A stretch of DNA of 64,000 nt from positions 19,966,599 to 20,030,598 of the forward strand of contig NC_088309.1 of NCBI RefSeq assembly GCF_910592395.1, in the 5' to 3' direction. This document shows positions 1 through 64,000 of this stretch, one piece after another. Positions within the stretch are counted from its first letter, which is position 1; every line of letters starts with the position of its first letter. Made by a program: the position numbers and the translations under genes. The notes below the pieces were generated by a model that saw only the letters and a list, made by a program, of their open reading frames with translations, searched no databases and was not told where the DNA came from. The stretch is from Lineus longissimus (lineage: Eukaryota; Nemertea; Pilidiophora; Heteronemertea; Lineidae).

Positions 1-1370
1 TGAGAGAGTTGAGACAGTCATCAACAGACCGAATAGGCCCCATTGCCAACAACGTGTTGTCAAAGGTGAGGGTGATGAGACATTCACAACAAGGCCGAAT
101 AGGACATGTCACCAGCACGGTGCTCGCAAAGCGGTCAGAGATATGAGACAGTCACAACGAGACCCAAAATATCGCTGCAGCTCCATAGCCATGGCAAAAC
201 GGTGAGAGCGAAAAGACAGTGACAACCAGGCTGAATAGGATATGTCACCAGCACCATGTCGCAAGGTGGTTATAGAGTTACAACAGTCGCAACGAGACCA
301 GGATGGTCGCGGCAGTTCCATGGTCTTTGCAAAGCGGTGAGAGAGATGAGACAGTCACATCCAGGCTGAATAGAACATGTCACCAGTACTGAGTCGCAAA
401 ACGGGCATGGAGATGAAACAAAGTCAAGCGAAGATGAAACAGACCCAACGAAACCGAAATGATCCAGGCTGCACCACCGTGTTGCTAAAACATCGAGAGT
501 GATGAGCCAGTTTCAACGAGACCGAAGCGATCTTGGCAGCTCCACGATATTGGCAAAAGAGACAGTCACAACGAGAGACAGCCTTAACCAAAGAGATTCA
601 AACAACACGGTGAAGCTGCCAGCCCCGTTTTGGTCTTCATCTGATTGTCTCTTTTAAGACGCTTTCGGGCAACATGTTGGCGGTGACGGACCTGATACAC
701 TCCGATTGAGATCGGACTATCTTATCTCTTTCTGGTAAGACTGTCTGGTCAGTTTTGGCAGGACTGTGGTCCAGTCTGGCCTGTTTGGGCCTGGTTGTGA
801 CCGTTCCATCTGTCTCGCAGTTTTAGCTACACTGTAAAGGCGCCAAGATCGTTTCGGTCTTGGTGTGACTATCTCATCGCTGACCGCTCAGCGACAAGGT
901 GGTGGTGACAGGCGTTATTCGGTGTGGGTAGGGCTGTCTCATCGCTGAGCTGTCTTATCTCTCACACTATGTTGGCAAGACCCTGGAGGTGCACGGCCAG
1001 AATTGGACAGGTTTAGGTCTTCTCATCTCTCTCACCGTGTTGTCAACAAATGGTCGATCATTTCAGTCTGGTTGTGACTGTCTTATCTTTTTTACCATTT
1101 GACCACACAGTGGCGCTGCCAGCCCCGAATCGGTCTGGTTGTGACTGTCTCATCTCTCACACCATGTTGGCAAGACGGTGGAGGTGCAAGGTCCGAATTG
1201 GACTGGTTGAGGCTTTCTCCTGTCTCTCACCGTGTTGTCAACAGAGGGTGGATCAGCTTGGGTTGTTCCAGTCTGATTCTGTGTCATCTCTCTCATCGAT
1301 TGAACAACACAGCGGAGAGGACAGTCCAGACTCAATGTGGGTGTCACGTACAGCGCCATGAAATACGACG
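1..1370. repeat. Degenerate ~65-70 bp satellite in two opposed halves
   Basis: A diverged short-period repeat fills this stretch. In the left half (about 1-600) a core like GAGATGAGACAGTCACAACG recurs near 3, 69, 140, 211, 270 and 333, a spacing of 60-71 bp. In the right half (about 630-1370) the reverse complement, like GTTGTGACTGTCTCATCTCT, recurs near 1001, 1071, 1137, 1205 and 1272. The two halves therefore point toward each other, with a turn near 600-640. Open frames here are by-products of the repeat. The left end lies outside the window, so the full array length is unknown. Confidence 0.8.
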
Positions 1371-1473
1371 TCGCATGGTAAATTGGATCAAAACCTAATG
1401 CGCCTTATTGTCGAGAGATTTGGTATTTCATACACACAATATGTTTAATACTAATACGTGAAATGGTTACATG

Positions 1474-2880
1474 TCATAGCGACACAATCTTTGCGGCAGG
1501 TAAAATGTTTTGGATGTGCGTCGAATTGAAACTCAAGCCTCTTTTGAAATAGGTCCGTATACCTCTATCTGTCCACGTATGAAACCAATGGTGAGTTGTA
1601 AACGAGACGTTTCGGACATCGTTATTGTAGTCCCTGGCGGTGAGGTCCGAACAAACCGTCATCTGCGCATCCTTGAGTCTTTTCCCGCCAAGACACATTT
1701 GTTTTAACGTTTTAGTCCAGAGATGGTCATACTGAGGAATGAAAAGCTCGGGCGGAGCAATACCGATCCGATGTGATACGTTCAAGCAAACATCTTGGGC
1801 GAATTTTTCATTGTACTCTACATGCATATTAGACAACATTGTTGGACCGGTCCTATACATGGTGTCTGAATGCTTTGAGTGTCTTTCTAAGTTGTCAATG
1901 ACGTATTTGAAATACGGGTGATTTGGCGCGCAGAGCATCAACGCATTGCATGCTAGGAATTTGAATTTATTCTCGAGCTGAGGGCGAAGAAGTTTTGCGT
2001 GTTCGTCAGGTTCTTGGCTCAGCGCGCAAGAGTAACGCTCTACCAAAGGGTTCAAGGACATTAAGGGTTCTATGTCGAGGTCGGCGTAAAGGCCACCATA
2101 CTTGTACAGGATGAAATACCGTATGGCATCTGCTCGTTGTATTCCAGCAGTATATTTGAAGAAAACGGAATAACTCGGGAAGAACCTTCGCATGAACAAA
2201 TCGGCTGCTTGGTCAGTCCAGAACCACACGTCCCAGTCTGGGTTGGTGACCTTCCACTTGGCGACCCACGGCACAGCCATCCCCGGCACCGACGTAGACT
2301 TCCACGTCAGATGGACAATTTTCGGAACGGACTCGTTTAGCGGGACCTCTCTGGCTGTCGGATAAACCAAGTCCGGCAGAGAACAATTCTCCTTTGTCAA
2401 AGTAGCTTTTGTCATATTACTAACAGCATCTAGGGACAACGCAGATTGTCTTTTCCGTCCTTCAACAAAACTGACGAATTCGAAATCTGTACTTCGTCTT
2501 GGTAAGGATGTACTTGGGACAATTACTTTCAACGAAGAGTTTGATGTAACGGCTTCCAAATGAAAACTGCCATTAGAAGCGGAAACGGATTGTCCCGGTC
2601 GGGATTTGGCGTATCCGGAGCCAGGATCGGAAAAGCTACCCATAGTTCTTCTGTTAGGATACAACTCGCTGAGGGTGATGCGACTTGTGTTAACTGCCAG
2701 TGCACCTCTCGCCACTTTCTTGCTTATTACATGTCTAAGATGAAACTGTCTGAAGAACTGCCTGACGTCGAAGGAACTAGATGTCCACAATGCCACAACA
2801 TTGATCAGCAGGAGCACAATGACTGGCACCAACACCCAGCGGTTACAGTTTTGAGGGCATTCCAGCCCACGAATGCCCAT
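1474..2880 (-). CDS. Type II membrane DXD glycosyltransferase (Gly_transf_sug / OCH1-like family)
   Basis: Intronless gene of 468 codons. The start at 2880 gives a short basic N-terminus followed by a hydrophobic segment (about residues 16-34, VLVPVIVLLLINVVALW), which looks like a Golgi signal anchor. A Ser/Thr-rich stem follows (about 60-190). The catalytic region starts near PKIVHLTWKS, then has DVWFWTDQAADLF and the diagnostic YKYGGLYADLDIE, whose D-x-D binds the metal and nucleotide sugar in this family. Conserved Cys/His-rich blocks follow to the end. Family knowledge: such enzymes add sugars to glycolipids or N-glycans; donor and acceptor cannot be read from the sequence. Several NxS/T sites are present. 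It has no close gene neighbour; BRAP lies 3.7 kb away on the same strand. Lack of introns may reflect an old retrocopy or a naturally single-exon family. Confidence 0.85.
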   Translation of the reverse strand: MGIRGLECPQNCNRWVLVPVIVLLLINVVALWTSSSFDVRQFFRQFHLRHVISKKVARGALAVNTSRITLSELYPNRRTMGSFSDPGSGYAKSRPGQSVSASNGSFHLEAVTSNSSLKVIVPSTSLPRRSTDFEFVSFVEGRKRQSALSLDAVSNMTKATLTKENCSLPDLVYPTAREVPLNESVPKIVHLTWKSTSVPGMAVPWVAKWKVTNPDWDVWFWTDQAADLFMRRFFPSYSVFFKYTAGIQRADAIRYFILYKYGGLYADLDIEPLMSLNPLVERYSCALSQEPDEHAKLLRPQLENKFKFLACNALMLCAPNHPYFKYVIDNLERHSKHSDTMYRTGPTMLSNMHVEYNEKFAQDVCLNVSHRIGIAPPELFIPQYDHLWTKTLKQMCLGGKRLKDAQMTVCSDLTARDYNNDVRNVSFTTHHWFHTWTDRGIRTYFKRGLSFNSTHIQNILPAAKIVSL

Positions 2881-5800
2881 GCTGATTCGGTTTGGTCTGT
2901 TTGACTATAGCTTTCCTGAAAGAAGATCAGATCAGGAAATAATGTTGGTTTGATACACGTACTACTCACATAGTCCATTTTAGCAATGGTCATTTCGTAA
3001 ATTCCGAATCTATGCGAGTTATCTGACCGAACCGTTGTCAATCGTCCATACATTTTACACGTCAGGCCAAATTTAACTGGGTATGGCCTCCTCCGTAAAC
3101 GGTCCGCTTTTTTGGGGCGGTCGCGGTCGGGGCCTTGCGTAGTTATGCGGCTGAACCGCCGAGTACAACGTACTCGCCATGGCAATCTCCAGCGCTGAGA
3201 GGAAACAGCAGGTGATCACACTTCGATAATCTTTCAGCGCGAAATATTACAGTCTATAAAAATTGGGCACCGCGCTGATCTCGAGCGATCCCGAGAGATC
3301 CATGACCAGACCCATGACCCTGGTGCTAATGTCTCTACTGGCACAAGATCAGAAGGCGAAGCAAATGCGTTATGGTTATACAATTTCGTCAAGTTGTTCT
3401 TACCTTGTTGTTCCTGGAAAGACGAAGTGTGGACGAAGGACCACACCCAGTCGTCAGACGGCCCCGCAAGACGGACACTACGGCCAACGACAGAAGATGG
3501 TTTTTGACTTACAAATCTAGAAATCTCAGAATATCCATGAACTAGCTTGTCGCTCGAGCAGTGTGTCCGGCCGGTCTCCACAAAACAGTCATGGTGTTTA
3601 CTGCAAGTGCACGTGTCTTGTTGGCCGCTAGCACGTATTGATCCGTTTATTTAAGGTCGGGAAACACTCTACCTGTTGAAGGTGGACCCCATTATCCATA
3701 TGAAAACAAACGATTTAGTGCTGCCTGGGCATAAGGGCAGTAATGCAAGCGTCAACTCTTGCCGCCATGCCATTTTCAAAGCGCTTTTGCTTAGCTTTTC
3801 AATGCATGCAGGCACACAGCATGGGGTAAAACATGTTTTTTATCCGATTCAATCACACTTTTTCTTGCCTGTCCTTAATCGGCCCAATGAATGAAGCCGC
3901 GAGGCGACAGTAGACCTTTTTTGCCATTATAATCTGTTTCTACCATTCTAGAGAAACGCCTATTCCGGTGTAACATCTGTGGTTGTTTCCCATGTGTCAG
4001 TGTTTCCAAACAATAGGCAGCTAGAGAGACCACGACTTTTCAATAGGGGGGATACACAGAAAAACTTGTCAATCTATATTGAGCGTTCCCAAACAATGAG
4101 GGGAAACACTCAAAAACAGAAACACTCAAAAACATTACACCGGCATAGCATTGAAATGGAACAAGATTTCATCTCCCGCAGCAAACTTGCCCGGCCGTAT
4201 ATGGTAAAGCAGCGAATTATTTCTGGATATACGCGTTTCACGAAAAACCGACCTTTTAAGGTTTGACCGAGGCCACTGCTATTAGATTAAATGTACATGT
4301 ATATTAGAGAATACAAGCAGTGACCCTCACGTTTGCGTCTGATGTGGAGATTCTGTCTATCACAACCACGCACTAAGACAATGTCACCGCCAGACAATAC
4401 AAAAACAGTCCGTCCAATAGCCATGCATGGAGACACCACAACCACTAGACTACGACGTATAGGCAAGAATATGATCAGTGATATTATGGGGAGTTGTCTG
4501 AACACACTGTAGCAATGTCACAACCTCGCGATTGTCTGTCTTATAGGACTCAGTTTACTCGGTGTCATTGTGATGGGTGTGCCTGGAGCTACCAATGTTG
4601 CTTGCTACAGTATGTGAAAGTGTACTGCACGAAGACTATACAGATATCACTGCGCTTCCTTAATGTAGTCAGATTGTGACATTGTCGTCAAGTGCTCATG
4701 GCGTCAACACTGCGAATGATGTTGCCATGACAATGTCCGGTACTAGAGACATGTAGCACAGGGAGCCACCTAGGCTCTTATTCCGGGAGATAAGTTAGAT
4801 TTACGTGATCGGAACCATCGCATCGGGAGTTTGATATAAAATGAAATAAACTGAATTTTCAAATAAAAGGAAACTTATTTGCTAAACGTTGCGTGGGGCA
4901 GAGTATTGGGCAGAGGTTGAATAGATATAAATTTCACGTGCATTGAAAGAATGAGTCAAATGAAAGTGGTTCAAAAATCCCTAGTATATCAGGCAACTGC
5001 CTAACTCCTTGCACTGAATTCCCCGTTCCTACGACTCCGACCAGGATGTTGTTATAAACTCCCTCTGCTGTCTGCAGTAGATAGATTGGTTGTGTCTTAT
5101 GATTTTGGGTTGACCATCAGAACCAACATTTTGTGTAGAACTTCAAAGCCAAACCCAATTAGGTCAAGGGAAAATAAACAAAAGACAGGAATTCATAAAT
5201 AATAATTTAGTGAAAAATTTATAACAAAGATTGCAATATGCACAAATGAACACGATTTCAGAGAAATGCACATCAAGTACATGTAACAACATTGGGTGAT
5301 ATGAATAAAGACTAGCAAATGCTTTTATCTAAATCTCCATGTACATTTACACTAGGCCTTCCTGTACAAAACCGGAGTAAAAGCATTTGCTAGTCTTTAT
5401 TCATATCACCCATTGTGTCCAAACTTCTTCCAAAATAATCCTTTCTGACAAGTCCTACCAGTTATATCTTCATGTTGTCCCTTCCCGTTGATAACTAGTA
5501 TTTTCAGTTGCATACGGACTCTGCAGTCTCCGTCAACCATGAAGCCATGTAGTCCAACAACAACAACGTCTACGAGTCCTAATGACTCAGGTCAGCAAAA
5601 ACTGCTCACGTGCAGGCAAAGCACTGCTGGATACAGCCTACTGCCTATGCCACCAACACACAATGACAATACACTGAAGAAGGCCTCGAGCTACATGTAT
5701 AGCAATCCTGCCAACCCACAAAGTGGTTGTACAGAGACTTATTATCTTAATCATTTCACTTTATACATGATCACATGGTAGGGTGAGATTCTCTTCGAAA

Positions 5801-6130
5801 GTAAGTAGTGGTAAAGTACAAGCATCACAAAAATGATGGCACACTCGGTATTCCAACAGAGGAACAGGATATAATTTCCAGAGGACTTATGTTTTACCAA
5901 GACATATCAATATTATAAATTTTTTACTAGTAACCACTTGCAGCAAGTGATCATGCTGATGAAAGCTTTATATTACATGAAGCAGAGGTTGAGTGAACTG
6001 GACAAAAGGCATAGCCATGAGGATCCTAGTCAGTCTGGTGACATATCGATGAAATAAGTTGCCAATGGTCACCTCCTCAAAATGAAGATATGATTTTTAC
6101 GGAATTCTTGCGCTTATAAAGAGCAAAGCA
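2881..6130. other. Intergenic, no gene recognised
   Basis: Only short incoherent open frames on both strands, with no family motif and no splice-linked series. It contains the upstream flank of the glycosyltransferase, an AT-rich stretch around 4850-5300 and a strong foldback at 5294-5411. A possible short inverted pair (CCGGTGTAA at 3965 and TTACACCGG at 4135) is too short to call an element. Confidence 0.6.
5294..5411. repeat. Perfect 34-bp inverted repeat (foldback)
   Basis: The left arm 5294-5327 begins GGGTGATATGAATAAAGACT and the right arm 5378-5411 is its exact reverse complement, with a 50-base loop. Transcribed, it would form a 34-bp perfect stem. Either a small foldback/MITE element or a hairpin RNA precursor could look like this; no target-site duplication is evident. 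Confidence 0.85.
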
Positions 6131-6705
6131 TGATATCACCACTTTCCCTTCCTGCTCCTTCACCCACTAAACCTCCCTGTTGCCCCGTTGGCCCTGCTCC
6201 CAAACAATGGTCAGGCCTTTCTCTAGAATGTCATCACCGCTGTCCCTTCCTTCTCCTCTGCCCACTAGACCTCCCGGTTGCCCCCTGTTGGCCCTGCTCC
6301 CCAACAATGTCCAGGCCTTTCTCTAGAATGTCATCACCGCTGTCCCTTCCTTCTCCTCTGCCCACTAAACCTCCCGGTTGCCCCGTTGGCCCTGCTCCCC
6401 AACAATGTCCAGGCCTTTCTCTAGAATGTCATCACCGCTGTCCCTTCCTTCTCCTCTGCCCACTAAACCTCCCGGTTGCCCCGTTGGCCCTGCTCCCAAA
6501 CAATGTCCAGGCCTTTCTCTAGAATGTCATCACCGCTGTCCCTTCCTACTCCTCTGCCCACTAGACCTCCCGGTTGCCCCCTGTTGGCCCTGCTCCCCAA
6601 CAATGTCCAGGCCTTTCTCTAGAATGTCATCACCGCTGTCCCTTCCTACTCCTCCGCCCACTAGACCTCCCGGTTGCCCCCTGTTGGCCCTGCTCCCCAA
6701 CAATG
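6131..6705. repeat. 98/100-bp minisatellite copying the BRAP C-terminal tail
   Basis: About six tandem units; the anchor TCATCACCGCTGTCCC (or a diverged form) starts near 6131, 6231, 6331, 6429, 6527 and 6627, so units are 98 or 100 bp. The size difference comes from a CCCCGTTGG versus CCCCCTGTTGG indel. On the minus strand each unit contains a copy of the last codons of BRAP (GEQGQQGATGRSSG then RSRKGQR stop). The BRAP stop codon used is in the unit nearest the gene (6630-6632); the other five units lie downstream of it. Confidence 0.9.
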
Positions 6706-9700
6706 ATTTGTCCGTCTTGAATCTCCTCTTGAGTTGCTGCTGATGTGCCGGCGATCTTTTGTTGAGCTTCGAGATAGAACATGACATCACGTAATTGCTC
6801 TTTCAGGTCCTTGATTTCCTGAAAAGGAAGATGAATCATTGATACACTATTTTCTTTGATTAACCTTTATTGCAAATTCTGGAAGTTCATCCACATCTGG
6901 GCCTCTAGACACAGAGTCTCAATTGGCCTTAAAAGTTTCCCCAAATCGTCTCTAACAACCTTTAAAGACTGAATTGTGATGATTGATATCAGTTGTACAT
7001 GTACATGTATATCTGTCAAACAGTTTGTCCTGCCATTCTTTCTGATTCTGGAGCAGATTCTTATTCATCCCAGTGACTCTCAGTCACTTGCTGCCCAATT
7101 TTCCTAACTCCTAGCTCTGTTACTGAAGAGAACCACCCTTCTCAAATCATGTCGTCGCCCCTAATGATGAAGTATCTAATGATAGTTTATGATACAATCT
7201 TTTCTTCTTTGTTTTTTATAAACGAACCTCATCCTTCCTTTTCTCAATTAAGGCTATTTTCTTCTGAGTGTCCGACAGTTTGTCCTGCCATTCTTTCTGA
7301 TTCTGGAGCAGATTCTTATTCATCTCCCTCTCCTCTTGCAGCTCATGTGTCAGCTTGTCAATCTTTTTACTCAACTTGAAATGATAGAAAAAGTTATAGA
7401 CCAAATATGACTTCAATACGACTCTATGTCATGTTACTACATGCAGGAGGACACCCTGTGACACAGAACCCACTGACTGTAAAGCACATCCAAGGCCAAG
7501 CAAGATATCTAGCCCTGGTGACTTGATCAGTTACCTCAACTACCTGATGAGTGATGGCTAATTACAATGAAAAATTACACGCATATTATACCTGGGTAGT
7601 CTTTTTCTCCTGACCCTGCTTCTCTCTCTGAACAATAGTTAGTCTCTTTTCTCGTTCGTTGCATTCATCCATGGCCTTTTTGAACTTTTCCTCATATTCC
7701 TGACCCTGAAATGAATCACACCAAATTCTTAACACTGGAATCGAAACCACGCTAATGAGACAGGCTACCCATCACTACTTCCTTGTAAGCTTGAAACTGA
7801 ATACTATTTCATATTTGCCTATTAGAGAACAACCGGTAGTCAAGCCCATTCACTAACTTTATATCCAAAATTCCGAAGTATTTTGTTGAAACCAAGGAGA
7901 CACATACTGCCCTACACGTGGCTTTTTCAGGCCAGTTGAAAGCGCCATCTGACACTGGGTGTGCCTGAAACCCAGGAACTGGTGACCAGAAGGTGGACGC
8001 TCTTTCACTGTGCAAGGGGACACAACAAAGGAAAAGCTTGTACAAGAACAAGACATGCTACCTCAGTTGCTGAGTGCTGATCACGTTCCTGATTCGAATG
8101 ATTTTGACCCATTTCACATTTTACTGGAACAAAGGTAACTTGAGCTCTCTTCAGCTGTGTTATATTGGAAATCTTACCCGAGATTCAGCTTCTTTTTCTA
8201 ATAGCGTCATTTTCTCTTCAAAATATAACCTCTGGGATTCTAATTGGCTCGTCAATAAATAGGTGTACTGAAATTGAAATTGGTTACTTGACAGGAGTAC
8301 TCAAACAGTGCAGCATACAAATGCAATGAAAACAATATCAAAAAGTTTAAAGTGTTAAAAAGTTCTGTTGGTACACCAAAGATGATTGACAAAGTCCTTA
8401 AGGAAAGGAATTGCCACGTATTTGAATATTGGATTAAAGAACAGGAAAGTTGCCTGACCTGCACTCAAATCTCATCTCTGCTGGAGAGCCATTATCAAAA
8501 TGTCACACTTCCAAGGAATTGTCATACCGTGGTATTGATAGAACACAGTGAAATCATTCTGTCAGCATATTCAGTCCCTCCAGACACCCACCTCTAATGT
8601 GATGGAATCCATTTTTTCATCCTGGTCGACTCCGCCGCCTTCGTTATATTCGACTAACTTCCCGTCACCTTTACTCTGTATCAAGCGATGCACATAATTA
8701 TCACCAGCATAGTCCCACACTCTACTGTTACTCAGCTGCATCACATAAGTATGCTGGGTCAATTCATAATGGCTGAAAAAAGGAGCACCGATTAGAAATC
8801 ACATAAACATCAGTACCATAAAACTTCTGAGTTCCCAACTCAGCTGCATCACATAAGTATGCTGGGTCAATTCATAATGGCTGAAAAAAGGTGCACTGAT
8901 TAGAAATCACATAAACATCAGTACCATAAAACTTCTGAATTCCCAACTCAGCTCCATCACATAAGTATGCTGGGTCAATTCATAATGGCTGAAAAAAGGT
9001 GCACTGATTAGAAATCACATAAACATCAGTACCATAAAACTTCTGAATTCCCAACTCAGCTCCATCACATAAGTATGCTTGGTCAATTCATAATGGCTGA
9101 AAAAAGGTGCACTGATTAGAAATCACATAAACTTCAGTACCATAAAACTTCTGAATTCCCAACTCAGCTCCATCACATAAGTATGCTTGGTCAATTCATA
9201 ATGGCTGAAAAAAGGTGCACTGATTAGAAATCACATAAACTTCAGTACCATAAAACTTCTGAATTCCCAAGATTGAGAGTAACTTGACAATTTACTGCCA
9301 TTTACCAAAAATAGGTCCCCAGTGTTAGTTTGATTGACGAAATAGAGGCATTTGTCGTATGTTGTAAGAGCAAAAAGTAGCAGGGAATCAACCTACCTTC
9401 TGGCATGGCCACCTTGATACCGCCCGCATCCAATGTGACCACATATCAAACAAATCCATAAACTCTGAAACATAACATAAGTTCAAAATGAACCCAATCC
9501 CTAACTGCTGATAATAATGTTCAAATAGAGGACCATTATGATTATTCATTGTACATAACGGCAATTTTTGATGGTTTTATTCATAGCAAATTGGATTCTG
9601 TCCTTAGGGACTGTAGCAGAAGTACAGAAGTAAACATCTTGTCAGGGAGCTTAGAGTAAAACTTTTGGCCGGGTCATTTTGAATTTTTGGCATGCTGATA

Positions 9701-12438
9701 AAAGCTTTAACGAGTTAACACAGACGAGAGAAGAAGCTACATACCTCTTGCGTTTCACATTCTGAGCAGATATTCTGAGCCATTCCCTCCGGCGTCTGGA
9801 GATATCGGCATACCGGACAACTTGTGTCGTGCCACTGAGAAAGACAGCCCCCATGGAATGTGTGATTGCACAAAATCGTCAAAATACCATCAACTGATTC
9901 GTCCTGTAATTTGAAGTTTTTTTTAAATGTCACAAAACAGCCCATTTATTGCTTCATACACTATTAGAGGAACCTTAAATTGAATCTGCTCTTCATACTC
10001 ATATTCACATCTGTTTCACCCAAGTGACGCCATTGGGAAGACGCATTTGTATTTTTGATGGTACTAGTTATATCCCGTGCACCAGTTTTGGTTCAAAGAA
10101 ATTTCATAGCAAGACGTACTCACCATTCGTTCCAAACACACAGGACAATTTGGCAATTCTGTCAAATCTTGAATAGGAAAACATGCCCCCTGAAAAATAC
10201 GATGCAAAGTTTTAAGTGAATAATTTGAAATACTATTCCCACACACAAGAAAATGCAGACACAACTTCACAAATTAATTTGGGTTGCTACAGTGATAAAA
10301 ATGTATACAGAACTCATGAACTTGTCAAGCCCATTTAGGCTGTTGACGTTCCTGACTCTCATGCGTCACAACTATCTGACTTGACTTATGTGACTGATTT
10401 GGCGATTCTAAAACCTTAGGGGTCGATGCCTCACCTCAGATGTTTTGAGCGCCTCGACACTGGCAACGTACACCAGGTAACATATCTCAGGTTCAATCGA
10501 GTTGTACCTTACATTGTTGTACGTCATATAGAACTCGTCAGCATCTTCCTGAAAATCAGGTCAATGACAACAATTAATAAAATTCTTCTGTCATGGCAAA
10601 ACGATGTGAAAATTTTTATTTACCGTAACATGTCCCTGAGTACAAAAAAGTTGAGAGATGTTCAGATTACTATCTATAACAGTTTATTGAAATTAAACAA
10701 AAATACAAAAAAATATTTTTATTGTTTTTAATATTTTTGCAGGGAGACGACATCAACTCTGTCTCTGACAACGTACACGAGTATCCGCAGAGAATTTTCT
10801 TGCGAACGTGACGAAGGCAGTGGTCAGTTCTCCAGTGTCTGCATAAGTACGAAGGAAGAGGAGGCTGTAAAAACTTGGAAAAATGTGCACATGCTAAATG
10901 AGTGACTCATACAAAATGTAACATACCTGAGCTTTGAATTTAATCAGGACCATATACTGGTTGGGCGTGGAATCCCGAATTATTTTCATCTGCTCTATGC
11001 CGGGCCTGAAATGAATCAAGCATCATATCATGAAAGAGACAGGGGATGAAAGTTGGGTTGCTCAAACTCCATATTTTTTATATTTCAGCTCAATTGATAA
11101 AATGTAAGACTTTGGCAGTACCTTTCATTGCTTGAATTTTAAGACCTCTGAACCAATTATTGAGAACTATTTGATGCTGCAAACCCCATCCCTGCTCAAG
11201 GACCAGAAAGGAATATTGTTCTAATTTGTTAATTTCTGGCACTGCCTGGTAAACTTACATGACAGGGGCTATAAATTGCATCAGGTCCTTCACAGTCATT
11301 GCTGGCGGAACAGCCAGCATGCAGATCATATCGGGTCTGTGGAAGCCTTTCTCTAGTGACGTCAGATTACTGAAGACGATATAAATATAAATATAGACAG
11401 AGCAAGACAAAATTCTGTTGGAGGATTTCTATGTTTGAAGAGTTATGAATAGCAGCTATACATCATGAGTTAAGCATCATTGTGTTATTGACAGAAATAT
11501 CAAGAGGAGACCGGTTTTGAGCAGCTTGGTCAACGAACACCACATGGGCTGGCTATCAGTGTGCCAGTGCAGCATGTTTACAAATTGTACTAAAACATCT
11601 ACCTAAACAACTGTCCCTTGAAAGCAATCTCTATAAAAGACTTACTTTTCCTTGTAAAGATGCATAATGCCCTCCGTAGTCTCAACGATGGGATTCCCGG
11701 AGAAAAACCTAATATTATTAGACAGAGTAGGACTATGACTTTTCTGACGTAATTTTCCACTGCCTGGCCTGGATCCACTTCCCTCATCTGAAGCATTTGA
11801 TGAACACCCAGCAGGAGTGAGTGACCGGCTCTTATCCGATGGTGAAGCTCTAGCTTCTGAAGTAGTTGGGACAGCTGAGCTGGACACAGTTTTCTTGTAA
11901 CTCTTGATGACATCTTCATTCTCTCCAACATCACAAATCCCAAAAGATCCTTTGTCGTCTGCCTGAACACTTAGCCTCGCTATTTCGTCATCAGAAGCCT
12001 CTTCAGACAGGCCCTTTTTTAGGCCATCATCAACATTTCGCTCCTTTGGTTTTTTCTCCAATCTAACTGTTCCTGCAATGAGACATTGACAAGATATTAG
12101 AACTACACACCTATGAACAATCTCCAAGGACAGATTTACAATTCTGTACGCTCAGAGCACGAGCCCACATACGGCAACATCATTGGGGCATCATTGCCTG
12201 GACAGTCACTGTGACCTTTTTTTTTAAATAAAATTCCAAGCATATCTTAAAGGCTACATGTACCTGAGGCTTCTGCTTGCATGGTTTCCAAAGACATTGT
12301 CTCTATTTCAAATGTCTTGTTGACCCGTTTGCCTCGATGGTGTTCCTCGTGGGACATCTTGTTACCTCCATCCCCAGGTGTGACAGCATGAGCATAGGAG
12401 TAGGACTTAGCCTCATCATCTAATTCAGAACTCATCAC
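6630..12438 (-). CDS. BRAP: BRCA1-associated protein (BRAP/IMP), E3 ubiquitin ligase
   Basis: Thirteen coding exons on the minus strand: 12264-12438, 11646-12072, 11259-11369, 10927-11005, 10435-10548, 10124-10189, 9745-9903, 9397-9464, 8592-8772, 8178-8267, 7592-7705, 7228-7374, 6630-6818. All phases join, giving 639 aa (family about 590). Order: Ser-rich N-terminus; BRAP2 RNA-recognition-like domain ending IIRDSTPNQYMVLIKFKAQ; RING-H2 (CPVCLERM ... CNHTFHGGCLSQW ... CPVCR); UBP-type zinc finger (CLICGHIGCGRY ... THTY-like QHTYVMQL ... DYAGDNYVHRL); coiled coil (YTYLLTSQLESQRLYFEEKM onward) and basic tail. Family role: Ras-responsive RING ligase that restrains Raf/KSR signalling and binds nuclear localisation signals in the cytoplasm. 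Oddities: tandem arrays copy the exon 9 acceptor and the C-terminal tail. The extra length is mainly in the low-complexity exon 2. The donor at 7222-7227 is the weak GTTCGT. Confidence 0.95.
7021..7069. repeat. 49-bp copy of a BRAP coiled-coil exon segment in the last intron
   Basis: Bases 7021-7069 match 7276-7324 in the same orientation without a mismatch that I can see (CAGTTTGTCCTGCCATTCTT and onward). The source lies inside the coding exon 7228-7374; the copy is in the adjacent intron and has no splice sites of its own. It is a recent local duplication. Confidence 0.85.
8733..9270. repeat. 108-bp tandem repeat duplicating the 3' splice site of BRAP exon 9
   Basis: About five units, with the anchor CAGCTGCATCACATAAGTAT (later copies CAGCTCC...) at 8733, 8841, 8949, 9057 and 9165, exactly 108 bp apart. 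On the minus strand every unit contains a polypyrimidine-rich acceptor (CCTTTTTTCAG) followed by the first ~40 bases of the exon (HYELTQHTYVMQL). Only the copy nearest the exon (acceptor at 8773-8775) continues into the full coding exon. 108 is a multiple of three. Confidence 0.92.
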
Positions 12439-13249
12439 GAACCAAGAAACTGAAAGTGAGGTATTTTCATTAAACTATTGCATTGGAATAAATCGATTTT
12501 CTAGAAGACTCGGCATTTTCTAGAAACTGGCAGGCAACCAATCCAGCTGGGAGAGGGAAACACAACCCATGCACTAACAAAGTCAACCGCTCTTGTTCAG
12601 CAGCACGACACCTAAGCAACGTGCACGCTCTAACTACTAAGAATAGTCAAATTTCATTATACCTGATTTTGTGGGCCAACCTGAAGTTGCAAGGCTGAAG
12701 TTTTCAGGAAGTGGGCAATCATCCGAGATTTCAAACCGAAAATGTACAACCGCAATGGACATCGGGGCTGCTATATTTAGGTTCAACTGCTAAAACTATC
12801 ATTCCAATTTTCTTAGACACAAAGAGAATCAGTTGAATTTCTGAAATAGTTGAAAAAAGAGCAAAAACCGTAGAAAAAACTATTTCTTGCAAATGATGTC
12901 CACCATGTTTATTTTGGTTTGCACTTTGGTCTATGCTAAAATTGGCAGTTTCTAAAAATAGATTTGAGGTGTCGTATAGCTTTCCTGGCCTAGTAACTTA
13001 ATAAATGATATTTGTAGACCTAAAATATAGCTATGTACCTTGTTATAAGCAATTCTGATTGTCAAAAACAATTTTTTACCCACAGAAAACGACTTTTACT
13101 GGGGAATTCCAAGTAATGACGTTACTCCAATTGCTGTAAATTCAATGATGAACTGCCAAGTTGCAAATGGGGAAACCCGACTTGCAGAAAATGACAAGCT
13201 GAGGGCTCATTTACCCATCTAAATTCCATTCACTGCCAACTCTGTCAAG
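12439..13249. promoter_or_regulatory. Divergent BRAP/QPRT intergenic region, probable shared promoter
   Basis: The BRAP start codon (minus, 12438) and the QPRT start codon (plus, 13250) are 811 bp apart and face away from each other. No other gene is visible between them. A bidirectional promoter or two closely spaced promoters must lie here; I do not see a clear TATA box at a fixed distance. Confidence 0.5.
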
Positions 13250-14627
13250 ATGGATGGGTGTAGATTTGCTCACCTGCTGCATCCAGTTACTACCCAAGAT
13301 CTAGTGAGGGAGTGGTTGAAAGAAGACACTCCAACTTTTGACTATGCCGGATTTGTTGTGGGGGAAAAAGTTGAAAAAGCTTGGCTTCTCTGCAAAAGTC
13401 CTGGGGTGCTTGCTGGCTCCCCATTTTTCGAAGCAGTGTTTTCTGAACTCGGCTGCTCTATACAATGGTTCCATTCCGAGGGAGAAACTCTGTCGCCAGT
13501 ATGCAAGGTCGCAGAAGTTACAGGGAAGGTGCGGAATTTACTCCTTGGTGAACGAATCGCTCTGAACTGTTTGACAAGAACAAGTGGTGTTGCTTCATTT
13601 GCACGGGAATTGAAAATGGAAGCAGAGAGGTGCAACTGGCTTGGCGAAGTGGCCGGAACAAGGAAAACAACACCAGGCTTCCGAATCCCTGAAAAATATG
13701 CACTTCTTGTTGGTGGAATTTCCATGCACCGTCAAGATTTGTCTTCCATGATTATGCTGAAAGATAATCACATTTGGTCTGCTGGAAGTATAACACAGGT
13801 GTGTTACGGCATGATTAATTCCACTTGAGATGCTTTATGTAATTCGTTAACTTTCATTTTTCAGATCACCCTTGACTTGAGAAGTGGACAATGCATCGAT
13901 AAGAATGCCTGCTGGAAACGAAAGGAGGTCAGGGCATTGGAATTCAAACCTTCACCGCTCTGCTCTTGGCATCTTTGACTTGCATAAGCCCAGAGCATTT
14001 TAAGCTACCAGCATTACTACTTTTGTGATGGTAAAATCAGATACGACCTTGAAAATGTCTCAAATTCTTCTTTTTTATTAGGCTGTGAAAGATGCAAAAC
14101 AAGTGGGTGGCTTTTCTACCAAGATTGAAGTTGAGTGCCGGAGTGTTGAGGCAGCAACTGAAGCAGCCAGAGCAGGTGCAGATGTGGTCATGCTTGATAA
14201 TTTTGACACAAAGGTAATCATCCTCTTATGTACCAATATCATCTTTCTCAATCAAGGGTTGACCATAGGCACCACCATTTTTGTTAGAACTTGGAATCCT
14301 AAAGCAATTGGAAGTCTTTCAAAACAAATTAAATGCCAATTTCAAAGATCAGAGTCTGTTCTAGACTTTCCAGAAAACTAGTAGTGAGTTGCCTCTTCAT
14401 CATTTCAGTCACTACACGAAGCAGCCCAGCAAGTCAAGGCACAGTTCCCCCACCTTATTGTTGAAGCCAGTGGTGGAGTGACCCTGGAGACAATCAAGGA
14501 ATACTTTGGTCCCCATGTGGATGTGATCTCACTCAGTCTGACAACCCAGGGATACAGCACGGTGGATTTTTCATTCAAAATCCAGAAAGAAGGGGAAAAT
14601 CCTGAGAACCCTTTGGTTATCATGTAA
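13250..14627 (+). CDS. QPRT: Quinolinate phosphoribosyltransferase (nicotinate-nucleotide pyrophosphorylase)
   Basis: Three exons, 13250-13798, 14082-14213 and 14409-14627, in phase and giving 299 aa, the usual family length. The enzyme converts quinolinate plus PRPP to nicotinate mononucleotide, CO2 and pyrophosphate in de novo NAD synthesis from tryptophan. Visible signatures: [12 protein letters not shown], the PRPP/quinolinate-binding [43 protein letters not shown], the barrel strands [11 protein letters not shown] and ADVVMLDNF, and the C-terminal [20 protein letters not shown] then DVISLSL. The start ATG at 13250 is the first in frame and places the N-terminal [18 protein letters not shown] where the family begins. 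It is head to head with BRAP. A possible polyadenylation signal AATAAA is at 15517-15522. Very secure identification. Confidence 0.96.
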
Positions 14628-14667
14628 AATCAGTTCCTGGTTGATGCTGTTCTTTGCATTTGATATG

Positions 14668-14832
14668 CAGTAGAACCTCTCTGAAGGACACCCTTGGGAC
14701 AAAAAAACACTGTCCTCAATATAGAGTTGGCCTGATTACAGAGGTCAATTCGAATGGAATCACCAATTCTGGACCAAAATTCACTAAGGGTGTCCTGCTA
14801 ATAGAGTTGTCCGATAAGGAGGTTCAACTGTA
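14668..14832. mobile_element. Short interspersed element with terminal inverted repeats, copy 1
   Basis: The 5' end (CAGTAGAACCTCTCTGAAGGA) and the 3' end (GGAGGTTCAACTGTA) are inverted relatives of one another. A second copy is at 38494-38672 and a fragment at 55912-55945, all sharing the TAGARCCTC...AAGGACACCCT beginning. It is a non-coding MITE-like family; it falls just after the QPRT stop codon, so it may be in the 3' UTR. Confidence 0.7.
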
Positions 14833-15516
14833 TTTGCACATTTTATCCTCTTCATGCACAAAATAGGGTCTTGCACTTTTATATTTTACCAAGGTTGATA
14901 ACTACTGCCTGGGATAAAGATCACAAGTTGCAGCAATGAAACTCACTTGTCTGCGGGGACGCTTAACCCTGTTGGAGTCTACAGTAGTACAATAGTTGAC
15001 TTTGGCGTAGTTGTGAACTTTGCACTTGAAATTATCTTTTTTAAGAGGTCAACTTCTAAAGAGTTAAAATCGAAAATATTGTGGTAGGATAAAGTGCACT
15101 TTTGTCTATAAAATGTGTTTTTACATTTTCATATGAATACAGTATTATTATTGGGGCCACTCACTCAGTTAATCTTCCAACTCATGGAGCGTTTGAATAA
15201 GACACCTGTTTGTCCTTAAGTTGTTCGAGGACAATTGTCACAATCATGAAGACAGTTTGTCTTGCCATTTATTGAATACCTCAGCAAAATGAACAAGTGT
15301 TATGACTGTTGCTTAAACCTACTTGATACCGGTATTTGAAACAGTTGTGGCGGATGAGTGTTGTGCAAGTTGGAGATTGTTGAGTTTTTCAATGCACCAT
15401 GTAGAATTTTACCTTCTACATTGTGTTTGTTAGACATTTCTTTGTCACCATTGCTACATGTATAGCAGGGTACGAAATTTGTTATGCATACTGTATATTA
15501 ATTTAGAAAGCTTCTT

Positions 15517-15522
15517 AATAAA
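15517..15522 (+). terminator. Candidate polyadenylation signal for QPRT
   Basis: AATAAA, about 890 bp after the QPRT stop codon and followed by TGTGTGTC/T-rich sequence at about 15541-15550. Position and downstream element fit, but an 890-base 3' UTR is not proven. Confidence 0.35.
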
Positions 15523-15813
15523 TCTTATCTGGTAACAAATTGCTGTGTGTCTTATTGTATTACAATATGTGTGACTCGATAATAAGCATAGCTAATTTCC
15601 TTCTTAAGCCATGCCTTCTGGCTTGATTCTTGGAGCATGAAAAAGATATTTTGGCCTACTCCCTGGGACCTGGAGACCAGGAAGACGTGCAAATGGATGA
15701 ATCTAACATTTGTGCCATTGAAATGGTTCATAATCTGAAAATGTGAATTTACAATTTTACTTTTGTCCTCGAAGAAATATAAAGCCAAGTTCGACAATAG
15801 ATATCGTCCTGTT

Positions 15814-15970
15814 CTCAGTTGGAACATGGACAAGACGTCATGGCTGTGTCATGTCTCTGTTATGAATCTCAGTTGGAACATGGAGAAGACGTCAGAGCTC
15901 TGTCATGTCCCTGCTATGAATCTCAGTCAGAAGATGGAGAAGACGTCATGTCTCTGCTATGAATCTCGTC
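15814..15970. repeat. 54-bp tandem repeat, about 2.8 copies
   Basis: CTCAGTTGGAACATGGA-like starts recur at 15814, 15868 and 15922, with a shorter step to 15965. The unit is 18 codons long and keeps one plus-strand frame open, but there is no other sign of a gene. Confidence 0.8.
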
Positions 15971-18900
15971 AGTCAGAACAGGAAGGTCTCTCTGTACCAC
16001 ATTTCTGCACAATGAGAATGTGAACATTACATCGGGAGATGGATAGCAAAACAGTTATTGAGTAAAGAGTTAACATTGTAAAGAGTTAACATTGACTGCT
16101 GCATAAATGAACTAGGATAATTTCGTTCCGAGAATATTGATCTGCTGCGTTAACCGCGAATTATAAAACAAACTTCATAAATTAATTAGAGACAACTGCC
16201 CCTTCATTGACTATTCCAGCATGTTAGTGATCATATTAATACTTTTGTATTGATACTATATCTGCGTCTTGTATATAATATATACATTGATCACCAGAGC
16301 TGGTCACTGACTCGTGCTCTAATACCCAAGGACCCGCCAACGCTGATATGCCGCGAAACTATTTTCCCTTCAATTGTAAAGTTTACTGTGAGCATTCTGA
16401 AGGAAACCGTAAAAGTAAGTAGTTTAATTGAAGACATTTCGTTGTCAATATCAGGCCTTATTAAATATATACCTTTAATAGTTACTCTTTAAGGGGCTAC
16501 GACGTTCGTATGAAATCGTGGGTCAGGCCGGACGAAATGCAGTCGGACAAAGCCAGTGCAGTTATTACGTAAGCTACTTTGCAGAAACTAAGTAAAGATA
16601 CTGGGATATATAAGGGATATCAGGGCAATGTTAAAATGTTGTATCCAGTACGTATTCACGCGATCGTAAATTTGCAATTCAATTACAAATTTCATTTTTT
16701 AAGGAGCTGTGTAGGCCTTTAATGCGTGTTATTTATCAACTTAAAATAGGGCTTACGGGTCTTTAACTTGGGTCTCAACACGCTCAAACACCATTCCGAT
16801 CATACGACTTCCTTGCTTAAACCCATAACAAATGTGCTAATTCATATTTAAACTTGGCACATTTGAACATTAAGCAATGTGAAGTCAAATTTATTAGGCA
16901 AATATATGTATTTATGTACAAGTTAATAGAATAGTTTCAGTAGAAAAATCAAGAAAAGCTAAAATTGCAAAGGCAATGCTTTGGTGATCGTTCCTTTTTT
17001 TTAAGGCGTAAATTCTGTTATCCAATTTTTTGTCTCTGCCTGGCTGCAGTTACACTCCTGCGCAGTGGTTAAAAGACTGTAAAGACGTGTGAGGAACGAC
17101 TGTTTATGAGTGTGTGCTGCATAAGACACCGAAGACTTCCGGCTTAAGCAATAGGATTTGTTCGGCCATGGTGTGTGTACATCACCCAGTTCAGCTTTTA
17201 TTTTTTAGTCATTAACACACGTGTATGGCCGTAAGACTATTAAAAGCCCCCCTGGTTGCAAAGCATAATCATGGCATAGGTCATAATGGAACTTTGGGCG
17301 TCCAAAATGTTTGCTTCTGAAAGGTTTGATTGTTTTGGCAAACAATTCCTGAAATGTCCGTTTAAGTATTCTTGATACCCCTACCAGCATCGCATGCAAT
17401 AGGTAGGCCCCTATTGGGTTCATTGTCTTCACACCTGCAGACGGGCAGGTCTGACTTCAAAGCGGTATATATATTAGCCTTCTTTTCTTGAATTGTAAAG
17501 GTCCAGGCAACAGCCCAGAGGAAATAAGGGGTAGAAAACATACTCTGTCTTGAATATCTCGCACGACTGCGCGAACATGAAAAAAGACTTGCGTTTGAGG
17601 GCCGCTACTGCACGACTGACATTGACACCCAAAAAAGTGTGTTCCACTGAACAATTCTTACCAGTGTTGTTGTTCGACCATCTCCATCTCCATCCCCTCC
17701 CCCACCCCTCCCTTAACCCTAACATATATCAACAACACCAACAACATTCCTAACGAGTTGCCTCACCCTTTCTGACACTGTCAGGATTATACTGATGAAA
17801 TATGGACGATCTCTATAATACATTCTGTAGGCATCGCAAATCCATAAATTCTATACTGTTACTTTCGATCATAAACGCTAAGTTTACAGCCGGAATGAGT
17901 CGTTTGTAGACTTTTCCAACGAGCTTTCTATTCAAAGAAGGCTTAGTTAGGCAAATTTATACAATCAATATCATTGCATATAGCCGACTTAATTAATTCA
18001 ACCGCACCGTTACATGGTTTCACGCTGTTGAATGGTTAATATTGTTTCTTTAGGGTCTTGGATATATATTTACAACACGGTTCGTTAGAAGTAGAACATG
18101 TTCTTAAACACACCCCGATTCATTATTTTTTTTAATTCTCCCGAAATGATATACGACCTATGCATGAGAATTAGCTGTTACAATGATCGGAAGTTGATAG
18201 AACGCGCACCTTCATTAACTGCTGTAAATTCCGGGGAAAATGAGATTTCACAAAAAAAATCTGCCCGATGAATAATCAATACAATGGTGATAATACCACT
18301 TTATTTCATATGTATCTCGATCTTTAGTTATTCGTCCAACTTTACTGGTAACACTGGTACGCCTAATGTCCTCAACATGTTAAAGGAAAGACCATATGGT
18401 CGGCTAATCATTGTCCTTACAGGTGAAAACAATGTGATGCAGATTTGAGGATGACCAAACTATAACGCGGCAGAAAACCTTAACGCACTTCATGCTTCCC
18501 AACATGTTTGTATACCCCTCCCCATTCAAATATTCCTTAAAAGTGCATTTCCGTTGACTGTGAACTAGTAGTATATACTTCATTTTCCTTTAACACAGCA
18601 CATTGAGCACAATTATCATATCATTATGTAATGGAATGACAATCGAATTCATCCTCATCATTGCTGTGTTGCGGGGAAAGAGGGAGAGGTCTTGGTGTTA
18701 CCAATGACCAAAGGGATTCTATGTTGACTCATATATTGATACTCAATATATTCTGATACTCAATATATTCAATATTGGTCTTCTAAGGACCAAGTCACAA
18801 CCAGAATAAAGGGACATTATCTTTAAATCTACGTATAGAAAATATACGTATACTTTTGCGTTGGTCCTTCGCCTGGTTGTAATCCGCCAATCTGGTCTCA

Positions 18901-19844
18901 TTTGCGTATTTGTACTTGCACACATACAGTCGTAGAAAGTCACTCTATTGGGTATAACCCTATTTTCATATCGATCTTGGACTGGAGTACATCTGTTTAG
19001 CGCAACCTGGGTTTCTCTGCAATTGCCAAAGAGTTTGGTGCAGTTAGGACAAGATTGTACTGAGTGATCTGATACGTTTACTTAATTTTTTGGTGTTTAC
19101 TCGAAATTCGTACCAGTGTGGAGAATTACCAAAAGGACAATTACAGCACTTACAGTTAAAGAAGGTATAGTATTACATGTATATGCTAACCATAACCCAA
19201 GCCTTAGTCAGATAGTGTTGCTTTCGTCCAATGAGACTGAGAGAACGGAACAGGAATAAAAGCTTGTCGAGACATTTAAAACAGAGTTTACTGAAATACA
19301 TTGGCGCGTCGTATACGCGTACTGCACTCCGGTTCCATCAATCTAAGATCTAGACCGGTACATAAACAATTATGACCATATCCAACATTCGCATCAGTGT
19401 TTTTCCTTCTTGTATATACAGGTTTAACGCATCTAACACTGTGAACATGGAAGAACAAACCTGCAGCAACACCTTGCCATTTTAGGAACGGACTGACAAA
19501 GCAACATGGGTCAGGTCATCAGTAGGTTGCAGCGGGAAGGTCGGTGTTTTGTGTTGTCGATTTGGAACTTTTCACCTCGGCACCTTCCACCATGCCCTGC
19601 GCACCCTAACCGTATAGTGCTTGAGATTTCTAATAACACAAAACCTACTTCGAATTCTCCCACTGCGTCATTACAGTCATCATCATTAATCTAACATTTC
19701 AGGACCGTTTGTTTGTCTGTCTTTCGGTGTGTTTGAACCACTACGCCTCCCAGGTTCGTTCGCCGCGAAAATTAACACGCATATATGTAGATTGACCCGT
19801 AGATTGCCCTTAAGGGGTCAAAAAGGTCAAAAGTCAAGGTCGTA

Positions 19845-19863
19845 AGGTCAAAGGTCAAGGTCA
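19845..19863 (+). promoter_or_regulatory. AGGTCA cluster (DR1 plus DR0), nuclear-receptor-like
   Basis: AGGTCA-A-AGGTCA-AGGTCA: three consensus nuclear-receptor half-sites spaced by 1 and 0 bases. More half-site-like hexamers lie at 19815-19829 and toward 19872. It is about 750 bp before the NOS start codon. DR1 is the classical RXR/HNF4/COUP-TF site, but the surrounding sequence could equally be an interspersed repeat. Confidence 0.35.
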
Positions 19864-20029
19864 TGTGGTCAAAAATTACCCACACGGGCCTATTGTCACC
19901 AAAATAAGGAACCGATTTCAACCAAACTTGGTCCAGGTCGATGTGTCATCTTATATGTCTTAAATGATGCGATTATGCCTTGCACTGCAACAAATATTCG
20001 GTGATTCTGCGTGTTCTTAAGAAAATATT

Positions 20030-20325
20030 TGATCCTTCATATATGATTCTTAATAATCCATAGAAAACCTTTATTCCTTGGTAGGTTATTCTTATGCAGA
20101 AACGTTTGATCCTTGAGAGGTGCTTTTTAGAAACCTTTGATCATTGGTAGATGCTTCTTAGTGTTCCGTAGAAAACCCTTGATTCCTAAAAACTTTGACT
20201 CTGATTCTTAGTGTTCCGTATAAAAAACCTTTGATCCCTGATGTTCCAGAAAACCTTTGATCCTTCGTAGGTCATTCTTAATGTTCCATAGAAAACCATT
20301 GATCCTTTGTAGATTCTTCAATCTT
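20030..20325. repeat. Degenerate ~50-60 bp tandem repeat upstream of NOS
   Basis: Variants of GAAAACCTTTGATCCTTGGTAG and CTTAGTGTTCCATAGAAAAC alternate at least five times. The array ends about 290 bp before the NOS start codon and would sit in the promoter or 5' UTR region. Confidence 0.7.
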
Positions 20326-20611
20326 AGTTTGTCCACTTTAGGAAATCGAACCGAAGTCAATTCGGTAAGGGTAACATGGATATGTGTCGTCATGCCTGAA
20401 AGTGATGATCCAAATTTAGCTTAGATCATGCAAATGATGTCATCCGATATTTACATCAACCTTTTGAAGTTAATGATGACTGGACTGGACACAGAAATTT
20501 CGTGTGACACATATACCTAGAGCACCCTCGGCATTTCGTCGCCACAGACAGGCAAAAGTGGGTAACGATTTTGATATTTATTCAGGCGAAGTTGCCTCGC
20601 CCTACACCACC

Positions 20612-23600
20612 ATGACGAGCGTAGCCCCTGATCCTGGCCTCAGGAATGGTCGGGCAAATGGACATGGCAACGCCACAAACGGCGAAACAAATGGGCCTGC
20701 CGAAGAAAATACGGTCAACATTATCAACAAGAATGGGAAGGTGAGTGCAAAGCATTTGAAAAGTTCTTGATTGTTTCGTTACTTGACCTCTGAAGGCCAT
20801 TCCCGTGACCTCTCATACTCGTGTCCTCATTTTGTTATGACGCTGATCGAGGTCAAAGAAGAGGCCAACTTTATCGCACACTAACTGGACTGGATGATAT
20901 TTTCTCGGGTCTAACCAGTGTTAGAGTACAAGTACAATTTTTAATTGCATACTTAGTACTTTTTCTGGTGACGTTTGGCCAGCGTCTTTTCAGCCAGTAT
21001 GGCTTACCCTCGAGCCAGTGCCTTTATTTCACCTGTTCACGCTATTTCCTCGGGCAGTTCCTGCCTCGCTGCTGCCTACATTCTTACGGCCTCTGTTCCC
21101 CTGCATCTTGCAGGTAAAGGTTATAGTTCACGGGGATATCGAGGTGAAGTATGGAGACCAGGCTACCCAACATCAACAAATCAGGGTCGAACCTCCTCCC
21201 GTCACGGTAAACGGATGTCCCTTCTTGAACCCGAGGGGAGGCGAACAGAAGGTGATCCGGACAAGGAACTATGCCACTGGCGAGGAAACTGTGGACACCC
21301 TGCACAAGAAGATTATGGAGGTAAAAACTGGTGTGGAAATAGATTTAGTCCCTCGTGAATAGTCCTACCCTGTTTTTGGTCACCAAAACGATGATTGAAG
21401 ACCTTGATAATACCAAAAATATCTTGATGAGACCAAAGTGCATCGAGCACCCACTCCATGAGAGCATTTCAGTCAAAAAATGTTGTCGAAAAAAGCAAAC
21501 AGACAGTATTGTCGTCAGTATCACAAGAACTGTGCGCTGATATTGAATTTTGAGTTGTGATATTTTTTTCAGCCCACGCAATGTACGGCCAAGCGGTGCA
21601 TGGGTTCAATCATGGGGATCCAAAGAATGACCAAGCCAGGTGAAGTGAAGTCAAAGGAAGATGTGATAAGCCAGGCTACTGATTTCATTGAACAATTCTA
21701 CGCATCACTGAACAGGTAAAGTTATCCTCCAGCAGAAGAATGCCAACGAGATGCCTCCTTATGTTGATTATCCACCGGATTCCGCAGAAACGCTATACCG
21801 ATATTCTACCAACGCTACCAACTAACGCATTTGATGACATGTTCGAATATCCTCGGATAGAATTCGGGGGAACATTTCCTGGGGGACATGATCTACTTCT
21901 ATACTGACGCTCCAACAAGCCGGGGGCGACAACTAAGCGTTCAGTAGCGAGGAACAAAATTTCGAGATGTCTACTTGTTGCAAACAGTGCGCAGATGAGA
22001 AGGATGTTTGAAAATGCGAGATGTCGTTAATTTAAAAAACACCTTTCCTGGATCTGTTGTCTCATTGACCAATTTGTTTTTCTCTAGGAGTGGCTCCCCT
22101 GTCCACACGAAGAGATTGGGAGATGTTCTAGCATCAATAGAATCTACCGGTACATACGACTTAACCCACAATGAGTTGGTGTTCGGGGCTAGGACTGCTT
22201 GGAGGAACGCAGCAAGGTGCATTGGAAGAATCCAGTGGTCAAAACTACAGGTATGGTGACCCAAAGGTAACGCCCACTGAATCAGTTGAATGTCAAACAC
22301 GCGTGGAGCCTTCCGATGTTGCCCAATGATTCCGTCCTGTTATCCTCTTCCTCTTCAGAGAGGGATGAGCTTAATACCATGCGTGATGCATTCTTTCGCC
22401 AATGCGGTATTAAAATTGGGCTCATCGAACAATGTTATAAACATACATATAAGGTAACAAGGCTTGCGACATCTTATTATCAAGTTATAACGCTCCTACA
22501 TTGTAATATCATCATCCCATATATCATTTCGCATCTCGAATCCTTCGATTTGTTTTTCAGCTTTTCGATGCGAGAAATGTCCGAACTACAGCTGGGATGT
22601 TCGAGGCTATATGCAACCATATCAAATATGCAACAAATAAAGGAATGCTGAGGTTGGTTTTTATTGTTATTAATGTTAAAATCTTATTCTGAAACTCGGT
22701 GTAAATTCCTTCTGACACCATACGAGCCTCCTCATTCCACGTTAAATCAATAAAAGTTCACCTTAAATCAGTCATTTTTGTTTTAAAAAATCTAGATCAG
22801 CCATCACGGTCTTTCCCCCAAGATCGTCGCCTGGTCGTGATTACAGGGTGTGGAATGCGCAGTTTATCGGGTACGCTGGGTATAGGCAGGAGGATGGCAC
22901 AGTCGTTGGCGACAAGGCTGGCGTGGAGTTCACAGAGGTGAGAGAACGGAGGAGAGTGCAAGTAGCTTTTGTTGCGAAAGGAAATTTAGTCTCGCCCACA
23001 TTTTAATAGTCCATCCCTGTTGTTCAATGATTGTTGACCTTCAATGAAATAATCGTACAAGCTGGCATTAAAGGTGAACTAACATTTTTGAAAAATAGCC
23101 ATTCGGATATGGTTCGCCTTCATCACTGATGATGTGCTTTCAAATTTAAAAAAAAACAAACATTAAACATTATTTTCTTCTTCGTTGTCTCTCATATCTT
23201 CCTCGCTGACATTATGCCATAGATAACATTCACCGCTGATAGGCCTTAAGTCAAGCTAACTTCGGAAATGTCCTTTTCCTTCTTTAGGTTTGCCAGCGGC
23301 TTGGTTGGAAGGGCAGGGGAGGCATGTGGGACATTCTCCCGCTAGTTCTGCAGGCCAACGGTGGAGAGCCAGACCTGTTTGAGATCCCACTTGATCTTGT
23401 ATTGGAAGTAAATCTCAGTCATCCCAAGTGAGTTCAGGTTTCATCGACGCTTTCAATAATTTCTCTTGGGTATATTAGCTCATGTCTTGATGTCTTGGAT
23501 TGGCAATCCCTACGAACGACAAGGCACGAACTCGGAAGGTCATGAAGTCCGGTTTTGATTCATTTACGCGACAACATCGTCAGTCATCTTCTGCAATAAG

Positions 23601-26600
23601 TCTAAAGCCTACGATATCTTGTATACAGGTAAACCTGCAGATGTCAAAATGATGCCCGAGTTGGTTTTTCAGGTACCCCTGGTTCGAAGAGATGGGATTG
23701 AAGTGGTTTGCCGTCCCTGGTGTATCGGGCATGCTCTTGGACTGTGGTGGCCTCGATTTCTCTGCCTGCCCCTTCAGCGGCTGGTACATGGGGACTGAGA
23801 TTGGTGCCAGGGATCTATGCGACCCCCAAAGATACAATTTGTGTGAGGTAATGTGAATTGAAAGAAGGGAAGATCAGCACTTATTCATGTCTAGACTCTG
23901 TTAAAATATTTACAAGATGCACTGCATTTGCGTAATTATTAGACGGGCAGGCGCATGAGCAAAGTTTATCATCCGTTTTGTAAACGCATGCGCCAAAACA
24001 TACATTCTTAATTTTACGTTTTGTGTAATATGCGTTGACAAAAAGAACTTACTCCAGCTCAGTCATAGACTCAGTCAGTATCGAAAGACGAAGTGATGCA
24101 GTCCTGAATGCACGAATGAGGAAATGCCACATAGATCTGCCACATCATCGAAATCCATTTGCATTCATTTAATTTCAGACGATTGCCAATAAGATGGGCT
24201 TGAACACCAAGAATCTGAGTTCATTGTGGAAAGACAAGGCCCTCGTCGAATGCAATATCGCTGTTTTGCATAGTTTCCAGGTAAGCATTATGGTCGGACA
24301 TCAGTCGACTTATTTCACCCATTTGTTTCCTTGATCTACTATAATGGTCACCGTCACCACTCACTCCTAAAATTTCAGCTCGGGATCACCACTCTGCAGC
24401 GGAGTGGAGTCATTGGGCAAAACTGTCCAGTGCCGCCAGTCTTATATCAATCACCGCAACACGCCATTACTCTCTTTCAGCTCGCCAAAGTCACAATCAC
24501 GGATCACCACTCGGCAGCGGAGTCATTCATGCAGCATCTACAGAATGAGCAAAAGCTTCGAGGTGGCTGTCCAGCTGATTGGGTGTGGGTCGTGCCACCG
24601 ATCAGCGGCAGCATAACGCCAGTCTTCCATCAGGAGATGGTCAGCTATCATCTGAAACCGTCCTATGATTATCAGGTATTTTTAACTTGCTCACGGAACT
24701 TCGTTTTGGTGCTTCGCGGCATGCAGTGTCGCGGCTTGTGAAATATAGATCCTCGTAAAAGTTGTCGTTAATGGTTCACGGGCCGGATTATGCCAGCTTG
24801 GGAATGGTTGAAGGCAGAAAGAGGAACCAACCATGTTAAATTGTTCTTCCAACAAAAACCTCTTGAAGTAGGCATGCAGTCGCTGAAAGTGTTAATGGAC
24901 TCCTAACCGATGTAAACATTGCGACCAAGTTAGACGCAAGAGCATATAGAATAACTCAACTCGGCCTTTCCCGTATTCATTTCTGACTATAACTCTTTCA
25001 GCCGAATGCCTGGGAGACACACGTATGGAAGGACGACACTTCGGATGGTGCCGCCTTGCCAGGAACGAGGAGGAAGAAGAAGATCCGTTTCAGGGATGTT
25101 GCCCGGGCCATGTCTCTGACGGCAAAGATGATGGGCCAGGCTCTGAAGACCCGTGTGAGGTGCACTATTCTCTTCTCTACGGAGACAGGACGCTCGGAGA
25201 GATTCGCCAACCGCGTCCGTGATCTGTTCAAGCATTCCTTTGACGCTCGGGTATGTGCTATCAGTTCCGTCTGGCTCACGAACGCTCTTCAAATATATTT
25301 GAAAAATTTAATCCAGATTTGCACGTTTTAGTTACCGTTTTCATTGTCAAGGTATCTGTTTTCTATGACCCAATCTTCCTATGGCGTTTCGTCCATGATC
25401 TAATACATGTAATCATCCTCTAACAGATTTTCACTGTCTTGTCAATCTTTCGTTCTTCCTTACTTCTTAGGTGATGTGCATGTCGGAATTCGATGCCGAA
25501 CTGCTTCGAGATGAATCCATGGTTCTTGTTGTGACCAGCACTTTTGGCAATGGAGAACCACCGGGCAACGGAGTGGTATGTAAATGCCACTGTAAAATTA
25601 ATTTATTTGCAGAGTCCTTTTTCTGAGTTCGGATGGTAAAAACTCTCTTAACGTTCGTATCCAAGAACAGTGTGATGTACAGCTCCGCTTCTGTTCCCAA
25701 TTTTTGTTGCTTTTTAACGATGTCGGCGTTTGCCAGACTTGTTCTCCGTTGGCGATGACCAAGGGACGGTCCGGCAGATGTCCGCTGGGCCAGAATACCA
25801 TGCGCGTCTTCGTAATCTTAGTGCCGACCTTTCACTCGTGATGTTATCGATACACCAACATAGATCTATCACTATACATCCGTGACACCAGGGACGGCTG
25901 CACTACATCTTCCCGCTCTTAATTAGCGTTCGCAAGAAATGTATGCGTGTCCGTCTGAATTGCATAAAAGTTATCATTTTACTAAATCATCGTTTATCAG
26001 AGGTTCTTTTTATACATACAGGACTTCTCCAAGCAGTTGCACCGTTTAACTACTATTGACAACAAGAAAAGAGCACTACCCTCGTAAGTTCAAGTCATTC
26101 CTCTGCTGGGCTGTTGCCAACACTGCCGAACGGTTTATCAAACGGGAACATTTTAGTCCCGGTGTAGAAGTTTGAAATGTCCTACCGGTACTCACAAAAC
26201 CATTGATCGTATCGAGATCTCAGAGCTGCAGGCTGTGTACACTCGACCTCTGTTGTATAAGTCCTCCGCGATATTGTAAGAAAGGCCGTTTTTGTATTTC
26301 TTACATACATGTTTGGTTATGCTTGCAGGAGAGGAGAGTCGATGAGGGAGAGCTATACCAAGCGCATGAAGAAGAGAGCTCATCGTCATGTGACTGGTGA
26401 TGTCGACCCGGACTCGGGGGCTGTGAAAGAGCTTGCAAATTTAAGGTGCATTTATAAGATATCAGCATTATATGTACATATACGTTTAACTTCCATTCCC
26501 AGGCCAGCTCGTACGTGATTCTAACTGAGTAGACTGCGAGCTTCCCAAGAATTATCAAAGATCTGCGCCAGGGCGGTGTAAAAGTTGATAAAGTCCGACT

Positions 26601-29600
26601 TGCTAACATCAGAATATCCGTTTCGTTTCTCATTGTGTTATTTAAAAAAAAAACTGTACGTGTTTAGCTTCATCGAAGGTGAATGTCATACGTTTGTTAC
26701 AGGTATTAAATGCTAGCCTTGCAGTTGAGGAAGGTACACGAACTCTTCACTTACAGGCCTATATCACTGACACACAACCGTCTGAGCCATCATCCTAGCT
26801 CTACAGTATAGCTTTGGTTTGCCATATTCATGAGACCCCAAAGAAAACATATCATCCGTCAACCCATGGAGGCTTATCCAATTTTGTGCCGACGGTACAT
26901 CCACTCATCAGCCACTCGTACCTCACTTGGTTTCTTCTATTGACTTTCCCCAAAATTATCTGCTGATCTCCAAAAATTGTGTTATTATTTACTTCGTGTC
27001 TGATGCCTTTCTCCAGGAATTCATTGCACTTGTCTAGGAAGCCATTGACAGGATTAAGGTACATGTATGTACCAGCAAAAACGATAACGCTGGAAATAGC
27101 TTTTTAGTTGAAAAGGAGCGTATGGATGACATAGGCATATCATACATTCTTGATAGGTACTGCGAACTTTAGTGACTATTTGATGGTTAACAGTCTGAAC
27201 ATGTAGTATATGTGATACTATCCCATTAACCTCTTATGATTGTATCAGTTCTGTTAGAAGTCCCACCTATAAACCCTCTCTGTCATACTCAGTTACGACA
27301 GTAGCCAATGTTTGGCCACATTTGTGTTTTTTTCTTTTCTTCCTTTTATTGTTCATCTGCAATCACACACGTCTCTGTCACAACAATACCCCAGTGAAGT
27401 CAGCACCACCTAGCGGCCGCCGTAGTATTGCTGGTACCCATCTGCATTGATTGCTATAACTCTTCTATAACCTTGCGAATTCCTCAAGCCATAATACCAT
27501 AAAGGAGTCTCACTAAAAGTTGTGCCGTTCATTCGGGGAAAATCAACATCCGCATTAACGAGTTAAGTTTAAATTCGAATTGCGATCACCCTGTATTTTC
27601 TTCAGTAATATTTTTCTCCTCATTTAGATACTCCGTATTTGCGCTCGGTTCTACTGCGTATCCGAACTTCTGCGCCTTCGGACATTACGTGAATAACGTT
27701 CTGAATGAGCTTGGCGGTGAGAAGCTCCTGGATATCGCCGAGGGAGATGAGCTTTGCGGCCAAGATGATGCCTTCCTCAACTGGGTCCGAGGTACTTACA
27801 AGGTGAGCAAAGAAGAAAAGAGTGGGAAAAAAGTTAAAAACCATAGTGAAGTTACTTCCTTTTCAATTGCAATCTTGCTCTTCCAGCATCAATTTTTGAC
27901 ATCTCTCTTGTTAGCCAATCAGAAGTCCGAGATTATCCAATCTCCCAAGGATCCGGGCCTGATTTGATAATCGTTCCATTTTCCAGGCTGCCTGTGACGC
28001 CTTCTGTATCACTACCACACATGATTCATCAAAGATCCTGGCCAAGACTGATGACACGTGGAGGATTGGGAAATACCGCCTCCAACAGAAGACAGAGAAG
28101 ACAGAGAAGAAGGAAGATGACATATGTGATGGCTGGAGTAAGATACATGGCAGGGCAGTCTACCCATGTACACTCGTTGCAAGGCAACAGCTCCAGTCTA
28201 AGGATTCTAGGTGAGGCTGGCTCGCTGGAGAGTTTTCCTCATTCACTGTTGAGATATTGTACAATACAGCTTTTGACCTGCCCCTCGCTCTACCATTATG
28301 TGCGCTCCCTCCATGAGCGTGCAAGGTGCGTATCGCGCACAAGGAAACTGTTCTTGGGCAACACCAAATAAAATATCAAGCCGGGGTCTTGTCTTGCATG
28401 AGCGTACGCTACATGAAATGCTTGGAGATAGGCATGATCCCAGTCTTAGTAGCCAACATGGACTTTGAAGCCATCAGAATTGAGCCAATCACAGGAAAGT
28501 ATTTACATGCTATGGAAATATATTTCTTCGGGAAAGTGTTGAATGTTTTTCTGTTTTTCTCCCCAGCCGAAAGACAATTCTTGTGCGCCTGTCGACTGCT
28601 TGCAGCGAACAGGAGCTTTCCTATCTGCCTGGCGACCACGTCAAGATCTTCCCTACCAATGAGAAATGCTCTGTCGATGCTTTACTTGCCAAGGTTAACA
28701 ACGGGCCTCCTGCCGACCATATCATTGAGGTCGAAGTTGCCTCTGAAGGAGCGGGAGGAGCCATGCCGTTTGGTGAGTCTTTTAACGGGACAACTTGGGC
28801 GTGGGTTTTAGGTGGTAACTAAAGGAAGATACTCCCGATCACCACCATTCGCCGCCGCCACATGTGACGTCACTCTGATGTTTCCTTGCTGCTTAACAAG
28901 GGTGTCATTAACAACAAACTGCACGAAAAATATATGTAAGAGTTGTAATGCATCTTTCTTCTCTTTAACGTCGTTCTCCTCTATTCCTCCATCACCTCGA
29001 ATGTATAGGTGGCGCAAGAACCTTTACAAAAAGTGACCGACTTCCAGCGTGTACGTTCCGGACAGCTCTCAGTCGCTACCTTGACATTTCAACGCCTCCT
29101 ACCCCGGATCTTGTCAAGCTTTTTGCCACTCTGGCCACAGCAGACAACGACAAGGAAAGACTCGAAACACTAGCATCGGTAGGTCATTCAAAAACAGGCG
29201 CACACATGATCAAATATCTTACTCCATTCTTACTATTTAAAGCACCGGCCTTCTTTGACAGATTCTAGATTTGAATCAAGTGTAGCAATTTAGCTTAATT
29301 GTTTGAGAAAAGCTAAACTTTACGAGTAATTCACTGCATAATCAACCTTTTCGTGACTGTTCGTTGCCAATTTTCTTTTCTTCTGGGAAGTTCATTGTAA
29401 GTTTGATCTCACTTTTCCATCTCTAGAATCTCAAAGCCTACGAAGAATGGAAATATGAAAAGTGGCCCAACATGGTAGAGTTTCTGGAGGAATTTCCCTC
29501 AGTGAAGTTACCCCCGACACTTGTCCTGACGCAGTTCCCCCTCATGCAGCCAAGAGCTTATAGCATAAGCTCGTCTTTGGAAGCATACCCGAAAGAATGC

Positions 29601-31856
29601 CATGCTACCATTGCTGTTGTCGAGTTCAACACTGGAAGTAAGTCTGCCTGTCGATTTCAGCATTTATAACAATTATTTTCTGGTTTGGATAGTAAAATGT
29701 TTAATGGATGGATTGTTAATTAGTAACATCTCGAATGAATGGATTGTGAATTAGTAAAAAGTTGAATGAAGGGAATGCCTTTTGAAGTATGTAAGTAAGG
29801 ACGAAAAGGGTTTCTAATACATTGAGCGGATGAACAGACGACATGCTCGATAAACGACATCAAATGATGTTATCTTATCCCCTCGCCGAACTCGTTATCT
29901 ATTGCTGAAGTGACGTGTTCCTGCCTCCTCTCTTGCAGAAGACAACAACATGCACCGTGGCGTTTGCTCAAATTGGCTCAATGGACTCAAAGAGGGCGAA
30001 ATAGTGCCATGTTACACAAAGTCGTAAGTACATGTATGCATCTTCGGCGAAAGACAGCTCCTGAATGTTGTCGGAATGGGTTTTTTATGCTGCCATTCTC
30101 CGAAGTCTCAGCTGAACGCGAACATAAAATGATCGGCACCCTCTGCAACAAAACTTTTTTTCCAGTATTCTTATTGGGTTTTTTGCAGTGCGCCATCATT
30201 CCATTTACCAGACGACCCCCTCAGCCCGATCATCATGGTAGGCCCTGGTACTGGCGTGGCTCCCTTCAGAGGTTTCTGGCAGCATATCTCCAAGTCCAGG
30301 AAGAGTAAGTATGGCGAAGTTTCGCGGATTATTGGTCTTTTAGCTGATTACTCGTTACTCTTGAAGGGTCACTTGAAAAGGAAAATTATTTTCCCAATTC
30401 ATTGAACTGAATTTCAGTTTAACTTAGTCCTATGTTGCCGAAAGAGACTAATGCTGCAGCGGTCTTTTCTTTCTATTATAGGTGGCGAAGACTGCGGCGA
30501 TGGCATCCTTTACTTCGGTTGTCGGCAAGATAAGGTAGACAACATCTACAGGGATGAGATAGCAAACCTCATCAAGAATGGTCACCTAAAGCAAGCTCAC
30601 ATTGCCCTGTCCAGGGAGCCAGACAAGCCAAAGGTAGGTGTGTGCCGCGCTCATCCGGAGCTGCGCTGATACACGACCCCTTCTGGATGGTCACATGGAC
30701 GGCATGGTTTGTTAACTAACTAACTAAATGTTTCCATTTCAATATTTCGTATCATAATTGTAAAGTTGGACCGCATTATGTGCGATCTCGCTGGTAATTC
30801 GTTGTCTTGAGGCCCCCCAGGAGAGGCCTATATCCAAGACCTGCTAGAGTACATAGAGTAGAGATGAGGTGATCTATGGTCCTTACTATAACCATATGAT
30901 GTCCATTTTAGACCTACGTCCAAGATCTACTTGAAAAGACTGGTGAAGACGTATACGAACTACTCAACGAGAAACGTGGCCATTTCTACGTATGTGGTGA
31001 CGTTGCCATGGCAGCCAATGTGATGAAAACACTTGAAGACATTGTGGTGAAAGAAGGCAACATGGACAGGAATGAAGCGCAGAGTTTTATCAACAATCTA
31101 AAGGTGATAGTGTTTCCTTCATGGAATAGTAGTTTCTGTTGTCTTATCTATGTAATTTATGGCCTTTTTCCTTTTTTCCCAAAGTTAAGTTGACCGTTGA
31201 CTCTCAAAAATGACGCTGTTTGGCTATTGAAGATCAATTTGCGACTTTACTAACTTCAATTTCTCGATCACTTTTAGGAACTTGGACGACTCCACGAGGA
31301 TATCTTCGGCGTGACCTTGAAGACAACAGAGGTCAATGAGAGGCTTCGGAAAAAAGCTATGTCGGCATGGCATCACCTAAAGGCAGCCACGATGCTGCGA
31401 GCTGCCCTGAAGGATGATTCGCCAAAGCTCATCAGAAAATTGGTAGGTCTGGTATAAAGGTATCACAGTTCATGTGCCTTATCAGGAAGTACGAGGATAA
31501 CGTTTACAGCATTTTAAAAGCTGCGAAATTGTGCTTTACCGATGCATCACTTACGTGATAGTCCAGTTTGTGCGTAATAATATTCCGAATATTGTTCTTG
31601 GCAATATATTGAGATAAACCAGCTAAAATAAGCCTAATGTCAACGAAGCATTTAAGTATTTCTGTGTTGGTAAACTCTTTAGATCACTCGTTAAAAGAGG
31701 CGATGGACTGATTATGGAGTGTATATGGGCGGTCCATTTTGGCAATCAATTTCAAACATGGTCCCTTCAATTTTTCAGGTGCCATCTTCATCACAAGGGG
31801 AGGTCCCTAAACCGCCCAAGCAACATTCAGCTCTCTCGAAAGTGGTAGAGAAGTAG
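20612..31856 (+). CDS. NOS: Nitric oxide synthase
   Basis: Complete gene, 24 coding exons: 20612-20740, 21114-21320, 21573-21715, 22088-22250, 22561-22652, 22796-22937, 23288-23427, 23673-23847, 24179-24280, 24481-24675, 25002-25250, 25471-25575, 26022-26083, 26329-26445, 27628-27802, 27987-28210, 28567-28772, 29009-29178, 29427-29637, 29939-30023, 30189-30304, 30482-30633, 30912-31103, 31278-31442, 31779-31856 (25 blocks if the tiny last exon is counted). Phases all join: 1264 aa. It makes NO and citrulline from arginine, NADPH and O2. Seen: zinc CTAKRC (116/121), haem thiolate C204 in RCIGR, substrate Glu381 in WYMGTEIG, calmodulin-binding [17 protein letters not shown] (~519), FMN loop [35 protein letters not shown] and [14 protein letters not shown], then a 60-residue C-terminal tail. 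No PDZ domain. ATG at 20612 has ACCACC before it. Confidence 0.96.
24371..24418 (+). pseudogene. Partial copy of NOS exon 10 with its acceptor, in the preceding intron
   Basis: TTTCAGCTCG followed by GGATCACCACTCTGCAGCGGAG mirrors the start of the true exon at 24481 (TTTCAGCTCG ... CGGATCACCACTCGGCAGCGGAG), with about 17 bases missing between the two blocks. The copy carries an apparently usable acceptor but breaks the reading frame and has no matching donor. It looks like an exon-edge duplication relic. Confidence 0.6.
30822..30857 (+). pseudogene. Relic of a NOS FAD/NADPH-domain exon start
   Basis: After a C-rich acceptor-like CCCCCCAG at about 30815-30822, one frame reads [11 protein letters not shown] then a stop. 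The functional exon 90 bp downstream (30912) starts [13 protein letters not shown]. The match of A/T-Y-I/V-Q-D-L-L-E suggests a degenerate duplicate of the exon start. Confidence 0.45.
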
Positions 31857-33458
31857 GATGCGAGAATGATTTGACAGCATCGTGGAGGTGTTTGCCCCCG
31901 AAGTGGCACAGATGAGAGCCATTCGTCGCACTATCGGGTGGAACAAGCTAATGGCAGACCTGAATCGCCAAAGAAGCCACAAGCTACTGCTAAAGATACA
32001 TGGGGCTGACTTCCCTAGATGGCTCAGAGTTTCCTCCATGACCTTTAATGTCGTTCGAAATTTTAATTCGAACTTTCGTGAGGATTGTAAATCACCCGAG
32101 AAGAAGTCTGTAGATGTCCACAGTCATTTTAAGATTGAGCATGACGGTCATCCATTGATACCTTCATGACGGGATATAAAGCCAACTCAACTTTTTGTTT
32201 CTTGTGGATTCGCACAAATCATTTTGTTAACTTGTCATCACTTTAATTTAGTTGCCCATTTGTTATTTGATAATCAAGTTAAAATGGTGAGTACCGGAAA
32301 TTTATCGTTCTTCCACACTTTCATACGAAAACAAAGCAGCATTCTCCTTCTTTTGCATCTAACCCCACTATCCAGAAAAACAAATTATTTTGATGGAAAC
32401 ATTGATATGTTTTTTCGTTTTCTACTTTGATCACATAAATTAACGAAGAGATGAAATGAATTTTGGATTTTGTTTTGCTGTATTTCATCTGGATGCGCCA
32501 AACCAACGTATACCACGTGTTGACGGACAAATAGCCCATCAAAATACGCCCACAGATGTGCTATGTATATACACTGTACCCTTTTGTTCAGGGACGAATT
32601 GTTACTGGTCTAACGACAAATCGCGTTGGCATGGAGAAATAATTTTGTATCTATCCAATTATCCTGCTTGTTCTACCGAGTATATACTGTTGTCCCGGAT
32701 AGAATTCGAGATCTCCCATCCCCGGCTCCCATCCTATTGTAATGGAATCAAAGGGTGCCGAGAAATAGTCTTTCAACGGAATGCGACGTGTCACATCCGC
32801 CGGCTGTTGCAACGCGCAAACTGACCTGGCGGCATATCTGACTTCACGAACACATCTCACTGGCGATTCTCTTTCCTCCTGCATGGCTCATGGGCTAGCT
32901 GGACTGGAAAACGTGCTGAAAAATAGGGACTATTTGAACTCGAGGCTATGAACACACAAATGGGTAAGTTTCAAAGAATGAAGAGAATTTTATTTTCACC
33001 AATTATTGATACCAATTACCAATAAAAAATCCGACTGGTAGTTTGTGCTCCAGAGCCCCAAATAATGCGGACAAAAAAATCCGACTGGTAGTTTGTGCTC
33101 CCGAGCCCCAAATAATGCGGACAAACCACCATGATTGGCAGTAATACTTTTCCTGTTTATTTAATCATCATCATGGGACTTCTTGACCTACTTCGTTCGT
33201 ACTCGTTTAACCATTTTGTACGAAGATTGGTCGATAAATACAGCGTACATCGGTGCTTTACGTTTGTTGTGTTTTTGGTTTTTGATGATTATAGATGGGA
33301 ACTCTGGGAGGGAACTATCTTTACTAGGACGATAACTACGACAGTTTAGACGGTGTTACAAGACATTAGACTATTCCGTTGCGGGCAAGTTGTTGAGATT
33401 CATTGAATTGTCTTCGAGGTTTTAAAACACCCACTTTTGTTTTAAAAACCCCGATACC
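31857..33458. other. Intergenic between NOS and the calexcitin-like gene
   Basis: NOS 3' flank and upstream region of the next plus-strand gene. No exon series is seen. It contains a two-copy 50-bp direct repeat at about 33026-33125. Confidence 0.5.
33026..33125. repeat. Two-copy 50-bp direct repeat
   Basis: AAAAAATCCGACTGGTAGTT starts two near-identical 50-bp units (CCGACTGG at 33031 and 33081), differing at one base (CCAGAG versus CCCGAG). Confidence 0.85.
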
Positions 33459-36400
33459 ATGCTTCCTGTCGTGGGACCATCAGGTAAGACATTTTGATCT
33501 ACGTTTGACAACTGTATACTTGACCAAGGACAGTAAATCAAATCACCTATGTAGACTCCCGAGTTACTCCACAGGGAAAAGGCCGATACACTGCGCCCGG
33601 AGTGTAGATCTTCATGTGTGTAGAAAGCAACGCTTGGAGTAAGGGACGGGGAAGGGGAACTCGAGGAAGGATTAATCCTCAGGCCTACTCCACGCGGTTG
33701 GAGCGGGGCAACACAATATATATAAAAGATGTATATAAGAAACAGCAGCAGGCGAGGCCTATACCATTGACGCCCTCATCTTGAGCTTATAGCAGTATCC
33801 AAACAGGTGATAAATCAAAATACAAGGTTGGGAATTGCATTCGTGTTTGCCGGGTATCTTCCAGGCGGCTCTATCGACGGCTTGAATTCTCTTCCCTTCT
33901 CGTTTCAGCTGCAACTGCTAAGACGACACTCTCGCCGTTCCAAGAGGAAAAGTTCATATTCTTCTTTGAACATTTTGGTAAGCTTTTAAAGTTTTGCGTT
34001 TAAATATTGTCGCGGACCGATTTCCAGCTTTTTAAATGCCATTATTCCAGACTAAAGATGTTTGTAACTGTAACGCCACATTCGTTATCAAAAGTAAAGC
34101 AAGGCGAAAAACTGACATTTAACTTGAGTTGATACCGAGTATGCAATTTAATCAACTGAATATTGTGCGCTCAGGGTAAAATATCAAAATGGAAATGCCT
34201 GAGCTATATAAATGTGAATGATGTTTTGATCCTACATGTATTTAATCTCAAAAGTGTATCATGTTTATTTCGACACCCATTATTAGAACTCTTGGGTGAA
34301 GTCAATCTGTACATGACATTTTTGTGTCTACTAATGAAAAAATTATATCGTATGCGGACGTGTGATTGATCCATTAATAAAACAAGGTCAATCAATGATA
34401 TGCATGCCCCGGGTGTAGAGCAAACCTCATGACATGAAAATAGTGTAGGCCTTAACTGCATTTCATGTGATATTGATTTTGCCTAGATTAATAAAGCCCA
34501 GCGGCCCGCCAGAGCAGCAGGTTGTGTCTTAACAACATGCATTCTAAAGGCGAACAATAAAATAATAAAATTGTCTGGTCTCCTAGATCCATCCAAGGTA
34601 ATAGGATGCTGTTTCTAGAGGGTATACCATGGGTTCAAATAGGGCACACGGAAATGGGTTCATGGAACGTAGGCCTATTAATAGTGGATGTCTCGAAGCT
34701 GGACTCGATCCTATTACGGAACTTATTTGTCAATATGAATCTGTTCGTACGTCAAGATGAATACTTTATAATGAATGTACTGACACATTCATATTACACT
34801 CATTATCATTCAGACATCAACAAAGATGGTTTCATAGACGATGATGACATCAATGCTTTATTAAAGGTATTGTTGTTTTATTCCTGGTAACTTTCCACTT
34901 TCCAAACATCCAACAAAAATCCGAAAAAATGCTTTCAACCCACCCAGTTATAGATTTCAAGCTGCTATTCGTTGTTGCCAACCAGCCTCGGATGCGGATT
35001 CATATTTTGGCTAGAGCTTGAAATCTAAAGAAATAAGGACTCTTTCAATTCGAAGTGAATGCCAATTCGAAGGGTGAGAGTTTGTTTTTTGCTTTTCCAT
35101 AGAACAGCCTCCCAGGTTTCAAATGGACATTCACTTCAGTTCTAGGAAGTTTTTATTACTTTAGGATTCGAAGATAGCCAAAATAGTGTTACATGATCCT
35201 ATGATGATCAACTCTTAAAGGAATGAGCGGCTTTTCACTTCATTATGATTGTTCTTCTTCTGATTGATCCGTTAAGTATTTTTCCGACCGTGTTTGGTGC
35301 TTTTCCAGTAGTTTCTTGGTTGTACAACACGAACCAATTGCCATTGCTATATGTCTTCAGAAAATTATGGAATACACCCAATGGGCGGAGACAAGCTCAC
35401 TTGCTGGGTTTTGCAAGGAATTCCACGGCACCTTCCTCAAGACCATGATAGAGAAGAAAGGTTCCTTACTGAAACCAGATGGAGAGACACTGGAGGAAGA
35501 GATAGCACGGATAGCCAAACTTTCCAGTGAGTCGCTCTGTAATTCGCTGGTGATAATAACTTTTGCGTGTTATATACTTAAAAAGTTCACTTTCTATATC
35601 TATCTATATTCTGGTATTCATCATTTCACTCAGAGCATATGGCACTGCATGGAAAAGAACTATGGCAGGAAAAAGTTGTCTGTCTTTCTGTTAATAACGC
35701 GTTCGCGATGATGGACATGTACATGTATTGTCCAATGCTGCCAAAGCGGGTATTCCTTCTGTTCAACTGCTGAATTTGTATTAAATCCAACAAAATCTGC
35801 AGAGATTATCCTTTTTCGTGAAATGGACTATAGTGTAGGATTCTATCTTGTTTCAGACAAAATTAGCCAAGAAGAATGGTTAGCCATGTGGGAGCACATG
35901 ATCCGTGGTTGTATGGGCATGCAAGACTTCCCGGTCTGGCTGCAGCTTCTCCCAAAGATCCTTTTCGACATTGTCGATTTCAAAAGTAAGTTCAGGTGGA
36001 AACGTTTAGAAGTCCTTCACAATGCCATCCAACTCAGTCCAAAGGAATTGGCCAACCTTTTCCCTTTTTGTTTGAATGACAAAAAAGTTGGGGTGGGGGG
36101 GTAAACTACCTTGTTGAGTTTTAGTCAAAGGTAAGAATATGGACCAGGAATATGGACACAAACTTATCTTGCTGAATAGAAGATGAACCACCTAATTGGC
36201 AAAAACTACACTCTTTGATTCTGGTGGAAAGAGACGATAGGACCTCCCAAACTTCTTATTCTGACAAATTGATTTCGGTCAAAAGAAGTATGACCCAGGG
36301 ATCCTTCTATGATTAAGCTGAAAGTCGGTTGTCCTTTTTCAGGTGATGCCAAAATTGATGTTGAGGAGCTCGAGGAATTCTACTCTGGCTTTATGGGAAT

Positions 36401-37033
36401 CAAGGATAGGGACACTAAGGAGTTGGCCACATATGCACATGGTCAAATGACAGACGTAGGTTGATATCTAAAGAAGGGTACCATTGTCATAAAGATTCTC
36501 TCAGTGACTCCTTTATTCATCTTAATTGCTCAGAGACAATATAAATACTGGCCTGTGTGGAACACTATTTTCACCTCGAATCTGCATGAAATTTATTTTT
36601 TTCGGAGAGGTTTGGGGGCAATAGCTCCCCTTGATGAACACTCTCCTGTCTACTGAAGAACTGTATTTTAAACATGGATGAGAGGCACCCCTTTCAACCA
36701 CAGTAAAGTGAAGTCATCTAGGCTGATGTATTCATGATTTATAGTTTACATCCTGTTTTCTTCTGGCTTTGGTTCCAGAGAGACACGTACGTCCTTGACA
36801 TTGCAACCTACAACCAGGTGTTCTCAAACTTCATCTTGGCTAAGCATTCCTGCTATGGACCAGGCAGGTTCATCTTTGGGACATTCGACAGTGCCTCCGA
36901 ACACACCAGCATCCGGATCATACCAACCAGAGAAGATGACGATCCAGATACTGGACGCCGCGACTCGGGATCAAACAGACGGTTCAGCAAGACAGCTCAT
37001 CCTGTTGTCTACAAGCGATACTGGAAGAATTAG
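33459..37033 (+). CDS. Calexcitin / sarcoplasmic calcium-binding protein-like EF-hand protein
   Basis: Seven coding exons: 33459-33483, 33909-33977, 34814-34866, 35361-35526, 35857-35985, 36343-36455, 36779-37033; phases join to 269 aa. The protein starts MLPVVGPSAATAKTTLSPFQ, then helix EEKFIFFFEHF and a canonical EF-hand loop DINKDGFIDDDD (~41-52). A second unit is degenerate around NKISQEEWLAMWEHM. A third, DFKSDAKIDVEEL, keeps acidic ligands at loop positions 1, 5, 9 and 12. A fourth around RDTYVLDIATYNQVF has lost its ligands. EEWLAMW and the later NFILA...GPGRFIFGTF place it with calexcitin/SCP proteins, cytosolic Ca2+ sensors or buffers of muscle and neurons in invertebrates. Family members are about 190-200 aa; here a ~45-residue polar C-terminal extension (EDDDPDTGRRDSGSNRRFSK) is added. 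Function as buffer versus sensor is not resolvable. Confidence 0.8.
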
Positions 37034-39047
37034 ATGATAATAGACTATTTCTGTACTGGTGCTTGGATTTAAAAAAAATTCTGTTTGAAGTTCACTAAGT
37101 ACGCCAAGGTGGTTCAATTATAGCCTGGGTCTAGCCTCTATGTGTATTACCAAGTATTCTACACTGTAGTGGCTATAATTGTACTGGCTCTAGAATTGTA
37201 CCACTCTACCTTATATGCAAAGTGAAGAGACAAGATGAGACTAGTGGCTATAATTGTACTGGGGCTACAATTTGATGCTGGATTGACATTTTCTTTTAAA
37301 ATTTATTCAACTCAGAAACATGCAAAATTACAAAGGACACACAGTCATGATTAATGCCTGGCTAGATAAGACTACAGCTATTAGCACAGTTGGCTGATAG
37401 AGCCAACACTACTCAGGGTATATACTCAGGCAGCCGAAGATTTTTAAAAAATGGGCAATACATTAATGACCTACATGTATGCGGCATAATTTTTAGAACA
37501 TGAATTGAAACATCTGACATGTGTTATCTGAGCATTGTATTTACATCGATTAATCAGTGTACAATGTATTTGAATGAATTTAAAATATGCTGCCCACTCT
37601 CTCAGCATCAGCAATGTTTCTTCTTCTTCCATTTACTGGGACACAGTCATCACTGACTACTATGCTCAGGGCCTTCGGCCAAGGAGGGGGAGTCCACACA
37701 AGCTACTCATGTTTCTCTTTCTTGGTGGGGTCTTTAACCTGCCCTAGCATAGACACCAGATACAAGGAACCGCGGTTTTAAGTTTCAGTCAAAGGACAGT
37801 GCAGGGCCAGGAATTGTTGTACCTTATATCCACACCGGTTCATCCAGAATACAAATCCTGGGTTCTCTCCGGGATGGAACCCGGGCCCAGACCATGAGTG
37901 ACAAATGAGATATTAACAAACCTAACTTTTATTAAGCAGTCTATATCACAGGCGAGCTGCTAAATGAGGTAACAACATCATGATTATGACTAACAACATC
38001 AAAAGGCGACTAAGCACGAGCTAGGCATAGCGGGTCCTATAGGCCTTTGGTTGTCTCGGCTCACCGGGTGAAAATATGCAAAGTACAGCTGAACCGGACC
38101 AAGTCTTGAGTCGAGAATCTGGTCCACTGTTGACATTGTCTTGGTCACATCACTGGCTATAATTTTGTACCGAAACCTATATATTTTAACAGCTTTCAGT
38201 GCAACAGATCAGGAATCAGTCCGACTTCAAAATGGATAGAATTTAAAACTGAGGGGCCAGAGTCTATTTCAGAGTAGAGCTCAACCCAAGCACGGCAGTG
38301 CCAAATCAAGGCATCTGAGTAAAGGACTTGGTGATAAAAGGAGCATAAAAGGATGAAGCGGTACTGTAAGACACTAAATAGTCACTTCGAGAACATAAAT
38401 CTGACCCACCTTGCTCCTGCCTAGGCTCTTGTCTCCATTAAAAGGGAGACTACAGGCACGTGCCTGGTAGTCCAAAATTGACTTTTCATATACATTAGAG
38501 CCTCTCTATTAAGGACACCCTTGGGACTGGGAAGTGCTGTCCTTAATAGAGAGGTGTCCTGATTGGAGAGGTCAAACTGAATGGAAACAACCAATTTGGG
38601 ATCAAAACTAGTGTCCTTAATAGAGAGGTTGTCCTTAATAGAGAGGTGTCCGGTAAGGGAGGTTCCACTGTACTTACAACTGAACGAAACGCAGCAGTCC
38701 CCTAACTGTACATATTGGTCAAATGATGGTCATTGATTTGACCATCAAGCTCCTGCCTATAGTCCCCCTTTAATATTGTTTTAAAGCTTGATATATGTAT
38801 TATCTTTGCCAATAGCACAACAACGGATTTCAGCCTACTGCCTCAGATGGGTTAACAAAGGTTAATCTCAAGTAATTAAGTTGTCAAATACATGTACATA
38901 CATGTATCGGCTTTTTAGAAGTAAATGACTAAATCTTGACCACACCCAAAAGGACGTGGTCATTTACTTCAAGCCTATAGTTCCTACCAGGTTCGCATTA
39001 GCATGTTAGCTACTAGGTAACTTCATTGCAAGCACATTCCTTCAACT
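37034..39047. other. Convergent intergenic region with nested repeats
   Basis: Between the 3' ends of the EF-hand gene and CRAT, no gene is visible. A 20-bp motif AGTGGCTATAATTGTACTGG occurs twice (37168 and 37243). A longer inverted pair at 38437 and 38776 encloses interspersed-element copy 2. An imperfect palindrome centred on CACGTG is at 38448-38472. Confidence 0.6.
38494..38672. mobile_element. Short interspersed element with terminal inverted repeats, copy 2
   Basis: Starts ATTAGAGCCTCTCTATTAAG and ends GGAGGTTCCACTGTA, matching copy 1 at 14668-14832. The internal motif TGTCCTTAATAGAGAGGT is repeated about three times, giving the element internal direct and inverted symmetry. Confidence 0.7.
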
Positions 39048-42000
39048 CTATCCCTGGTGATACTCCGATTTTCTTCCGAATAGAAGCAACTGGACATCCC
39101 TTAAGCTTGTCTCAATAACATCCGCGAACTTTTTAGCACTTGTAATGTCATTGTCTTTAAAGGCACTAACAGTGAAGATGACCTGGTCACTCATGATGTT
39201 GTAACACATGCCATAGCCATCTTGTTCTGAAGGACCAAAGTACACATTCCCTCCATGTTTACTTGGAACCTGAAAAAAAAGAAAGCATGCAAGCTGAGAG
39301 TTGACTGTATATCGAACTCCACAACCTTGGGGACGACAGGCTGTGATGACTACTTGAAAATCTTTTTTTCTTCTCTAAACCAATTTGATGGGCAATGGAA
39401 AAGAACTGGTGTAGACCTTGATGACGAACATCTCATCGTAAAGGAATAATAACAGAAGTGAAACTTTCATACTGCAAATTGACAGCGCTGTGACATCTTT
39501 GATGATATAGTATTAATAAATTGGTCGTTCCGAGTAACTGAACTAACAACTCGACCAACTAATGCCTTATGTGCATACCTGGCTGGTGCTAATTCGAAAC
39601 CTCATGGCCTCCTTATACGATGGATCATTGTACACCTCGGGCACTTCCCGTCCACTTTCAATGGCGGCAATCTTCATTCCAAAGAGAAGTCGGTCAATAC
39701 CCTCGCCAGCCATTGCCTGCAATTTTAAACGTAGTCAAGACTTACCATCTAAAACATTCAAGTCTCTCTGTTGTGATAGGATACAGTGCCAAGAAAATCA
39801 AAACCGACCAGTATTCATGAACAATTCAAGTACAATTTTACTCTTTTGAACAAGTAGACCTTTCAAGCGTCCAATACACCTTCTATAACGTGAAACCAAT
39901 TATTTCCCATTTTCTGAGGACGTTTGTTTTCATCAAACTAAGAAGGGTTTATATACCCATTATTACTCCCGAATAGCAAACCTACCTCTTTACTGAGAGA
40001 AGAATGCTTCTCCACTGCTTTCGTCAGCAGGTCTATCTTCTCCTGTTTTTTACATGTCTTACTCTCCATGCCTTTGCTGAATTCTAAAGCCTCGGTCGTG
40101 CAGGAACGTACTGTTTCTGTCCTACCATATCTGAACTTTTTCGTGGAGCCAGTCTCGTAAGTGGAAACAGGATGGCCGTGTAATCTGGAAGCAGATGCCA
40201 AAACGATTGGTCAAGGACAGCACTGTGCAAATTGGACGCAACACAAGCTTTCCCCAAGCAGGTTGACTTGGACCCCTCCATACTGCAAGACAGCTCCACT
40301 GCCTGCAGCAATGAGCTCATGACAAGGCCAGGTGGTAGAGGACAAGTGCCTAGGACTAATTGCAGCTGGGGGATGTCACTTAACTACAATATAGTAATTT
40401 TAATTGGAAATAAATCATACACAGATTCTATTGAAAACACTCTTACCTGTAGTAAGCCCACTGTAAGCACACTTGCAGATAAGCATCTGGACTCATTCGG
40501 TAGTGCTTGATGAAATTCTTCCCATACCATGTGAAAAGTCTTGGTGCCAACTCAATGTTATCCACAAGACTGAAAATTAAACGAATTGAATAAGTGCAGG
40601 AATATCTTTCAGAGGATTTCCCTTTTTTGTTCAGACTGGCAAGTTAATTTGATGACTTGGCAAGAGGATACCGTATCACCAACAATCCGGGGGAAAGGTC
40701 CTAAACAACAACTAAAATCGGAATTTTTGGAGAACACCTATATTTCAAGCATTAACAAAGGCGATGAAACGATCAGGACACATTTACCTATCAAGCTGTT
40801 TCCTCGCAACTTCAATATCATCAAGGAGGTCATTTGTCAGGTTGAACTCTAGCTTCTGAGGCGGGCCGGTCTTTGCAACTGGTAAAGATTTTGTCGTGAC
40901 TCTCTTGGCCCTGAAAAAAACAAGAAATCAAGATACAGAGTGGATAATAAAAGTTTAAGGTAGCCAGTTTTCACAATTTGAACCTATGTTTTTCATTTAA
41001 AGCGAGAATCTACAGGCAGTAGTCAGGTGGTCAGATTAAGTCACATTTAGTAGCCGATAGTGGTCTCTTCCACTTGTACAACGACAGGGAATACATGTAA
41101 TGCTGAACCAAACACCTAACTGCGCATACATGTATGGCTACGTCCTGAAGATGACCAATTTGACCACCTATCCCAAGATCTCCGCCCACCCCCTTTTTAA
41201 AAGTACTTACATGTGGTCGAGTGCATGGTCAAAAACATCACTCTGAGCAACAGCCTCAGCCAAAAGGTGTTCCAAATTCGCTCCAAGTCCTCCATCGGTA
41301 GTCACAATAGCCTGGAACGCAAGAACGAAACATCTTGATTTGAAGAATCATGCAACTGTTGCACACTGTTTTTGTCTCTTACCCATGAAGTGTCTGAACA
41401 GTACTGTACTGCATTCTCCAGTAAGCTTGGTGCCCAAAGGTCATTAGGTAGTGATCTGTACTTTTTATGATGATTTGACAAAAACACTGGCATATTAAGA
41501 TTTCCGACCATGTTAATTTCAATACGCCAAAAAGGCACAAACCTGCATAGTCTTATCAAACCATCTATTGCCAGAGTTGAGCTGGCTTCCAGATCCATGC
41601 ATCGAGTTGGCTGCAGCTCCAGTTTTGTCATCAGGGAAATTGTGGAACGAAGGCTGGTCAAGGCAAACGACAAGCAAGCTCTTCTGAATACGCTCTAATA
41701 TGGCACTGTTCGTGGAGTCTGAAGAAGACGAATATTCTATATTCTATTTTACATATGAAAGAACCAGAGACTTTGATTGGTGATCAATGACACCCAATTA
41801 AACCTAGGCAGAAGTGTTGGGAACTGTAAATGCCTAGTGTGCAATAACTAATGCAGGTAATGAGATCTAACAAACTGGGAAAAAAAAGATATATGTTGCA
41901 GAGATTTTCGTAAATATCTGACAATTTTTTGGGAGTTATTCAAAATCAAAAGTGTCTGATCTTTTTTGTATCACCCTATAAATGCCATGCAAAGTATGTG

Positions 42001-44376
42001 TATTTTAGACACAGTAGGCCTCGATGTATGCTTCCTTGATCTCTCATGGTCTACAACACAACAGAGCAGGAATGGTATTCTTCTTACGAAATATTAGACC
42101 TCCATATTCACGAACCTTTTATCAATTTCTTGTAAACTTTTGCCCATGACGTCCTGTCCATGGCTGTCAAGACACCAACTGGCGGTCCTGGCGACGGAGA
42201 CATGTCGATTGCCTGGCCAATCTTCTCTTGTAACTGGGTCAGGTTTAGTTGTTTGCCACTCTCATCGTATAAGTCAATGCAAAAGAACTGGAAAAACAGG
42301 GAAATATGTTAGCGATTCTTACCCAGTAAGGGAGACTGATGACAAGGGAGACACAAGAATTTCAAATGGGAGTCAGAATGGAAATATTTTCAGAGAACTC
42401 TTTCGTTCATCCTTGGCTTTTGGTCAGAAATATTTAAAGGTTCAAAAGAACACGGCCAGACTCCACCCTAATTCTGACTAGTTCACTTTGAGCAGCCTCA
42501 TCACAGCCTTGTGGTTAACACTGCTGGCTACTACATGTATACACAATTGTTGAGATACTTAATAACTCACCTGGTTGTTGTGCATTGCAACGACATAACC
42601 TGCCCGCCCCTCGGGTTTTTCCGGGTCATGGACATAACTGCCATCCTCTTCTTCACCGGGGATGCGGCATGAATTCATCACAATGTAGGGCTGTTTCATA
42701 CAAAGAGGATCCTTGCCGTATTTTTGAACAGGAATGGTACCACTGGAAGAGAGGATGGAGCAACCAGATCTTAAATTTTTTGTCCACATTGTTTGGGGCT
42801 CTGGAGCGCGAACTACTGGTTGGATTTCTTTGAAGTTTGGTTTTATCAATCTTTATCTTAGGTTAAACCAAACAGGATATCCGTGGTTCAGCATTGCTCA
42901 TATTTGGTTTCTGGATATTTCTCATTCAGACTAGGCACACGAGTTCATGGAGACAAAACAGCACCTCATCGACTTCAATGAAAGGATATTAGGGCCATAC
43001 CTGTCCACCATTTTCTTGTAATCAAGAATCCCTAGTAGGAGTTTGGCTGCAAATCTGATCTGGCCATTCCTCCCGTTGAACTCCTGTTTTGAGTAGAACA
43101 GCCCAGGGTTGATATGGACAACCAAGCTGTCACGCCACCTCTGATAGCCATATCGTGACCACCATTCATCAACCTAAGGAATACAACATCAAAGTATCAG
43201 TCATCAGAAAATAAGGAAATTTTCATAGAACATCTTATACGTGTAAATCATCAAATTTTCACATGCAAATATTTTGATAATTGCTGTGAATTGCCAAATA
43301 TAACTTATAACAAAAATAACCTATATTGCAAATACACAAAAAAATCACGGTAAGCAAGTTCCATTTTCTTTTATGACACTTTTTAACTTTTGAAGACTGC
43401 TTACCCAATTTGCTTCTGATTTAGCCCTTTCGCAAAGAATCCTATGCAGTGCTTCTCCCTCACCATTTGTCTTGCCAAATTCTTTAACAATTTGAGATGT
43501 CTTGGCAAAGTCCTCATCAGAGATGATCGGTTTCAAGACACTGAGGTATTTCTCAAGAGATTGCTGGAGTGGTGCAACAGGGAGTGATGGAAGATCTTGT
43601 TTGGCCTTCAAGCTGTAACACCGGATGCTGGATTGTCTGTGGCAAATGGCACTATAATTGCCTACCACAGATAATAAACCTTTGGAAAACTTGACCTGAA
43701 AAGTTATAGATTTGATGATAGGTTTAAGAGTTGTTGAAAACTATTAATCTCTCACCCAAGAACCAATACCATGAGGAACAGGACAATTGGTCCAAAGAAC
43801 CCACATTAGATCAATCAATAAGTGCGGCTTCACTATAAGAATCCACTCACAAAAGATTGACCAATACGCAATAGTCAGCTTGCCTAAGAACTCCCTCTCA
43901 CTGGCACAAGATCAATCAATGAGTGGCCTGCCCGTCATCCTCTTGCAAACAGGGCCTACAACACGACTTCTCCTTACGCATGTTTCGAAGTATGTATCAA
44001 GTAAATGGCCCGATATTGTCAGGATGCCTGCCCATGAACCCCAAACTAACCTAATCAATTAAGTGGCTTGCCAAAAAACCTGTACCTAGCTTAATATCAA
44101 AATAAAGTGCCTTTCCCAAGAACTCACAGTCACACTTAGCTAAACAATTCTAATAATGAAGGCTCAGTCAGTATCCCACTGGGACTGGCACAAACCAAAA
44201 ACCATATTATTAATTATATAGGCCCTAAGCTAAAGATGATACATAGGCCTATTAGCCCAGGCCAGGCCAAGAGCCTATTTACTCTCCCGGGACTCCCATT
44301 ACATTCCCAACAACAAACAACCAACCAATGACTTTGCCTACATCTTCACCTTTATAATCCCACTACTGATAAACAT
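39048..44376 (-). CDS. CRAT: Carnitine O-acetyltransferase
   Basis: Twelve coding exons on the minus strand: 44350-44376, 43405-43695, 43001-43173, 42571-42742, 42116-42287, 41543-41718, 41211-41311, 40788-40910, 40447-40569, 39986-40184, 39579-39716, 39048-39269. Phases join to 638 aa (family ~626). It reversibly transfers acetyl groups between CoA and carnitine. Seen: QDLPSLPVAPLQQSLEKYL (family start), WWSRYGYQRWRDSL, RFAAKLLLGILDYK, YVVAMHNNQ, the SGNRWFDKTMQ block, catalytic H352 in GANLEHLLAEA, carnitine/CoA motifs STYETGSTKKFRYGRTETVR and RISTSQVPSKHGG, and FGPSEQDGYGMCYN. The first ~45 residues are basic and free of acidic residues, as in a mitochondrial presequence. The C-terminus ends HQG, so there is no PTS1-type peroxisomal signal. 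The 9-codon first exon (ATG at 44376) is inferred from a GTGAAG donor and matching phase, and is the least certain part. Confidence 0.94.
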
Positions 44377-45062
44377 GTGTAAATCAAGCGGCCAAGATAT
44401 CGAGAACTACGTCTTTGGCTTTGACCAGGCATCAAAAGAAGAAATCCCCAAATATATTTACATCTTTCAAAAGACCCTTCAATCCGAGCTGTAGGAAATG
44501 CATACTGCTGCTGCATCAATGACATTCGTCCGACAAATATCGGCAAAATATCACGATCACTCTGCAAAATCTCAAATCCACAAACCGAAGTTATTTTTCG
44601 TAGGCGTGATAAGCGACGTCGACAAGCACTGATATCCAGGGGATGCAACCACCAGGCGACGTTGATCCATTTACAGTATTCATCAAAAATAACCTCGCCG
44701 GGATAAATGTTTCGCTTAGGCCGGACCCCTGGGCCTGATTTCCTTAGGATGGGGAATAGTGGTTGTTGGGGGGGGGGGGGGGGGGGATTGTCATACTCTG
44801 GTCAGAATGCTTATCGATTGTCATTTCTTTTCTAGAACACAAAAAATGTGTGGCAATCTAGGAACATTAAGCTATAACGAGGTCAAATACTTGCGTTCGG
44901 CCTATTTTCAGTTTTCACATAATAATAGGCCTCTACAATACATAAATACAATGGTGATATCCAGAATAAACCGTGCATCGGGCGCAGTTTGATTTTCTTC
45001 AGGTGAAATTTTGCCACGATTCCTTTTTGACGCAATCGGTCCACTCCGGAGAAACCGAGAAC
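44377..45062. promoter_or_regulatory. Divergent CRAT/STRA6 intergenic region with a 19-G tract
   Basis: The two start codons are 686 bp apart in opposite orientation. A run of 19 guanines lies at 44768-44786 on the plus strand. A GC-richer segment occupies about 44570-44730. A shared promoter is likely; exact transcription starts are not visible. Confidence 0.5.
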
Positions 45063-48000
45063 ATGGGAGATAGCATCGACGCCCTCAAACGTCTCTACGA
45101 TATTTGGCAGGCAGGGCGAAATGGGGATGCCAATTCCACTCACAAGTAAGTGACAACAATAACAAGAAATTACAATGATTTGTCAATGAATTCTTGGACT
45201 CTGATAAATCAAACCAAGATATAGTTCACTCTTTCTCCATACATGCTCCATTCCCTCACGAAGCTCACACGCCGGCATGGACCCATTTGTACATGAAGGC
45301 ATCTCTCCTACCCTCCTCGATACCCATACATGTCTCGTCTGTCACAAGTGAAACAATTGGTACACGTATAGGCATCTCTCTTTACCATACGCGCTCCCTT
45401 CCTTTTACTCATCGGACACCCGTGGAACCATTGTTCACTAAGGACGCATCTATCTTCTCCACACATGTTCCCTTACTGTAGTACTCATCTAACAGACCTG
45501 GAACCATTGGTACAAAAAGGCATCTCTCGTCTCCATACATGTCCCCTTCTTCTTGCTCATCTGAGAAGTACACTCAAAATAATGCCGTGCGATGCTTTGC
45601 TGAAAAAAATGTCTGATGGTCACCATTGTCTTTTCAGCCAAACAGAATGTCACCGTTTAATCGAGCAGGACACATTCTTTTTATGGGTTTTAATACCGTC
45701 GGTAAGTTTTTTGAATGAGACCGATTGACGATGATAAGCAGGTATTCCAATCAGTATCAGGATGAAATTTTGACCAATGATTCTCAAGCCTGATGGAATC
45801 TGAGGGTGGCCGCAAACTTTTGGTCTGTAGTGCATATATACCGGTCAAATGAATTAATGAGGTTTCGAGTTTTCGGGCCTCACTGCGGCGCACCTTGACC
45901 AGAGCAAAACATTTGGTATACACGACGTCTGATTTTTGCTAACAATGGTGGATATCCCTAAATACTCGTACAGGTTGCATTCTTATAGCAATAATTGCCT
46001 TGCTTATTTTTTTAAATTGCAGTCGGTCATAGTTATCATTCTGATGTTTTTCGTCAAACGGGTACGCCTGTGGCCGAACATCTTATTCGGAAGACCAGGG
46101 ATTCTTATGTAAGTTGTGACCTTCTGCGGCATATAGGCAAATTTATCAAAGAAAGAACAGGACGAGTGCTCATCCAAGATCACATATTTTACATTTTTTG
46201 ATTTGGTGAGTTCGATCATCTTTCACCTCTGTGCCGGCGTTGTTTTTTCGGGGTCTCATTTCCGGTTCCTTGTTCATTGATAACAAAATTCTTGGAATCC
46301 GCTCAAAGTAGTCAGTAAGGTTCAAAAGTGACATTTTTCACATTTGACCAAAATCTTGTTGATGCACCAAATATTAGAGTTTATTTGAAGTAATGAGGTC
46401 CAAATTTATGCTCAATATCATGACATTTATTACTTATTTGCATGTTGTCTAACCTGATCATTCCAGTCCGATGGACTTCCTTGACGACAGAGGACTCCGA
46501 CTCTCGTACGCTGCTGTTTATGGTCTGACATCATCATTGTGTCTTAGAATGATACTGCAGGATTACCCCATCAAATTAACTGGTCCCGTCTTTATAACAG
46601 GTTAGCATCTTGGCGGTTGCCGTCAATTTTTCAAGTTAAATATTGTTTAAAAGTCAACCGGTCACGCGCAAAGACGGGGAATATCTCTTTCCGTGTTTCA
46701 ATAATTCCCAAATGCTGAGACGCGTATACTCACCGGATGATGATGACTCCTTAAACTTCCCCAGAATTTCCAGATATGGTTAAAAACTTGCTGTCACATT
46801 CACTCATCAATACCGCGAGGCAGAGATTGTGTCCAAACAGCTCTTTGCCTTTTGATCATGTCATGCTGTGAGAGCTGTACTTTTTCAGTGTTCATAAAGT
46901 TGGGCACCATGGTGGTGTACGGGTTTGCGCTATACCCCCTCCTCGCCGTGCTTACTACAGGAACAGTGTTGAGTCTGGGGATGGGTACCCTCTACATTTG
47001 GCTGTTCTTCATTATCAACATGATCCATGCCACGGACTGTGCTGGTGACTGGAACTGGGTAGGTAAAACGTCCACGTAAAAAGTACGCCATATGAAGGAC
47101 GAGAAAAATACTACGCGGTAGAAGTAAGGATGTGGGCTGCTGATATCGTTTGGTATGGCATGCGAAGCTATAGAGTAGTCTAAATCAGCACATCATTGGA
47201 CCATTTATATATGCAGTGGCCATGTCATGAAGGCAACACAACTACATGCTTTGGCTAACCTTGAAGGCCCCAGAATGATGCCAAATTCAACCTGGCCTGG
47301 GCGCGTGTAGGAGAAATGATAGGTCATTTGCCCCCACTGTATCTTAAATAGATAAACATAAAAGATCTGGGTGACCTTATGCTTATTCCTTTAGGATTGT
47401 ATCGAAATTCCCACATTTTCGATTGCAGCGATTCTATATAGAGATAGTGTTCTTGCCAGCCATCCCAGAGTTAGCTTGTTCACTCTTTCTGTCTATCTCC
47501 ATCCCATTGAGAATGATTCGCATCCTCCTCAGCAAGTGGAACGACGTAGACAAGGTTGGTGAAAGTGCCAGGCTTATAAGAGGAGGTTGTTGGTTCGATT
47601 TTCAGAAGGATCACCGCTGTGTTGTCTCAGTGTCCTTGAGCAAGACGCCCTTCACTGCTCGTCCTGAGAATGATCAGTGATAGTTCCTCGTTCCATGTAC
47701 CATTTAAATATTCTCCCATCCAAGTTGACAGTACCTTCAGATGGAGTTCTCTCCTTGGCCAGGGACGGAGTCACTTTGCGAATTAACCAACTTGGCGCCC
47801 AATCGTATTGTGGTGCGCAAAATGTTCAGATTCATGACGATGCACCTTGACGAATGACACATGTACACTTGTTTTTGCAGCAGACATTTTTTGAAAACTC
47901 TTACCAGGCGGAATATGTAAGACAGCTGTTTAGGAAACCTCCAAAATGGTGGTAAGATATATCACTACAAGCTATAAAGGCCTGTTACATTTGTATACTG

Positions 48001-51000
48001 CATCTTTTCTCCAAGTGACGCACGGTTTCCATTTCTCAGCCAGTGAGTTTCCGAACGCTCAGGAATTATGAATTACGAATTACGAATGACCAGTGCAGTG
48101 CATGAACATCCTGTTTTTTTGGAGTAGGTATGCGTTGATGATGGTCCTTTGCCCAAAGGTTCCTGCATCCAAACCATACATGTACAGTACTTGTATTTTC
48201 ATGCAAACGAACCATTTTTATTTCAAGCACGACCAACTTCGACTCCAACATGGAATTGACGCAGCGGGTCAAAGGCAAACTTAGATCTCTGGTGGAATTG
48301 GAAGAATCCGGCTTTCGCTACTCCCCACGAATTCTGTCAACCTATGCTGCAGGCTCGATTTTATTGTTTTTGGTAGGTTGAAATTGATACCGACGTTGGG
48401 GTGTTGATTGTCTTACCAAACACCGCAAGGGTGGGGCTCAAATTAGTCAATGAGCCTCGCCGTTTTTTTGCGACCCAAAAGTATACTCGTGCGGTCCCAA
48501 TAGCCGAGTCAATTAACTATAAATCCACTCCACCGAGTCACATCTCGCTTAAAACTCTTTTTAAACCAGCTGCCAAAAGATATAATGAGGTGTCGATAAC
48601 AAGTTTATACATCTGCAGTTTTAAAATTTTACGAAGAGAAATGATTTCTTTTTATCTATTCGATTATTCTTTTTATGATGATTCTTCAGATCGCTTATAA
48701 CCTCTACTCCATCCTGATAACCACGATGGAGGCCATCATCAATCCATTTCAAGCATATATAGATGAATGGAATGACACAAGGACATTGTTCGAAGTATAT
48801 AAAAATGTTTCATCGTATGAGCCCGACTCTTATGTTGGAGTGGTAAGGATCGTCAACCATTGGCTTGGCACTGCCTTGAGTAAGTCTCAACCCACGAGGA
48901 CGGCCGTCGTGGTGGGTTAGCCATCAAATACAAATAGACTGATCACCGACACATTTTGTCAGGTCAGTAAGACCCATTCCTGAATGGGAGAGCTACATTT
49001 TGTACATCATCGGTGATCCCTTGAAGGACTTAGCTAGTAAGCCCAAAACCAAGGTAACTGAATTTAGAGCAGAGGTCTTTGGCAACCCGAACTTCAGCAG
49101 GAGGCGTTGTCTTCTATTCAAAACCGAATTGGAATCTCTGGAAACTGCTAGTCTCCTGTGGAATAAATATAAATTGCAGTTTTAAAACTTGTTAAAAAGT
49201 ACCCAAGCAAAAATGTGTACACGAATATTCCGGCCAAGCATCATATTGCGCTATTCCTTGCGCTAGTCTTGCGTTAATTATTCAGGGTGGGAATGAAAGG
49301 CATCGCTTTCTTTCAGTTGTTTTCTGCCTCTCCTTGACCCTTGCTGGTGTGATCGGCATTGTCCAGTCTTTTCTTGGACTCCGTGCTTACAGGTCAGTAT
49401 CAAAAAATGATTCTAAGGCGAAAACTCTGGAGACCAAGAGCGAGCTAAAATTAACTGTTGACTTAATAAGAGTCTTTCAAATAAAAGACTTAATAAACCA
49501 GTCCAGTCTTCGTATCCAAGCGAAAAAAAGTATAGCCTAACTGAACTTGTGCGCTGAAGTCGTGACCGGCGTTCGACATTTCTCTGTACGTGTTTTCGTT
49601 AGTTCGTCGTCGTTCTGCCTAAAATGCATTGGAATAGCCGAAAGGGAGCTGGGCCCTCGTCTGATGGTATGCCAAGTGCGGTATCCCGCCACGTGCTACT
49701 ACATGTAAGCTTTGTAATCTACTCCATTTTCAATTCTGCCTTTTATAGAAATGACTACCTCAGTGCCTGCAGAGGCGAGTTCTCAAATGTGGGACTTGGT
49801 CATTCCTCTCTGATGGTAAGTATCACATTTGGCGAAAATTAGTATTTGCTATGCCATGCACCTACTATTATAGGACAGTAACATACATGTTTATAGACGT
49901 TAGGTATACGTTGCATGCCTACCATTATTGTTGAAAGAAGAAAATACCTTTCGAGAAAGACGTCGAGTAGAACAATGTACATGTATATGACATTGTACAT
50001 TATGTACTAGCTTTCCACCCATCATAGTTTTATCAAAAATTTTTTTTATTGATTCATGCCTCCATCTCCATATGTGTCCTACTTTTCAATCATTCGGACA
50101 CGCGAGCTGTTCTGCAAACGCACACATACGCATGCACACACACGCGCGTGCGCGCACGCACACACCCAAAAATATACCACGACCACCTTCTCCATTCAAG
50201 TTGCCTTCTTTTTATTCATAGCGCGGACTAATCTTATCCCATTCCAGCGGGCCTTTGTGAGCTATTCTGGTTACCAGGTTGCCTACATCTTTTGGGGTAA
50301 GTAACCCGGGCAGAGTTTTCAAAAAAGGAAGTACTTTGACAGGCCGATTTTAATTATCTTGTACAGCATTTGACTTCTAACGTAAACGCCAGTAAATGAT
50401 GAAGTCGCTGATGAATAAGCTCACATTAGAAGATGAAAGTTTCCGAGCCCTGGCAAGTTGGTCATCATATTATGATCAAGTTATTTACAATGCTTGAGAG
50501 GGAGAGTCACATCTGAGGTCCTGAACGACTCTGAGGCGAATCAGTTTCAACAGTCACGGCAAAACATTTCTCCATTTTTTTAATTAATTTTTACGATATA
50601 CATGTACGTTCGTTCCTTTTCAGCTTTCGTGCTCCAGTTCTTTGTTTTCTGTATCGTTTTTGCCATTCTCAGCTACATCTTCTTCATCCCGCTGATATAT
50701 GACAGCGCCACGTGGTTCTTAGACTACATTCGTGATTACTGGTAGGTAAAGGTAGCGTCTGTCTAACGTCTTATTTTTTTATCCTTCGGAGATAACGCGC
50801 CCCAATGCAGCCTGTATCTTTCATCACATTGAAGTCATTCTCAAATTTTACAAAGCAAAGTTTATAAATCTTCCTGATGAAGACGTGGCAGCGTCGAAGG
50901 TCAAAATAATATTCTAACAGAAAATAAATGGTTTTTATTAATTTTTAATGAATTAGTAATTATTATTTAGATCTTCTTTCGGACATTATTCATCTCGAAT

Positions 51001-52696
51001 CTTGATCAACACGGTAACTTCCTATTCTTCATCATCACGGCAACTTCCCATTCTTATATCTTACCGCCATGATCAATCACTTTCAATTTCGAATATTCCT
51101 CCCATAATTACCTCTCGATTTATATGTGCTAATTTCCATTTTCAGGCCGATCGTATCAGTCAGTCTGGTAGTCATCATAGCGTTGAACGTAACGGCCAGA
51201 TGCCTCTTTTTACAGCAGAGGGGAAAGGTATTCGCAATTGATAACAGGTATACGCTAATGCAGTGGAGGAGTTCAAACGCCAGTCTTTCCTCACGTTTGC
51301 ACTCAATTTTTATTCGGCTGTCTATCTCTATAAACGTCTACCACTGCGTAGAAGTGTTTTTGACAGGTCATCATAATCATCACAGGATATTCTGTTGACC
51401 CAACAGTAATTTTTGGACGCTGTATAACCAGTGTTTGCCGCTTTATTGAATTCCGGTACTCCCGGCTACTTCCCTCCCCATTCGGCGGATGGGTCGGCGC
51501 TGTCAAAGCAGAACACCGTATACCAACAAGACTTACAAAAAATGATGATAAACCATCGTTTTCCTTTCAGGCGGCTACTGTTCTGCGTGATGTTTTTCGC
51601 TTTCTTTTACAATGTGTTCGTGGGTTTGTTCTCCTGTTTACTGCGAATGGGCAAATCTGTAGTGTTTGGCCTGTTCTTCCTCAGCCGCCTCGACAGCAGC
51701 ACCCTCCCAAAGAAATTTGAAAAAATGGACCCAGGTAGGTCATATATATGCACGAGATGTGTTGGTTTTTCATACAAACTTGGGTTCCAGCCGTTGGCCG
51801 TGACTGGAGCCACTTTATGAGGTCTCCTATCTATTACTTTAACCATCTTTTACTACACCATTCTCAATGATCACGATGATATTGCAATCTTCATTAACTG
51901 TATCGCCGTTTGATAGGTTTCGAAGCTTACGTCGGTCTTATCCACGTCGAGACTGCCCACACCCATCCTGTCTTGGTGACCTTTGTCAACATGGTGAAGG
52001 AGGCCATACGGGAAAGGCGAGATCAAGAGAAAGAACAACAACTAAAAGAAACATCAGCATCAGCTAAAATAGTTGACTGTACGTATTCCTTTAATTCTAC
52101 GACCGATTATACTGGTACAATCTTTGTTTCCCTTACCTATAATTGCCTAATCAGAGGAATAGTAAAGACTCTTGTGATTAGGTTGCGGCGACCAATACCG
52201 GAAGAAAGCGCGATTTACAGAGCCTTTGTGATGACAGACAGACTGGGCCTGAGCGTAGGTTTCCCCAACAGGAAAGCTTAGCACCTTTGTGGAACCCGGC
52301 CTTTTTCCTTAATCAATTTAAAAATGCTAAACATATTGAGGAAATCACATATATCTCATCTGAGTAATTTTGGTTTCAGACGATGAGCTTGGTAGTATCG
52401 AAAGAATGGAACCAGACACAGACAGATCAGTGAAAAAGAGCAAACAAATCAGGTCGCGATGGTTCCTGTCCTACACCTTGATAAACAATCTTCCCCTTCG
52501 GGCGACAAGGAAGCATTACATTGACGCTGAGCGGGAAAAGCACAAGGAAAGGCAACAACGACGGTGTAGGAAGCAAGGCATTGAGTTGGAAGTTGAGGTG
52601 ATCGATCCAAATTATCCCAACAAGGGGAGCGAAGACCGCAGTGCCAGCATGGGAAACGTGTCAGAGAAGCATGGAACGCAGTATGAAACATTTTAA
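45063..52696 (+). CDS. STRA6: STRA6-family receptor (vitamin A / RBP receptor-like membrane protein)
   Basis: Seventeen coding exons: 45063-45145, 45638-45701, 46023-46108, 46467-46600, 46889-47058, 47429-47554, 47881-47951, 48228-48372, 48690-48879, 49317-49392, 49749-49815, 50248-50296, 50624-50741, 51146-51247, 51571-51734, 51917-52078, 52380-52696. Phases join: 707 aa (vertebrate STRA6 ~667). Seen: a short extracellular N-terminus with a Cys (ECHRL), first hydrophobic helix then VKRVRLWPNILFGRPG, IPMDFLDDRGLRLSYAAVYG, several further membrane segments, YSGYQVAYIFWG, ALNVTARCLFLQ, and the STRA6 signature DPGFEAYVGLIHVETAHTHP with LVTFVNMV. The cytosolic tail has SYTLINNLPLRATRKHY, as in STRA6. 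In vertebrates this receptor moves retinol from RBP4 into cells with bound calmodulin. The ligand carrier here is unknown. The donor after 47951 joins a CAAG acceptor, the weakest junction. Confidence 0.9.
45225..45570. repeat. ~73-bp degenerate tandem repeat in STRA6 intron 1
   Basis: GGCATCTCTC-like cores recur at about 45299, 45371, 45445 and 45519 (72-74 bp spacing), each preceded by a GAACCATTGGTACA-like block and followed by CATACATGT and TTCCTT-like sequence. Four copies, fully intronic. Confidence 0.7.
47555..47685 (+). mobile_element. Possible tRNA-derived SINE fragment in a STRA6 intron
   Basis: GGTTCGATT at 47592-47600 matches the core of a Pol III B box, with a possible A-box-like TGGTGAAAGTGCCAGG about 30 bases earlier. 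It is followed by GTGTCCTTGAGCAAGACGCC, which resembles conserved segments of many animal SINEs. No poly(A) tail or target-site duplication is clear, and the element starts right at the exon donor. Confidence 0.35.
50118..50166. repeat. CA/CG dinucleotide microsatellite
   Basis: Alternating purine-pyrimidine tract of CA, CG and CACG units inside a STRA6 intron; such tracts can adopt left-handed DNA. No coding meaning. Confidence 0.85.
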
Positions 52697-53723
52697 TGTT
52701 CAGCTATGATTAATTGTGTCTGAGTAGCTACCCGAAACTCCTAGAAACACTAACGGCGGTTACAGTAGCTATATTCCACCAAGGCTAGTCTTTCCTAATT
52801 CGTTATCATCATAATGATGAACTCCACGTATACTACAGTCCGAACAGACGCGCTTCCGTGTTTCTCCTTGGGTTGCCCCTTATTTCCGGCGAGTGACAAG
52901 TGCCCTCATACTGTGGTGGCCGGCCAAAATGGTGTACACACAGAATTCGTCATAAATCTGAGTAAGTCAACAATGAGTGAAAAATGATTTCGAGAAGATG
53001 ACCTTTTCGCATTTCAATCAATACCGAACAATAGACTTCAATCAATTAGTTGTCTCACCTCACGGCCGTTTAATGACAAGTATATCTCTTATCCGAATGT
53101 CCCGCTTTTGAAGTGCACATTTGGCCAAGAAAGGACTTTAGACAAAAACGCTGTCATCTTATGATAATGATAATGTCATTATTGGGATAATTCTTTGTGA
53201 TTATTGTGATTTTTATAAATTTTTACCGTATAGGGCAGAGGAAGGATACACACATTGTACAAATCGCAGTTATGCTTTACAATATTATAGGCTCAGGTAG
53301 ATGCATGCGTACCGTAGCAATAACTTATCACTTCAAAGTAATATGTTTTTGCCGGTACGTATATCACGATGAGGAGCTTTTGATATTAGCAGCTCCATCT
53401 TTTAACAACAACCTTATACAAATAAATATTATCTACAACATTAACAATACAGTTACAGAAAAAGATGTTCATTGTCAAAAACAACATTATGCACAAATCA
53501 CTTTACATCAGTAAAAGCTGAAAAATGAACTCTGTGGAGCATTGCTGAAGGATACTGGCCATTGCTGGTGCAGCTGTTTTCGTATTAGTCTTGCCATTTC
53601 CCAGTAAACATTTTCTCACTATATAGTCAGGTTAAAACGTATACGTTAAGATATACGAAGTCATAATTTCTGCACATTTGGATAAAGAACAGGGGTACGA
53701 GTTGCGCAATCTCAACCTCTCTT
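52697..53723. other. Convergent intergenic region, nothing recognised
   Basis: Separates the 3' ends of STRA6 (plus) and the SLC35E-like gene (minus). AT-rich, presumably holding both 3' UTRs. No gene, repeat or mobile element that I can support. Confidence 0.5.
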
Positions 53724-55327
53724 CTAGCTGCTCATTGAACTTTTCTGATAGAGCAAAATACCGACTAAAGTTATCGTGACACCTAATATACTGGTCATGG
53801 ACATGCTGTGATTAAACAGGATAACGGAAACAGCAATATTCAGAAGGATACCGCCATTGCCAAGGACTTTCAAGGTCAAGGGCGAAGTGTAGAAGGTCAC
53901 GACGAAGGTCAGGATGTTGTAGACGATCCCGTTTAGGCAGCTCGCCATGATGCTGAGCAGGAAATTGACGTCTGTGAAGTTGTTGTGTTCCTTCATCAGG
54001 GCATCGCCCTCCCAAATGATGGTTGCCAGACCCAGGATGCAGCTGCTTGGCAACGAGATGTGGTAGAGCAACGCCAGGGAGTTCACCTTCTCTTCTTTGA
54101 GGAGGCGCCCTAGGGGAAGGAACACAAAGATTGCTAGTTGATGATTTATTTGGGATATGACGGACTTTAGTCTTTTTGGTGAGAGTCTTTTGGCATTGAT
54201 ATTACAGCCGTCCTCTGGCATATAGCGCACACTGAGACTTCAAGAAATTTCGGCGTAGTATCCCAGATCAGATGGAAAAAGTGGAGTGCCATGAAGGGGT
54301 AAATATAGTCTTCGAAACATTTCAACGGACAATTTCAGAGGTATAAGATTACTCGTAGCCTAGTTAATAGGTTTGAAGCATGTCTATACTTATTAATCAC
54401 TGACAGACCTCCAAGAAACTGATATTTAAAGGTACCATTAGCATTCTTTCGTTGCCTGTGTAATGTTGCCCAATTACCTTCGAATAAAGACCGGAACGCC
54501 CGGAGTACCGTCGACCCAATCATGGCAGCAAACCCCGCCCAATGGAAGTTGACTTCACCAACGGCGCACAGAATCGTCCCGCCACACAGGGGTATCAGTG
54601 AGGTGTAGGTACTCTGGGTCAGCTGGATCCCTGTCATGCACTTCGCGAGGACCACTGTCACAGCAGGGCTGGTTGCCATGATCATTTTGGCGAAGGAGAC
54701 GTAGAGGTACTTGAGGCCAACGTTACCGAGGGCAATGCTTCCAGAGAACAGGGCACTGAGGATGTAAATTTGCCCCATCACTTTCCCGGGCAGTGGTGTG
54801 TTGTAAATGCGCAAAGGGGTCATAGTCAGTAGAAAGTGGTTGATGCAAAAAGATGTCAACATTTGTATTGCTGTCAAGGCGATTGGGAAGTTGAACTCGA
54901 ACGACGTCAGGATGAATTTGTTGAGGTTCGATATTGAAATACCCAAAATGAACCAGCCGGCCACTGCGATGGGAACTTTGAAAAAGTCCGTGAAATAATC
55001 AGTTTCCTGGCTAGTGTCGTCTGCCTGACGTGCTCCGCGACATGATGCGCTGACGACTTCGGATTCGCCTTTGCATGAGTCATTCCTGCCACCAAAGAGA
55101 AAACGTGAAGTACCATCGTCGGTCCGTTGTTTCTCGGCAGTTATTACCTCATTAGTCCGTTCTATCTCAGCAATCACGTCACTTTCTTCTTGTACAACGA
55201 AGTCAAAAGCATCACGGGCACTTTTTAAAGGGTCACTCAATGTCCGGCGGATTTTTGCATTAGTTTTATCCAGAGACCAACTTCTTCGCTTTCGTTTGTC
55301 CTGGAGCTTCCGCAGCCAAGTGGACAT
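53724..55327 (-). CDS. SLC35E-like nucleotide-sugar/triose-phosphate transporter
   Basis: Two coding exons on the minus strand, 54478-55327 and 53724-54109, joining in phase (GAA G | GG CGC) to 411 aa. A hydrophilic basic N-terminal region of about 120 residues precedes the membrane domain. That domain starts FFKVPIAVAGWFILGISIS and has about ten hydrophobic segments typical of the TPT/SLC35 drug-metabolite-transporter fold. Recognisable family blocks are NKFILTSFEFNFPIALTAIQ, LGNVGLKYLYVSFAKMIMAT, SPAVTVVLAKCMTG, and in exon 2 FYTSPLTLKVLGNGGILLNI with ITLVGILLYQKS. By resemblance it is nearest SLC35E4/E3, orphan Golgi-type transporters; the substrate is unknown. The long N-terminus with a SLDKTNAKIRRTLSDPL stretch is not part of the transporter fold. 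The intron (54110-54477) uses a GTAATT donor. Confidence 0.88.
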
Positions 55328-55911
55328 CTCACTTGAAATTCGTAAAGTTTGAGGATAAAAGCGGAAAAGGCTATCCTCAATTCGACTTGCTTAGGCTCAC
55401 TAACAGTCCTAAAAAACTCAGAAGAGTTTATGGTCAAAATCTTTCACAACATTAAGATCTCAACAAAATGTCAAAATCCTGTTTCGAAGTTTCCCGGACG
55501 GAATTACGGAGTCGGAGAAAGAGACGTCCGTTTACACCAAGTAGTGTTCCGGATTTCCAGTTTTGATAACAAGTCCCTTAATAATGTTCACTAAATGCGA
55601 GTCCGCCATGAAATGAAAGTTATCATTCAGGCGGGCACTAATTAGGACTTGATTTGGGTTGATTTGATAACTTAAGGTTGACGTGGTGAAATCTGCAGTT
55701 CAAGTTCTTCGTGACTCATGGGTCGAATTGCCGAAGCTACATGTGCGCGGAAACCTCGGGCAAAAAAGTGGAATGCGTCATGCTGACGGCACGTGGACAT
55801 TGTTTTGACTGAGATGTGACTGACACGAGGGGCCGGGGGGGGGGGTTGCCTCATAGATTTACCAATAAAGTAAATATTTCCGATCTGATAAGGTGAGACA
55901 GATATATACCA

Positions 55912-55945
55912 TAGTAGAACCTCACTATTAAGGACACCCTCGGTA
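55912..55945. mobile_element. Fragment of the TIR interspersed element, copy 3
   Basis: AGTAGAACCTCACTATTAAG and AGGACACCCTCGG match the 5' end of the elements at 14668 and 38494; the rest is missing where the 160-bp repeat array region begins. Confidence 0.65.
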
Positions 55946-56030
55946 CCCTTTCGCCAATCAATCTCTTAGTCATGTACACGTGGAAGCGACAGAATAACGA
56001 CCAACGCATCTTTTCTTCATCGCCTGTACG

Positions 56031-56570
56031 ACAACCAGGGACACTCAGGTGTCTCAATATCCCTATGAGGTTGACCTACTTGTAAGGCCTGTAGGACAAC
56101 CAGGGACACTCCTTGTCACCAGGTGTCTCAATATCCCCATGAGGTTGTCCTCCCAGTTGTCTTACTGGCAAGGCCAGCAGAACAACCAGGGACACTCTTT
56201 ATCATCAGGTGTCTCAATATCCCTATGAGGTTGTCCTACTTGCAAGACCTGTAGGACAACCAGGGACACTCCTTGTCTCCAGGTGTCTCAATATCCCCAT
56301 GAGGTTGTCCTCCCAGTTGTCTTACTGGCAAGGCCAGCAGCACAACCAGGGACACTCCTCATCACCAGGTGTCTCAATATCCCTATGAGCTTGTCCTACT
56401 TGCAAGACCTGTAGGACAACCAGGGACACTCCTTGTCACCAGGAGTCTCAATATCCCTATGATGTTGTCCTCCCAGTTGTCTTACTGGCAAGGCCAGCAG
56501 CACAACCAGGGACACTCCTCATCATCAGGTGTCTCAATATCCCTATAGGTTGTCCTACTAGCAACCAGTA
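56031..56570. repeat. 160-bp higher-order tandem repeat (74 + 86 bp)
   Basis: ACAACCAGGG starts at 56031, 56096, 56182, 56256, 56342, 56416 and 56502. After the first step of 65 the spacing alternates 86, 74, 86, 74, 86. The 86-bp type contains CCCAGTTGTCTTACTGGCAA, which the 74-bp type lacks. Both contain AGGTGTCTCAATATCCC and GAGGTTGTCCT. This is a dimeric satellite grown by amplification of a two-part unit. Confidence 0.92.
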
Positions 56571-57464
56571 GGAAGACTGGGAGTTCTTTCATGAACCAGA
56601 ACCAGAACTGATGGATGACATGTTGCCGATTTGGTTGCCCTGCATCAGCTACAAATGGAATTAAGTTGAAGAAGATTTTCTAGGGGAGGAAAAGGTAGCA
56701 AAATGGTCACTGATTGAGTCGTTACCTCTACATGTATGTGAGAACTCTCTCCGTTTGGTTTCCGTTCATTCCCACTCAATGGAGGACACACTTACAGAAG
56801 ACAGAATCACATCCGCAGTCATTGCTTTTTCTACCCGGTCATTGTAGTTTAGGCCAGTATGAAAGGAAGTTCTGTCTTGTAAATTGTTTTGCTAAGAGTG
56901 CTCCAAAATCGTAACCTCTGCTGTGGAGAATGTTGTGCTGCTGGTAATCCTAGGATTCCCAGTTACACCACTGGTAGGTCATTCAACCCAAAGAAAAATA
57001 TCTGTTGTCAAGGTAACATATCATTTATTGCATCCGTAGTAGCAAATGTCACAAACAGTGAATGGGCGATACATAAGGACAAGTCCTGTTAATCGGAAAC
57101 CCGCACAAGCCCGCGTGTCTTCTGTCACATTCACAAGGGACAATGGTTTCAGGTTTACTCAAGGTGGAAGTGAGGACACACCTCACACGGTAGGCAAAAT
57201 CAAAAGACCCCACCCCAATTACTGTAAGGGAAGGGGTCAAAGAGTAACCATGTGTGAAAACGCTCCTAACAAAATCTCCTTTTGTCTGTTTCTTCTGTGA
57301 TACACATGCCATTACTTCAACAACGAGCAAACCCAATACTATTTATTGTTCACTGTGTTTATGAGTTTCACCAAAGCACCTCACAACACAATGAAATACA
57401 ATCACCCCTCTCAGCAAGTGTCTCTTTTAAATGCACCTTGTTCTTATGTAGTGATACACCAGTG

Positions 57465-60400
57465 CTAGTCTGGGTAGTCCCTTTCTTGTGCATCTTCATC
57501 ACTGTCGCTACTCACAGCAGCCTCCTGAGGTGGCCTGCGATATCCTTGTCCCTTTGTGGCTTCGGGATCAAATGGTTCAAGTTTGATATGCGAAGTACAG
57601 GCGAGTCTGGCACAAGCTTGTTTGGCTTGAAGTTCCTGAAGAAGATAAGGCTAAGGATGAGGCAAACTCAGGGCTATGAGTACATGTCATGGGCATAGCC
57701 AGGGGAGTTGAGGATGCAAATTACCCACACTCTAAGGGTTTTTTTAGAGAAAAACTACTTATTCTTTGTTTTGCTGAGCATTTCTCCCCTGAGTATGACT
57801 TGGTGCTGTTAGGTGAAATATGCCAACAACCTGACATAAGGATATTTTGTAACAACTTGCCTCCAATTTAGCCTTCTGTGCCTTTTGCAAATGCAACGAT
57901 TCTTCCAAAGTCACAAGTTTGGCAGAACCAGTCTTCACCAAAGTTCCTGCAGTAAGCACACCTTCGAACTTTTGACTTGGCCTGCAAAGAAGATAAGAGA
58001 ACTGTAAATACATGTAATGGAAAAAATATCATGGATAACAAATAATTCAATAACAAATATGAAAAAGGAGCATATTCACGATAACGACCCATATAAAACT
58101 TAGAAATTATATCATTGGTCACTTGCTGAGCTTTGAAAGCATTTTGTCTGAGCTTTAAATTTTGCTGTTCTATTTGGAGGCCAGATAAGGTGAAAATGAT
58201 TTGAACTTACTGTAACGCTTACCTATTCTTCCTAACAAAATGGTTGTAAATTCTTAGCAGCACATCGGCACTGTCACTAACTCTGGATCCCCAGCCAGGA
58301 CAGCTTGTAGGAGGTCTCGCTAATACACAGATGAACACATCCTGTCCTAGATTGTATAACGTTTCAAGATCACTGTAATTCAATCCTGAAGCAGCTATCT
58401 TTTTTGCCAGGTCAGCCGTGATCACATCATGAGAAGAAACTGTAGAGTCAAACATCTTCCCGCGAAGGGAAGTCAGTCTTTGCCTTTTGGCTGTCAAGAA
58501 GTCCAAGTCAGCTTTGCCATAGTCACAGGATACGCACTCAATTCCATTCACTACACTGTCTGAGGTCAGCTGGAGTCTAGAATCATTGAGCACTTTATGG
58601 ACTGCCTGGGCAACAATTAGAGAATCTGAAGAGTCAAGTTTATAGTTGTACAAGGAATAAAACACAGATTCAAGGTCACAAGTGTCAACACGGATCTTTC
58701 CACACGTTTGCAAACATCTTAGTAGTGGGACGAAGTTAGCAAAACACACATCTGGCACTGGAATACTGAATGTCCTCAGATTATATAGCAATGTCCGTCG
58801 CTGAGCCATACTGGTTGTACCAACCAAAACTATCATAGCACCACTATTATTTGTCTTCAGTTTTGTGACATACTCAACAAAATGCTTCAGGACCACCTGA
58901 CGACTATGGGCCTCCAAAGTCTGTCCATTTTTGCGCAGAATTCTCTTTCCTTCTTCGTATTCAACTGTTAATCCGGTCACCTTTGCTGCAGCTCTTGACA
59001 AGTAAGCTGGTAAACTGTATTCAGAGAAACTGTCCCCTTCGGCGGACACTGCAGAAATCTGACAGATCTCAGCATCGCTCCCGTTACTGTTGGTCTTGAT
59101 ATCAAAAGTAACGAATTTATATTCTCTGGCAGGATCGGATGAAACTAATTCTTGCACTGGTGGTGAGGTAAAAGGCGCGACCCGACTCTCATATTCTTTG
59201 AACAATTCATCCGTTACTCTCCCAAGAGCATCAGAAATGGCTGAAATAAAAGAAGATTTCAATCAGAGGCCCTTGGTCTTGTTCGCAAAGACAAGAACTG
59301 AAGCTATACAAGTCTGCCATATCAACCGTCACTTTCGACAGAGACAATTTGGATAGTCAAATCATTAACTTTGTCATCATTGAGTTTATAGCTCTGTTCG
59401 GCATTACCACCCTTCACCTATTACAATAACTTACTCTCACTATCGCTAGTGACCATCACATCTGTTTGGTTTGATGTTTGGGCTTCATCATCAGCAACAT
59501 CACATTGCTTTTCTATTAGTTTTGTAACATCGCTTCTTAATGTGCTGAAATGATTATAAAATGGAATAATCAGCAGTAAGATCCACACATCTTGCAAGTA
59601 TTTTACGACAATGAATAATCCTATCAATCCTTCCAATCAACTATAAATGTCAATTCAAATGAATGTATGTGCATTTTCAAAAGACATTCATAGAAATGAG
59701 AGTATGGGGCTCTTCAGAAAAGCAGGGTTTTCAATTAGGATTCTTAATTTGGGCTTTTTAGTGACCATCGTGTATTTCATCCCCGGTGGTTTCAAGAACG
59801 GAAAAATTGGAATTGTTTTCTCATTCTTAATCCTAAGAAACAGATTTTTCTTCAACTTTCAACTGAACTGACACAAAAAGTGGCTCTTTTATAAGACATT
59901 ATAGTGTCCAATATTTTAATCTGGGCATCCCATGTTTGGTTACACCCCTTCAAGGTGGTTTTCCAATACCTGAATGGTTTGAATGGTCCCTTCTTTTCTT
60001 GGATAGTAGGACCCTTTTTTGCTTTCAGTTGTTCCATTTTCTCTATTAATCGAACATCCTTCCTCTCTGGACCCTTGTCACCAGTGTCTACATCCATCTC
60101 ACTTTGCCTCAGAGACATCCCTTCGAACAGAGTAACAGCATCATCTATTTCATCTTTTTCTGCTAGAATTCTTTTCAACTCAATCATGAAATCTTGGATC
60201 TTCTTCCCCTTGTCCTTTAAACTGTTGATAAACTTCCTAGAAAGAAAAGGCTTCATTCACTTAGAAAAGCTGAACGCATTTTAGATTTTGAGAGTAATCT
60301 ATTTATAGGCCAACCTTGATTGACACGACTACTGGTATCCACAGTAGGGCCCTTGACAGAGTCTCTGCTGTTTTGGCCTTTTCAATTCACACATGTTTTC

Positions 60401-60813
60401 TACACGGCAGATGAGAGGCTACTACTTAGCGTGTAAATGAAAGCGCTTTTACTTTTTCAGACTTGGCATCGAGTTAATACTTTTGTGTCATGGCTTCAGA
60501 ATACTCCATAAGCTTATCGCTGAACCATGGAATTTGCAGAGGAACTAGAAGAGGGCGATCCATGAAATGAGTGAGAGCCAACACTCTATCAAGTCGACTC
60601 TTGCAACTGAACTGTCACACGTAATGATACCCCTCATTTGACTGCCACGAGCAGTGGAAGTTTCTGTGAAAAGTTATTTCCTCAGTTGTACACCTTCCTG
60701 ACTTACTTATTCTGAAGGAGTCTCTCTTGCCTTCCCAAGAGGTCAACCAATTCGATGCGGGACTTTTCGGTCAGGTCCCCAAGGTGGCCTTGGCTCTCTT
60801 TCAAGAACGCCAT
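57465..60813 (-). CDS. POLR2M: POLR2M/Gdown1 with an inserted PML-like exonuclease-fold domain
   Basis: Six coding exons on the minus strand: 60707-60813 (its open frame runs to the acceptor at 60840), 59970-60236, 59435-59544, 58223-59240, 57861-57981, 57465-57635; phases join to 597 aa. Residues 19-60 carry the Gdown1 N-terminal motif RIELVDLLGRQERLLQNK then KFINSLKDKGKKI. EKMEQLKAKKGPTIQEKKGP (~100-120) matches a middle motif. Residues ~525-545 give the C-terminal motif LEESLHLQKAQKAKLEELQ, and the end is acidic. Gdown1 binds RNA polymerase II and blocks TFIIF. Between these, ~200-500 is an exonuclease-like fold (YKFVTFDIKTNSNG, EICQISAVSAEGDSF, SRAAAKVTGL). Its first motif is D208-x-K210 rather than D-x-E, and the HNG and HxxxxD-type motifs are not evident, so it is probably non-catalytic, as in PML. 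The last intron appears to use a GC donor. Upstream UTR exons were not located. Confidence 0.82.
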
Positions 60814-61531
60814 AGTTATGGAATACAGATACGTCCTAATCTGAAATAGGAAAGTAATCATGATAATTTATTAGGGGGGGGGGGGATCCAAGCATGCCAA
60901 GGGGATTGAGCTTAGACTTCTTCTAACATGCTATAATTGACTGGCTAATAAAGAGTCATAGAGTGATTCTGGCAGTGACTATCACTCAGTTAAGTCACTA
61001 GCCTATCTCAGTATCAGTAGTATATCACCAACTTTCGCTTGTTTCTTTATAGTAATACTAGGCCCCTAAATCATGATCATCTCAACTAACACAGTAACTA
61101 TACAGCTATAACGATATGTACCGGGTATTAAAAGATAGCAAACTAATTTCAGCGTGTTTCAATACCGTGTTACTGTTATCTATTCATTTTGCCGAATGAC
61201 TGCATTCGATTGTGGCATGTCTCTTGTGACACCACTGTAGTAAGAACATTTTACGGACTCGGCTCGTAAATTCCCATTTATAGTGTTTTATCAAGAGAAA
61301 TATTTCCAGCCGCCACAGTTAACATTAATTTTTAAATATTTGCTTTTAAACTCTTATTTATATTAAATTATAAAAAAGAAAAAAATAATTTTAAAAACGA
61401 ATCCATCGTCTGCATGATCGTGTGACTTTCTCTCCTGTCAATTAAATTGGGGCAGTAGGCCGAACCAGTAGGCCTGGGCTTGCACTTGCAGTAAAGCCTA
61501 CAGAGTGTGCAAAACGTTCCTCATCTTCGTC
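60814..61531. promoter_or_regulatory. Divergent POLR2M/SWEET-like intergenic region
   Basis: The inferred start codons are 718 bp apart and divergent. An acceptor at 60841-60843 shows that POLR2M has at least one upstream non-coding exon within or beyond this interval. A short G run is at about 60874-60884 and an AT-rich block at 61325-61395. Transcription starts cannot be fixed. Confidence 0.45.
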
Positions 61532-62331
61532 ATGGCCCTTTCAACACTCGAGCTAGTAGAATGGGCAACTTTTCTATCTACTTTGGTCGTGACAGTGGCT
61601 GCAGTGTAAGTTTATAGTTGTTGTACAGTCATGTTCAGAAGTAAAGAGACCCAACCTGTTGCATGCATGATGATTAAATGACAGTTAACAAAGTCACTTG
61701 TCAGTTATTTGTGTAGGCCTACTCGTGTTGAAATATATTTCTCGTTGTTTTTCTCGTTGTTTGCGAAGTTGAGCTCGTGACGACACTGCTTTTACGTTGT
61801 GTAACAGTCTAACACATGTACAACTACAAAATGACTTCGAGAAGGCCTTGGAACTGTGATGTGATTAGCTCTTCAGTGAACAGTTGTGTACAGTGAGACA
61901 TGTACCAAACTACCTAAAGAAAAAAAGAAAAACTGCCCTCTCGTCTATGCATAAATAGACAAGTCACTTTTTGGAGTGTGTAGCCTTGGGCAAGTCACTT
62001 GGTGAAGTATGTATCAGCTCAGACTCTGAGCTAGTCACTTTTTCCGTGACTTGTCAATCAGGTTTATTATTTGAAAATGATTGTACCCAATATTTTGTCA
62101 TCATTGGGCAGTTTGACCGAGAGTGCTCATCAAACTTGCTCCATCCTCCCCTTAGAAATTGTTCATCTTATGGCATTGATGACAATTGTGACCCTCAACA
62201 AGTGAAAGTTGTTCAATCACTTTTTCATTTCATTTGTTTATTTTCATTTTCAGGCCTGCAAGCCTTCACATGCTGAAGACTAAGAATACAGTTGGCTATC
62301 CTTTTATTTTCTTTATGATTGCATGTGTCAA
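61532..62331 (+). CDS. SWEET-like (MtN3/saliva) sugar transporter, N-terminal part, runs off the window
   Basis: Two coding exons, 61532-61605 and 62254-62331, join in phase (GT | G = Val) to give about 50 residues: MALSTLELVEWATFLSTLVV, then TVAAVPASLHMLKTKNTVG and YPFIFFMIACVK. This matches the first membrane helix, the Pro-containing turn and the K-x-K-[ST]-x-G-x-x-PF segment that opens SWEET transporters (SLC50), which passively export sugars across the plasma or Golgi membrane. The second exon ends in a good donor (AA|GTGAGT). No further exon is recognisable before the window ends, so the third exon lies past a transposon insertion. The short length makes the family call moderate; another small multi-helix carrier is possible. 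Confidence 0.6.
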
Positions 62332-62898
62332 GTGAGTATATACTGTTATACAGAGTAAAGAAAAAGTTTTAAGTTGGTTTTGTCATTTTATGAAAGCATA
62401 GAGTTCAGGAGTGCCACCTTTGGGACAGACGAAATTAATGTTTATGATAGAAGCTCGGCTAGTGTATTCTATTTGCTCTTGTGACTTTAACTTCTCCCTT
62501 TATAGACGTCCTGCATAGAGACATTCATAGATGTAGACATAGATAGAGCACAAGCCCTTCTGTAAGGGTGTTCCAGTGTTGTGTGTGGTCATGGTTTGTG
62601 TACCTCAGGCACCTGTGCAAAATGCCTGGAGAATGTGTAATCCCTTTAAACATCTGGTCGGCCGCTTTATGTATATGTAGGACTAGTGTGTATATGGGCA
62701 CGTTGGGCCACCTGCCAATATAAAGATGTGAATGACCTAAAAAATTTCTAAATGACATAAAAATAGGCCTGATGAACTACAGGTTGACCCAGAATTATTT
62801 TCCCTCACACAGTGGATACCCAATAGAATTCTATTGTCCAAAGGAAAATAATTCTAGGCCACCTTGTAGAATAGAAGTAGCATAATTCTCCCACTTTT

Positions 62899-63701
62899 TT
62901 AACTCTTTACATACGCTAGACCCGCGTGCGTCATAGCGTCAAAGTCCTGAATACACAGCGTCATTATTCTGATATAGTTTCCCGGGAGCGCGTCACTGAC
63001 GCGGCCGTATTTCAGGTAGTGTTTACATAAGTGATATTATCTCCGTTGCTGTTCATAGTACAGGACTAAAATTTTGGGGAGTAACTAAGAATTAAATTCC
63101 GCATAAACTCATGTAATTTATTTTGAAATCTAACGAAAAGTAACCGAGAACAAGGCCTGCAAACTTGGAGAGAAAAAAATTTCTACAAATCGCCGTAAAC
63201 ACAAAATGTTTATAATAAAAATCTAAGTCCCAGTCACTATCATCACTTCCTACCGAAACATTGATATCTGAATCTGCAAAACCTTCAAATTCTGATCCAT
63301 AGCTCGAATCAAATAAATCTATCATAAATAAACCCAGCTGGTCCCGAACAATGCGGCACGTCAATCAAAAAAAAGATTAAAGAAACGTTTAAAAATGGCC
63401 GACGAGGTCAACTTCCTGGGGAATCCCGCCAATACATCGTTATTATTCATGCCTCATGAATACTAAATTAGAACGGAGTGACCTGAATAGAAAATAGAAG
63501 CTTATCTCTTATTGGCCATTCAAATAGGGTCACCATGGAGCCAGCCAATAAGAAATTACGATACATTAAAGTTGGAGTAGCTTGTAGTCGGCTTGCCGGA
63601 GTTTCGCACTGTTTGAATGGAGCCGAGTAATGGCGGCTCCTGGGAGAACAGCGTAAGTTCTTTGCGCCGACCAGCGGCGGCTAGCGTATGTAAAGAGTTA
63701 A
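62899..63701. mobile_element. Internally deleted piggyBac-type DNA transposon
   Basis: A 795-bp element, 62903-63697, has perfect 17-bp terminal inverted repeats (CTCTTTACATACGCTAG at 62903-62919; its reverse complement at 63681-63697). TTAA directly flanks both ends (62899-62902 and 63698-63701), the piggyBac-superfamily target duplication. A minus-strand open frame inside resembles the acidic N-terminus of a piggyBac transposase; the catalytic part is absent. It lies in the SWEET-like gene's intron or 3' region. Confidence 0.85.
63092..63325 (-). pseudogene. Remnant N-terminus of a piggyBac-like transposase
   Basis: From the ATG at 63325 it reads MIDLFDSSYGSEFEGFADSD followed by more Asp/Ser-rich sequence, then becomes hydrophobic and stops after about 77 residues. 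Acidic, Ser-rich starts of this sort open many piggyBac transposases. No DDD catalytic domain or Cys-rich C-terminus remains, so it cannot be active. The assignment rests mainly on its position inside a TTAA-flanked element. Confidence 0.55.
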
Positions 63702-64000
63702 TGAAAAAGATTTTCAATTTCAAAATTTCTCTGAATTAATTGACTGCTTATTTGTAAATTGTTGCCCCTATTATTGCTTTATGTCATGATTGGCTGTTGC
63801 CAAAGAGAGAGTTCATAGTTCATCAACTATTAGTTCAAGTTAGACACCTTGGGTGCACCCAAGCCAGTATTGGTATCTCCAGGCCTAAACAGTAAACAGT
63901 TAACAGGAGAAAAAAATGCTTCTCGGCTAGTATACCAGTCTCACTCTGCTCTGATCCTTTCCGACAAGCCTGCAATATTTATTAGACCAGTGACTTGGGT
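63702..64000. other. Right edge, nothing recognised
   Basis: Presumed continuation of the SWEET-like gene's intron. No exon or repeat that I can support. Confidence 0.4.

Follow-up and report, generated by a model that had tools for sequence, protein, structure and literature searches.

The gene described here is located in a stretch of DNA of 64,000 nt from Lineus longissimus (NC_088309.1), called the window below, and all positions are given in the numbering of this window. The gene spans positions 60813-57465 of the minus strand. Just downstream of it, at 56045-56564, is a tandem array of 3.3 copies of a 160-bp unit (95% matches), each unit made up of alternating 74- and 86-bp halves, and the next gene downstream on the same strand is triose-phosphate-transporter-like (53724-55390, minus strand; TPT matches at 2.4e-7 and 7e-24). 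On the plus strand, two exon-like frames at 51898-52696 show weak similarity to the C-terminus of the model for the retinol binding protein receptor (1.2e-4 and 1.7e-5, both below the cutoff). Ordinary animal genes are represented by frames matching Gly_transf_sug (1474-2904, minus strand), quinolinate phosphoribosyltransferase (13223-13828, plus strand), the flavodoxin domain (27503-27967, plus strand) and carnitine acyltransferase (43345-43740, minus strand). Two more tandem arrays are found at 6135-6705 (98-bp unit, 5.8 copies, 95% matches), with a long open repetitive frame, and at 8730-9270 (108-bp unit, 5.0 copies, 98% matches). Rfam gives no matches in the window.

When six minus-strand exons are joined, they encode 597 amino acids followed by a stop in a single frame. 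The exons, and the stretches within them that are referred to below, are as follows:

60707-60813, minus strand: exon 1, with the start codon and the opening portion of the Gdown1 N-terminal block (amino acids 1-36; from the frame and the GRINL1A match)
59970-60236, minus strand: exon 2, remainder of the Gdown1 N-terminal block (amino acids 36-125; from the frame and the GRINL1A match)
60206-60220, minus strand: codons for LKDKG (amino acids 42-46), at the site of the conserved Gdown1 motif LPDKG
59435-59544, minus strand: exon 3, acidic linker (amino acids 125-162, pI 4.05), first half of a phase 2-2 cassette
58223-59240, minus strand: exon 4 (1018 bp), predicted pseudo-exonuclease domain, EXO-like and putatively SAM/PML_C-like (amino acids 162-501), second half of the cassette
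58780-59121, minus strand: stretch matched by Exu_RNase_H_like (exon 4 residues 40-153), containing the motif I D-I-K (half scanned alone)
58237-58428, minus strand: stretch matched by PML_C (residues 46-109 of the C-terminal 113-residue piece; piece scanned alone)
57861-57981, minus strand: exon 5, beginning of the Gdown1 C-terminal block, with a GC donor (from the frame and the GRINL1A match)
57465-57635, minus strand: exon 6, remainder of the Gdown1 C-terminal block, acidic tail and stop (from the frame and the GRINL1A match)

All introns are GT-AG apart from the last one, a consensus GC-AG intron, and an AATAAA is present at 57347, downstream of exon 6. The junctions proposed in the preliminary description (59970/59544, 59435/59240 and 58223/57981) are exact in the joined frame, and the large internal coding exon that it pointed out is indeed there, with 1018 bp free of stops. 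The sense frame of exon 4 contains no stops, against 22, 35, 10, 16 and 17 in the other five frames, and none of 20000 base shuffles was stop-free. Measured from stop to stop, the frame is 347 amino acids long; for comparison, the longest runs without a stop in 60 shuffled windows of 64 kb average 154 amino acids and reach 203 at most. As a gene model, a Gdown1 gene with an internal exonuclease-like domain is confirmed.

The assignment of the outer exons to Gdown1 (POLR2M) is borne out by two matches. The 597-residue product matches Pfam GCOM2 (PF15328) with an E-value of 7e-13 and a score of 49.7 bits (cutoff 27). Of the sequences with solved structures, a single one matches it strongly, the GRINL1A chain 28jc_M (368 residues; E-value 3.3e-19), in two separate stretches. 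In the first of these, fusion residues 13-89 align with GRINL1A residues 15-96 (domain E-value 3.5e-10, 38 of 77 aligned residues identical); in the second, fusion residues 498-578 align with residues 277-358 (domain E-value 2.6e-6, 29 of 81 identical). The conserved N-terminal block of Gdown1 is present according to both GCOM2 and the first stretch, and the C-terminal block according to the second. Like the GRINL1A chain, the fusion has both blocks in unchanged order; unlike it, the fusion contains 597 rather than 368 residues, with the EXO-SAM-like domain in place of chain residues 97-276. The earlier statement that known Gdown1 proteins are without such a domain holds in the two comparisons made, with the Pfam family and with the solved chain of GRINL1A.

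The peptide LPDKG is reported to be the most conserved of Gdown1, identical in the species compared except Xenopus, where it is LPDRG; Gdown1 and TTF2 are described as having the motif in common, with co-variation in Xenopus, and deletion of LPDKG from human Gdown1 as abolishing TTF2 inhibition (PMC4007455). According to the same report, human Gdown1 blocks TTF2 with its N-terminal part and TFIIF with its C-terminal part, and requires both for tight Pol II binding. In the fusion, LPDKG is replaced by LKDKG, in which four of the five residues are retained but not the strict peptide; this differs from what the preliminary description implied, although variation at one position also occurs among known Gdown1 proteins. 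The cytoplasmic anchoring signal of the human protein has three arginines, of which the fusion retains one; zebrafish and fly are reported to retain one or two (PMC9728996). Human Gdown1 is described as mainly cytoplasmic, its nuclear accumulation lowering Pol II and global transcription (PMC9728996), and POLR2M as metazoan-specific (PMC7704258).

When exon 4 is scanned alone against Pfam, it matches Exu_RNase_H_like (E-value 7.7e-4), PML_C (0.014) and the Rv2179c-like exoribonuclease family (0.089), all below the curated cutoffs. The PADLOC DEDDh model, taken solely as a general DEDDh profile, matches at 1.2e-4. When exon 4 is scanned as two pieces, Exu_RNase_H_like matches the first 225 residues at 3.5e-4 and PML_C the last 113 at 0.0018 (profile positions 12-72 of 75), both again below the curated cutoffs; these two separate weak matches, EXO and then PML_C, follow each other in the order seen in PML-1. 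In the scan of the whole 597-residue product, PML_C (0.027) is level with the unrelated GlgE_dom_N_S (0.026), so the PML_C match in that scan means little alone. A reversed copy of exon 4 matches no Pfam family at E<=1, exon 4 matches no NCBIfam family at E<=1, both of its halves are without PHROGs matches at E<=0.1, and among the solved chains nothing matches its last 113 residues at E<=10. Pattern searches in two collections, which comprise viral and prokaryotic contigs, gave 34 matches in the viral contigs and 83 in the genome contigs, with no relatives among either; 30 bases taken from exon 1 and its donor have no exact match in the genome contigs. The structure models of the domain are poor (pLDDT 34.6 and 42.1). 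With the first of these poor models, the top Foldseek match is Exu, with a TM-score of 0.20-0.21; with the second, Exu is absent among the best 50 matches listed.

Among the solved chains, phmmer finds a single match to exon 4 at E<=10, 9l85 (E-value 0.0059), which is labelled exodeoxyribonuclease III and is near in sequence to 9mrc, described as zebrafish Plex9.1 (PMC12934764); as a single BLASTP comparison, exon 4 and 9l85 match at 2e-7. In pairwise tests, exon 4 scores 151 against 9l85 (z 9.4), 138 against 9mrc (z 8.0), 121 against 9l8b, also PLEX9-type, and 132 against Exu (shuffles 54 +/- 9, z 8.8), and in each of the four cases none of 1000 shuffles reaches the score. The Exu stretch in this test is the one printed by the profile search with PLEX9, PML and exon 4, which biases the comparison mildly. 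Part of the similarity to Exu lies ahead of the EXO domain; with those residues removed, the score still exceeds 1000 of 1000 shuffles (z 6.6). A profile of PLEX9 and PML to which exon 4 is added finds Exu at 5.1e-11; when exon 4 is left out, Exu is not listed at E<=1. The nearest measured relatives of exon 4 by sequence are the PLEX9 (PML-like exon 9) exonucleases and Drosophila Exuperantia (Exu). An EXO-like domain of the DEDD type is identified by the DEDDh model, BLASTP, the profiles and the shuffle tests, with the Pfam match below cutoff, and these alignments show the EXO part to be homologous to Exu and PLEX9. The SAM/PML_C-like part is weakly shown.

The score against human PML is 69 and is reached by 215 of 1000 shuffles, so that "PML-like" is valid at the family level only. 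The link to PML comes from the similarity of the last 113 residues to PML_C, below the curated cutoff, together with that of PML itself to the PLEX9 chains, with z of 10 to 18. Of the PML-like exonuclease-fold domain put forward in the preliminary description, the exonuclease-like character and the membership of the group of PML exon 9 are upheld, but the direct resemblance to human PML is no better than that of shuffled sequences.

Exuperantia (PDB entries 5l7z and 5l80) has the homologous EXO-like domain, including the residues ahead of it, and a SAM-like part is expected at the same place in exon 4; unlike the fusion, Exu is a protein of its own, without Gdown1 ends, and reads D-I-D at motif I. 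The PLEX9 proteins (9l85 and zebrafish Plex9.1, 9mrc) also have the homologous EXO domain, but their solved chains comprise the EXO part only. The PML-1 PXL (exon 9) has the same order of EXO and PML_C/SAM-like parts, encoded in a single large exon; it differs in being carried by an RBCC protein and in lacking significant direct pairwise similarity to exon 4.

At motif I, exon 4 contains D-I-K where the PLEX9 chains contain D-L-E, and the D-x-E of active DEDDh exonucleases (TREX or PLEX9) is not found there. Human PML reads D-L-K at this site, with the glutamate changed to lysine. At motifs II and III, no acid is aligned in exon 4; these stretches align poorly and ambiguously, so the loss of catalysis is argued from motif I. 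The replacement of the catalytic D-x-E by D-I-K argues for a pseudo-nuclease. PLEX9, which keeps the catalytic D-L-E, is described as active, and the PML-1 PXL as keeping only D614 of the four DEDD acids, with no detectable nuclease activity (PMC12934764).

A fairly unlikely origin of the domain is capture from a KolobokD-type transposon, in which case it would be a passenger particular to this lineage, taking no part in the control of Pol II. KolobokD elements of molluscs, arthropods and cnidarians are described as carrying a DEDDh exonuclease that resembles Exu and TREX (PMC9587614); by this description, the one comparison made, the KolobokD exonuclease has its similarity to Exu in common with exon 4. 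However, no transposon ends are recognised around exons 3 and 4, with no flanking inverted repeats in 55900-61500 (seed 12, length 20); the frame is open across 338 codons, with motif I changed; and the similarity to Exu reaches upstream of the EXO domain.

Exons 3 and 4 together measure 1128 bp and are in phase 2 on both sides. If both are omitted, the frame is kept and a plain Gdown1 of 221 amino acids results, which matches GRINL1A at 6e-20; if either is omitted singly, the frame is broken. The GCOM2 score is 53.2 bits without exon 3 and 50.6 bits with it, a drop that a length effect may explain in part; the matched stretch does extend into exon 3, but the score is not increased, and exon 3 was rejected as recognisable Gdown1 for this reason. 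Exons 3 and 4 are, by this sequence evidence, an insert in Gdown1. They might instead make up a gene of their own nested in this one, or serve as an alternative last exon, with the Gdown1 mRNA always joining exon 2 to exon 5. The phase compatibility of exons 2 and 5, the GRINL1A match of the 221-residue product, the GCOM2 score and a stop directly after exon 4 in the intron would all agree with such an arrangement. Against it, the acceptor and donor of exon 4 rank high on a simple consensus score (equalled or bettered by 2.2% of 316 AG sites and 3.4% of 263 GT sites in the region, respectively) and are in phase with both exon 3 and exon 5. In addition, the 241-bp intron 4 contains neither AATAAA nor ATTAAA, and exon 4 lacks an in-frame methionine ahead of residue 135 of 338, which already lies within the EXO part, so that it would be unable to make the complete domain by itself. 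We regard a nested gene or alternative last exon as very unlikely.

An active 3'-5' exonuclease, brought to Pol II by Gdown1 to trim RNA or DNA ends, would fit the clear homology to PLEX9-type exonucleases and the DEDDh model match, but was rejected on the D-I-K at motif I, where PLEX9 has D-L-E; the missing acids at the poorly aligned motifs II and III also speak against it, and it is highly improbable. The proposed link between Gdown1 and PML nuclear bodies through a true PML-type domain, to which the similarity of the last 113 residues to PML_C (E-value 0.0018), the glutamate-to-lysine change at motif I in PML and the lone D614 of PML-1 might be taken to point, is dropped as extremely improbable: the six Pfam families found at E<=10 in the 597-residue product include no RING, B-boxes or coiled coil (RBCC), and direct similarity to PML equals that of shuffles. 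The RBCC motif is what is reported to build PML bodies (PMC12934764).

We favour, with a probability of about 0.45, an animal POLR2M whose two Pol II-binding ends are separated by a two-exon cassette encoding an EXO-SAM-like RNA-binding pseudo-exonuclease of the Exu/PLEX9/PML-1 group. By analogy with Exu and PML-1, the exon 4 domain would no longer cut and would bind single-stranded G/U-rich RNA. Exu is described as a pseudo-nuclease that binds RNA (PMC5597691, PMC12934764); the PML-1 PXL is reported to bind (UG)10 RNA at about 0.48 uM and ssDNA less tightly, with no binding to dsDNA detected, and Exu to have a preference for this poly(UG) RNA as well (PMC12934764). On this analogy, RNA binding by the exon 4 domain is probable. 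The modest charge of the domain, which is not strongly basic (pI 6.59 for exon 4 and 8.57 for its EXO part), neither favours nor excludes it.

In the POLR2M with an EXO-SAM-like cassette, the RNA-binding module would be held between the TTF2-blocking N-terminal and the TFIIF-blocking C-terminal segments, roles that are taken from human Gdown1. Bound RNA, nascent or cytoplasmic, would then tune the grip on Pol II or the cytoplasmic retention of the protein; any one such regulatory step is doubtful. An ability to target to the cytoplasm has been reported for the EXO-like domain of PML-I (PMC11602975). Splicing around exons 3 and 4 would yield plain Gdown1 without the RNA module.

A wider proposal, which is quite unlikely, would make Gdown1 with an EXO-SAM pseudo-nuclease an old animal architecture, exon 4 a cellular relative, perhaps the source, of the vertebrate PML exon 9 domain and of Exu, RNA the gate of the Pol II inhibitor in this lineage, and splicing of exons 3 and 4 the switch of that gate. 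POLR2M and PML are both on human chromosome 15.

The fusion is a new combination of known parts, the Gdown1 ends and an EXO-SAM-like module. Among the open-access papers searched, none was found that joins Gdown1 or GRINL1A with exuperantia, pseudonuclease, PLEX9 or KolobokD, and none of the titles listed describes such a protein; the same fusion may already stand in the annotation of other genomes with no publication on it. The EXO-SAM arrangement is reported by structure only for Exu and PML-1 in PMC12934764, and, if our assignment is true, a further carrier would provide a handle on the origin of the PML-1 domain. The SAM-like domain of Exu is described as gained in arthropods (PMC5597691); if exon 4 and PML-1 have a common EXO-SAM origin with Exu, the module would predate that acquisition. 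For human Gdown1, PMC8887472 states that no specificity factor directing its interaction with Pol II has been identified. If true, an RNA-binding-type domain between the two Pol II contacts would suggest that RNA chooses when or where Gdown1 acts.
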